Source of the DNA: Haliclystus octoradiatus | Lineage: Eukaryota; Cnidaria; Staurozoa; Stauromedusae; Haliclystidae | DNA length: 64,000 nt | Direction: 5' to 3' | Assembly (NCBI GenBank): GCA_916610825.1 | Contig: OU744446.1 | Span: 19,145,959-19,209,958 of the forward strand | In this document: one piece after another, positions 1 through 64,000 of the stretch | Layout: each line of letters opens with the position of its first letter | How positions within the stretch are numbered: position 1 is the first letter of the stretch | Made by a program: the position numbers and the translations under genes | The notes under the pieces: generated by a model | Databases searched by the model: none | What the model was told of the DNA's origin: nothing | Seen by the model: the letters and a program-made list of their open reading frames with translations, nothing else

Positions 1-23
1 GTATTTGTTTTTGTTTTATTCAG

Positions 24-196
24 AAGCTCAGCCATTGTCTTTGAAAGAGATTAGTAGATTGAAGTTGGTTGTTGAATTCTCACGTGAGTGGACATTTGCT
101 ATCGCCCATTTGCTTCTGCCTCCTCAGTTAGTTGATTATCTTGAATTTAAATTGGAACCTCGACAGAGACCATCATTAGCTCTTGTGAATCCATAA
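24..196 (+). CDS. C-terminal exon of a SOCS-box-like protein (partial)
   Basis: This is the last coding exon of a gene that begins left of the window. A pyrimidine-rich acceptor ends in CAG at 21-23. The exon enters in the middle of a codon and runs open to a TAA at 194-196, giving about 57 residues. The segment PLSLKEISRLKL followed by LLLPPQLVDYLEF matches the SOCS-box layout: an SLK-x-(L/I)xR helix, then a proline/leucine turn, then LxxYLxF. In known families this box recruits elongin B/C and cullin 5 to a substrate receptor (for example ASB, SPSB or SOCS proteins). The substrate-binding domain is outside the window, so the family cannot be named. The SOCS-box call rests on pattern only and is moderate; the exon call itself is stronger because of the acceptor and terminal stop. 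Confidence 0.55.
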
Positions 197-1189
197 ACCA
201 AACACGCCTTTTAAATCCATATATGTAAACATAAAAATAGAATCAAACCATTATCAAGCCAAATATTAGCTATGCAGTGTTGTAGTAAATTCTATCTCAT
301 TATGTATGTTATTTTTATACCAATATTTAATTTAAACCAATGGCATTATAATGTAGCTTCTATACTAGGATTGCATCCTTGGCAATGTCACAATTTTAAT
401 ATGAGAATCTGACCAGGATAAATTAACAACTTGATTCAGCCCTCATTAAGCATTCAGCTGCGCATTTTACAGAAAATTAATCTTGCTAACGATGTGATAA
501 AGAAACTAGCTTTTGGGCAAACAAACTTGCCTTTCTTAAATTTGTTATAAGTTACAAGTATTAGCAGGCAGCTTATCAATGTTCCTTTAATAATATTTAT
601 TTGGCTATGAGCTAAAGAATTTTGCATATCTTGTGTGAAATATTCTGACACTGCTATAATCTTAAATTCAAATTAAAAATTGCACATCAGCTAACAATGC
701 AATGAATTTTAGTCCAAAATGTAATGTACAAATTCCTATGTTTAAATTTAAAAAGTCATACGTTTAAATAGGCATTGTATTCTATTATGTAAGCAACCAG
801 GTGATGCCATTGATATTCGGTAGAAAATAATTACTACTAAAATAAGAAATTAGATACTTGGAGTTTATTCATTTAGAAATATTTGATATCATTATATACA
901 TCTGTAAATAAATGTAATGCTGTATATAGGCCCAAGCCATTGATAACCCTGATTTGTACATTAAATATTTATTTTTGGTTACTGGCTGTGGTGTTGCTGC
1001 GTCATTATTGTATTCAGTGTAGATTTTCTTTATAGGGCAAAACAATGTCAATTGCATCTCTTTTGTTAGGGGTTAAAAATCGGTAGACAATATAACCCCT
1101 AACAAAAAATCAAGTGTCTGACAATTCACTACGGGATAGTTGAAGACTCTGAGTGTTGAGGTCGGTTAGCGGTTAGAGCTTTCGACCAG
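197..1189. other. Intergenic AT-rich stretch
   Basis: No exon, RNA gene or clear repeat was recognised. The first part is presumably 3' UTR of the gene ending at 196. An AATAAA occurs near 907 but is far from the stop and is only a weak polyadenylation candidate. Confidence 0.4.
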
Positions 1190-1500
1190 TTTTTAAATCT
1201 CCGAATTTTATAGACGATGTTCCTGTGCATGAACCGAGGTTGTATTTACTTTCTCATCAAAGCGTTGTCAATGAATTCAAGTGTGGCTCATGCGATTGGA
1301 GCTATGTGGGCTTTACCCGTCGACATCTACATCAACATATCGACAAACATAGTCGATCGGCAATTGGTTACAAGCACACAATAAAAGTGTCAAAACTTCA
1401 GGACATATTTTTCTGTATTGAGAAAGTGCACCAATAAATTTGATTGATTGCGTAATCCATGAATTGTTATTAATCAAAGAGCTAAGTCCCACCCTCAACA
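1190..1500 (+). mobile_element. Penelope-like element remnant (GIY-YIG domain)
   Basis: An open frame from about 1225 carries VVNEFKCGSCDWSYVGFTR then HLHQHIDKH. This is the N-terminal block of the GIY-YIG endonuclease that ends Penelope-like retroelement ORFs (CGxC-x-SYVGFTxRHLxxRxxEH). The usual second block, an E-x-L-x-I-x-E-L-x-P-x-L-N motif, follows at about 1440-1500 (HELLLIKELSPTLN) but in another frame, after a stop at about 1435. The reverse-transcriptase part is absent upstream. It is therefore a 5'-truncated, frameshifted, dead copy. In living elements this domain nicks target DNA for priming. It lies downstream of and in the same direction as the SOCS-box exon, but there is no sign that it is part of that gene. 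Confidence 0.75.
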
Positions 1501-4497
1501 CTTGAAAATTTCGTCCAGTCTCGGCTATTTATATAACATTACCTTAATAAACATTTCATTTTCTTTGTTATGTTGTTTTGTACCCAATTTTATAATCAAG
1601 TAGATATTTACTATAAGTAATTTGTAATTTTAATATTTATTTTCCCTTGTAACCTGGAGATGCAATTAAACTATTGCAGAACGTTGTTTAAACCCAAGTC
1701 TGTCAATTTTTTGTCGCCATCCTTTATCTTGAAATGTTTTTCTAAGAAACTTTTGCCGAAAACTAGGTAAAATGGAAGTGTCAATTAATGTAATAAATAT
1801 ATAATGTGGTGTAAGTTATCTTACTGATTAAACATAGAGCTGAAACTTTGATGAGTAGCAAATATAGCATGAGTGTCTGATTTTTGACTTTATACTTTAT
1901 ATATTTGTAGAAAAAAAGGCTGCACTCTGCAGCTTTTTCAATTTAAGCGTTATAAGATTTCAAAAGCGTTATTCGATTTCAGTTAATTAATATTATGTTG
2001 AAAAATACTTTGCTAAAGTTAAAATGACTACAATGTTTGGATGATTACTGAAGCATTTTGGAAAATTTTGAACTAAATATGGTACAGACTTCTGTTACAC
2101 TATTTGACCATTTCAATATATAAGTAGTAACAACATTGAACATAACTTTTAACATTGAGCTATCATGTTTCAAATCCATGCAGTTACCAAAATGAGTAAT
2201 GTTTCTTAAAGTAAAGAAGCATTGAATAAATGTATGTAACATATCTGTATATACGCTTAAAACTAAAATGTCATAATCCCTGTATTCCAATATACTCAGA
2301 ACTGTTAATTTACTGCTAAATTAGTAATTGATTTCAATTACATTTGCTTCCCTCAAAAAGTAATAAATTACCGTTACACCCGCCGTTACAATTACTTTCT
2401 GAAAAAGTAATCAATTACCAGTGAAAAATTACTTGTTTATCAAGGCTTTTTGAATTCTGTAAACACAGCACTCTGTAATGAAATTTATAAATGATTTTAA
2501 GCAGAGAGCAACATCTGGAAGGGTAGATTTTAACTGACAGTTGAACATTTTAAACATATACAATCACAAAAGTAGAAAATAGTTTTCTTCATCATCACAA
2601 TTTATGTTTTTGATTTTTTTCGAGATTTCGGTTCATTTTCCCTACAATGCTTTGCTCTGGATGGCGGCGGCTTTGATCTTTTACGGAAACCTGATTTTTC
2701 AGTTTTCCGACGAATTCAGTTGATTTTTCAAAATTAAATATAGCCTATGTTCAAACGACGAAAGAGGGTTTTCGAATGATGTATACCGTTAAGGATTTTG
2801 AGATGAGCACGTCCAAAGTTTTGAAGGTCATTTTTATATAGTAGTAAAAATAAATGAATTTATAAATCTATAAAGCTATCTATGTAACTATGTAAAAGCT
2901 AGGTAGAAATGAAACGTCAATTAATGATTTTATATATATCAATAATAATTAGCAATGTAAAATAAAGAAAATGTCATTACGTAATATATTTCGAATACAG
3001 CACGAAATATAAAGGAATAATAAGATTGCTGTTCAACTCAAAAAGAGGTGTCTTGACATGAGGACATCTGGAAGTGTATTGCATGATACTGGTGCAGCCA
3101 CAGATGAATAGCCTAATCTTTATAAGTTTAAAAAGTATTGCTTAGTAAAGTTAGATTATTTTTGTTCCTGAGTGAAGTTATTTATGAGGTTTATAATCCT
3201 CTAGTACACTTTTCAAGTATTAAATGTCAAGGCTCTAAAGTTAATAGCAGTATTTTGAATTTAATTTTTTTATGGACAGGAAGCCAATGTAGGTCATACG
3301 CGATAGTTGTTCTATATTCAGTCGAACTTGCTTAATATTAAGCGTGGTGCGAATCCCGGGTGAATTTCAGTTTGGGTCGCCCTCGCATCTAGATGTAAAC
3401 AGGAACCCGAATGGAAGTTAGTCCGCTTAGCGACTCTATCAGGACTTTTGAAAGTAAGGATTGGAAACTCGGGTTTCTCAAACCAGACTTTGCAAAAGCC
3501 GGTCTTTCTGTCGTCTAAACAGAAATTTATGAAAAACCTTGGTTTACAAAAGTCCACTTCCATTTCGCGGTGATACGACCTATAAATATTGGCAACCACT
3601 AGGCCCTGCTTTAGGATAAATTACTATAGTCTACTAAAGCTATCCAATGAATCTGTTTATACAAGATAAATAGTGAATGACATGCATTTAAAAGGTATTA
3701 TTTACAAAAGCAGTGTTAATTCAGTCGGAATTCAATTAAATATGAATAACAGAAGTCATTTTGAATGATTTAAATATAAAAACATACTGATCTGGAGCTA
3801 CAGAATCGAAGGAGTATAAAAATCCAATTTAAACGAAAACTGATAAGAAATACTGGAGTCACAGCGTTTTATTTAGACAAAATAGATAAATCTAGCCTTG
3901 TGTAAACTGATACCCTATCTAAACTTTTTAAAAGTGGACTTTTTAAAGACTTTTGAAAACCCAGGTTTTTGCTCTCGTGTAAACGTAGCCTAAGAAGATT
4001 TGACTATTTATCAAATATCAGTATACTGTAGTTCTTAATATGTACACACACACAACACACCAGAATGAGGCAATTGTTTGATGTAGATGCATGCATCTAT
4101 TTCAAATGAAGTTATATTTATATTACAACCAACAAATGAGGATAATATTTGATATGATACTATCACCAGTACACTCATTACTACTTTACATAACTTCAAC
4201 AATGTAGTCATAATAGTTACTAATAAAAATATTTGTAGATTAACTTAATGTCTTTCATGTAAACTGTTCTCAATAGCAGTCAACACTAACTGGAACGTAA
4301 ATCACCAATAAAATACTTCTAAATTTCAACCAGCTTTCATAAATGTGATATGCGTTCTAAAAATATAAAAGTTTGATTTTAGAATTAGCAATCGAAATGA
4401 GTGGCTTCTGTGCCTAAAAATTAATCATTCACAGATCACATCATGGGCCAAATCCTGTTAGCTTTTGGTAAGTTTGATACTGTTCAAGTAGATACTA
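1501..4497. other. Gene-free stretch with decayed repeats
   Basis: No coding exon is recognised. The block at about 3330-3990 has GC-richer, self-complementary pieces such as a segment near 3540-3570 resembling the reverse of 3930-3975, ending in a sequence resembling a transposon end (CTCTCGTGTAAACGTAGCC). It is probably a decayed MITE, but I could not fix its ends. Around 2310-2430 there is a short self-complementary run built on AAGTAAT/ATTACTT. Confidence 0.3.
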
Positions 4498-4630
4498 CCC
4501 CTGCGAAAAAACAGTTCAAGAATTCATGAACGTTAAATGGCCCCAAATGTTCATGAACTGTTCATGAACTGTCTGTGCGGGTTCATGAACTGTTCATGAA
4601 AATTGGGCCATTTAACGTTCATGAACTGTG
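4498..4630. repeat. GTTCATGAAC palindromic MITE-like element
   Basis: A 133-bp palindromic copy. It starts CCCCTGCGAAAAA, then shows GTTAAATGGCCC and the reverse GGGCCATTTAAC as mirror blocks around tandem GTTCATGAACT units. It shares its left end with the complete-looking copy at 60400-60644. It lies just beyond the 3' end of the astacin gene. Confidence 0.8.
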
Positions 4631-4969
4631 CCAATTACTATAAGGTGCCACTTGCTGATCTTGCATGTACAAATGCATAGGAATAGGAACACTTGTTTAT
4701 ACTTGTATGATAGACTACCCCTCTGAGAAAAGAACATCAATTATCAATTGATAAAATGTGGTGGTATCATCCTTCCTACATAGCGTGGATTGTTGGAATT
4801 TAATTAGCCTGATTTAGTACATAAATTTAGTACATAGAAACACCTTTTGAATATTCAACTTCCCAATATTCATGAAAGGATCATGTATGAATAAGTGCAT
4901 AAGAAACAGGCAATTTAATGTTTGAAAACAGTCTTTGCACTCTGTGATGGTCAGGATCATAGAATGGTA

Positions 4970-7900
4970 TTAAAGTGATGCAATTAAAGCGTTTGATATC
5001 TTACTTTTTTCAAAGCGATATAACATGATTGTATGTTGTACTCCTACACCAGATAAACATTGTTTTGTAGGCGTGAGATATCGTGTCATATAAGGATCAT
5101 CAATACCATACCAGCATTCACCATAATACTCAATACCAAACATCTGAAAGGTAGAATTCAATGATTTATTTTATTACAGGTTACGAGTTTCACTGTGTGT
5201 CTCAATCCTTGATGATTTTAATCAAACACAGCAATTTGTGTTTTGACATGTTGTGTTGCATTTGATAAAATGATAAGTTATAGAAGAAAACTTATTGAAA
5301 ATGTAGAATTTTATCACTTATGATTTCCTTTATGAAACAACCACCTTCAGATAAATTGCTCTGTAAAACAACTCAAATTATTGATTGGTCCCAGTTAGCA
5401 GTCAAATGTTATGGTAGTGACATCATAAAACTGAATGCTCAGCGGAATAAAGTTATGAATGGCATAAAATTAACTGGCAATCTCTACGCTTGGTCTTTGG
5501 ATATGCACTTATTCACTACATTACTTGTGGCTTGAAAAATGGCATTCTTTTTGAAATGTTATGCTTTTAAAACATGGATATCTCATTCATTAATTTCTTT
5601 TCAAATCGGTTTAAAACTGTAACCAATCAATATTGTTTTCTATTTAACATCACAATCAATTATTTATTTGAAAGGCAATTATTTTCATAAGAAACCCTCA
5701 TTATCTACTGTTAAATTAATAGAAAATTTGCATTGAAGTTAACCTTTATTGTTTCTTCCTGTTTAACTTGACTTTCAACATAATTAGCACATTTCTGCAC
5801 TGTTAAGCTATGATCACTCCAATCAATCTCAGGCCTGTAGTCTTTATATGATGGAAATATTTTTGAGTAGTTGCTATTGAAGTATGAATGGTAGCAGCCA
5901 ACTGGTTCGTAGTTCCATTGTTCTATTGGAATGAAAAAGAATTGAAAGCATGTTATACTTTACTTATATCTGCTTTGTTCATAGTATTCCCCTGTAATTT
6001 GCGGAAGTTTGTGGACTTTCTGTTTCACATTTTGAATCATGCGCTGCATACAATCCTTCACCTGTTTGTGGAATATAAAGAGGGTTCACAAATAGTTCAT
6101 GGAGCAATAGAGCATTTAATGTGAATGAACTTTCACAAATAACTCATGGATTGTGATAGATTGTGTTACAGTTTAGAAGATTTACAAGATTTTTCTGTTT
6201 TGATATTTTTGATATAATATACGCCTGGCGAAGGCAAGAAAAATTTACAGAACCACAAGAGATAGATCACACTTAACCTACCTTCAGTGCATGGCTTTTT
6301 TACGATCTGAATGTTATCAACTGCAATGTCACTTTTGAATGTTGAACCTCTCACAGCTTCTATGACGACCTAGACATAATAGTAATGTGTTCAAGGGTCA
6401 ATTATAATATATATTATTATAGTGTAGTGGTTAGGACGTTGGACCTCGGCCCTCAGGGTCTTGGGTTCAATTCCTGGCAGAAGCACTATTGGTTGACGTC
6501 AGCAAGGGCAACCGACCATTAAACTCACCCACGCTCTAGCAATTAGCCAACCACCCAGATGAAAATAGCTACTAGCTTACCCCCTTTGTGGTAGAATGAT
6601 AAATCCAAAAATGAATTAAATGTCAATCATAATGAATTTTATATTGCATACAGTCCCTGACAGTTCGTGAATCTTAAACATTGGCCCAATTTTCATTAAC
6701 TCCTTATAATGTGTCCATGAACAGTTCTTAAAATTTGTAATGCTTTGCGAGGTAAAGCCCACATTACAGCACTCAATCATTCAAAATAGTTATACAGATC
6801 TCTCACTCACTCACTCACTCACTCACTCACTCACTCACTCACTCACTCACTCACTCACTCACTGAAGTCTTGATAACCGAATGATTGACTGACAGACTCA
6901 TATTGATTCAATCACTTACATTAAATGTATTTTGCGTTGATTGAATATCCATTGTCTTGTTTAGCCATTGCTTTCCTTGGTTGCCTTTTATCTGCCACAG
7001 TGCAGTTTGTGTTCCATCTTTATGCTTTTGGTAGACATTCAGCTCTCCCATACCACGATCGCCGTACATGTGATAACTCAATTTAACACACATTCCTTTT
7101 AGGTTAGAAAATTGAGGACTAACAAGTAACGCTTTGTCTCCTGTCATTGCTGGTGATGATGACTCAACGTATGCATAGTGACCCTCTGAAACGGAATCAA
7201 TGTAACATTGTAAGTTAATGTGATGAATACATGCATTCATAATGACAATTAGTTTGAACAATTCAATTCATTTTATTTATTTATGGCCTCTCTAATTGGA
7301 ACAATAAACGTAATGATATATGACACATGTTCAAGAGAAATCACACACATTCATAATACAGTATCTAAAATGCTAATTACTTGCCAGCGTATAAAAAGAT
7401 AGGACAAGGATATTAAAAATCACTGCTATAGTTGATTTAAATGCATTTAGAGCATAACAATTTTGATCCTTGAAATCTGATTGGCTATTCGTCAATGCCA
7501 AATCTATATCCGAGCTTGATCTCGTCAATTTCAAGAAATTAGGAAAATGACAAACAACCGATAAATTAAATAACAAAAAGCATTGTCTAACAAACAACAT
7601 AAAGCAAATACATCAAATTTTTGTAGAATATCATCATCAAGATTGCAATGATTGTTAAATATATCATACGGCTTTCACTAGAAATATCAAAGCCATCAAA
7701 TAAATAAGTAATTCTATCAAAATAAAGTAACCTATTCCAGAGAAGATTATAAGTTCATTAACCTGCTCTCTAAATCGGCAGCAATGCTGGACATTTGTAA
7801 TGCGTATGAATAAAATATTTCAATTAGCAAACATTAGCTAGGATTTGTAACATAATGAAGTAGCTACCATAATAGCCAGGCGGGTGCTCTCTACTCTGTG

Positions 7901-10900
7901 GGGTCATTTATACATGTTTCACAGTATGTATTTAAACCTAGAGCTTCAAAATAATTTATTAGATTGTGAAAATGAGACATTTTATTTCCGATAGATCTGC
8001 ATTACCTAATATTCCATCTGCATCTCCAGTTGGCCCAGTTCCAATGGTCTTTGTGGTACCTTGACGTACATGCCACTTGAAGTCATACCACTTTGAAGGT
8101 ACATTTTTCCATTGGCAAAATCCACCACGTTCAAAATTGCATCCAATTTCATCTATAGATGTGTTTGTTGAATATAATAGTAACATTAATATAAACAGGC
8201 CATTTAACGTACATGAGCTGTTCATGAATAAAGGGTTACCACACAGTTGCCATGATTATATTCATATTTCAAGAAAGGGTTGGAAGACATGAGTAAAGCG
8301 CTAAAAAATCACAAGCTCCAAGCAAGTGATTTTTAGCTTCACAAGAGTCTCCAAACTTTTTCGAATTAAGTAAATGTGAATACATACACTTGCAAGGATT
8401 TGGTAACCCTATTCTAAAGTAAAACAAATGCTGAAATCCCATTCGACAGCGAATTTTCAATTTAAGGATTCGCATTTTTCACAATTTGAAATTCATTTTC
8501 GATTCACAAGCCTTGCAAGGGTATTCCACAACAAGATAGTAGATATGGTTGAATAAAGAAAGACATATACAAAAACGTCTGTACTATAAATTGTACAATA
8601 GTTCTCTAGGAAATTAATGTACAAATTGTTATTCAAATGTTAAGCTAGGGCCAAACTGTAGAACGTTTTGACAGAACATTCACAGACATGAATGTTCGGT
8701 GTCATGTTCTATCGTTTGGCAGGATTACCAAACAGAACATTATGTTCTGTCATCTTCTGTCCAATGTTTGCCGGAAAAATTTCGAGTTGAATAAATTCAA
8801 TTCAATTTTCATGTTCTTCAAACATCGTGGAATGTTAATGATCAGCATCTCATGTTACACAATATTGAAAAGATAATTATTTTGTTTCTGTTCATTTGAT
8901 AATTATTTTGTTTCTGTTCATCTCATTTTACAAACAACAGCTTGCACACTTTCTTCTAGGCTATGAAGAGTGAAGCAAATCAAGTTAATTTTTGAGCAAT
9001 TTTTATCAATCGTTGGTAGTTTTAATAAATGATATCATTATATTATGTTATTAAGTATGGAGAGTTGCAATGATACCGAAGATGACGATAAGATATTTTC
9101 AGACCTAGTTGAACTTGCTAAAGAAATAAAAAAGCAAGAAGGGAGCAGATGACATACAAGAGTTACCATAGCAACAATAGCAAAAACAAATCAAGTCTTT
9201 CTAAAAACGAGTGGAAAGATTCCAGCATGTTTTCTATGTCCTACTGCGCATGTGTTGCAGAAACGAGAAAAGAGGCTATTGAAAAATGGTGAAAAATGTT
9301 GATGTGTTGACTTTAAAGTGTGATTTTTACGGGCTGGATTACGGCATTGTTTTTCTCTAATACTAGAATTTTGCTTCAAAAATTGGGGGTTGACTTATAC
9401 GTGGTATCGACTTATACACGGCAATATACGGTATACAGCGAAAGGGAAGAAAATATATCAGCAGCAGCAGTGACCCAATAAATTTCAGTTTCTATTCTGA
9501 CTGATGTCGTGACTGACTGTCGTCGGGTTGTGGTGACTGACTGTCACCATGTTCACTGAATCGGCCGAAATCCTACCCCACAGTAATAATATTTGTTTTA
9601 CCGTTTGACACTCTGTCGATAGAACACAGAACATTGAGAAAAAACACAGAACATTTTCAGATATGTTTGATGGCAAATGTTCCTTTGTTTGGCCGTAGCT
9701 TTAGGCTTACCTTGAAACAGTGTAGGCTATAATAGGGTCAAATCATAAAAAATTGAAAATCAAAATTTTTACCTCAAGTTGTTGTACTAGGTGACTTGAC
9801 TGCTTGATTTTTGATTTCTCAAAAAATATTTACCTATCTATTTATCAAAAAAAACTTGGCAAAGTAGTCAAGTCACTTAGTTCAACAATTTGAAGTAAAA
9901 AGAAATTGATTTTCGATATTTTATGATTTGACCCTATTTTGCATGCTGCGCGACCAATAAACTCATTTACCACGCTTTTCAATAGATATAAACATATTAT
10001 ATATCGCTTTGCAAATCGTTATCATAATTGAGATATTGGATTGTTATCATATTGGATTGTTATCGGAAAGTTATAAGTTCTGTATTTTATCACAGATCAA
10101 ACTTTTTGCAGTTAGCGGCTTTTCCCCGCTTTCGGAGCCATTGTTTTACCCTAGGATTTCATGCACGGTGTTTCGACCAATCAGACCGCAGAAAACCTTC
10201 ATGATGTTTTAGAATAACTGTTTTTATACCCCCTCCCCCCATCCTTTATGCAGCCACAGATGATTATAATTTGATGATGATAATTTGTCACTCTTACCAT
10301 GACCGTGTTGGATATGGTCCTTGAAAATAAAGATGGATTTCAAACCTAGACATATTTTCCTTTCATTACAAAATCAGCGCCAATCAGGCTTAATGTTTGT
10401 AAACTGCGTCAAATGATTCATTATTTTGGAAAAGAACACTTTCCTTGTGAAAACAAGTTCATGAACTTAGCAGCAATTTCTCATTCATAAAAAAAGTAAG
10501 TAATGTGGACGGTGTCGCCCTACCGAAGGCACCCGTACCACTCCTCTATTTCTAGAAGAGTGGCTCTTTTCGCTAAGAGCGATGATGTTAAACGCTCCTT
10601 AGATCTCAGCCGCGACACTGCAGATCAATTTCAACAGATTTCATGGCAGATAGGCCTTGATTGTCAATGCGCAACGATGCGATGCAGCTACCCATAATGC
10701 AATTCCTTCTGGACCATTCCATCCGCCATCCTTAGATGGTACTCATTTGATGTTTCAGATAAAGTCAAGGCTGAGTTGACCTGAGGGGGATTTGAACCAC
10801 AGTCGATGAGATATGATACGATCTGAAGTTCGGTTGCTCTGCCAACTGAGCTAATCACCATTCATGAGCCAGTTCATCAACTCGTTCATGAACTGTTTCT

Positions 10901-13900
10901 GGACTTTTCATAAAATGAAATCAAATCTACTATTTAATTGAAAATTCAACTTGAGAAATTAAAAGAAGTAATAGCTTGGAAGATGCGATATTCAGATATA
11001 ACTATTGCTATAATTTTGCAAACTATAAAAATGTTAAGAATTTGAAAAACAATTTTGTTGAATTCTTCGTGTTCTATTTTGAAATGATATTTGTAGGAAT
11101 TTCATCCAAAATGTATTATAAAATATTAATGACCCATTAAATTACAAGACAAATCATTGCTTTGATGAAATTGATCAGATATGATTGATGTTCCAGACAA
11201 AGTTTATGTTACATGATTGGTAAAATGATTACACCATTCTTGTTCGTGGGTCTCATAAGAGATTATATCACTCTTGTGAGTGATGTAATCATTTTAATAA
11301 TCATGTAACATAACCTTTGTCTGGAACGTCAATTATCTCTCATCAATAGACCTATACCTGCACGCTTTTAGTGGTTGCCATGGAATCTTGTGGGTTGTCT
11401 TGACATAACTGCTAAACACGTGGTACAAATCCACCAATCATTACTCAAGTTTTTTCAAGTGATTATTAAATTCCGATAACAAACTCGCAAGAGTGATGTA
11501 ATCCCTTATTATTTCTAGATTGTTTTGCTTACCTAGATTGCAGGAAAAGACATCACATGATCCTGTGTCAACACCATTTCCCACGCATTCTGCACCTCCA
11601 TACGTTGGAGCTGGGTTTACGCACATTCTAACTCTTGTTGCTGTTCCCGGTCCACATGTTGTACTACAATCATTCCAGGGTGACCATTTACCCCAATGAC
11701 CATTGACCGGAGCTAGTTGTAAGTAAATTTGCAAATTAATATTATTGTATGCTTCTGTACGCACACAAGCTAATTATGACGAAGCCATTTATTTTTTAAT
11801 AAAATATGTGTTTATTTTCAAAATCTAGATACCAGTTTTCGAACTTGCACAAAATATGGTTTTATGTAATTGAAAATAGCATTATATTCAAACATTCAAA
11901 ATAATGAACATTAAATTTGACATGAGGTGACTAGGTTGTTTATAGATAATGGCAGTGGGCCAAATGACCAAACTTACAATATGGCTATATGTGATATATG
12001 AATTGATACCAATGTATTTCCATGTGTGCTTAGAATTTAACATTCTATTCTAATCGTTACTCAATTTCATATACCGGTACTTTCAAATATGGAAGTATCC
12101 GGTCTTACTTGGAGGAGTTGCATAACATGATAGATAGCGACACAACTAATGCAAGTGTGAAAGAAATACAATTATTTTCACAAGTTGTGATTTGTAAGAA
12201 GTAGTTTTGAAAGATACTGCAAATTTTACATATGGCAAGTCTTGTTTGTGCTGTTTATTGGAGCTATATCATGACTGTAACTGACATTTTCACAATATTA
12301 AATGCAATTTTAGATAAAAAATTCCAGCTCCAGTCATTTCTAGAAATTTGAAATTATCTATATTAATGTTGTTACTGTTGTTACCATAACATTCAGTTGC
12401 GTCTCTCGCGCAATCTTTTGTTTCTGATTCAATCCCATTCCCATCAGCTTCCAGGCATTTTGTTAGGTCAACATGTGCACAGAATCTCTGTCTTGTTTTG
12501 ACACATTCTTCACTGCATGGACTATAATCACTCCATGAACTCAAATACTCTCTTTTATCATCTGTAAATATCAATAATAAAACTACAAATGTCTTTCAAA
12601 ATGTTTATGAAAAGCAAGTATTGAGTACTAATTGCTTTATTATTTTTCAGGAAAATTTAGAAACGAATCAATTTTTCACAGTGATTATCTGCAATGCATC
12701 TGCATTGGATTGAATCGCACAAATCAAACGCTTCCCCTATTTTGGAAAAGGTATACTTCAATTTTCATACTATCAATGTCATATCTCTTCTTAATTGTCA
12801 GATCCGATACTGATTATGTTATCTGGTGTTGATCCGAGACTGATGCTTGGCGCCTCTTTTTGCTTCTCTTTAGTTTGTGCCTGTGAAACAACTTCATGGA
12901 CACAATGTTTACTATATAGTATTTTATTCAGTATACAGCTTTTTTATTTTTAGATAAATTTATTAGATAATTATGATTATGGTATGATTTGTCTCCTGCA
13001 TTACTCCTACTATTAAGTCCAAGGAATTAATAAAACTTAAATATTTTCTTATTCCACAAGACTACAAATAATTACCATGGTTCATTTAAATGTAATAAAT
13101 TTTGAGGAAATATTTATGTGATTTTATGAACAACTGATATTATCATCAATTATGTCTATATTATATAAGGTTAATTTAATCAGTGAGCTGCTGGTGAACA
13201 GCATTTTGTATGTTGAGCTTTCTAATAAAATCTAGTTGAATGTTAACATACCTGCACATGAATATAGAGCATTGAGTCTAACAATATCAAGCACACTCAG
13301 GCCATCCTTTGAACCAAGTTCTATATCTGAATGTTTTAATGATGCCATTGTTTTCAATCCATTTTTACTGAAGTAATAATTTCCATAATGCATAATACTT
13401 TCTGTGTCATAAGGAGTACCAAGATAGTCCAATTGGTATTCATCAAATTTATCAAAATTATGATCTTTACCTGCATCATTCAAAAATAGAAATGGCTGTG
13501 GTTTATTTTTGTATCTTTCCACGTAGATGCAAATGAAGAGCATTAAACTATACAGCATTGACAATTTTAAAGGCATAATTGGAAAAGAGAAATCAAAGCT
13601 TGATGTTACTCCTGTGAGAAAAGTTTTTGAACGTTGAATAGCCCATTTTTCATCAAGTTCCCTTTAACTGTCCAGGAACTGTTTAAAAGGTGATCGTTTT
13701 TCACCTCTGTGAAAACAGTTCATGAACTGAAAAGACAATTTTATACAAGTTCATGAAAAAGTTCATGAAAGAGGCCATATAACATTCATGAACTGTGCAT
13801 GAAATCAAAGAATTTCTTTGCAGGCGCATAAACAGTACTTGAACAGTTCATGAACCTAATACCTATACATAATAATAAGTTTTTTCGCATTTTTGTGACA

Positions 13901-15837
13901 TACTTATAAATTTTTTTGAAATTATGACTTGCAGCTTGTATGAGATGTGAAGTTTTGTTTCATGTTGAAATCAATAAACAACAATTCATCAATAATATAA
14001 TCTGAACTAGGTTTCTTGTCTGGACAATGTCATAATCATGCATAGAGTTACATATACTGCCAATCCAATCGACACTTTAATCAAACTGTAGCCACTATAG
14101 GGATCCATAATGGCTGACGATTGCTACCAACCAAAACATGAAAAGTTGCAATAATTTGGGAAATACGTTATAATTTTGGGTAAACAGAATTTTTCTTCAA
14201 AACTCAGAAAAAGATGACTGCGATATTTTTAACTCCACTTCAACTTGTATATATTTATTTATTCATTGTTGTTTTATTAATTGTCTATGTTGATAGAATA
14301 GTATAATATAAAGTATATATAATAGTAGGATGTAGCAATCTTGCAGATTTTTGACTCCTCATGGTGGCTACTTGTGACGTCACAGGCAGTCTATTGCAAG
14401 TCTATGTAATTATATGCAGTAATTAATGCAGCATAAACCCCCTGTAAATTATTTCAGGAATTACTTGGCTGTTCTTAATTAGTTGTTGAACAGATTCATT
14501 ATTCAATGCCCAATTAAATGAGCTGAATTTAAACAAGTAAAGTACATCTTGCATAGCCTTACCAGTAACAATATTTTCCCATAAGATTTCTATGTTTTGA
14601 TCACGGTCAGGTCGACTTTGTTCGTGCCAGAATCCAAGTGAATGCAAAACTTCATGAATTATGGTATCTTCTTTCATACAGGCATCAGCTAAATAGATGT
14701 CTTGAGGTCCAGCTGACCAATATTGTTTTCCAACATATGATGCACAGCTTGAAGCAACAGATTGTCAGTAATTTAAGCATATGATTTATAATTGCTATAC
14801 AGTGACCTATAAAACTTCCATACCTTCTATGATAACTTAATCGATGAGCTTGTAATCAACTGTTCACAAAAAGTTCATAACCATTCATCAAACAATTAAT
14901 TAATCAAAAACTATTCATGAAGGTGAAATAGAGGAACACTTTTCACGAACAATGTTCCATTCCACACTCATGATGGTGTTTTTCTTGGGTGAGAAAGTGT
15001 TGCTGGATATTAATTTTTATTTAATTCCAACTAAACATTATAAAAATTGGAAATTGTATGCAAAAATAAAGGCTTAAAAAAAATTAAATTCCCTGTGGAA
15101 AATGTTCATGAACATTAAATAGCCCAATTTTCATGTTCATTAATGTAGTAAATGATATTTGTAATAAATACCACAAACTATATTTATGATACTGTACATC
15201 TTCAGTATTGGGTCTGTTAGATTGATTAATTGCAATTTATCTATCGCAACATTAGTATATCAGTTGCTAGAAACAAGTGAAAATGATTTACTACATATAT
15301 CATTGAACATTACCCTGTCCCTGGAACAAATTTTATCCAAATCATTTCATTCACTTGTTGTTTGAATGATAAACATGACACATTCTCTATTGACCGCATA
15401 GCTTTCAAGATCACATCTGTGTTGCTACCTAGAAAATATCAACGGTATAACGGTCTTTGCAGCATATATTATATTATTTGGAAAGCTATTTGAATGTCTG
15501 AGAAATTTCAAATGGAGGATTTCCCTCATTTCACTACCACTTAGATTGATCCAACTTAGAATACGAGCTCATCAGTTCATTAACTCCTGATCAAACGTTG
15601 ATAGAAACTAGGTTAGAATAAGAGTCAAAAATGAAACATGCTAGCATTACGCCACTTCAAGTTTCAAAACAGAAGGTGATCATCAGGCGATCTATTTCAA
15701 CTAGACTACAAAAATTCATCCTTATCCTATATGAGCTACTATGTTTTACAGTTGAATGGAGAATAAACAAGTAACTATACAATAGCGTAATCAATAACCA
15801 ATCAACTGTAAAACATAGTAGCTCATATAGAATAAAG

Positions 15838-15881
<44 letters not shown>

Positions 15882-17339
15882 AAATAATGTTTGTTTTAAT
15901 TTATTATTATAATTGAAAATGTTATAAAAAGAACAATTCAACAGCAGTGAACTAATCACTTATTTCTAAACTCACTCAAATCAGCTGCAATTTCATAAGG
16001 GATCACTTTGGTCCTCCATGCAAAGTTTCTATTTCTCTGGGCATTTCTTTTTAATGAGTGCAAATTGTATTGATTATTTGTTCCATCTTCTGGAGGAAGT
16101 AGGATATCGCTTTCGACTACACGAAGACCTTAAAAGTAAAACACATTAGTCTGTTCCACTGTTGATACTGCGGAATTTCACTTTTAAGAAATACACCACC
16201 CTCCCTCTTAAGTCCCTTGTACCACTCTTCTATCGCTAGATGCAATGGTGGATGAAATTGCTCTCTATTGGTCTCATGTGCAATTAACACTGTAGATCAA
16301 AAATTTCATTGCATGCTGATTTTAATTATCATCAAGATTCAGCTATGCTATCCATCTCTTCATATCTTGGTATTGTCTGTGAGACCCTCAATCAATGATG
16401 TCCAGATAGATTTAAGACTTCATTGACGTGTGGAGGACTTTCCTCACAGATCAGGAGATCCGAAGCCTGAGCTTTTTTCTTACATGTGCGTATGGATGGC
16501 GATATTGTTGTGGCATAATAGATTGAGCTTATATCCTCTTGGCGACCTGATTCATTAGAAGTATATTAAGAAACGTGAAACATGATGGTTAAATTATCTC
16601 AATTAAGCATCAACTTTTTAAACAGAATTTTTCTTTAGGTTTTCTGTACCTCTTCTTATGCAAAGAATTACGTATAAGTTGAATAGATTGCCTGATTATT
16701 GCCTTGGCTGAAATCCAGAGTAGAAACGTGATTGTCTGATTTTCTGATAAATTACATTTGATTATAACTTAATTTTCTTGACTTTTCTAGTAAAATGTAT
16801 GTCAAAGAAGATTCTGATAATCGCCTGAAATTGGATCTTGGTTAGAATTGTGCATGTAAAAATCAGACGCTTAGACTATGTGCGAAATTGTAGTAGATAT
16901 TTAGTTTGAATAATGTTTGCTTATTGGTGTTTATTTAACTAAAGGTCAGGCGCGCGACGTGGATCCCAATTTTGATGACATTTTGACTGCTTTGAATTTT
17001 AAAATGAACCCTTCCATATACAGAAAGTATTTTTGTTTCATTGAAACTGTACAAAACATTGATAAGAAGCTTAAAATAAAGTAATAGTAGATGAGAGTAA
17101 CCAAGGGTAAATTAATATGTTCTTTAAGAAGATGTATTGTATTGACGAGTGATAAGTTATGACAGTAGATTCTAATATAATTAATTATATTAATCTTACT
17201 CTCGTTTTTTTAGGCACTCAAAGACTTCAAAGTATTTGACATTATTTATGAACTTACCTGCTTCGCTAGGATCAATCAAAGACTTGCCATGGCATGAAAT
17301 ACTTGCCCAAGCACTCAGAAGTAACAAAATTATGGCCAT
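4970..17339 (-). CDS. Secreted astacin (M12A) metalloprotease, astacin-TSP1-TSP1-MAM-WSC-like
   Basis: Twelve exons join in frame to 654 residues: 17339-17258, 16128-15976, 15428-15314, 14747-14563, 13470-13252, 12561-12385, 11712-11533, 8152-8006, 7185-6920, 6369-6282, 5922-5744, 5143-4970. Residues 1-17 are a signal peptide (MAIILLLLSAWASISC). The short propeptide has ESDILLP at 33-39, whose Asp35 fits the aspartate-switch motif that masks astacin zinc. The catalytic domain starts near NFAWRTKVIPYEI and holds HEVLHSLGFWHEQSRPDRD (zinc ligands His148, His152, His158) and the Met-turn SIMHY with Tyr207, so it should be active. Two TSP1 repeats follow (about 253-370; the second has WSPWNDCSTTCGPG), then a MAM domain over three exons (about 372-537) and a WSC-like domain (GCY at the start, YYGECW later). 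It is likely an extracellular matrix or developmental protease. An ATTAAA lies 51 bp past the stop. A consensus donor near 5004 allows an alternative C-terminus. Confidence 0.9.
5744..5922 (-). other. WSC-like domain, first half (astacin gene exon 11)
   Basis: This exon encodes EQWNYEPVGCY and ends QEETIK. With exon 12 (5143-4970; FGIEYYGECWYG, then QCLSGVGVQHT) it forms one cysteine domain of the pattern GCY-x(n)-C-x(n)-FGIxYYGECW-x(n)-C-x-x-VG. That matches the WSC-type carbohydrate-binding-like fold seen in animal secreted proteins. Acceptor CCAATAG and donor AAG|GTTAAC give phases that fit both neighbours. The name WSC-like is by pattern; the exon itself is well supported. Confidence 0.7.
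6412..6610 (+). repeat. tRNA-derived SINE
   Basis: A pol III promoter pair is visible: an A-box-like TAGTGGTTAGGACGTTGG at about 6423 and a B-box GGTTCAATTCC at about 6464. The body follows with CAAGGGCAACCGACC and CACCCAGATGAAAATAG, a layout known from tRNA-derived SINEs of many invertebrates. It is inserted in the intron between the second and third MAM exons, antisense to the gene. I see no clean target-site duplication. Confidence 0.75.
6802..6863. repeat. (CACT)n microsatellite
   Basis: About 15 near-perfect CACT units in the intron between MAM exons 6920-7185 and 6282-6369, about 60 bp from the exon border. Likely polymorphic in length. Confidence 0.95.
8646..9697. mobile_element. Non-autonomous hAT-like DNA transposon nested in copy A
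   Basis: Terminal inverted repeats are TAGGGCCAAAC at the left and GTTTGGCCGTA at the right; TAGGG-type termini are typical of hAT elements. Inside each end are AGAACATT-rich subterminal repeats (8665-8760 and 9615-9680), a second hAT habit. The insertion interrupts copy A at a point where copies B and C read straight through TTTTAGG; the flanks (TGTTAAG and CTTTAGG) look like a decayed 7-8-bp target duplication. No transposase ORF is present. Positions 9385-9433 hold CTTATAC and TATACGGTA motifs like the end of a pogo/Tc1-type element, so another insertion may be nested within. Confidence 0.65.
9731..9938. repeat. Hairpin MITE nested in copy A
   Basis: The ends AATAGGGTCAAATCAT and ATGATTTGACCCTATT are perfect inverted repeats and the complementarity continues imperfectly for about 70 bp on each side, leaving a short loop near 9810-9865. 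It sits where copies B and C carry about 25 bp of ordinary element sequence. Confidence 0.8.
10500..10862 (-). repeat. tRNA-derived SINE (tRNA-like head plus body)
   Basis: Read on the minus strand, 10862 to about 10780 gives a tRNA-like head: A-box TTAGCTCAGTTGGCAGAGC and B-box GGTTCAAATCC at tRNA spacing. The acceptor stem does not pair and the anticodon stem is poor, so it is not a working tRNA. The body continues to about 10500. A decayed relative at 16190-16460 shares TACCACTC(C/T)TCTAT and CACTG(C/T)AGATCAA in the same order. It lies in the long intron before the MAM exons. Confidence 0.7.
11184..11333. repeat. Hairpin MITE with ~50-bp terminal inverted repeats
   Basis: The left end runs ATTGATGTTCCAGACAAAG and the right end, reversed, ATTGACGTTCCAGACAAAG; pairing continues through GTTATGTTACATGAT. 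The centre carries ATATCACTCTTGTGAGTGAT. A related scrap (AGAGTGATGTAATCCCTTA) lies at about 11490, right beside the second TSP1 exon. Confidence 0.85.
13609..13856. repeat. GTTCATGAAC-family element, diverged
   Basis: Contains repeated AGTTCATGAACTG units and the family bracket CCTGTGAGAAAA on the left. It is in the intron between the two C-terminal catalytic exons of the astacin gene. Smaller scraps of the same family occur at about 6085-6150, 6652-6758, 8198-8230, 10436-10500, 10861-10913, 14858-14950, 15090-15145, 50331-50392, 54988-55122 and 63646-63706. Confidence 0.7.
15649..15695 (-). ncRNA. Decayed hammerhead-like motif
   Basis: On the minus strand: CGC, CTGATGA (15686-15680), a degenerate stem II, GAAAC (15665-15661), TTGAAG, then GTG and GCG. 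Stem I is CGC with GCG, replacing TTGC/GCAA of other copies, so the third pair changes from U-A to C-G. The nucleotide at the cleavage position is G, which hammerheads do not cut after, so this copy should be inactive. Confidence 0.4.
15723..15834. repeat. 37-bp-arm inverted repeat beside (ATT)n
   Basis: Arms 15723-15759 and 15798-15834 are near-perfect reverse complements around CTACTATGTTTTACAGTTGA, with a 38-bp spacer. An (ATT)n run follows directly at 15839-15877. Located in the intron between the propeptide exon and the next catalytic exon. Confidence 0.85.
15839..15877. repeat. (ATT)n microsatellite
   Basis: About 13 ATT units directly after the inverted repeat; this resembles the 3' tail of an insertion. 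Confidence 0.95.
16190..16460 (-). repeat. Decayed SINE copy
   Basis: Shares ordered short matches with the body of the SINE at 10500-10862 (TACCACTCTTCTAT, CACTGTAGATCAA), in the same orientation, but the tRNA-like head is unrecognisable. It lies in the first intron of the astacin gene. Confidence 0.4.
16688..16730 (+). ncRNA. Decayed hammerhead-like motif
   Basis: TTGC, CTGATTA (core G replaced by T), TGCCTTGGC hairpin, TGAAAT, then GTAG and AAACGTGATTGTCTG. The downstream sequence resembles that of the copy at 37651-37700 (CGACTGTCTGA), so it belongs to the same dispersed family. Core mutations should make it inactive. Confidence 0.35.
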
Positions 17340-20300
17340 TTTGAATGTAACGGACCTGAAAAGAAAAGTAAGTAAATATTTGAAAACCGTTTTGTTGAAT
17401 TATGCATTTTTGACGACGGGTATGCTCGTGACTTCAAACTCATCATTAGTTATGCCAATTCTCTGCATTTTCGTCTTTGAAGAAAAATATACTGATGTCA
17501 CTGATTAGGTCAATTTTGAACTTTATTTCTTGTTGAAGTGAGTTTCTGAGTTTTAAACCCTTTTTCTTGTTGAGTGAATTTTCGTTACGTGTATGGAAAG
17601 ATTTTCAAACAATGGAATGTTTAATCAAGCTCATCAGTCTCCAGTTAATATATTTTGTGTATACGTATAGCTGTAGTTTATACTATAGACGATGTATACA
17701 TCCGAAGCCAAATAAAAATGATAAAATAGGAAAAATAATTGATGATGACTTCCAGTTTTTACCATATTCTCATAGAATCTTCGAACTACCAAAATAATGG
17801 GCCAAGTATAAAGCTAATACGTAGACCTAGTAGTTGTCCGACCGACATATCCCTAGCCCTAGTTATATTGCTAAAAAGTATTCGATACGATTTTGAGCGC
17901 AATTTACTGACTGTGAATTAGTGATGTGCGATTATTTACAAATTAATTATATTAAATATAGTTTGAAAAATCTTCAGTTTTAAGCCTAGATTTAGACGTA
18001 CATTTTAAGATAGTTACATATAACCTGTTAAAAATATTAATGCAGCGTACAGGAAATAAATGACAGTACACATTTTACAAAGAAAAAGGCGTATTCAGCG
18101 CCCTTGCTTTGAATTTAAAATATGTATCAGACATTATCTATATAAAGTTATAGATCAATTTCAATTAACGAAGTATGCGTAATTTTGCGATCATAGCATC
18201 AGATAGACAAGTACTTGTTTCTGACAATTAGCCGCTAGCACGTAGATAATGTTTTCTACATAATTGCTGTGTTAGTATGCATTATTATGTACCATACCCC
18301 TTGTACTATACGATGAATGTTTGAAGACACGATAAAGTGTTCTTCTAAAATTTGGAATTTTTAAACAGTGCTTGTCCAGATATTTGAGATACATGAATCA
18401 GCCAATCAACTTGCATGATTCTAATTTGATATTTTATACATGAAAAAGACTAGTAGATTTTAAGGAACTGTTTCTAACTGTTAACACAGTATTCAATATG
18501 CCTATTTCATATACTTACGAATATACGTAAGTAACATATCACTATACTTATATGCCCCTTATATGCATGCTCAGAAACAAGGAACTATAGATCTCCGAAG
18601 AGAGTTACAATGGCACCAAATCGTTAATCATCAATCTGATCTGCCTTGCTCCGCTCTCCGCAGAATTCTAACAATAGAGAAATAATTAGCATGGAAGGGT
18701 TAAATTTGAATTTCATTGACTTCTCCGGCCAATCTGAATATTTTAGCTTGAATATCAAGAACTCGTTCATGTTTTTACCAGGCGTTTCGAATCAACTGTT
18801 TTTAAAATTTGATAATAATAAATGCTAGCATTTCAAGCCCAATGTACGGTACAACATTTATTGAACTTAAAAAGTAAGTTTTTACTATATACTTGTCATA
18901 GTGGTATGGCATTATATAATACAATATCTAAGAATGTCGTATTACTTTTAAGTTTTATTATTTTTGACTTACTTTCTGTCAGAGTTTTGACTTTACCCAA
19001 ACATGCTCCTTCGCTTGATGTCTTCGTTTGCGTGAATTGTAGACTATTAAATAATAATTAAGAATCACATGAGATACGTAATAAATCTATACCTTTCGCT
19101 GTATTGATTCAATAGTAACAAACGTATAATTGACTGTACAAAGCCATGGCACTGTGTTTCATTTATAACAGCTGGGGAACACATTCAAAAGTTTCAGTGT
19201 TCTTATTGGTTATTATCGTTTTAATGGAGAAAGCAAACCAACCTGTATCTTTCTCAGCAAATTCAAATATGGCGGTAAGCTGTCAGAAATCTTGTTGAAC
19301 TGTTTCCAGGGATACGATTAGGCTATTTCTATTTTCCATTAAAACTTTAATCTATTTTTTTGCTATTTCCAAATAAATCTTCAAACTATTAGCTATACAA
19401 GATATTCTATTTAGGACATGTCGAAATGTCTTCATTAAAATTATGAAATGTCAATATCCTGATCCTCGTCAATTATTAATTTTAGATTGCATTTTTCGGA
19501 AAGAAGTTTGATATTTTTAATCAAATTCAACTCAATCAGTTGTCATAATGGCCCGTTTGAAGGATAAACTCAAATAGCGTTCCAGTCCCATATATAGCAA
19601 GAGAATATGCGTCAGTTTGAAATACTATATGTACATTTATTGGTGGAAAGAATTTACCGTTTTGTTAGCTTTGATAGAGCTTAAACATTCTTCTTTAAAT
19701 CTTAGAAATCAGACAACCTTGTAGCTTATCATATTATGATAGCCGAAGTTGTTTCTTTCACTTTACCCGAGAAAATCAATTATCTCGAAATAATCGTCCC
19801 CGTTTTACACTGTAAAGTTAAAAAAAGTTTGTTTGTTTTACAACTTTTAACATAAATTCACAATAGTGGAAATGATTTCTTCTTTGACTGATTTATTTGG
19901 ACAGTATACATGTGTCAGTTCATCTTAATGAATATGAGTGATACATATGAAACATTGATGCTTATATAACCAGGCCACATGGTAGTGACTATAGTAACCT
20001 TGGATATAATCAATGGTAAATTCACATAGATCAAATGACACAGTGCAAGCAAGTCACTGTTTACTTCTGCAGCGAAATAATTAGATATTCTTCTTTGTGA
20101 AGTTTTGAACATCGTTGTTATATAGATTTAGCTATGTTTTGTGGTTTGAATCTATACTCGTCTGCGATAACACTGAAGAGAGATCAAATGCACAAGAGTT
20201 CGTGTGCTCAATCTCAAATTGGGCGTTGTTTTATAATGGAGTTTTCCTACAAATCTGCACCTCTAATAGCTAGTTTCGTATTATTGGAAAGCATGCAGCT

Positions 20301-22109
20301 CAATAATCTTCATTTTATGTCAAAGATATCTATAAAAACTGCATTGCCTCTTTGTATTCAAGATGATGATCTTCAAATGACTCAGTTATATATACTTCGA
20401 ATTATTATTTGTTTAGATGGATGAACATTGATAATATAAAAAGCCGTTAAATATTCTTCCTCCAACAAAATTCTTAAAACGTTAGTCTTTGATGTAGCCT
20501 GGATGAAGGGGATTATTGAGATGAGATCTCGCAATTACAGAATCCTCATTATTGCCGTGTCAAATGTTGTATGACTAATTGAAGATATAGACTAAATGTA
20601 CTCGAGTATCGCTGGATAAACACACGGTCGAAAGATGTCTGGCTTTCAAAATTAATATTTCACTACATCATTGCGGTTTGTATTACATAAATAATACAGC
20701 TGACATGCTTTGGGATTTAACACTTTATGGAAATCTTTAATAGTTTGCTTTGTAAAATTTCACAGTACAGAATTGAAACTAATTACTAAATGCTACTTAG
20801 TATATTTACCGTTTAATTCTAAATATCTTACGAATTTGAGATTCAAAATCGTAACATGGATATTATTCAGTAAAATAATTTGATACTTGCATGAATAAGC
20901 AGGCATATAAGTTCATTAAAAGTTCTGCTTTGTCAGACTCTGTAGAGAGTGCCACGAAGTATATACGTGAACACGAATGCATCAGACAAGGAGGACTTAC
21001 TCAGCCCTGGCCATGAAGCTTGAATATGAATATAAATGTTTTTTGGCAGATTTCAGTCTTTTTCTGCCTTTTAAAAACTGTAGAAAATTTGTCTTATTCA
21101 TTCTATTCTCAGTCTGAATCCTTAGTTAGCCTATTTTCAGTATATTTTCAACATCTGCCACCTACAAATGTTCGATCGACGCTAATCATATTTGGGTACT
21201 GCTATATGCTCGGGTATAATATGATTAACGAGGTCGGATAACTACGATGTGTCCTCACGCGAAACAAATTTTAGCTTTGCCAATTACAAGAGGTTACCAT
21301 AAATAATGATTTCTAGGGTTCAATTGATTGTTTTACGTCCTATATTTGTGACATCCATGGATCATCACTATCTCTTCACCATAAATGTTGAAAATCGGCT
21401 GAAGCTATCTGGCTCTAGCTTGGGAATAGTTTCTATATTGCTCGATAATTTTTCTACAAAAAATCCAGCAGCTTTTTCCAAGAGTGTATAATATATCAAG
21501 CAATACGATGTGATCGACTAGCGGAGACTGGATACAACAGTACACGTTACGTCATTTGGAGCCATTGGTAGCCGTTAAGATGGATAGTCACAATTTGTGG
21601 CGTATTTTGCGTGCACAAGAATTAAAGTGACATACAGTATAAAATGGGTATTTTGAAATTAATGAAATTCAGATCCAGTTGTCTCAAATCCATCGCATCG
21701 AAGTTTGCATCGATACTCCCTACTTTATTGTAGACATTTTATTTTGGCACACCATGAGCTGCACAAAGTGTGTGTTACTTAATATTTTGCGTCTGCACAG
21801 AACCTATTACAAGGAACAGCACATAATTTATGCGTATGTACCATACACTCTAAAACACACTCATGGTATACTTATGAAGTCAGATGTTTTGCTTCGGCAT
21901 GATTATCGGGGAAAACAAATCCAATTATGTTACATTATATCTTTAAATTCTATATAAGAGGCATATATTTACATCGTTTCCATTGGAAGCATAAATAATT
22001 CGATGTTGGTATTCAATATTTTATAATTATTCTAATTTATAGCGAAAGTAGCTTTATGAATCTCATTTACATGCATATTTGACTGCCACGATGCGTTTGC
22101 ATCCCATTG
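17340..22109. other. Gene-poor upstream region of the astacin gene
   Basis: About 4.8 kb with only short, unremarkable open frames, no recognised exon and no clear repeat. The part nearest 17339 should hold the astacin promoter and 5' UTR, but I see no decisive core-promoter motif. Confidence 0.4.
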
Positions 22110-22733
22110 TTACCTTTCGTAATGGCACGTTTGCGGTTTACTAAATGAATGCAGATTGTCAGGTGGGAAATATCTTTCAGCCTCTGGCTGCACCGAATCA
22201 GCCTCGTACCCATTTACAGTCCTTCCCTCGGTGTTGTGTATGGTCTGCAACGAAGCAGAACCGACATGATTGCTTGCCATTCTTTGTGCTGTATAGGGGG
22301 GTAATTCATAATCAACTACAATGGGTTGATGGAATGGTTCCCCTTCATCTCTATCTCCCCTATGGCACATTGGCATGAGAAGGGCTAAACCACATAAAAA
22401 TCCACCAAGCGAGCCAAATATTAAAGCGAATGCAATAAACCAATTGAAATAATTCCCTGTTTGATGATGTGTTTCATCATTGGTATCAATAACAGTAATG
22501 GTCAAACCATAAGCAAGACATAACACAGCTATTAGGGTTGTTACTATTCCAAATGCCAAAATCCATCCATAAGCGTTCCTATGGTTACAATATACTTGGG
22601 TTATTGTTCTCCAACAACTTTTCTCATTTTCATCATCGTATAATTTCCTATGATAGCCAACAACAACACCATTCCTCTGTCCGTATTGTTTGCCACGATA
22701 TATGTCACAACAATTCGTTGCTAAATATGCCAT
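22110..22733 (-). CDS. Two-transmembrane protein of unknown function
   Basis: A single uninterrupted 207-residue frame starts with ATG at 22733 and ends with a stop at 22110. It has two strongly hydrophobic segments, about 56-82 (WILAFGIVTTLIAVLCLAYG) and about 97-121 (NWFIAFALIFGSLGGFLCGL), joined by a short polar, histidine-containing loop. The N-terminus has a NCCD pair that could be lipid-modified. The C-terminal tail of about 85 residues is polar, with LPPY at 144-147 and tyrosines, and is probably cytosolic. I do not recognise the family. The length is well above the random level for this AT-rich DNA and the composition is protein-like, so I believe it is a gene. No splice sites are needed. 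No neighbours suggest a role. Confidence 0.65.
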   Translation of the reverse strand: MAYLATNCCDIYRGKQYGQRNGVVVGYHRKLYDDENEKSCWRTITQVYCNHRNAYGWILAFGIVTTLIAVLCLAYGLTITVIDTNDETHHQTGNYFNWFIAFALIFGSLGGFLCGLALLMPMCHRGDRDEGEPFHQPIVVDYELPPYTAQRMASNHVGSASLQTIHNTEGRTVNGYEADSVQPEAERYFPPDNLHSFSKPQTCHYER

Positions 22734-23617
22734 TTAGTATCAACAAGCAAATTACAACGATAAAAAAAGATGTTATAAAAATGATATTGCTATCCCCAAG
22801 CGGGTCTTCGAGCTCAATATTGGCATTATTTTAAACGTGGCTAAATCTAAATAAAGTCAAAATTCATAAATATTTCAGATTTATAAGATGTAATCCATAT
22901 GTTTCTATCGTTTCAAATATCCTTTTATTCGAGCTGCGTGAAAAGCACAAGTGTATATATTGTTAAAAATTTAGCGAGCTACTAATAAACTATCCGTATC
23001 TCCAACTCTTGTAAGTCAATCTCCTAACGGTTAACTTTGTCATACAAATCTGAATGTGCTTTTCCTATTTCAAAGGCCTTTTCCTGTTCATATATACAAT
23101 GCTAGACTGTGCATATTGGAAGAGTTAAGCAAAAACTGCCCGTATGCTAGCTAGCATCGTATAGATAATTATCAATTGGGAATTTATGCAGCTGTCATGC
23201 GCACTTTACTTCAATCAATGTGAAGGCAAGCTATTGTTTGAAACAATGGAACCTCTCATTTGCATATTCACCTGTTCTTCTCATCTGCTTAGTTACAAAA
23301 GTTTATGTTGCCACGTGGTCACGTCGAGGATTATTTACAAAGCTGAATCTAATCAGGGCAGCTGTTTCATCATAATTCCATGTTTTTTTATTTCACTAAC
23401 TATTCTTTTCAGCTTTATGAATGTATAGATTCGCACATTCAGTTTTGTAAATGTAAACATCCATCCTTTCGGCTTTCCGTAATAAACTTTACTCAATCAT
23501 ATCACAGCTCAAAGTACCCTGTGTTTTTACAAATATATAATAACTGGATAGCTCGAATAGTCAGCAGGTTGAATTGGATTGACATGAACCATGTACAAAA
23601 CTTGTGAAAATGTATAT

Positions 23618-23941
23618 GCTTTGTACCCGGGGGGGTAACTCCAGCTCTTCAGGGACGGAGGGGTGCCACTTTGGAAAAACATAAAGTACCCCAAAAGTTC
23701 CAAAATTTCTGTTGATGCTCCCAAAAAGTTCTAGCAGGTTGATTGATTTTAAGTAAATACACAAAAATGACGCAAAATTTTTTCAAAAATTCTTGAAGAA
23801 GTCAAAAATAGGATACCCAAAAGCTCCAAAATTTGAAATGTCATACCCAAAAAGTTTTTTCTCAGCTGGAACATGGACCCCAAAAAAGTGGCACGTCCCC
23901 GTATAGCCGTCATAGTGGAGTTACCCCCCCGGGGCTTCGTA
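23618..23941. mobile_element. CCCGGGGG-type MITE with 8-bp target duplication
   Basis: The element 23626-23933 begins CCCGGGGGGGTAACTCCA and ends with the reverse complement TGGAGTTACCCCCCCGGG. The flanks GCTTTGTA (23618-23625) and GCTTCGTA (23934-23941) match at 7 of 8 bases, an 8-bp target-site duplication. The interior has repeated ACCCAAAAAG/CCAAAA units and no ORF. Related copies are at 38475-38816 (perfect duplication) and, decayed, about 25107-25390. Confidence 0.9.
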
Positions 23942-24090
23942 GAAAAACAGCTATGTAAATGTCATACTGTAAGTATAAATGGCTGTACTTTTTATTGCAC
24001 GCAAAGTCACAGCTAGGGTATTATTGAGAGAGAATTAAAATTTGCCAAAATATGACCTTCGCGGACATTCTTTTCTTTGCAGTTAGAATG

Positions 24091-24252
24091 CCAAGAAACC
24101 CCAAAAACCAGCATCGTCCAACGTGCATTGAACATATGAACAATGTCATGGTGGAGCGAATTCCAAATAACGTAGTAATTTGTAAAAATATGACAAATTT
24201 TAAATCAGAACTAAATAAATTAGACCTGAGTAAATATTGTAATTATTACTAA
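24091..24252 (+). mobile_element. Possible 3' end of a LINE reverse-transcriptase ORF
   Basis: The frame ending at 24252 contains RIPNNVVICKNMTNFKSELN, which resembles the conserved tail of non-LTR retrotransposon ORF2 (WNxLPxxVVxxxSxxxFKxxL). An A-rich stretch follows. No upstream reverse-transcriptase motifs are present, so at most this is a 5'-truncated scrap. Confidence 0.4.
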
Positions 24253-25106
24253 CACTTCTTCTTTTATATACTACTCTACTACTTAAAAAATAAGCAAAAA
24301 CTAAATAAAATTTATCATAATATTCGTTATACAAATTATTACGAATAGATTAAACTACTTGTATTTAGCTATTAAATTATTCAGCAGTACACATAAGTCA
24401 ATTTGTATACATCTTGGTGTACTCCCGTCATATTATTTGACAAAAATATACATGCATACTGTACATACATTATGTTATATCATATGTACATCAATGCGAG
24501 GCTAAGGTTTAAATTCATCTAAGGAATGCACTCAGTGATATCTAGCTCTGAAGTTGTAATCGCATATCGCTTTTTCTCAATTTGATAGATGTTTTGTTTT
24601 GAGTTTATCTCATCTACTATTTTCTGTTGGTGTCTAATGCCTATCCAGTAAATTTTTTCTAACATCATGCATATTATGTGCTATGATCCTTAGGCTTAGA
24701 TGGCCTATTCTCATCCTGGGATTTTAGACACTTCTTTTAGACATGAGATAATCCAGCAATCATCCAATCTCGGAGAATCGTTCTAATAGCTCATTTCCTG
24801 CATCTTATTTGAATCGGAGAGCTTTGGCAATATTCCCTGTTGGCAGCGATCAATTTATCTCATTCAAACTTTCCGGTTATCGATATCCCTTGGTAATCTA
24901 TCGTTCACATCCCGAAGCTATATATACCCGATACTGGATGAAGAACATGCTTTAGAAATTACAACTGCTATAGTATTGCCATATACGGAACATGCATAAT
25001 TCTAGTTATAGCAGCAATTTAACCAGGATATTTGACGTGGCGTTTTTGAAGATATGATGGTTTAATCATTCCTATATATAAGCACATTTATGATTACTAT
25101 ATCTTC

Positions 25107-25390
25107 CCTGAGGTTAACCCCAGCTGCTCCACATGCACAGGGAGGAGGCACTACTTTGGAAAAGAGTGAACTGAGTATCCATAAATCCTGAAAATGTTAC
25201 CCACAAACTTCAAAATGCTACCCAAAGTTCCAAAAATCTAAAACACTTCTTCAAATTCAATTTTTTTTAATTCTTTAAAAAGTAAAAGGGTGGGACACCA
25301 AAAGTTTCAAAATCTGAAATTTGCTACTCAAAAAGAAATGTTATCAGTTGGAATATGGATTCAAAAAATGTGGCACGCTCCCATGTAGCC
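25107..25390. repeat. Decayed CCCGGGGG-type MITE
   Basis: Matches the copy at 23626-23933 along its length: GAGGTTAACCCCAGCT at the start, GGCACTACTTTGGAAAA, repeated CTACCCAAAG blocks, and GTGGCACGCTCCCATGTAGCC at the end. The GC-rich tips are lost. A further scrap with GGAAAGTGCCACTTTATG is at about 26207-26245, and a lone G-run tip at 40342-40365. Confidence 0.7.
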
Positions 25391-28300
25391 ATATTCACTT
25401 AATAGATAGATTTCATTCATTCAGGCGAGACGAGACGAGACGAGATCACTGTTCCTTTAGCTGAACAAAAACCAGTTCAAACTTTCGAATGATCATTGGA
25501 TGCCGCTGCATTTAGGATACATTGTGGATAATTTTAAATATTTACATAATTTATACTGAAAAAATTGTAATGGTGTGACACAACTACCACGTCCTAATTT
25601 TTATTTAGTTAACAAAATGTCCTTGAAAATGTACATATTTGGTTATTGCTATATCAACTAATCTGTTTGATGTAATGAGTAACATCTGTGAGATTCACGT
25701 GAAGGCCGCAGATGAAGATGCAGGCGATCCAAACAGACCCGCTCCACTATTAAACTATAAGAAAGAAAACAAAATTCCCTCAATCAGTGTTTGAACGGAT
25801 TTGTGGAAACAAAATGCCTTCGTAGCTGACCTCGCGGGTAAGAAGTATGCAATGGCAATGCATCGGTAGGAAGTTAAAGAGACGAAATCATTTCACCTTT
25901 TCTGAGTTTTCTTGGTTAATTGTCAAGGCATAATAATTATAATGATAACAATAATAGTATGTCTTCTGCAGTTTTTGAAATTTGATTTCCTTTCAAAACT
26001 GTGAAATGATTGGAATGTTAAGAATTGCTTGCATTTTTTTAGAGTCGTTTTGACGTCGTGACTATAGCTTTGCTTTGCCAATATATTTTCATGATATCAA
26101 CATAATAGATTAATGCCCGTCAATCCTATACTACGTCGTTATTTATTTCATATTATATATTAATAATAGATTAATGCTTCTTTTCGTACTATTTACCTAA
26201 TTGGTCCCTGGGGGAAACTAACAACACGGGAAAGTGCCACTTTATGATTACTTTTTACTTTTCAAATTTGTTTAATTTTATTTGTATCAAACTCAATTAA
26301 TATTGGGAAGTAAAAATGTTGATGCTAGAGTTTTAGTTTTTAAAATAATATATCACCTTTTTGCTAGAAAATGAAATCATACCGCGAAAAACAGACTATA
26401 TGATGATGGTATTTTGTCAAGACGAGATTCCTATATATATGATGTGTTTCTAATTGTTTTGATCTTTTTCACTCCAGAACATTATTGGGGTGGTATATAT
26501 TATGTTAGGGAATTGCCCGTCTTGGGGAGATATATATTCTAGGGAATTACCCGCCTCGAGTTCTCATCGAGTCCGTAATACAAAGGATATCTACAAACGA
26601 AGCCTTAAGATATTCAACAATGTAATCCCAATGACCTAATGTGTTTTTCAGAAATATTCATACAAAATTAAAAGGTTGCTACGGCTCAAATGAAATTATG
26701 AGGAATGCTATGACGTTGAAAAAAAGGCTGCGAGACTCCATTTTGAAATAGTTGAATGCAAAGGCTGCCGGTCTGGTTTGACCCTTTAATGCCCAATGCA
26801 CACACGTGGGTAATCGTAAAATTTATAGGAATCTTGGCTAGCCCCAGATCCCCACTTACAACTGTCTTGTTTCTATGTGCAGATACCGCTAGATCTAAAA
26901 CTATTTTGATGTTGGAAAGCTCTGAAAAACTTTTTACTGTGATATTATAATTTTGCAACCCACTCATTATACGAATTAAGCTTCGAACATTAGTTAAGAG
27001 CTATGTCTTATATATAAGCCTCTTCGATTTAACATTAATGATGCGTCAGGTATATCAATATTCAAATAATCAATTATTTTCATCATTATACCTTCGGGAC
27101 CCCTCTTCCGGAACAGAGCTTTGGACTGCGCTCATTTCATTCACGAGTTTTTGTTGTTGTTGCATTTATTTGCCAGTATACGAAAAGTACAGGATGTATA
27201 GCAATTATTATACATTGTATCATAGTCATTATTTTCTATAATTATAGCATTTTCATTATGATTATTTATATACTGTATCATGTAATGTTACATGTCTATA
27301 AAATAGTGACTTGCTTACTTATCGATAAGATAAGACTATATATAACCACACGCACACAAATAATCTCACACAAGGCGATCAGAATGTAGAGTAGTAGATC
27401 AACACTAATGACCACTAATTCTCACGTATCCTAAATGATAAATGGAATATTATATACTCATCATAAACTTTAATCCAGAATAAGAATTAAATTTATTTTT
27501 GTAAGATAGTATTGTAGAATTTTAAGGACGAAATAAAACAACAGCCAAACATCAAGTTAACTTGTGTAGCTCTGTTTTATTAATTATATACGGCTAGTAT
27601 TATAAATTATTGTATACTGCAAGTTTATATTCCAATTAACCTGATACGGGTTTATGTACACGATGGCCATATTGGAAATGCTTTTAGTAGAAGAATTCCG
27701 AAACAGTAAACATTAAAAACTGATGGAATATAACAATTAATGTGACAGTTTAAAATTATGATTAATCGCGAGATTATAACTTTATGAAGTTTACTTATCC
27801 TAAACAAAATCTAAGAATTCGAATTATGTATTATAATTGTTTATTAAATTACCAGCAACATAATACTTTGTAGTGAAGGGAGCTATAGCTAAGTGTATAT
27901 AATCATCTTTTGTTTTATAAAATAACAGGTGTACTAGTTGATGGTTCATTTGCAATCGATTGTCTTACCATTCTGTTCTTAATTGGATCACAGGTTGCAT
28001 GTGGATATGTAAGTCAAATAGGGATCACACTGCCTTTATAACCGATTAAAACATTTGAGCTGATGAATTGTCAAATTGAAGCTAGATTTTTGTTGAATTT
28101 TTAACTCTTTTTTATTAATCATATTTAAATCGGGCCATATTATAACTGTAGTAATACGCTTAGATTTTAATTTTTTTCCCAGAGCCATTTTTACGCATTT
28201 ACATGGATTGTGTTATGACAATATTAGCTATCTGTCAATGATTGGTTTAGAAGATTAGTACCCAATCCTCTATGATTTGATATAGAGAATGTTAATCGGA

Positions 28301-29487
28301 AATAACAGTGATATCGATAGATTATATGTTTAAAGGAGTTCCTATATTTTATTATTACAATACATTATTACTGTTTATTATACAATTGCTATCGTGATTT
28401 GGTTTATCTCAACTTATTACTGGTATTCAATATTCATCAAGCCTGGTTCAGATTATTTACAATTTCATTACAAGATATTGATACTTCTTTCAATTTTCTA
28501 TCGATACATTGTGCGTAAGAACACCGATATCATTAATTTGCTCTGAAGCCATTCCGAAATCCCGGGCTGGAATTGTAAAAATTAAGAATATTGAGACATA
28601 TTTGTTTTTGTTACACAAGTAACGAGTTTTACGCCTTCGCGTAAGGTATAATTTATAATTTGAAATAAGGTATTCATCATATACAGTATTTCGGGTTTGA
28701 TCACTGTCCGAAAAATGTCACCAGCGTAAGCATTTGTTGTGAAATGCAAACAAAATATTTAACTGGAACTTCATTTAGAACAATGTCAGTCTGAATTTAT
28801 ACAAAATTAGCATGTATTAGCATGTATCTTACTTCCATTCGTAAAAGCAAAGAAATAATGACGATGTTGTATTTTCATTCTGCGTTTTGCTAATAGTTAT
28901 TGATCCCGCAAGTTAGACTATGTTAACAAAACAATAAAGCTATTCTGCGGAAAATGAGTTTTTCGCTCCGCTCTATTTAATTAAGGAAGAATCAAGGCAA
29001 CAATTAAAGGCAAAATGATTTCCCGGGGGAATACGAATAGTTGAAGATATTAAACTCCAAGATCGTTTAATATATTAAAAAGTTATGCGTGGAGACATAA
29101 ACATCTACACGTCTACACACCATGGCTATTTGTGATACGATGCGTGCAAATGAGGATTACCGTTATCCAAATTCAGAGCTACAGAGTATAGTAGATGTCA
29201 TTATGGGAATATGGGATCGTGTCATGGTGGTATTTGGAGGGTGGATAAAATTGGAGGGCAGAGGAGGAGCCATATGTTAAATTTAACTAATTTCATGAGT
29301 ATAGGAAATATATATAATGGGAAATTTAAATAAACAAAAGAATAACTATATAATTATATTCGTTATTTGTCTTTATTGATTGTGAGAGTGCTCAATGTCA
29401 TACAGCAGAGCGTGTAATATATAGTTGAAAATAGTCAAAAATTTGACATTCATTTTGCTACTTAAAGTTTCATAAATTCTTTTTCAA
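25391..29487. other. Gene-free stretch
   Basis: No exon recognised on either strand. A short (GAGAC)n run is at about 25430-25447. A 93-codon minus frame at 26686-26967 is open but unrecognised and lacks a plausible gene context. Confidence 0.35.
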
Positions 29488-29530
29488 TAAATTGCCTGAT
29501 GATCGCTTGGGCGTGAAACACATTGTTAGG
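29488..29530 (+). ncRNA. Partial hammerhead-like motif
   Basis: AATTGC, CTGATGA (29496-29502), stem II TCGC-TTGG-GCGT, GAAAC (29515-29519). The 5' half of the motif is intact, but the 3' stem I strand (GCAA in other copies) is not found after the GTT that follows, so this copy is probably dead. Confidence 0.4.
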
Positions 29531-32483
29531 ACCCAGATCCTCAAAATAAAGGATCCGGTCAACCACATCTGAATTGCGGGCTGGATTGCTTGTCAGAGAA
29601 CTGCTTGCTGATTGGTATTATTTCCTTGCATAAAACTTCTATATATCAGTGCCTGGCTATTTTTCGGCACCTTACGATTCTCTTGATTGCTGAATCGGTC
29701 AAGATCAGGTCCGATACATTTTGAATATTTGGTAGAGAAATAGTCAATTGAAGTACAGTATATGGGCGGGTTAGAATCAAGAGATATTCCAATATTATAT
29801 CAAAACTTGACAACTAACGCCTATAAATAGCTGGATAGTGTTGGATTAGGTTCAAATGCCAGAAACCACAGACAATAAAATGATACTACCCCTCCTTTAA
29901 TATGTAACGCTTGGTATGCTTAATTCGAGTAAATATTGGCATTTCAATGCCAGAACCATAACACACCTCAGTTTCTAAGCAACGAAAATGTTGATTGCAA
30001 ACAAATTATAATAACAAAGAAATGTAAATATTCTCATTACTTGCTTGTTATCAAAGTCGTCTTTTCAATTGATATAAAAATGCAACATTATATAGTCGGC
30101 TAATCCACTGTTGACATACTCGACAATCTTTATGAATATCTATAGACCTATCCAATGGCATCTATATTTATACGATCTTAAAGTTTAAATTTTGTAAAAT
30201 TGTGCCTGAAAATGCTTGTTCACAAATTCCTCAATATAGCGCAACTAAATTTTAGCTACAAAACATATACGATTAAGGCAAGTGTTACATCTTGGTATGA
30301 CAAAATGACCAAAAATATACGAAAGGTTAGTCTATAAATCACAGTCAAACTTCGCTTAATTAATATCCCCCATTTGGTGCGACTTGAAAATGATACATTA
30401 CGAATATACGAGAGGGTATTGGGACCTTAGACACTGTAACTTATTCTACATTTGGTCGATCGAGACAGGTGATTAATATGAGTTCCAATGGTATTTTAAT
30501 AATTATTGGAGATCGTAGACATGTATGGTATGTGTGTATGGCACATGTATCAGTGGATCGTATTACGAAATTGCTAATTTGGTATGGTTCAAATATCATA
30601 TCATACATTGTCTCGACAACGAAACTAAAATAATTTTAGGCGGACAACACAAAACAGGAGAAATTTGGTTAAACCTCACACGGTATGGTACAGTAAAACT
30701 GCGAACGATAAACTTGACGTACTGACAACTCAAAAAATAATGACAACAAGGTAACAAGCATCAAAAATATCTTTCTTATTTGACTCTATTAATTAATTAA
30801 AGCTATTCACAAAATACGGAATACTGCAACGGTTTTTATAAAAATATTGACTTTCTCTTTCCCTGAATTTACAACAACACAGGGTTTGCACTGCAAAATA
30901 TATCACTAAATTACATCAATATACATTGTAATGATGAAAATAAATAAACGCACCGGTGCATCTTTAATGTCTTCTTTAACCTTGTAGGTTGATGGGATAG
31001 ATTATCGAGAACGAGAAAGTAAACAATTAAAACAAAGTTTTTAAAGTCATGAAAGTTTGACATAGTAAACGTTGATTGGTTGAATGGTTTTACAATTTAG
31101 ATATACATATAAAGAATACATTAGTAAAAAAGTTTAATAATATACAATGATTACGTAAATGGGCATGTTCTATGAACCTCGCTTTTTAAGTCATCAACTT
31201 AAATTTATTTCTACAGTCGGTTTCTGACCACGTGTTGCCAACACAAGTAACATATCAAAAATAATGTACAGTTTCACCGTTGAAGAAATTTCTTAGAGAT
31301 TTATCAACAACTTTGAATATTACAAATCACGCCAGATAGCCTAAAACAAAACAACGTACAATCATTATTACAATATGAACAAAAGTCCGTTTACTTTGGA
31401 AATACTGGAACTACTTTCTTTGCTATTGTGTTAAAACGTCCCTAAAATAAAAAAACTGGTACAATGTTTTGACGTCACGATAGAAGCGTGTTTCCCGTGT
31501 AATTAAACGCTTCCAATTGGTCGAACAGGGAAAATCAGTGCAATTCAAGTTCTATGTGAGATCATTGTTATTGACAACAGATCTTCATGGGCGACCACGT
31601 GCTCCCTCGTTTTAACGGGTACTATTCGCCAGGTGGCATATTATATAGCCCAGCCTTGGTTATTTTCTTTCGGTTGAACCATGTTAATGAGTTTAAATTA
31701 AAATCTTGATATTGCCAGAGGCATGTTAAAACCATGTAACGATCGTAAGCAAGCACGAATATTGAATCACTGCCGACCGCTGAGCTATCAAGGAATGGAA
31801 CACATAAAGCTTCCGTTTCTAAAATATTGCGCAGCTGTCAATACACAAAGAAGTGAACAATATTGGCGGGAAAATAAATCATTAACACTCTACGAAGTAA
31901 AACAAAACACAGGATACGTTTTTATTTGCCAAGAGTTTCGACCATATAAATGTTGACTTGACCTTAAAATTGCGTTTTGCGTTGCCGCTCTAAAATGAAC
32001 AATTGAACCTGTTCTGTTAATAGTCCATTCCTAAATTGACAGATCTTGAAATTTTAAGACACGGCTCTTAGAGATTAAAACAGTTAGTATTGTATCAATC
32101 AAAAAGCAGCTTTTAACTGACAGAACGGTTGCCAAATACAATATAGGCATAATTAATAAACCTTAGTAGACTTAGAAAAATAGGCTATGAACGTCAAATG
32201 TAAATGTTACTAGGCTACGAACTGGTTTCACCGAAAGTAAAATATGTCATGTTTCGATGATTTTAACACGCCCGAACCAATACGCACATCCCTGTCGTTT
32301 GTCATATTTCAATGCCAAATACACCGCAATCAGAACAAAGAAACTTTCTGTTTTTGACAAGGTGATAGGAAATTCCTGCGTTATTCGACAAAGGATAAAC
32401 GCAATAAGTCATTGTCTTTGTGAACCGATCTGAGGAAATTGTATTCAACAGATAGCAAGAAAATACGTTTTTGACTTACCGTT
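29531..32483. other. Gene-free stretch downstream of the innexin gene
   Basis: Only short unrecognised frames (for example 31723-31956 on +). If the innexin transcript is spliced in its 3' UTR (donor at 32479), its last exon lies somewhere here. Confidence 0.35.
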
Positions 32484-33803
32484 TCAAGATCCTTGTCGAC
32501 CTTTAATAACAACCTCGCTAAGCGGAATATCTCCATTAAAATCATCGTCATCTTTAGAAAGTAGACCGTTGGCTCTAGGAGGTCTTTCCGGTGATTGCTT
32601 TGTCAAATGATGTTCAAGTTTGATAGCAAATTCTTTATCACTCCAGCGTAATGAATCAAGTAAATAAATCTGGCGTGCTGTTAAAATCTCGTGAATAGGT
32701 GAATCTAGAAAGATCGGCCCTTTCGGTATACGCGAACAGAATGATTTCATTGAAGACATAATCCATCGAACCAGAAATAATATAACGTCGATAACTGATA
32801 TAACATTGTATGATAGCATTAATGGTGAGATGAACATAAACCAGTATTGGGCAATTTTATTTGAATTCATTTCCATAATAACACGCATGAAAATAACGGC
32901 ATTCGCATCGTCACCGAAGGCACTGTATGTAATATCACACATTAGAATAGGTGGTAGCATAAAATCTCCAGGCGTTACTAAATTTTGAATTCTCGCAAAC
33001 TCATAGTCGTTACTAACAACGGGGTCTTTCATTAACCATCTATAAAGATCAGGTATATAACTCAAGAAACGATTTTGAAAAGCACGATCAAAATAATGTG
33101 TGACGAGAATCATAGCAATCATGGGAATAATCTTGATCACAAGAGTTAATAGCATTCGACTGAAACTTGTATTACAATAGCCACGACGAGTAAAATATTT
33201 ATTAGTAACTTGTTTTATCAGTTCATGCGGACTTCCTTTGGCGTTTTTCACATGATCTATCATATTAATACGATCAGTGTTCACATAATCAAATAAATAC
33301 GGTATAGCCATAATCATTACAATAGCAGCTAATACTTGATAGAGCCAATGATGTTGTCGATAGTAAACGACATGAAACGGTTCGCAAGAATCTTGATTGA
33401 TCATTGTTCCATCACCATCGGTTGCTTCGCACATAGACCCAAGACTTTTATTCTTATCCTTATGAGATTTTAAAAATCCACTATCCTTTAAATTTCTTGG
33501 TATACCAACACCCATGCCGGATAGATGAACGTTAACAGGATCCAGTAGTTCTCGGTAGAGATATGCTCCCTTTGACCAACATAGACCGTGAGCTAAATCG
33601 CCAGACAGAGGAGCTTTGTTATCTCCGATATCGGTTGTTGAAACTTTTTCATCGCCATATTGATAGAAAATCAAACCAATGAATAGCATCATACAAACTG
33701 GAATATGCTTTCGTAGCAATTGAGCAAGCATACCATCTCCATCTTTAGAAAAACCTAAAAGTTCTTCTGCTGCCCCACGAAGACTGGCAAGTACGGAAGC
33801 CAT
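32484..33803 (-). CDS. Innexin-family channel subunit
   Basis: An uninterrupted 439-residue frame encodes a four-pass membrane protein of the innexin/pannexin superfamily, which forms gap junctions or hemichannels. Membrane spans are about 34-49 (IPVCMMLFIGLIFYQY), 154-174 (after YYRQHHWLY, the local form of the innexin YYQWV signature), 217-237 and 320-345. The first extracellular loop has CWSKGAYLYRELLDP, matching the family's CWxxxTYxxP region, and the second has the PP-x(3)-CD-x-x segment (LPPILMCDITYS). Cysteines are at 37, 75, 125, 140, 210, 289 and 356: three in loop 1 but only one in loop 2, whereas innexins usually have two in each. The cytosolic tail is acidic and short. The TGA is followed four bases later by a consensus donor (ACG|GTAAGT), suggesting a 3' UTR intron. 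Lack of introns in the coding part is common for some innexin groups. Confidence 0.9.
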   Translation of the reverse strand: MASVLASLRGAAEELLGFSKDGDGMLAQLLRKHIPVCMMLFIGLIFYQYGDEKVSTTDIGDNKAPLSGDLAHGLCWSKGAYLYRELLDPVNVHLSGMGVGIPRNLKDSGFLKSHKDKNKSLGSMCEATDGDGTMINQDSCEPFHVVYYRQHHWLYQVLAAIVMIMAIPYLFDYVNTDRINMIDHVKNAKGSPHELIKQVTNKYFTRRGYCNTSFSRMLLTLVIKIIPMIAMILVTHYFDRAFQNRFLSYIPDLYRWLMKDPVVSNDYEFARIQNLVTPGDFMLPPILMCDITYSAFGDDANAVIFMRVIMEMNSNKIAQYWFMFISPLMLSYNVISVIDVILFLVRWIMSSMKSFCSRIPKGPIFLDSPIHEILTARQIYLLDSLRWSDKEFAIKLEHHLTKQSPERPPRANGLLSKDDDDFNGDIPLSEVVIKGRQGS

Positions 33804-36800
33804 TGTGAATTAAAATGAAATGTGGAACTAATCCACAGGTGGATCGTAAGAAAGGGATTGAAATGTATTTTATACGGTGAAGTTGAACTTCAAATAGATT
33901 GTTTGTTTTTCAACAACATTAATGTTGGCACTCAAGCCAGTAAAACGACACGCAACGAATGAAGAGCAATTCAACTACGGCACTGGTTTTTATACTGGGG
34001 AAGGTGCCCGTCTATCGTGCGTAAACAAGTTGTATTGTGCGTACACGTGAACAATTGATTTTCCCCTTGTGACGTATTATCCCGTGAGTCTTTGCATTGT
34101 CTTGTCTTTGTCTGAAATAAGATCTCGTTTGCATTCCAATGGTAAATAATTAGTAAATTAGATAAAACTACTTCCAATGAATGTTTGCAATTTTGTGTTA
34201 ATTCACAACACTTTTCGCGATAAAATGCTGAGCAACCTCCCTTTTGTGCGACGGTGGCATAGCGTAAGATCATTATGTACGTCGTATTGGGTAGCTGGTG
34301 TTTCATTTCTCTGCTCTATTCGTCCTTGGACAATTGGACATTTATATACGTAGATTGGTTGTTTTTTAGATAGGGTACCGCGATGGTGTTGATTGCTGAA
34401 AATAAAATCAATGTTTATGAATATTTCACCAGCATATCACTAAAATAGATGCGATGTTTCTAAAGTGATATCTTACATCAGATTTGAAGGCCCTCGTTAG
34501 ATAGAACAATGCGCACAAAGCATGGTTTTATGAACAGACGTTCGATTTCAAAATGCCTAGAATTGTAATTAGAAACAACAGTGCTGATCAGATGTTGTTG
34601 AATAGGCCTACCGACCGCATCTTCATATAGTGAAGTCAATAACGCTTTAATTTTGAACGTATTTATACTGCTCTCAAAGCATTAATCAGACATAAATATT
34701 CTAGTGTCAAGTCACAACTACTAGCATAACATTTTATACAAATATAGGTTTTTAATAATCGACATGGTTAATTCGAGCATGATTCGAGTTATGTAAGTTT
34801 TCTCGCTAACTACTGTATTGCGCAAAAGACAACGGCAATTATATAACAAAAAGCAAGTGTTGTCGACGTTATCAAAGGATCAATGACGCTGCGCAAAACG
34901 TATTGAAATTCGCGTAAAACGGATTTCACGGCTCAGCAATAAAATTGCTGAATTGCATCATTCACACGATCAGCAATTCCAGACAATACTATGCAACCAC
35001 AGTCAAAATGGAACAATATTTCTAGTTTGTATTCGAGCGGAACATTTAATCATAATGTTTCACAAAGTGAAGATACGAATCAATATTTGTTTCCAAAATA
35101 TCCCTAGCGACCGTTTACAGTATTAGCACCAACAAACATGATTTGTGGGTGTATATTAAAGTGCCTTATCAAAGATGACACGTCATAGCTTCAATGAATA
35201 CCGTGAGTGATCATGATTCACTATATTTTGATTTGACTACGGCTGTTGTTATTTATGGGACGTAAGAATCCCACTTGATCGGCTCAGCTCAGCAAAAATG
35301 AAAAATTGATTAATTTCTGTCAATGGATGTAGCCTAATAATGATTGCTTTCGAAATTTTGATTCTACACCTTCAATTACATTTTGATTTTGATTTTTCGC
35401 TGTCAAACACTCCTTCTATTAATGAGACAGCCGTGATTTTCAAAAGTTGAAACATAGAATGAATTCCTAAATTGAGTTATACAACTCGTAGCACTCAGCC
35501 GTTCACGTTTTATATTCCTATACGAGATTGTATTATGACTTGTCTTGGCATTGAATGGGGCATATTAACATCAATGGCACAGGGTGAGCCAGTGTGTATT
35601 TTGTGAATGGTCTACTCTCTTCTAGTTTTCAGACGTGTGGAATTTTCATTGATACATTCTGTCATTAATACCGCATCACGTCGTCTGGATTACTGGAAAC
35701 GCTGCTGTACGTGGTGCCGCCTTGACAGGAAAGAGGAGGGATTAATTTGTGAAGATTCTGATTTACTTGGATTTAAAGTTTTTATGTGATTTTATTCTGC
35801 ATATAGATAAACTCCCAAAAACAATATTATCAGAATTATTTTTATCTTTCTTTCTCCGTAATCGAATTTCCGTTAATTGGTAAACACCATTTTATCCAAT
35901 TCAGAATTTTAACTTGATAATTTTCAAGATTAAGAACCCGTATGCTCCGTTCAAAATATTTATCTTGATATTATTTGTTTGTTCTACCCGATTTGCAAAT
36001 GAAGGAATATGCTCCAATATATACAAACATTTGAGATATTAGTCAACGGATCGTTGATTTATCATTAATTGTTTGAGACCCTATAGAAATGCTATTTTAT
36101 TCACGTACGAGTAATTACAGAACGGGGGGTCTTAATATTGTTTCATGCATAGATTTTTCATATTAATTGTATCAGTATATTGTATCAATGATTATTGATA
36201 AAGAGACACTTAGAACGTGGTGATCTTGAAATCTATCTTTACGTTTACATCTGAATAACATGAATTATAAAAATTCAATATATAATTAACCACTATTAAA
36301 TACGGGGGAGCGAACACTGTCAGTTCTGTTTCAATTTTAAACCACATATATAGGTTATAGGCCATGCCATGGTTAGGCTGAACTGAAAGTCCAACAAAAA
36401 CAATTCAAAACTCATGAAAATATTCAATGACGTGAATATGGTCAACTTTTTCTTACGTTGGCGCATGTTTGATACTTTGTAACCTATCTATATGCCTGGC
36501 TTTGGATTCGCAACAATTGCATTCGTAATTTCAACATTGAGCAATATTTAATGTGGTCTCGAAGTATGTTTTAGCGAAATTTCTGTTGCAATAAAGTTTC
36601 AAAATTACAGAGAGAAACTTTGAACTCCTTCTATAGCGAAATACCTGCAAATTCGATTGTGAGTTTTTGAGCTGATGAAATGGACAAGTCACGTGACTAT
36701 GCCCGTGGACATGTTTAGTTAAATCACGAGAGAAGTCATATATGGCTGATTCATAATTATTTTCAAATAAATTCTATTTGAAGGGTACGCGATCAATAAA

Positions 36801-37650
36801 CACTCCATTCGGATCATTTGTCAGCTTACAACTTGTAATTAGGTAATTAACAACAAGTTAAATACCGCAAAACGATCATTCAGGGGCTATTTACTAAAAT
36901 AGTCTCCCATTAAAAATACAAATAATGATCCTAAAATTGTTGTTTTGTTCTTGCAGCCCACGTTCTTTCAAATGCAATTATAAGACCGTAAAGGTTGCCT
37001 TACCCTCTTTGTATATTCAGCTAATTTGATTGGAAAACTCCCAATTCTACTGAATTGCATAATCCATTGAGAAATACTTGATCCCAGACTATTTTAATAC
37101 ACTGCCCCCCCTCCGTATTTTGGTTACACAAATCAATTCATCTACATTGTAATATCGTTTGGATTGTGAAATACTACTGTATTGATTTAGCAGCAGGTAC
37201 TGTACTTATTTCTAACCAGACCATTATAGCCGTTATTAGCCGTTATCAGTACTGCTCAGTGAACCAGGGACTGCCTTGGACTGTCATTCTGTGAATTTAG
37301 CTAGGTCAATATTATATAATATTCATATATTATTTTAATAATCACTTTGATACTGTGGGACATATAGATCGCTTGCGCTTAGAGAATATACTTTTCTCTA
37401 CTTGTCGAATAATTAGTGCAATGGTTGACCTGTTTGAGCGATTTGCTTATGATCTTTATTCCTGGCACCAGTAGGACTGTATAAGCCACTCGTAACATTC
37501 GATCAATATAATCCCTTTCCAATTGTAAAAAAATATATATATAGTTAAGTACAACAATTTCTAGTTAAAATTATAATATTGTAAAACGTTGTCTTACTGA
37601 TCAAAAATAGGGCTCAATGCAATAAATACTTGGATGATAATAACAATCTG
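33804..37650. other. Gene-free stretch upstream of the innexin gene
   Basis: No exon recognised. The 111-codon minus frame at 33971-34306 lies just upstream of the innexin start and has no recognisable domain. The region next to 33803 should contain the innexin promoter and 5' UTR; no certain core motif is visible. Confidence 0.35.
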
Positions 37651-37700
37651 ATTGCCTTATGATCGCTCCGGCCGCCGGCGTGAAACTTGAAGTAGCAAAT
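37651..37700 (+). ncRNA. Hammerhead-like motif, one core change
   Basis: Order on +: ATTGC (stem I, 5' strand), CTTATGA (37656-37662; the core G of CTGATGA is T), stem II TCGC...GCGT, GAAAC (37682-37686), TTGAA loop, GTA (37692-37694), GCAAAT (stem I, 3' strand). TTGC pairs with GCAA exactly as in the copy at 39531-39580. Stem III would be 2 bp (AC/GT), short as in retroelement hammerheads. The core change likely abolishes cleavage. Confidence 0.5.
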
Positions 37701-38474
37701 ACGACTGTCTGACTATTATTAAAGTTTGAAAATATTTTTTTGCAGCAATCAATGAGAAAATTATTTCGTATTAAAACAGAGTTTTAGATTTAAATCTATA
37801 TGCTGATCAAAAGCACTGTGAGAGTAAGGCTTGACTGATTTGCTTTTGCAGATTATCTGAGCAACAATGACTTTGATAAGCCACAGTATGACCTGCACAA
37901 GAGACCATACACCTGCTTTGTCTATCTCTTTTATATCACAATCTTCTCCATCTTGCACAGGCAGTGTTTTGTTGAACAGAATCAGCAAGCATTTCCCAGA
38001 CGGACTTAACAGTACATAGATTATGCATTGATATTTATCATCGTCTATCGTTGCGTAGGTTCAAGTTCATTGTAGATATATACAGTGACTCTTTATATAT
38101 ACATGCCTATTCGTAAAGGAAGCCATTTTTACAATACTATGATTTTAAATATTTTTATGTCGAATAAACCAAGTTGAATTCAAAATTATTTATTTGAATA
38201 TCTTTCCATTTTTTTTTATCTTATTGACTGTAGCTATATTATAGTTTTCTGTCGGCCATAATAGAAACGAAATATTTGTGCTTCACGTCACTTCCAACCC
38301 AAGCTTAGTGCATTATGGCAATCACTGTTGCGGTTTATCGAATCATTCCATTATTACATTGTTTTCATAGAAATCTATTTTGGTCATTTGGCATTTCTAT
38401 GGAGATTGCTTGTGGAGTATTTTAAGTATTCGCAATAGTGTCCTTAAAACGGAATTTAACAAAAGTCAACATCC

Positions 38475-38816
38475 ACTAAAGACCCGGGGGGTAACTTCCA
38501 TTGAGCTTCGACGGGGTCGTTCAAATGGAAGTTTGGCAGAATGACCATAAAAAATTTTCACATGATGAAAAAGATACCCCAAATATATTTTTATGAATGG
38601 CAGATTCAGCCAAAACGAATGAAAAAAGAAACATTTCATAGGCAAAATTTGTTTTGCACCATAAAAAACTTGCAAAGGCGTCAAAAGGATACCACAAAAA
38701 AAAATTACCACTAAGCATACCACAAAAATTTTTTAAGGATTTTGAAAAAGGTACCCTTTAACATTTGAACGTTCCCGTATACCCAAAGTATGGAAGTTAC
38801 CCCCCGGGACTAAAGA
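38475..38816. mobile_element. CCCGGGGG-type MITE with perfect 8-bp target duplication
   Basis: The element 38483-38808 begins CCCGGGGGGTAACTTCCA and ends with its reverse complement TGGAAGTTACCCCCCGGG. It is flanked by ACTAAAGA at 38475-38482 and again at 38809-38816. The interior is A-rich with GATACC(C/A)CA units and has no transposase. The perfect duplication and 18-bp perfect termini indicate a rather recent insertion. Confidence 0.95.
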
Positions 38817-39530
38817 TCTTTTGAAAAGCGTTCTCTTTGGCAAAGATCAACAAATGGATTATCAGATCATCATATTGCCTCTGTCGGAATATATCACTGC
38901 ACCTTGAAGAACAAAAATCTCAGAGGAAGTTTGATAATGGCCTATACAGTCTGATAAAACGATATCATCCAACGAGAACATTCTTGATAACAGTATAATC
39001 CGTCTTCTTTGTTCATTTTAAATTCAGATTCAGACAATATTATATTCACCTGTTCATCTTATAGACTTGTTTGTGATCTATTTAATCGTTATTATTTGTT
39101 TCTTCACTAAGCTAGCAACTAATCTTTTGTCGATCAATATGAGATGATAGAATAAGACCGAAACTGTTACTAACCCCATTGTTTTATTATTATCCTCTGC
39201 GCCTTTCATCGGACATCATTAATAAATAGAGTTAACAATATGTGTAAAATAGTCCCCTGGCGTTGTGGATAGAAATATCTGTTTTTAGTGTTCACATCAT
39301 CTAAGGGTCAAGGATTGTCAGATTTCAAGGTCACTGTTTAGATCAAATCCTATAAAGACTGTAAACGAAATTGAGCTCATATAGTTGAGTATTATTGAAA
39401 AATACCATATATGATACGATACTAGTAGTAATACCAAGGTACTTGTGTTGTCTTTGCTGTTTCAATAGTGCTCGATGCCATAAATGCAGAGATGTTTAAT
39501 AATTAATAAACGAAAAAATCAAACATTCAT

Positions 39531-39580
39531 ATTTGCTACTATTAGGGTTAGTTTCACGCCAAGGCGATCATCAGGCAATT
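39531..39580 (-). ncRNA. Hammerhead-ribozyme-like motif (best copy)
   Basis: On the minus strand, 5' to 3': AATTGC, CTGATGA (39574-39568), T-CGC-CTTG-GCG-T (stem II, 39567-39556), GAAA, CTA-loop-TAG, T, A, GCAAAT. Stem I is TTGC/GCAA (39578-39575 with 39536-39533). Stem III is ACTA/TAGT (39552-39549 with 39541-39538) with a 7-base loop. The residue at the cleavage position is A (39537). All invariant bases CUGAUGA...GAAA...UH are present. The one departure is a U-U at the position of the usual G-C that closes stem II next to the core. The layout is type I, the form found in Penelope-like elements and metazoan retrozymes. Confidence 0.6.
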
Positions 39581-42500
39581 TAATCTGATTTGATTTAATT
39601 TGATACGATACTATATATTTTATTATGCCTAATTATAGGGAGGAGAAGAATTTTAGTGCTTACTCACAGACTTTCATAGCGAAAACTACTAAAGGATAAT
39701 TATTATATTTACTTGATAAAACAGCAGATGCTTTCACCAACAACACCATCATTGATATCTGATGCACTATAAACTGAACTTGTTTTGAACATACTTTCAA
39801 AAAATATGCTGTTCTACTGTTCTTACTGTGACGACCAACAAAAATATGTTTTCAATGAAATATGTCTATTGTTTTCACTGAAATATGTCTATTGTTTCAT
39901 TGAAATATACATTATATACAATGAGGTCTACGAATGTTGCTGTTCAGCTGACAGAAATTTTCTGATAACGCCAAGTACCAAACACGAGAACTAATTGCAG
40001 CAAGAAAACGTTATAGCAATTTTGCTGCATTTGAAAAATTCTTTAAATCCCTAATTTCAATTTATGCATCTAACACATAAATGATGTCGTCGAAACATCA
40101 ATATATTTAGTACATATACATGTGTGGGCCATCCTTCTGTGGCCTGATTTCATTTAACTAATTTGAATATATATCATTCAATAACCAACTGTAAATGATG
40201 TAAGAAAAAAAGGGAAATATTTTGCCATAAAGCTCAGTCAGATTTCCCAGAGGAAGCAAGCGCGGTTTCATTTCTGGCAAGATATTTAAAATGAACGTCT
40301 GACATGAACCATGATGCGTATCAATAGAGAAAAAGAACTCCGGGGGGGGGGGGTAGGGGGGCTTTCAAATGATTTCGTGTGAACTGATGTATGGCAGTAA
40401 AAGTAATTGCAATATTCTGCAATCTGCTCTGTATTACCAATTTACACACAACAGGCATACAAAATAATAATATATAACTTGCAGTGAGATCTCATTTTAT
40501 GAATATTATTATTTGATATTTGGGGATGCATACAACATAAAGTCGATACCATCCACCATAGTTCCGCACTATGATTTTTATTGCATTAGACGAAAATACG
40601 GGATTAGACGAAAGACTATTTCTGATTCTCATATTATTCTCGAGGATTTGATTACTTGAAGCCCACATATAAAAAACTATAATTCCGTATAAATCCCACA
40701 TACAGCGCAATTCAATTGAGGTGTGCACCTGCAAATACGGCCTATACTATATATATGTGATTATGCTATAATACTACTATTACTATTCTTTTCTATATGT
40801 AATAAAGATGATAAAAACAACGTGGATATAGTTGGTTATAACATATCCAATAATATAATGTTAATATTTTATTATTTCGTTTTATCTTATATGATACAAG
40901 CCTATGTCAATGAAACAAAATAGTCATGAGAAGGAATTAAAAATGCAGAACAACACTGATAATTAATTTCAGTTTTGATAATTAATCGTTACATACATGT
41001 AAAGCATAGTGAAAAGGAGATAATTGATACTCTATTGTACTACATGTTTCAAATCAAATATATTTATAAATATGGGTCATCCATAAGTACATTTTATGTT
41101 GATTACATAGTTCAAATGAAATAAATATGGATTGTAAGTTAGGTATTGCAGTTAATGAACTTGTTTTCACAATGAAAGGCATTGGTATGTAAATATTATT
41201 TCTGTGTCGGTTGAGTTAATCTCAGCATGAGTCATTGAGTGATATTGGTAATAACAACAGGTGATTCTGAAATTTGATACAGTAAATTACATAAATGAGA
41301 GACCCAAACTCTAATATTTTATCAACTTTAGCCAACTTCTCACAGAGAGGACACATGTCTATAATGGTCACCATTCACATACCTTATATAATAATGATTA
41401 AAGTAAACAATGTGTGGACACAGTGGACGTTGTCAATGTATGGCACATTATAAATGTACATTTCGACAAAGGGATAAAAGGCAGCTAAAATTCTAAATTA
41501 CAACTCCAATTTTGGATTTGTAGGCCTACAACTTACAACTGCTTGACGACTGAAAAGTACCACACTAATTCTCTGAATTTGTTTATTTGTTATGGGTCAA
41601 ATCTCTATGTGTGCTGTGTGGATAACACTAACAGAACAGAACTGCTGACATGAAACGGTGACACAGTAAATCTTTTCTTGCAACGAAGAACAGTTCATAA
41701 CAAATCAAGCTAATATTGGCGATTCAGTGACACAGTAATCTCTTCTGCCAACGATGACTTGATAACAAAGTAGGCTATTTGGGATTATGATACTTAAAAG
41801 AAAACTAAAAGTAACAATTGCCATCAGAGTCCTGTAAGCCCTCATGCAACAGGGTAAAAACCACGGTAAAAGTGACTTCGACAGACTTCACATGAAGCAT
41901 TTAAACATTCAAGTTGTAAAAGACTTACCGAGAATTGTGTCTTCTGTTTGTGATGTAAAATGGAGTATTGTTGGACCTCATCTCCTTCTAGGCATATTGG
42001 AATACTTTTGCAAAGTATGAAACACTTTTACGAAATATTGGCAGCCATTAAAATAAAGCATTCTCTAAAATTCGTGATGTTGCTAGGCATGACGGGATAC
42101 ACCAAGGAAAGCAGTTTATTTTCACATAACTTCCGTCGAAATATCACGATTTTGGAAATTTTAATCGCAATTTATGAGCAATTTATAGCATTTTAAACTG
42201 TAAAAACAAAACGTCGGATAGCCAAAGGCCTATAGATGACCCAGAACCGTATAAGAAGTTTGGAAAGTGCTCTGCGGAAAAGGAGTTTAACAATAATGAA
42301 ACAATGGTGATTTGATCACCGACACGGTTTGCGTATTATTATTATTAATTGTACGTGGTGTACTTTGTAATACTTATATATTGCCCGGGATATATTGTAC
42401 TGTTGAGTTTTAATTGAAAACAATATATTCTAAATACACACAAAAAAAATATTTTAAAAAGAGCTAGTCTCAATGTAAAAAAGAAAGTGGATAAATGTTA

Positions 42501-45500
42501 ATGTAATAACTAATTTTGTTTATGGTTGTTGTATTAGTGAACGCTGATATCCTCCGGCCATTCAATATTGAAATTTCTCAAAAAAATATATCATATCATT
42601 CTACTTTCATGCACCTTTTCCAGATTTGAAGATTAAAAGATTGCAGAATAGAATAGAATCGTTTATATGAAGGCCTTTGAGCAACTTAATACATGTATGA
42701 ATTTAGACTTTTATTTTATACTTCAACTTACAAATATTTCGTTAATATTTTGCTGTTGTCCATAGAAGCCTGGTTTTAATCAAATTGTTTTGATTAGTAA
42801 TTTCGATTTTTCTAATAAAGATAATTTAAGTTTGTGTTTATAATTACTGTTACTATCGAGTCTTTACTGTAAAGTCGATATATTTGTTCATAAGCTTTGC
42901 ACAACGAAAAACAATGATCGTTTTCCACGGGCTGAATTGACACGTGGGGAAATATGTATAATTGTTTTCGTTGGTTCTATGGAGACTGTGACTTTAAAAA
43001 TAATCGTTCTAAATTTGGGCCAGTTTAACAGTGTCTTCAATAGTGAGCCAGACAGTTTTCAATTGTCGAACGCGAGTTGATTCGATCGACGTATTTGTTA
43101 GAATTGTGTTATAGTGTATTCCAACAACCAGTCCGGTATAGTACACCTGTGAAGGTATACGCCATTGCTCTATATTAAGGACTTTTATATAGATTAGTGG
43201 TATACGCTTTAAAATCATATATTTCTATGTTTGTAGAAAATAATGAGAATATTTTCATTGTATTGCCGTATTGGGTTTAATAGTATATCTATAGTATAAA
43301 CATAAATAGAATTATTTCAACAATTTTATTTTACTTTTTGAACATTTCTGTAATACAAATTTACCCCCTTGCTAGATTGAAAGATTATCTTCATAACATT
43401 AGACGTTCATAATAAACTTTTCTCTTTGTGTGTGAAGAAATCTCAGCTGGCATCCAATTCCGAAAATTTAATCTTTTTATGATTGGATCATACTGTCTTA
43501 ATCCTAAACGGTATAACAGGTTGATGTGCGTAATTGTCATTATCAAGATCAACTACTCAATGACTGCATATTAAATTAGTGACTGATGAGATATCCTGAA
43601 CTATTTGACATCTTATTGGCTATACCAGGGCTATACAATAAAGGCAATCCTCTTACGTCAATTAAGAGAATATGACACGGCCATTGCAAATCATTATATC
43701 AGCTTAGAATATTGCAGCCTATCTGATTATTCAATAAGGATATCGAATGAATATGAATGAATGAAGCAATAATTTCACGAGATAAAAAAAGATAGCTATA
43801 AAGATTGCTATATACAAAACGCATACAGTTACGGAGGACGGCTGTATTGAGCGTAATCTCACATTTTCATCTCCAACCCACAATGGGAGTACGTGGTTTA
43901 TGCCATGCATGGTTTAATCTAAAGTGAAATTCAAGATAGTGGACTTCCCAATATAGTCAAAATCATTTTTCAATTAAATTTACCTACGCCTTAAACTTTT
44001 GCATTTTTTATATGTTGAATGTCCTGGGTAAAATTTAATCAACATTATTCTTAAAATTATGTAACTAGCAATTATACTCTAGCATTATTTTAGAAAAATT
44101 ACGCAAGGACGAAATCCGAGTCCCGCAACAATGAGCAGAAAACGTATGGGGCGAGTAGCTTTCTAATCCATGTTATCGCACATTCCAATCGTGTCCTCAA
44201 CAATTTTGGTGTCAGTGAAATGTGGATAAACTTGTAATAGCAGATATTGCATTGCGTAAATATCAGATTTACATCATCAGAGAAGTATAAAAGATTTGTG
44301 TACTGGAGCTGCGCTGGACATTTCCTACGTAAGAAGGACAGAAAACCCCTTTATCAACAATCATTCAGAATCATCCCACCGTGCCTTACTGTGTAGGATG
44401 TCACAACAGATAATTATGTGTATCTCAGCTGAATTGGAAGACCTCCCTATGATCAGTTTCGCTTGTATACGTTAAGTCGTCTTGAAAACAACTAGAGTAA
44501 AACATTTTGGACTAAGCGTATATGTAACAGGAAATATCTGATGATGACGGTCGAGACAACTATCATTAATGGTTCCGTATAACGCAATGCAGTATATATG
44601 CTATATGCAGCTGAAACTACTATTTTACCAAAGATTTATTTCGAGCTTGCTGTTGCTTGACTTTACATTTCAATACGATATTTCCAACCGCAGACTCAGC
44701 AGTGAACGTGGGAGTTGATATCGTCCATGAAAGATCTTCTGCTATACGTGTCATATATTTACGAGCTTCTAGGGAGGGAATGTGATAGTATATACCTGGG
44801 GGATTCCCATACACTGGCTACTAGTAGTGGGACGTGGTTTGTTAGGTCCTCTTGTATCTTACTAATTTCCCTGAAATTCTAGGGTATATAGATATCTGGT
44901 AATTTGCAGACGTTTTTTTAATTTCCTCTTATTATTTTTCCTGTCATTGTATTAAGAATCTATATATTTATTCTCCTCTAACATAATCAAGTAAAAGATG
45001 AAATTCTAGGTCCAGTTTTCCTCTGTTCAACTATTCTAAGAAAGAACGGGATTTTTTCTTTCACCATTGGGATGTTCTTCAATTTTTTTATCTTTCTGCC
45101 AAGAAACAAAAACCGCGTTGATCCTCTCCTTTGGAGATTGAAGAATGCAAGCACAATTATATTGGCGAGCAGAGGGCGAGTGAAAAGTAAGACTTTCAAC
45201 ATGGATAGTTCATCTTATTTCATGATATTGTTTTATCAGCAGCACCCTCTTAATCGTGTAAATACAACACAGTGGGAAGATTTGAATAAAACCTATCGAG
45301 TGTGAATATTTCGGTCTGGATCATTTTGGGATATTTGGCCTGGTCCGGTACCTGGTGTTATAGGGCTGATTAAGCGATTAGAAATGTAAGACGTACACAT
45401 TTAAGTGACGTTTAGTAGACGTATATATAAAAAATAGTTGCAGGCCAATTTCCTCCTAAGTGTTAATATCTTTCTCTGTCACATAATTGATGCCTCAGAT

Positions 45501-46149
45501 GCCCTCTCAGATGCCAGACAGAAACTATAAACTCTATAGCATCGTTTGCTTCAAATCTCGACACTTACTCTTACTGTATAATATTATAATATTATGTACA
45601 CAGTAGCGCGTATGTTACATTAACTTTGATTTCATCTCCATAGTTTCTATGAAATGAAAACATCTCGGAAATCTAAATATATTTTTCATTTCATTCTGAA
45701 TATCAGCAATCCTGCACATGCATGCAGGTGAATCTGACTCGTATTATAACTCTGTATGCACAATGCGTACGGCATGTTTAAGTTTGAGCTTATATAAAAT
45801 ATGAAGAAAACACATCGCAACGTCATTAGACTTGTTTTCGTCTTTAAACCTCGTCCATCTCTATCAATTTCCTCTCTCTATTATGACTATGAGTTATCTC
45901 ATCAAAGAAAATTGATATTGCTTCATAGTACAGCTTAATTCTGTTTGTTCATCGCACAGCATAAACAGTAATAAAACAATGTATCTAATTATTTCAATCA
46001 ATCTGTTCCACTGCTTTCATATCAGTGACGTATGCGTAATGTAGTTCACACGTATATGCAATATATGCATGTTGTTCTGTAACGAACTGTTCAGTATCGA
46101 CACTGAAGACGTCGTTTCAATATCATATAACTCATCAAGATATATAATT
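39581..46149. other. Gene-free stretch
   Basis: No recognised exon. A G-run at 40342-40365 may be a tip of the CCCGGGGG MITE. A short local duplication with GTGACACAGTAA at about 41657 and 41729 is visible. Otherwise AT-rich and featureless to my reading. Confidence 0.35.
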
Positions 46150-49100
46150 ATGCCTTCTATATCAATTTTATTAATACTTTTTCATATTTTACTTTCAAAT
46201 TTGCAATCTTGTAAATCTTCAATCCCAGCGTGCCCACAACCGAGAGGGGGATTAGGTACTGTAAGAATTAATTTAAATTTTATGTTGCAACATTTTGTTC
46301 ATAAATGTCATAAACCAACATAAATGAAAACGTTCTTCAAATATCTATCCTGTAAAATATTTTTGTTGTAAAAATTGTAGTGTTACATATATAAATTTAT
46401 ATATTATTATTAATAAGTCTTGTGTGAAAAAGCTTTGCAGTTTATCAAGTTCTGAATAAATGATGATGATCTTTCACTAGTTCAAAACCGATAATTGTAC
46501 TGGTATACATATATAGTAAAAATGCAGCATAATTCGGTTCAGAAAAAATGGTATTTAATGAGATGCTTTCAACCTTAAAGTTTAGATGGCGTTTTGTTTC
46601 GTATGTTCACTTGATGGTTACAAATAGGAGATATATACCCTCACACGAAGTAATTGCCAAAATCAGGACGTCTGATAATTGCAACTAGTGTTTACAACAT
46701 CATGGCGTGCACAAGCAGAAATGACGTGATCACAATTCTACATTAAAACTTCACGAAGAATAAAAATATTTCCAAATTTTATATTCAAATGACTCTTTCC
46801 TGAATAAACATTTAAAATAGCGCCTTTCGTGATAGATAATAGCACTGTTCTTAACTAACGTGCGCCGCACTTCTCAAGGGTCAAACGTATTCTATTGTCA
46901 AACGCGTATTTTCGTCGATGAATATTTTTCACGACCTGTACTCAAGCAACGGACAGGAGAGTTTGATTTGACAGACTTGGCATGCGCGATATTATCATTT
47001 TTAATTTTTGCAATTAATTCTGTTAATGTCTGTATAATTGCTATGGCTATGGGAGAGAGTATCTTTTCATAATGTTTTGTATCGTGAATTTGTGTTATTT
47101 ACAAGTTTCTTTGTCAGCTATGTCTGACCGTGATTTGTGGCGTTCTTTGTGTAGCAAATATGTAAGGCGTAAGAGGGACGGCACATTCCTATAATGTGAC
47201 TGTTTATACTACTACTACGATATTGCTCTTTTCCAAACTTTCTTATTAATTGGCGGTCTGATAGTTTCATTTACAATAAACACCCATAAAACGACACCTT
47301 GGTAGCAGACATAAAATACAAACTAGGTGCTTAATGCTAATCACCATTCGAGGGAATACGATTGGGACGTTATTAGTGTATTAGGATTATGTGGAGATTG
47401 TAATTTTTAACTCGTTTGTTTTTAGTTTTGGCATGCAGACATCATATACGTTCCAGTAAGTGAAATGCAGAATGGGGGCGGCAGGAGGTTTTGCACTGAG
47501 ATCTGTTATGTTAGACACTCCATCGGACGGATGTTCCTTGCGCGTTGGTGTTACAAGAAGGTCTACGAAAGCTGTAATAATGATCCTTGCCGATGTAAAA
47601 GATGGTTTGCATATATAGTTCGATATTTGTAAAAGGGATGGATGCTCGTGTAAGGAATGCAACGAAAAATGCAGCTAGCCTCCTATAGAATCAATCCATA
47701 CATCGTCTATCTGCCAAATTGCTGTACTGATGGATCCGTAATAATTCTATTCCTATAGTCTTCAACGAAACCTCTCGAATGTAGACTATGGGTGTGCGTA
47801 TATGGTACACACGGAGACGGAAATGTGGTGCTGATGATACATATTTTATGACTTTCAATTCCATCAGCTCAAATATCGTCAAGTCTTATCCACATGAAGT
47901 CATTAATAACTTATCCAAGTATAGGGATATTTGTCAAGTTCTTTCCAATGCAAGTGGAGATTATTAATTGATGTATAAGATCGATATCTCTCCATCTTTC
48001 TTGCTTGTGAATGGTTTGGCAACTGCGGATGCATATTAGATGCAGAAAATAGGTGACATACAGGAAAAAATAATTTTGATTAGCTAGAACTGTCGACAAA
48101 CGTTATGCTGCAGTACTTAACCAGCATTATTTCATATGAGCGAATCATTCATAAACATAAAATTATCCAATATAAAATGTAGGAAATCAATACCCTTCAG
48201 TGATTTCTTTCTGTTTTATTTAAGGCACCGCTCTTCGTATTTGCGATTCAGGTGAAGAATGCGTTTCTCCGTCATGTTATTGCTATACTGAATCAATACC
48301 ATTTGATTTACCGGCTAGTGAAATCCCGCAAATAGTTATGCCAATATTCGATGATGGAATCTACGAACAACTGTTTACACATTATAGCCAAATATTCTCA
48401 ACAGAAAGACATAATCCAAATGGATGTCGGATAACTGGAACATTCTATATAACACATCAACGTTCAGACTATAATTTCGTACGTAAATTATATGAATGGG
48501 GGAATGAGGTAGCTGATCATTTGTGTACTCATCCATTCATTGGTCCAACGTTAGATCAAGGCTCTTCTTACAACTGGACGGAAGAAATGGAATGTCGAAG
48601 GCTTCACTTGGAAAAATAGGTTGGCCCAGGAATAACGAAAGGCTTACCTTACTTCCTTAAAGATGAAACACAATTTCAATACTTACATGACAATGGTTTC
48701 GACTATGACTCATCTATCGCAATTGTATTTGACAAAACCCTTTACTGGCCATTTACATTTGATCATGAATACAATGAAACGTGTCGATTCAAAGGGTGCC
48801 CAAAACGTAATATTACCAATTTACCATTGATCATAATTACGTGTGTGTTACACTGTATACCCTATTTACCATCCGAAAAGAAGACAGTGCTGTCACAGTA
48901 TAGTAATGTGACGGAACAAAGGTATCATATCACAAAATGCGATAAGCTCCCATACAACCATTCTATTTCCAAGGACGCGCTTATTTTTGATAAGTGACGA
49001 CAAGAGCAGAAATGCCTATTACTAGTATCAGACTCGAAAAATCGAATAAATTTCAACATTGCTCTCCGGCAGACCAGAGTGATGCATTTCGTCAGTGCGA

Positions 49101-50880
49101 AAGAAATCATAGAATAAATTTTTTAAACTTTGAGAAGTTCTTGCACGCTTTAATATGTTGGGTATGGTTTTGGCATCTTTAAATTTCGTAAAATCTCTTG
49201 AAGTTTTGAAATGCCAAAGATCTATTTGAGATCAACATCCTAAAATGAGCAATAATTCCACTAAAAGATATTTGAAAATAGTTTATGGAGGCAATACCCT
49301 CGCTACTTCAACACAAACATAATGTTTGGACAGCTAATAAATAAATGAGTAGCCTGCAATACAATGTAGTCTGTTGGCATTACGTAAGCAAAATGACGTG
49401 GCATTTCACTGGAGTCCGATCCGGATATGTAACCGTAAAATGGAAGCAGGCTAACGTGTGGTGTCCGGAGTTGAATCTGCCACATCAAGGTTTGCCATGA
49501 GTGTTTGTCTAAAGCCAATTGATCTAAAGCCATCACCGGAATGCTTTGCCGAGCGGAGCGATAACAAATTTTCGGTTTTTAAGAGATCCTATCGGGCCCA
49601 CAATTTCTCTCGTCTGTCCTGATCAAACATCAAAAGTTGAAGATAATTGTCTCTATGTACAGTATTCATGATCTGTGAAGAATTACGAGAACTCTTCTAT
49701 TTCTACTCTTAGAAAGCGAACATCACCATATTCCTTTGACGTTTCTTCCCTCTTTTGCCGACTGGAGACAAGGAAGAATTGCCAACTGGCCAAATGGCCA
49801 GGGAGTGTCATGCCTCCAATACCCCCATACTAGGGAAGGCCCTGACAATGCATTCAGCAAACGCAAAAACCGTCAGAGAGTTATGTTGGATAATGCAGAA
49901 GAATTCTCGAATGTAGCCTGTGTCATTACTGCAGTATACATATGCATTTTAATATTATTTTTCAATTATCTTCGTTTGCAGGCAAATATCCTGGTCTGTT
50001 TGAAGTCCCTCTTGCGTTTGAAGATTCTAATGGCGTAGCATGTTAAATGTTTGATGATTACAGAGTAAATCCAACCACTCAAGAGGAGACATTACAATAT
50101 CTACTACGAAATTTCAATCGAGATTATTATACAAACAGAGCACCATTCACATTATTTGGACACGGTTCCTATTTTACAAGTACTCCGGCAAGATTGCTAG
50201 GTGAGATTAATTTATTTAATTATAAGGAATTTGTGTTGCTTGTGCAAGCGATGAATTATACCCTCTTCCTACTACAGTCTTGGTAATCTTCATGCTGAAA
50301 TATATTCTTTCACCTTTTTTTGTTCTATTGCACGTGAACAGTTCAAGTTCATGAACTATGACTGAAGGCTTTAGTACAGTTCATGAGATGGTAATGAAAT
50401 TCACCTATTATTAAAATTGCAAGGACTGTTAACGTCGTTAACCAACTTTCGCAGGAAAAACCCTGCTCAGATATACATGGCTCAATAAGGAAGAGCAACA
50501 AGCTCAGAATTATAAGTATAAAAGCAGCACGGATTTCCCTTCGTCGTCGTCATCAGCATTCATACTGCAGCTTGATAAGCTATATAAGAGAGTCGTTTTT
50601 TTACAGGACTGATTGATTTCCGCATTAGAATTTCAATATTAATAGAACCTATTTTATTCGACTTTGACAAGGGAGTAAAGCATTAGTCAAATTCTCGTAA
50701 TAGGAATCAATTGAGTCACCATCTGATCAAAATCAAATTCCAAATTCTTCTCTCTTTTTATATTTTATAGCATACATTTAGTTTCTGGATCATGTCTTGG
50801 CGTTAGGTGATGTCTACGTCGTTTCTGTTGAAAAAACTTGGAGGCTTAGATGAGGAACTCAACTTTATTGGAACATTTAA
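46150..50880 (+). pseudogene. Chitin-deacetylase-like (polysaccharide deacetylase) pseudogene
   Basis: Four exon relics join in phase: 46150-46255, 48225-48806, 49982-50200 and 50771 to about 50880. Exon 1 encodes a signal peptide (MPSISILLILFHILLSNLQS) and a Cys/Pro stretch. Exon 2 holds IPQIVMPIFDDGIY (family TFDD, catalytic Asp), NPNGCRITGTFYITH, VADHLCTH (the metal-binding HxxxH) and FDYDSSI. Exon 3 holds KYPGLFEVPL and TNRAPFTLFGHGSYF; exon 4 has FLDHVLALGDVYVVSVEKTW. These are the ordered blocks of secreted CDA-like proteins of animals. In-frame stops occur at 48617 (TAG), 50044 (TAA), 50779 (TAG) and 50851 (TGA). The Arg of the RAPF/Y motif in exon 2 is lost. Donors and acceptors (AAAC|GTAATA, TTGCAG|GC, CTAG|GTGAGA, TATAG|CA) remain consensus. 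It would have removed acetyl groups from chitin or related glycans outside the cell. It now looks dead but not old. Confidence 0.8.
47073..48224. other. Intron 1 of the deacetylase pseudogene, part with long frames
   Basis: Holds modest open frames on both strands (for example 47387-47662, -) with somewhat higher GC than surroundings, but nothing I recognise. No extra exon is needed here because exons 1 and 2 join in phase. Confidence 0.3.
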
Positions 50881-51453
50881 AAACCCTCAAGCCCTGGGAG
50901 AACACGTGACGAATGATGCAATGATAACTTTTTTTGTATATCCGTTGGGAAGGCTTGAATCAATCTTTCCTTACAAATAACTCATACATAGCTAGTTCGG
51001 TAAAATGTATAATTGTTTTTAATGTCTGATGCTCATGCATGTATGCAGGGTTAATGAATGAGATAAACATGAACTACTTTTCTAAAATCCAACACATTAA
51101 TTTGGAATCTCATGGCGTATTGTCTCTACCAGATGATGATGCAGTAGAATCCGGTTCTGGAAATACCGGTATAAAAAGTATGACAACAACTGAATTCTCT
51201 CATTTAATATAGCTTAAAAAGCTGCATTGCAAATATCAAACATAAAAAACTACCGTTTGATGACGTAGCCTTTCGTTAGTTATTACAGTAAATTGTTTCA
51301 GAAGGCCAAATTATAAAATACCTTGAGTTATTCCACTCAAATGAAATCAACAAATCAACAAATCAACAAATAGAAACTAGATTTTTTAAAGTTGAACCAT
51401 TCTTCACTTTCCTATTATTTAAGGGGTTCACATCCCCCTCGTCTCTACACCAC

Positions 51454-51648
51454 GACAAACAGTTCATGGACTTCACAAACTTTCATCAATGTTAAATGGT
51501 CCAATGTTCGTGAACTTTTTCACAAACAGTCATGAACTTTACAAACTTTCACGAACTGTTTATGATCCCTTATAAACAGTTCATGGACTAGTTCATGAAT
51601 GTTAAATGGCCCAATTTTCACGAACTTTTTCATGAACTGTTTTCACAG
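51454..51648. repeat. GTTCATGAAC-family element, diverged
   Basis: Several blocks of CAGTTCATGGAC, TGTTAAATGGCCCAATTTT and TTCATGAACTGTTTTCACAG. It lies between the deacetylase pseudogene and the 3' end of mre11. Confidence 0.75.
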
Positions 51649-51990
51649 AGACATCCATTTATGCTCCATCAATTACATCAGCAAACAAACTATCACTTAA
51701 AGTTCAAATGAATAATTTATGTGATTTTGTTCATGAAAAAGAAAGCAGACACAATATCAGAGATGTCCAAACTGTTGTGAACTACATTTTTAAATTCATC
51801 ATAATTCTTAACTCAATATTTCACCCCCTATTAATTAAATGAGTTTATATATAATTGTATTTACAAAGAACCAATAAGTAAGGTGTTGAAAAGATAACAA
51901 CATCTGTATTGATTACAGTAAAAAAGTTGATAAAATTGTTTTGGAAAATAAATGGAAATAGTACCTGTTGTAATTAAGACGTACATACGT

Positions 51991-54900
51991 TTATTTGTGT
52001 CTTTTCTTTGTCACTTGCGATGACCAAACCCTATCACTTTCATCTTCTTCACTTTCATCATCCTATAATACAAAAGGTACCCATTAAGATGATTGAAGTT
52101 GTGTATACTTGTTCATGTGACAGTAGATGAGCTTGGGTGTTACCTTATGGAACACAATCTGAGTGATTGCTCAAGGCATCCATTTCCCGAAGGTATCAAA
52201 TCAGTGTTCAATGATTCTAGCTTTTCTGTTATCAATACGATATTCATGCTCATTTACGATCATTACAAACAAGTGCGGTTCGATGTTAAATTCATCAAAA
52301 CCGATTCTACAATTTTGAAGCCCGATCCGATATAATTTTTCAAAATGCCCATCCGATATCAGGAAAAATTGCAACAATACAATGATATTATGCAAACATA
52401 ATTTCTAGTTGATGAAGATACAACAGAGGCAACAATGCATACACTATACAGTAATACACATTCTAAAATATCACGAAGGTTTTCTGCGATCTGATTGGTC
52501 GAAAGAGCGTGCATGAAATCCTAGGGTAAAACATGGCTCCGAAAACCGGGAAAAACCGCAAGCTTCAAAAAGTTTGATCTGTGATAAAATACTATAAAAT
52601 ACAGACTTTATAACTTTTTGATAACAATCCAATAAATATCTCAATAATGGCTATGATTTACAAAACGACATTTAGCTCAAGATGCTTATATTTATTGAAA
52701 AGCGTGGTAAATGAGTTCTTGGTCGTGTAACATGCAAAATAAAAACACCGAATGAAAGACAATTATAGGCTACGCTTTTCAAGGTAAACCTAAAATTTAA
52801 ATAACAATTACTGCATTAATTTGCTAAAGAACTATTGTACCACCTACATTACAGACGTTCCTGTATATGTCTTTCTTTATTCGACAATATCTATCTTGTT
52901 GTGGGATTCTCTTTGCTCGGTTTATGAATTGAAATTGAATTTTAAATTGTGAATTCATGAATTGAAAATTCACCGTCGAATGAGATTCCGACATTTGTTT
53001 TATTTTACAAAAGGGTGCCACATGCTAGCAAATGTTTGTATTCATATTTACTAAACTCGAAAATGTTGGGAGACATTGGGGAAGCTAAAAATCACTCGCT
53101 CGGAGCTCATGATTTTTTAGCGCTTCATTCGTGTCTCCCAACATTTTCTCGTTTAGTAAATATGAATACAAACATGGCAAGTATGTGGTAACCCTTTAGT
53201 AATACACACTATTCGTCATCATAAATGCATGGGAAAGATTTGTTGAAATAATCTAGATGTAATAACCACAATTGTGTATAAGATAATTTCAATTCCCGAG
53301 AGGATACATCTTTAAAATGTAAAGAGTGGCTGTCATATTGGATATTGGATCTAACCTGGATGCGATGAAAAGATACTAAAAGACTTACAATTAACTGAAT
53401 GACATTTGATGACTGCTTCGTACTTTTAGTAGCCCTGAAAATAAAATGCATTAAACATAATTTACAAGTCATCATATCTAATGAACTTAGAATTATTTAT
53501 GTCCAAGAATTGTTAATATATAAAATGAACCTTTCATAATAAACTTTTGCTATATGTAATACATTAACCCAATTAATAAATATGCTTGATAGTTATCAAT
53601 TTCATTAATGATAGAGATGGCTTGGAATCAGTGATCTATCATCATTGTTGTTTATATATCTTGCAAGTACAATACTGAATTATAAATTTCACCAACATTG
53701 TTATTATGAAAGACAGCGGACAATTTTACCTTGATTTAGTTGATGACGTTGATTTACCGTTTCGCCTTGTTGAGCTGTCTTCATCTGAGTCCTAAAGTCG
53801 GAAGAAGCACACAGTCGCAGGGCATCTATATTTTTCATAACAAGGTGTGTTACATGATATTGAGTCACTTAAACTATTACAGGCTGTGGATTTCAGTTGC
53901 ATACATGAAGATAGTTTGCATTAAAATTAATGTTCTCTCTCTCTGTGAACAGGATGCCACTTTCCGATATCCGCTAGCAACTGATATCCTTGTGAATCCA
54001 TGCTAAATTAACATGGAAAATACGCCTTTGCCCTATAATTGAGTGGGACTGATTCATTCCATTACCTTGCCAATATATGTCCGATATCATTCCTACTTAC
54101 CTACAGTAGTCTATATGGGGAGGTAAGCATATTTGAGCAAGACAAAAATTATACTCAAATTAAAATATACAGTTAGAGTGAAACAACCATAACTTTTTTT
54201 AATTAAAATATGGTTCCAGCTGAACAATTTCTGGCATATTTGTTAATTTTTAAATTTCATCAAACGCTAACCTTGTGCATATTAAAGTCAGACCGTGATT
54301 ACAACACCTCAAGTAGGACATAATTCAATCATAATGCTAGACTAGGGATGAGAACATTACGGATTCTTACATCGTCATATCCATCACAAAAACATGATGC
54401 ATAAGAAAGTTTACAGCGTGAAAGAAAAAAATACTGATTCAATGTGAACGAATTATACAATGCTTGAATTTTACCTCTATCACAAAACCTCGTGTTTTGT
54501 CGTTAGAAACCATAAATGCTGGAAAAGAGGAGAACAGTGGAGAGCATTCAGAAGGAAGCAAATTGAAAGGTGAAAAAACTAAACATGATATGATATAGCT
54601 CAAACTCACAATCCATGGTTTTAGACGAGCCTTGCTTTGCCCCCCTACCACGACCACGTCCTCTTCCCCTTGTGCTTGCACCTCTTTGAGAAGATCCTCT
54701 TGCACGTCCTTTGCCTCTTGCTCTACTGGCAGGAGCTTTTGAAGTAGAGGCATTGGCTTCTTCATCAGAATTATCATCATCATTGTCATCGGAATGAGCC
54801 TGTGAACCTCCTCTCAGGTTCCTTGCCTCTTCTAAAGCCTAGAAGAATAAGCACAGCATCATTAATGTGTATTTTGTAACCTATCCACGTCAAAAAGAAG

Positions 54901-57900
54901 AGAACAGTTCACAATTTACCAAACATCTCATATTGGTAGTAACATCAGGATGCAGAATGTTACACAGACAAATGGTACATTTGTCATACAGTTCATGAAG
55001 AACAAGTAATTTAACGTTCATGGACAGATCATGAACTTTTATGAACGTTGGTGTTTGTACATGAGCAATTCACAAATGTTTGGTAAAGATCATAAGACTC
55101 ATTAACAGTCCATGAACTCAGTGAATTTCTTGCCAGGGCTGCTTGAAGAGTTTTCTTACCAGTTTCTCCAAGGAATGAAATAAAAAAGGCACATTGTTAC
55201 CTTTTGAATGTCTTGATTGTCTTTGTCTTCATCAGCTGCAGCACTACATTGCTTTGATCTTACTTTCCTTATCTCATCATCAAGATCAGTACTCTGTAAA
55301 TTTCTTTTGAATAAATCCGTTTGGGTTTCTCTGAGCTGCCATCTTACTAAATCAGAAATAGCATCTCTCTCGTCCTTATCAATAAATTCTTTCAAGGCTC
55401 TTAACATTCTCTTCTCTGACAACACATTGAACTGCAGCGACTACAAATAGAGTCATTGTGAAGAATTTGAATATATCTTTACTTTTTATTTTACAATGAA
55501 CACAATACATGTTTAGATCATTTGCACAATCATCAGGTTAAATCACTGTTGTGATGGTTGGTACAACAGTACAAAGCAACACAAAATATTCTGAAATAAG
55601 GTCAATCGTATGGGTTTGTAATAAATTATATGACAAATTGTATTTTCTTAATTTTATGCATGAAACTTAAACAGAATAACATGTCTCAACATTGAATGAT
55701 GAAGTGTACAATTGTGAAGAGTGGCACAGATCTATCTCATCTATGTTTGTGAATAGCTATTAATGAGATTATTAACATGGTTACATTTCATGAACCGTGA
55801 CACTTTCCAGGGACTGCGCATCATTGAAATTGAGCAGCTCAAGGACAACAACTATGGACATCTCATAGATAGTTTACAAAGAAAAAATTATTTAAATTGA
55901 AATAGCACATTTTATGAATCGTTTGCTGTCGTCTGACATTCATGAATTCCCAACCGCGTGTTCTTGGAACGAATTGAGTATGTCCTTGTAATACCCATTT
56001 CAGAACGAGGCTATTCAATGTTCATGTGATTAAATTTGTCCCACATTGGTTGAATAGAGTTTACATACATCATCTTCCACTAATAAATCTTCAAGTTGAA
56101 CAACATCACCGACACTAGCCAGCATTCTCTCCAGTCTTTTATTGTCGCTTATATCTAAATAACAATAGATAATAATGGAGAAAAAATCCATGAATGTCTA
56201 GACTGTTCCAAATAAATAATTGAAACAAATCATTTGCATCAACCATTTTATTGTTCTAATAGGTTGCAAAATATCGAGTTCAAAATTAAAAAAAATATAT
56301 AAGCAAATTCCAGTATAGCATTTTTGATAGTTTCTTCAATGTGTAAGGTATCAACAGAAATTCTACAGTGGTATTCAAAAGTACATTATCAGAGTACATA
56401 TATGCTTCAAAGTGATGCATTTTGAACGTATGACTTCCATTGTGATTGTTGAAGATCTGTATGTGATAAAGTTGCACTAGATTGGTATTAAAGGATACAC
56501 ACTTGCCGTGTTTGTATTCATATTTAGCAAATGGGAAAAAGTTTGGAGACTCGAGTGATTATGTGCTAAATATCACAAGCTCCCAAGTGTCTCCCAGGTT
56601 TTTTGACTTCAGTAAATATGAATACAAGCAGTTGCAGGTGTGGTAACCTTTTTCTAAATAGACTAAACGCCAGGAATATCATTCGACAGTAAATTTTCAA
56701 TTAATGAACTCACAACTTCAATTTCAATTCATAGACCAAGCAAAAGGAATTCCACAACAACATAGATATTGTTGAATAAACAAAAACGATGTATGTAATA
56801 TAAATTGTACAATAATTTTCGAGAAACTGAATGTACTAATTGTTATTTAAATTTTAGGTTGAAACCTTGAAACAGCATAGACTACCTTTAATTTTCTTCC
56901 TTCTGTGTTTTTATTTTGCACGCCCCACAACCAGTCGCTCATTTACCACGCTTTTCAATAAAAGTTATCATCGCTTTGTAAATCGTTGCCATAATTTAGA
57001 CATTTATTGGATTAGGAGTAGACAAAGCTCTTCTGGTGTTTGGAGCCATGCTTTACTCAAGACTACATGCACACTCTTTTGACCAATAAGATTTCAGAAA
57101 ACCTTTGTGATATTTTAGAATGCACAAGCACTGTAAAGAAACTGCTTGTTGATCGTTGCAATACACAATAAGGATAAATTCACAACAAAAACTGTGGTTG
57201 GATTATCAAGCATATATATAAATTACTATTTAATTAATTCAAGTACGATTCTAATCATGTATCTATGATATTGAAAATGAATAGTTGTTTTAAAATCAAA
57301 AAATCATATTTCAAGTAAAAATTCCACCAAAATTTATTAATCAAAGATGTTGAGGGACATTTGTGGTGTTGCATTGCAATGGTTTCAATCTTTTTTGCCG
57401 AATGAAATTCACTTTGCAAGATCTTAGAAATTTACAGGTAACTTTTCGTACAGTACAACTAAAATGTCCAATTGATAAAACATAATTATTGCACTATCAC
57501 ATCAGGTATGGCAGATTTTCAGTCTACCAGGCCAAATAATAATCATAATAATAATTATTTATATCTTATAGTATCATTTCTATATTCAATCAAATGGTGA
57601 GTAGCTAGCTGATGTGTATTTCCATTTATTTATATTACACTCAACAAAATAGAAGATGGTGCTCAGTTATGTAAGCCTACTCTGACACCAAAATGCTGAG
57701 TGCGTAATGAGACATGACATTGAGAATTAAAGAGTCACAAGCCGTTACTTGAGTTTCTTAAGTTACTAATTTGTTAACAACTAATTGCTAACCAAATCAT
57801 TGATCAGTATTACATTCAATGATTTTATACATGTATAAGCCTATATTTGTTAGATTTGTGTAGGAAATAAAATCACTAGTTACATCTTCAGGAATCAACC

Positions 57901-60900
57901 AGATAGGAGATATCATTAAAGTGTATATCCCAGATATTGGGAGATTGCTTCTTTAGATAGAGAAAAATTTTCTATTCGTACATGATCTTCTTGTGTTTTT
58001 ACTTTACGCGATCATTTCTCCTTCAAAAATGCAGTCAAAGTGACGATTTTGGGTTAATTTTGTGTCTCACTCTTTTTCCTCGAACAGGAACCCAGATATT
58101 TTCCACAAGAGTGTTCACAATGGAAAAAACACTAAACATTTTTCTTATTTGTCTCTAAATAAAAAACGCTAAACCAAATGACAATCTGCTTTCGGAATGA
58201 AATTTTCAACGTTCAGCTGAAGATTTAGAGCTATATTTGATCAATATTCAAGATCCAGGTAAAGAGATATAAGCCTCTAAAGTCAAAAGTTTTTAGTTTT
58301 GGATTTTTCTCACTCAAGTGCTCACACCATTAACACCTCTTTGCGACTTCGTCTCAGCATAGTCAGCATAGTTGATGCGTATTAAAAATAGTCACACACC
58401 TTCAATAGCCAGCAGCGATAACTTGCTTAGACGAAGTCGTAAAGAGGTGCTAATCGCGTGAGCACTTAAGTGAGAAAAATACAAAATTAAAAACTTTTGA
58501 CTTTAGAGGCTTATATCTCTTTACCTGGATCTTGAATATTGATCAAATATAGCTCTAAATCTTCAGCTGAACATTGAAAATTTCATTCCGAAAGCAGATT
58601 GTCATTTGGTTTAGGGTTTTTTTATTTAGAGACAAATAAGTAAAATGTTTAGTGTTTTTTCCGGTGTAAACTTTCTTGTGGAAAATAACTGGGTTCTTGT
58701 TTGAGGAAAAAGAGTGAGACACAAAAACGTATCTTTGATTGCATTTTTGAGGGGGCAATGCTTGCGCAAAGTAAAAATACAAGAAGAACATGTACTGATA
58801 GAAAATTTTTCTCTATCTAAAGAAGCAATCTCCCAATATCCGGGATATACACTTTAAACAAACAACTACTGGTAGGCCTACCTTTTGAATTATTAGATTT
58901 TTTCTTGTTAAAGAGGAGTATATCTTTACAGTTTGCAACCCTATCAACAAATTTCTGTCCAAATCTCTGGGAACTGATTGCGACAAATCCACCGCTATGA
59001 TCAACCTAAAAGCAAGACATACAGTCTATATAGTATTTCAAATATAGCATAGTATATAATCACATTATCTTGTAGCAATATAACTTTAAAAGCTAACTAT
59101 TGAATATTATTAGCCAACAGGAACACTGATCATATTATCCTGGAAAGAATCTTTGTAGACAACTTATCACAAATAATTATTTATTAGGTAGGCTTCTTTT
59201 GTCTTCAGATATTAGTTAATGAAAGTTATTCAATCTTTACAAATGATAGTAATACTATTTACGTTTGTATAGTGGAAATTGCAAGTGTGATGTTTAGAAT
59301 TCGTTCAAAGTTGAAAACATTGTCAGGTGATCAAGTTTTATCAACCACTTTACTTTACAATCAAGAATATAGTTCTTCAACATGATACTTTAATACAAAA
59401 ACAACAGAAACGAATAACTTTTAGAAGCTCTTGCATTGGTATAATTTATTGGAAACTGCTACAGCATATTAATTATGAAATATGTTGATATGATCTGTGA
59501 ATGGAGATGTTTGCATTTTAAACCAATTCTGCATAATAGAGTAAATGATTCTTTCTTTCTATTTGTTTTTAGATTGGATAAAACACAATCGTATCTGCTC
59601 TGAACTAACTATACTTCTAGTCACCTTGAGTCTAACAAGCGGCAGCTCTGGTTGTTTGGGATCTCCTGAGTGTTCATTTGCAGCTTTTCTAAGGATATAA
59701 TCAACCTGCAATCAGAAACAATGTGCATATTTTCATTAACAATTTGTGGTACTGTATATATTATAACAACAATTTGTAGCCCTATGAAATAATTGGCTGA
59801 GTTCATGAGTAGTTTGTTAACTATGGATCTAATGAAACAACGAACAGTTCATGAAGATTGAGCTATTTATTATTTAATGTTCATGACCTGTGTTCACATG
59901 GATGGGTGAAAAGTCAATACAAAAGTTTTCGATTTCATATTGATGAAGTAAATGACAAAGTCAATCCGTGAACAGTCCACAAACCTCGAAAAGCCGTGCA
60001 AACAGTTTTCATGAAGTTTTCATTTTAACTATATTGTAACTTATGTGAAGTTGGCCATCATTCTAGAGGGAATTGCAATGTCGACCTGAACTACGAATGC
60101 TGACACATTCAAATTTGTTTTTGTGTAAAGTCTTTTGTTGATAATCAAACTTCTATTTGTGAGTTGAAACTTGAGTGGCTAGAATTGTCCTATGAAAGAA
60201 TGTTGATCATTTGATGCTGAACAATAATAACACAAATTCATCAACTCATTTCAATGGAATTAACAAAGAAGTTGAAGTTTTATGATATTATTAATCATAC
60301 CATAAAATATTGGTATTCACATATTCTTAATATTATTATCATCATTATGAAAAGAACACAATTATCACAAAAATTGTTTAAAATTTTGGAGCATAACATC
60401 CCCTGCGAAAAACAGTTCAGGAGTTCATGAACAGTTCATGAACGTTAAATGGCCCCAAATTTTCATGAACTGTTCGTGAACTGTTCATGAACTGTTCATA
60501 AAATGTTCATGAGGGCTCATGAAAATTGGGGCAATTTAAAGGTTCATGAACTGTTCATGATCATTTCATGAACAGTTCATTAAAATTGGGTCAATTTAAT
60601 TTTCATGAAATGTTCATGAACTCCTGAACTGTTTTTCGCAAGGGATAACCTACCTTACACCTATTATTTCTTTGCAAGACAGGAAGTCAGTTTCTATAAA
60701 ATATAAAATTAAGATAGCCTACCTTTGCTTCTAGGAAATCACTGATTACATTTTCATCACTAGATGATTCTAACGAATCGCTCAATATAATCTCTTCAAC
60801 AAACATTTGTCGTACTGTCTTTAAAGGGAGTTTATTCATCTTAAAAGACTTTTTGTGAATTTGCAACAATCCAACATGCCTAAAATATGAACATCATTTT

Positions 60901-63440
60901 ACTTGCAGTTGATATTATAAAATTCTGAAAGTCTATGATGTTGTTACGAGAAAGAAAAGTTATAAATTCAAACCAGATTAATGAGAAAGCCTATTCTGAG
61001 GATGCGGGGATGGACCGACAAAAGTAGGAATCCTGGAATCCTAGATTCCCGAAGGTTGGGGGAAATTCAGAAAAAATTGATATTTTTGATGATTTATTAG
61101 CCACACATAAACAAAAAATTTCTGAAGAGAATGTTGAAATGCCTCTAGGATTACAGAAGGATGGACCTTTGGTGAGACCATATATTTGTTGAAAACATTA
61201 TTCAATGTCAAAAAGCTAATTCAAATAATCAAACCACAATTGTGTACTGCTTAGGCTGGGGTTAAATGGAGAAACCAATCTCATAGAAGATTTTCAAAGT
61301 CATGATTTTAACACTTAAAAATGTTTTATTTTAGCATGTAACGTTTTCTTTTGTACTCAGTACTACCTTATTTTAACAAAAAATATTTCATGTAAAACAG
61401 CTTGCAAGTCTTTTTGAAAGGTTGATATGCAAAGTAGAACACGAAAATCGATGTGATGGATGGTGAATTACAATGCAAATAAAATACTCTGGTTTCAAAT
61501 CATACGGTATAATTCCAAGAAGACTGAATCATCATATCATGTGACATTTTGGCAAGCTTTCTACGATCGTCAATATTTGCGTTGTCTGCATAGGGCTTAA
61601 CATTGAATGTCGAACTGACTGCTTTTGTTACAGTACCTGATTCGAATTGAGATTGGTTCGTCTACATAACCCAAGTCTTACATCTTCTTGAATAAGCCAA
61701 AACATTGTTGTAAAGTGACAAAAAAGAGTGTAATAGACTAAACATGTTGGATACAGTACTTACTTTGGTTTTGATTCTCCTTCACATAATGATGTTGCAA
61801 CACTTGACCCTGGTTGTGATACGTAAAATGGTTTACTTGATGCTGACCACTCTGGTTCGATTAAACATTCATGTTCATGACCCCAAATAACCAAATCTAG
61901 AAATTCATCTAAAAATGATTCTGGAATATGATTCTTTGCACCGTGCTTTGCTCTGACAATAGCAGAGAAAATGGAGGTTATTTTAATGCTTTCCACATAA
62001 TGTCAAAACTATGATATTGAAAATTGTACGAATGGGATGGAATTTGTTTACTAAACTCAGCGCAAACATCATTGCACTGTACAAATCCTTCAAATTTTAA
62101 ATGACATCCGTAGTGAGAAAACTCTGAATTCATCTCTTCTAGCTATAATACATTCAATTTAAAGAAATTGATTGGCATTCGCAATTGTAACATTTTCAGG
62201 AAGACCAATCCAACTATGTAGGAGTGAAAGTCAAGAAGTTTTGTTTGATAGATTTGTGATAAGCTTTAAGGAAAAATTTGCTTACAAGGGCTTCAAATCA
62301 AGAAAAATTTGAGGGAAGATCTATTCTCAATTTAGTACAAGTGTGCCAACCAATTCATAAAGCTCAAACAATAACAACAATGTCAAACTTGAATTCTTCA
62401 TTAAATCGGGGAACTTAAAATGTAATGAAGCGTATATAAATTAACTAGTTATATTCTTACAGAGAATACAGTATTTAACATAATTACATAATTGAACTTT
62501 ATACTTTATAGTTTGATTTGTTTTGATAAATATTAAGACTGGTAAATTTAACGTCTAGTAAAAATCAGTAGCTAATCAAATATGAAACGCAAAGCAATAT
62601 TGCAAGAAAGTTAAAGGTTAATATTTCATCTATATGGACAACTAACCAGTTGATATGGCAACCTAACAAAGGACTTAGAGAACGTCACATTTACTTTTTG
62701 TTATAAGCTGTACAAACATTAAACCTTTTCAAATTAAATTTAAGAAATACAAAAGTAATTTGTTGAAATGAAATCAGGAAATGTTCGATTACATTTCAGA
62801 ATAGCGTTAGCTGCTTCACTGTAAAAGACAATATGTGTAAAGCTACGGCCAAGTGACTTTTTTCGTAGCCCAACACACTCCAAATCAGTGACCAAAATGA
62901 TGCGTGTTGGCAAACTAAAATGAGACCTTTTTATTTTTGGCATGCATTAAGTATGCATGTTGAGGTAATTGGATTTGTCCCCCTTTTTTAATAATCTCTA
63001 AATAAATAGTCACCGAAGTAATCAATCTGATGTAAAATATGAACAGTTCTGAAATTGACTTTGAAAAGGTGACATTTTTCAGAAAAGTTGAAGTCAATAA
63101 AAGCAAAATGGTCCAGGGCAAATGTGTTCAATGTAGGGTATATATTTTAAAGTGATCTTGTTCTTAGTAACTAGTTTACTAACCTATTTTGATGAATAAC
63201 AAAAATACTGAACCATGAATCTTCATCTTCATCAGGTCTAAGCATTGTAACTTGTTTCTTTATGAATGTGTTATAAAGACGTTCATCTCTTATCGCACCC
63301 AATCCATATAATGATAATTTTGTATCTCCTTTTTGCAGAAGCAACGGATTAATTTCAATTTTATCAACTGTTTGAGGTCTACCAAAATGATTCAGCAATC
63401 CAGCAGCACTCACAATATCAATTGCACTGAGATGTGATTC
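51991..63440 (-). CDS. mre11: Double-strand-break repair nuclease MRE11 (5' exons beyond the window)
   Basis: Twelve exons join in frame to 528 residues plus stop: 63440-63184, 61952-61764, 60879-60723, 59705-59625, 59005-58882, 56154-56069, 55440-55201, 54838-54610, 54518-54475, 53791-53730, 53434-53389, 52062-51991. MRE11 is the Mn-dependent nuclease of the MRE11-RAD50-NBS1 complex in the nucleus. Visible family blocks are [47 protein letters not shown] (phosphoesterase motif), [10 protein letters not shown] (metal-binding His residues), [39 protein letters not shown] and [13 protein letters not shown] glycine-arginine-rich segment ([16 protein letters not shown]) in the exon 54838-54610 is the usual DNA-binding, methylated GAR motif. 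The tail is acidic with VIEDSDEDSS and [15 protein letters not shown] and a basic end. The metallophosphatase motifs I-III (about the first 140 residues) are beyond the right edge. Every phase fits; no disabling change is seen. Confidence 0.95.
52478..53205 (-). repeat. Copy B of the ~700-bp interspersed element
   Basis: Reverse complement of the same sequence as copies A and C: it opens with AAGGTTTTCTGCGATCTGATTGGTC, GTGGTAAATGAG follows and TGTGGTAACCCTTT closes it. Its far end (53030-53178) folds as a hairpin: GTTTGTATTCATATTTACTA at the left pairs with TAGTAAATATGAATACAAAC at the right, and the pairing continues through GGGAGACA. It sits in the last intron of mre11. Confidence 0.8.
56485..57121 (+). 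repeat. Copy C of the ~700-bp interspersed element
   Basis: Same order as copy A without the insertions: GTTTGTATTCATATTTA hairpin end at about 56509, GGTGTGGTAACC at about 56637, ATTGTACAATAAT at about 56804, CATTTACCACGCTTTTCAATA at about 56940, GACCAATAAGATTTCAGAAAACC at about 57080. In the large mre11 intron 56155-58881. Confidence 0.8.
57916..58857. mobile_element. Foldback element: ~430-bp inverted-repeat arms flanked by TTAA
   Basis: Left arm about 57920-58358 and right arm about 58425-58853 are reverse complements along their length (for example ATATAAGCCTCTAAAGTCAA near 58269 and TTGACTTTAGAGGCTTATAT near 58497), with about 66 bp between. The termini are AGTGTATATCC and GGATATACACT and both sides are flanked by TTAA (57916-57919, 58854-58857). 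TTAA duplication is used by piggyBac and Kolobok families; the AGTG tip does not fit piggyBac. No ORF. The right end lies about 25 bp downstream of an mre11 donor site (58881). Confidence 0.85.
59799..60024. repeat. GTTCATGAAC-family element, diverged
   Basis: Contains GAGTTCATGAGTAG, CAGTTCATGAAGATTGAGC, ATTTAATGTTCATGACCTG and a run of AACAGTCCACAAAC and AACAGTTTTCATGAAG. In the intron between mre11 exons 59625-59705 and 60723-60879. Confidence 0.6.
60400..60644. mobile_element. GTTCATGAAC palindromic MITE, most complete copy
   Basis: It begins CCCCTGCGAAAAACAGTTCA and ends with nearly the reverse complement TGAACTGTTTTTCGCAAGGG. The interior is a multi-level palindrome of AGTTCATGAACAGTTCATGAAC units bracketed by TTAAATGGCCCCAA and mirrored TTGGGGCAATTTAA. 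No coding potential. It ends 78 bp from the donor side of mre11 exon 60879-60723. Other copies in the window are all shorter or diverged. Confidence 0.9.
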
Positions 63441-64000
63441 CTTACAAATAAAAATAAAAATAAGTAAAAATGTGACAATCCTGTTTAATTGTTCAGATAT
63501 ACAGTACAGTGTTCAAATAGAAAAGTTACACATTCCGAAGCTTGTGGAATGGAACTCAATGCAGGATACTAAATATGACTAAAAGTAGCATTGCAGACAT
63601 TAAAATCATTGCAGTCAAATATTTGAGTGAATTTCTTTTATCTTGAACCATTCATTTCATGAACATCTGCGCCATTTAAAGTTCTCCAACTGTTTTCACA
63701 GGGGCTATTACGAGTCAATCCAAAAGGAGATTTTATCAAGATTGGCATATTTTAATGGGTTTTATTGTCTAATTGCTTGTAAGAATGATGGAAGAAAACC
63801 TTGCATACAGAATGCACACTTGTGCCTTCATAATCTCCTGTTAGCAATTTAACCTCTAGCAGAGCTTGCAAAATATCCAAACATGAGTCAAAATACCAGG
63901 TTTCCTCCGTTATTAAGCTCCCTAGCTGCTTATAAACTTTTATTCTCAAATGATGTCAGAATCTCTAGCACTTTGATTGGTTGAGACGAGTGCACATATT
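63441..64000 (-). other. mre11 intron reaching the right edge
   Basis: The acceptor of exon 63440-63184 (TTTGTAAG) is at 63441-63442. The preceding exon should end with the GNHD motif; no such sequence is in the remaining 560 bp, so the intron runs out of the window. It holds one GTTCATGAAC-family scrap (63646-63706). Confidence 0.7.

Follow-up and report, generated by a model that had tools for sequence, protein, structure and literature searches.

The closest described relatives of the motif reported here are the hammerhead ribozymes of Penelope-like elements (PLEs), assigned to type I by Cervera & de la Pena 2014 and by Lunse, Weinberg & Breaker 2017, both as cited in extracts of a 2020 review (PMC7761336), and the original prediction for this DNA, which had stated that PLEs carry such hammerheads, is at one with print in this respect. 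The PLE hammerheads as described in those extracts are minimal type I motifs placed in pseudo-LTRs, with thousands of dispersed copies in animal genomes, and in all of these features the motif studied here resembles them. They usually do without the non-conserved part of helix III, whereas here a 3-bp stem III (ACU/AGU) is found, and here the pair 10.1/11.1 is mostly U.U, a difference judged against the known set as the review extracts describe it. A natural hammerhead that may start its stem II with a U10.1-U11.1 mismatch was reported by Perreault 2011 (PMC3088659, in extract), the only paper found in the literature on hammerhead ribozymes with U10.1; the mismatch, which sits at the foot of stem II there as here, is called surprising in that paper, and most of the matched PLE copies in the present genome have it. 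Both PLE hammerheads and the natural U10.1-U11.1 mismatch are thus already in print, and U.U as a majority state seems unusual, known PLE hammerheads being compared through PMC7761336 only.

Two PLE systems described in part elsewhere bear on the anatomy of the copies. The Penelope elements of Adineta vaga, for which self-priming has been proposed, share with the present ones a pLTR-ORF-pLTR layout, a shorter inverted pLTR set head-to-head, a tail on one inverted arm, short target duplications and palindromic junctions, but they exist at very low copy number, in contrast to the thousands in Haliclystus octoradiatus, and their target-site duplications are of 8-10 bp, whereas the flanks shared here run to about 11-15 bp (which may take in a few element bases) and to 12 exact at the copy studied (extracts of PMC3846280, in which a hammerhead is not discussed). 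PAc, a Poseidon element of Anolis carolinensis, has in common with them a hammerhead near the ORF start and, as proposed for the present copies, AT-rich targets and reverse transcription that begins internally, at an AC-rich site with two start points; in PAc that site is a stem loop, and both strands are cut and extended. The PAc ORF begins within the hammerhead, whereas in the long-ORF locus L092 the motif starts about 180 nt before the first ATG of the ORF (extracts of PMC11167929). The sequence that follows the motif was considered as a start of the ORF and ruled out, the box in L092 lying upstream of the ORF and being without an ATG.

The motif and its insertion

The window, as the whole 64,000-nucleotide stretch analysed is called here, contains on its minus strand a motif that is very probably a type I hammerhead of small size, carried by the pseudo-LTRs of a PLE family, element and fold being judged jointly. 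Its parts, and those of the insertion around it, are as follows.

39532..39579, minus strand: hammerhead motif (covariance model R1, 50.9 bits, E 6.8e-12; bases read directly)
39537 (A17) and 39536, minus strand: predicted cleavage site, between these two bases and within the motif
39578-39575 / 39536-39533, minus strand: stem I, UUGC / GCAA
39574-39568, minus strand: CUGAUGA core
39567 and 39556, minus strand: U10.1 and U11.1
39566-39564 / 39559-39557, minus strand: stem II, CGC/GCG, with loop CUUG
39555-39552, minus strand: GAAA; stem III is ACUA/UAGU
39424..39600, minus strand: solo PLE end (pseudo-LTR plus tail), 177 bp, boundaries taken from the 12-bp repeat
39412..39423, no strand: target-site duplication TGATACGATACT, left copy
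39601..39612, no strand: target-site duplication TGATACGATACT, right copy
39467..39494, minus strand: box matching the GCTCTG...GAGCAC element (by eye, one base off)
39424..39457, minus strand: 3' end ("tail"), AC-rich ACAACACAAGTACC and then TTGGTATTACTACT, placed by the coverage drop of the unit

From 39579 downwards the minus strand reads A-UUGC-CUGAUGA-U-CGC-CUUG-GCG-U-GAAA-CUAACCCUAAUAGU-A-GCAA, with every type I hammerhead core position there and the three helices in type I order; it departs from the textbook form in its very short stems and in having U.U at 10.1/11.1. Re-reading the sequence confirmed all the bases that had been claimed for 39531..39580. The 4-bp stem III described at the outset holds for this copy and fails for its relatives, in which stem III is of 3 bp and the loop mostly of 3 nt. 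Loop III of the present copy has a 6-nt insert, CCCTAA, equal to one telomere-type hexamer, and the version with this insert occurs a single time genome-wide at up to 2 mismatches.

By blastn 39426-39587 is 91% identical over 162 bp to the unit at another locus (L001). The perfect 12-mer TGATACGATACT occurs twice in the window, on both occasions bordering the insertion at 39424-39600, which is judged recent because this duplication is perfect. The GCTCTG...GAGCAC element appears by eye to be common to several PLE subfamilies. The copy at 39424-39600 is very probably a 5'-truncated solo PLE end.

Further PLE ends, in various states of decay, lie elsewhere in the window.

37650..37712, plus strand: decayed PLE end with hammerhead (G5 to U, expanded stem II; R1 47.1 bits over 37651-37699; blastn 81% over 63 bp)
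37579-37620, minus strand: opposite-arm relic of the preceding copy (blastn 86% over 42 bp)
29330..29519, no strand: inverted dimer of the PLE end (blastn 85% over 149 bp and 90% over 48 bp)
29330-29472, minus strand: long arm of this dimer
29472-29519, plus strand: short arm of this dimer, with hammerhead (R1 24.0 bits over 29491-29530)
16679..16756, plus strand: decayed PLE end (G8 to U; matches the unit of a subfamily at 88% over 67 bp)
15614..15694, minus strand: decayed PLE end, UCGC/GCGG subfamily (matches the L071 unit at 88% over 81 bp, E 2e-24; R1 28.9 bits over 15648-15691)
1797..1905, no strand: relic of an inverted PLE-end dimer, arms 1797-1844 (minus) and 1852-1905 (plus), with no recognisable hammerhead

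The model R1 consists of 22 rows from other loci, one of which (L001) shares the core of the 39531 copy. At 16687-16727 it gives 9.6 bits (E 3.2), which is below significance, and the copy at 16688 is kin by DNA despite that score (88% over 67 bp, E 2e-17). All five copies with which the original prediction was concerned are related by DNA alignment, the reversed window giving 0 matches, and the kinship it proposed for the four relatives therefore stands; an intact core is found in the 39531 copy only, and the other four of the five appear from their bases to be decayed. By eye, the copy at 37651 has G5 changed to U, that at 16688 has G8 changed to U, that at 15649 has lost the integrity of stem II and carries a G at position 17, and that at 29488 is without the 3' side of stem I. 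The region 37579-37712 as a whole is the relic of an inverted dimer. The compensatory change from U-A to C-G seen at 15649 proves to be a trait of a subfamily, present in the intact UCGC/GCGG copy at L071, and the suspicion that pairing was selected is thereby borne out, but in the window copy the next pair is lost. At E<=1e-3 the L092 and L093 proteins, used as queries, detect no similarity to a PLE ORF in the window.

Other features of the window stand apart from these copies. Long nested inverted repeats occupy 58161-58622 (also 57916-58857), with 199-nt arms at 95% and 139-nt arms at 88%, and an Rfam MIR821 match at 58261-58523, below the gathering score of that family, probably reflects the palindrome at 58161-58622. 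A dispersed repeat family is present at 8219-8642, 10050-10215, 52459-53208 and 56497-57122 in inverted and direct copies that are about 78-95% alike, and arrays of a TTCATGAACTG-type palindromic repeat lie at 4518-4628, 51482-51640 and 60398-60646 and at other loci of the genome too. On the minus strand, the open frame at 13232-13663 matches the astacin peptidase family in its C-terminal part (Pfam PF01400, E 1.8e-16), and 32484-33809 is an unbroken frame of 441 aa with no Pfam match at E<=0.001, the look of which we take to suggest an innexin-like membrane protein.

Copy number and the carrier element

Searched with a CTGATGA..GAAA pattern at up to 2 mismatches the window gives 41 matches against 33.1 expected, a number reached in 8 of 100 shuffles; the window alone does not put the motif above chance, but the genome does. 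In the 262-Mb assembly of 33 contigs a 28-mer running from TTGC to GAAAC has 1,438 matches at up to 3 mismatches, 719 on each strand (the exact equality being an oddity), and its reversed control has 0 on either strand. A descriptor of core plus pairing finds 79 matches in 193,972 bases from 52 sources, namely the window and 51 loci every one of which was fetched on account of the motif; the reversed version of this DNA gives 0. The U.U core pattern, which fixes only the core, the U.U and an ACU/AGU stem III, has 4,452 matches genome-wide (1954+2498) against 2 in the control (1+1), distinct sites being fewer than 4,452 since some minus-strand sites are listed twice with alternative gap lengths. 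The G-C version of the pattern has 762 matches (379+383; control 0) and the U-A version, laxer by one base, 455 (212+243; control 2+0), all three figures being counts of pattern matches and not of distinct sites. With the 150-nt unit as query there are 1892 first-look candidates in the genome, and the best 40 of these, which were scored, include full-length matches at 98-99% identity.

A large PLE population bearing ribozyme motifs, which Rfam does not detect, is in this way confirmed from raw sequence. The series of U.U, G-C and U-A versions amounts to a natural set for probing the role of the hammerhead in PLE transposition, which the extracts of the 2020 review (PMC7761336) call a "mystery".

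The assignment of the carrier relies on both the unit and the protein. Coverage of the unit by 29 other copies falls from 28-29 to 0-1 at one AC-rich point, which is its 3' end, as judged from four query copies and 30 copies selected by their match to the unit, and the upstream ends of these 30 copies vary, as with 5' truncation. A string farther upstream is shared by 11 of the 30, one of which (L041) aligns no further, and this string runs into the end of an ORF in L053, L035 and L042 and not in L046. When the GIY-YIG-like C-terminus was used as query, 2281 candidates were returned, and 150 of these were scored, all of which match. Among the 12 top loci, taken by protein similarity with the hammerhead not considered, 10 have a full hammerhead core on the same strand 311-362 nt past SKHIW; of the remaining two, L083 has one core substitution and L090 is without the core at that place.

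Three loci have long ORFs. L092 encodes 711 aa (from ATG) with a G-C hammerhead either side (861 and 3304, plus strand) and L093 encodes 714 aa with a U-A hammerhead either side (968 and 3517 in minus-strand numbering); L091 has a hammerhead on one side only, and the ORF therefore lies between pseudo-LTRs in two of the three. About 340 of the 801 codons of the L091 ORF are simple repeat. The L092 and L093 proteins are 58% identical and carry FDIxNxY, YRDD, a CNCR..C..C cluster and a C-terminal NYIG..R..H, of which we take YRDD, FDIxNxY and NYIG...R..H to be motifs of a Penelope-type reverse transcriptase and a GIY-YIG nuclease. Neither ORF matched a reverse transcriptase or GIY-YIG nuclease family of Pfam or PHROGs, and a sequence search with the L092 ORF found no related PDB chain. 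That the motif would mark the ends of a small retroelement, as had been proposed, is borne out in its PLE form by the protein-picked loci and by the two-sided hammerheads of L092 and L093, and this carrier has apparently been active recently and is abundant.

Pairing in the stems and the U.U mismatch

Across subfamilies stem I occurs as UUGC/GCAA, UUGU/ACAA, CUGU/ACAG, CCGU/ACGG and UCGC/GCGG, and stem II as CGC/GCG, UGC/GCA, CGU/ACG and CAC/GUG. In 22 representatives, picked by hand from 58 distinct motifs, two-sided changes in stems I and II number 27 against 8.7 in shuffles, 91.7% of cells are paired against 84.1 shuffled, and the covariation score is 0.333 against 0.174, a value that 0 of 500 shuffles reach and that compares with 0.019-0.113 when the 3' partners are slid; these shuffles preserve column make-up and not relatedness, and the further pair types, at 9, are fewer than the 10.5 in shuffles. 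With loops removed, 24 composites give 23 two-sided changes against 7.6 and a score of 0.298 against 0.180 (0 of 500), these being kept from 42 distinct composites of which the 18 dropped were mostly one-base variants, at least six with a broken stem I. Over all 42 the stem I positions 1.1 to 1.4 are paired, G.U counted, in 38, 35, 33 and 37.

A permutation of stem I in 18 composites, found among 20 loci picked without regard to stem I, is weak when G.U is counted, with 65 of 72 cells paired against 59.3 expected and 66 as the highest of 2000 permutations. Under strict Watson-Crick pairing in the 24 composites the observed values at 1.1, 1.3, 1.4, 10.2 and 10.4 are reached by 6-19 of 5000 shuffles and that at 10.1 by 55, with no signal at 1.2 and 10.3, and 1.5 is unpaired in 19 of the 24. 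Stem III is invariant in the set because the search pattern fixed ACU/AGU. Paired substitutions among genome copies, which the original prediction had named as a test, are accordingly present in stems I and II, and the covariation of these two stems points to pairing under selection.

At 10.1/11.1 the 22 representatives have U.U in 18, U-A in 2 and G-C in 2, and the window copy has U.U; the caveat raised at the outset, that U-U replaces G-C there, is correct for that copy. The usual G10.1-C11.1 pair is absent from it, although the pair is not strictly defining, a natural U.U variant being in print. Such a mismatch would be expected to weaken cleavage but need not abolish it.

Two hammerhead-like strings seen on the way differ from these subfamilies. 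Downstream of the PLE end in L039 lies CTGAAGATGACATAAGCTATGTCGAAACGTC, a hammerhead-like string of PLE type in which stem III is almost absent and the bases of which suggest another PLE family in the same genome. The other, at L052:1811 on the plus strand, differs from the PLE subfamilies in that it has A.A at 10.1/11.1 and a stem I of 7 bp, and it may be due to chance.

Single-strand folding is no better than in shuffles, with z of 0.39 for the window copy and -0.92 to 0.73 for five others. Rfam found no hammerhead in the window, at gathering scores and at E<=10, nor in a 150-base stretch, and in the genome none of RF00163 (Hammerhead_1) among the 73 of 24,130 candidates that were scored, a result that is uninformative since 0 of 14 control genomes matched. 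Background scores in a covariance check had been put forward as an outcome that would tell against the motif, and background is what the check returned; the G-C copies of L092 and L044, used as a positive control, likewise go undetected by these models, and because of this insensitivity the background is not decisive.

Insertion anatomy and competing readings

Pairs of neighbouring units within 700 bp, of which the fetched loci have 44, are arranged head-to-head in 29, tail-to-tail in 9 and in tandem in 6. Across all fetched loci 24 of 25 head-to-head pairs consist of one long arm, with the GCTCTG box, and one short, the call requiring an exact GCTCTG (a decayed long arm counts as short) and a few pairs possibly combining unrelated neighbours. 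An opposite arm is present in 14 of 30 copies and absent from 16, and in 12 of the 14 dimers the short arm stops at unit position 81-85, the main arm continuing as far as the query does (150-153). Stretches shared between the flanks of the 14 dimers average 11.2 nt, compared with 7.0 after shuffling (at most 10.8 in 200 shuffles), several of these flanks being of low complexity and the clearest being those of L031, L039, L049 and L050. The dimers look like single insertions because their flanks share more than shuffled ones do.

This anatomy bears heavily on two other accounts of the units. A non-autonomous retrozyme, made of tandem 150-350-bp units whose transcripts self-cleave and circularise, would suit their small size (about 165-177 bp), the type I hammerhead, low G+C and very high copy number, but close pairs are mostly inverted, the cleavage site is not at the unit ends, those ends are common to elements with a long ORF, and the single unit in the window is enclosed by a target duplication; we regard this account as very improbable, and the retrozyme form of the earlier proposal is not supported by the 6 tandem pairs in 44, a count from fetched loci only. 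Still less credible, to the point of being nearly negligible, is a terminal-inverted-repeat DNA transposon or MITE with a fortuitous resemblance to a hammerhead. Inverted head-to-head arms are indeed frequent and pair flanks do share sequence, yet the arms are unequal in all but one of the 25 pairs, single copies are common with varied 5' truncation, the stems covary between subfamilies, and the units enclose a long ORF that carries YRDD and GIY-YIG-like motifs.

A third account leaves the PLE assignment as it is and competes with activity, in that the fold would be a relic, a signal or protein-binding hairpin of the PLE end that lost self-cleavage when U.U replaced G-C. The position of the U.U at the most conserved pair of stem II, the absence of a folding preference and the silence of Rfam are in its favour, as is the report that hammerhead mutants of PAc left insertion in vitro unchanged (PMC11167929, in extract). 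Set against it, the core and both covarying stems persist with U.U across many subfamilies, a natural U10.1-U11.1 hammerhead exists and in the extracts of PMC3088659 this mispair supports more cleavage than any other, and PAc cleavage requires protein according to the extracts of PMC11167929, such that an unstable naked fold is no disproof. On this balance the relic account is rather doubtful, though a serious contender, and self-cleavage of the motif is somewhat favoured. More tentatively, and a little short of an even chance in our estimation, U.U has replaced the top-conserved pair of stem II in most of these PLE hammerheads and been kept through diversification and recent copying as a selected, probably protein-assisted variant; if this is true, sister families with U-A and G-C in one genome offer a ready-made comparison.

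Insertion ends in the PLE copies do not coincide with the hammerhead cleavage site, and cleavage may play no part in making copies. The arms run through the hammerhead and not to that site, and the template is therefore probably uncut RNA, as likewise reported for PAc of Anolis (PMC11167929, in extract). A two-sided, internally started reverse transcription would fit the unequal inverted dimers. The endonuclease of the element would open an AT-rich target, and reverse transcription would begin inside the RNA at the AC-rich tail and proceed back through the uncut hammerhead, often halting or jumping at the near-palindrome just upstream of it. The jump would go to another cDNA, one that had started earlier in the RNA and from the opposite end of the target, which would yield the short arm, and the joining of the two cDNAs from both target ends at the AT-rich near-palindrome would give dimers of the kind observed. 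As for the hammerhead, it would probably trim or separate PLE transcripts, being weak alone and better with the element protein or as a dimer.

Short inverted dimers of the PLE end fold as long hairpins at L092 3550-3695, where there are sub-threshold Rfam matches to MIR7504 and mir-982, and inverted dimers of this type are a possible source of false microRNA annotation.
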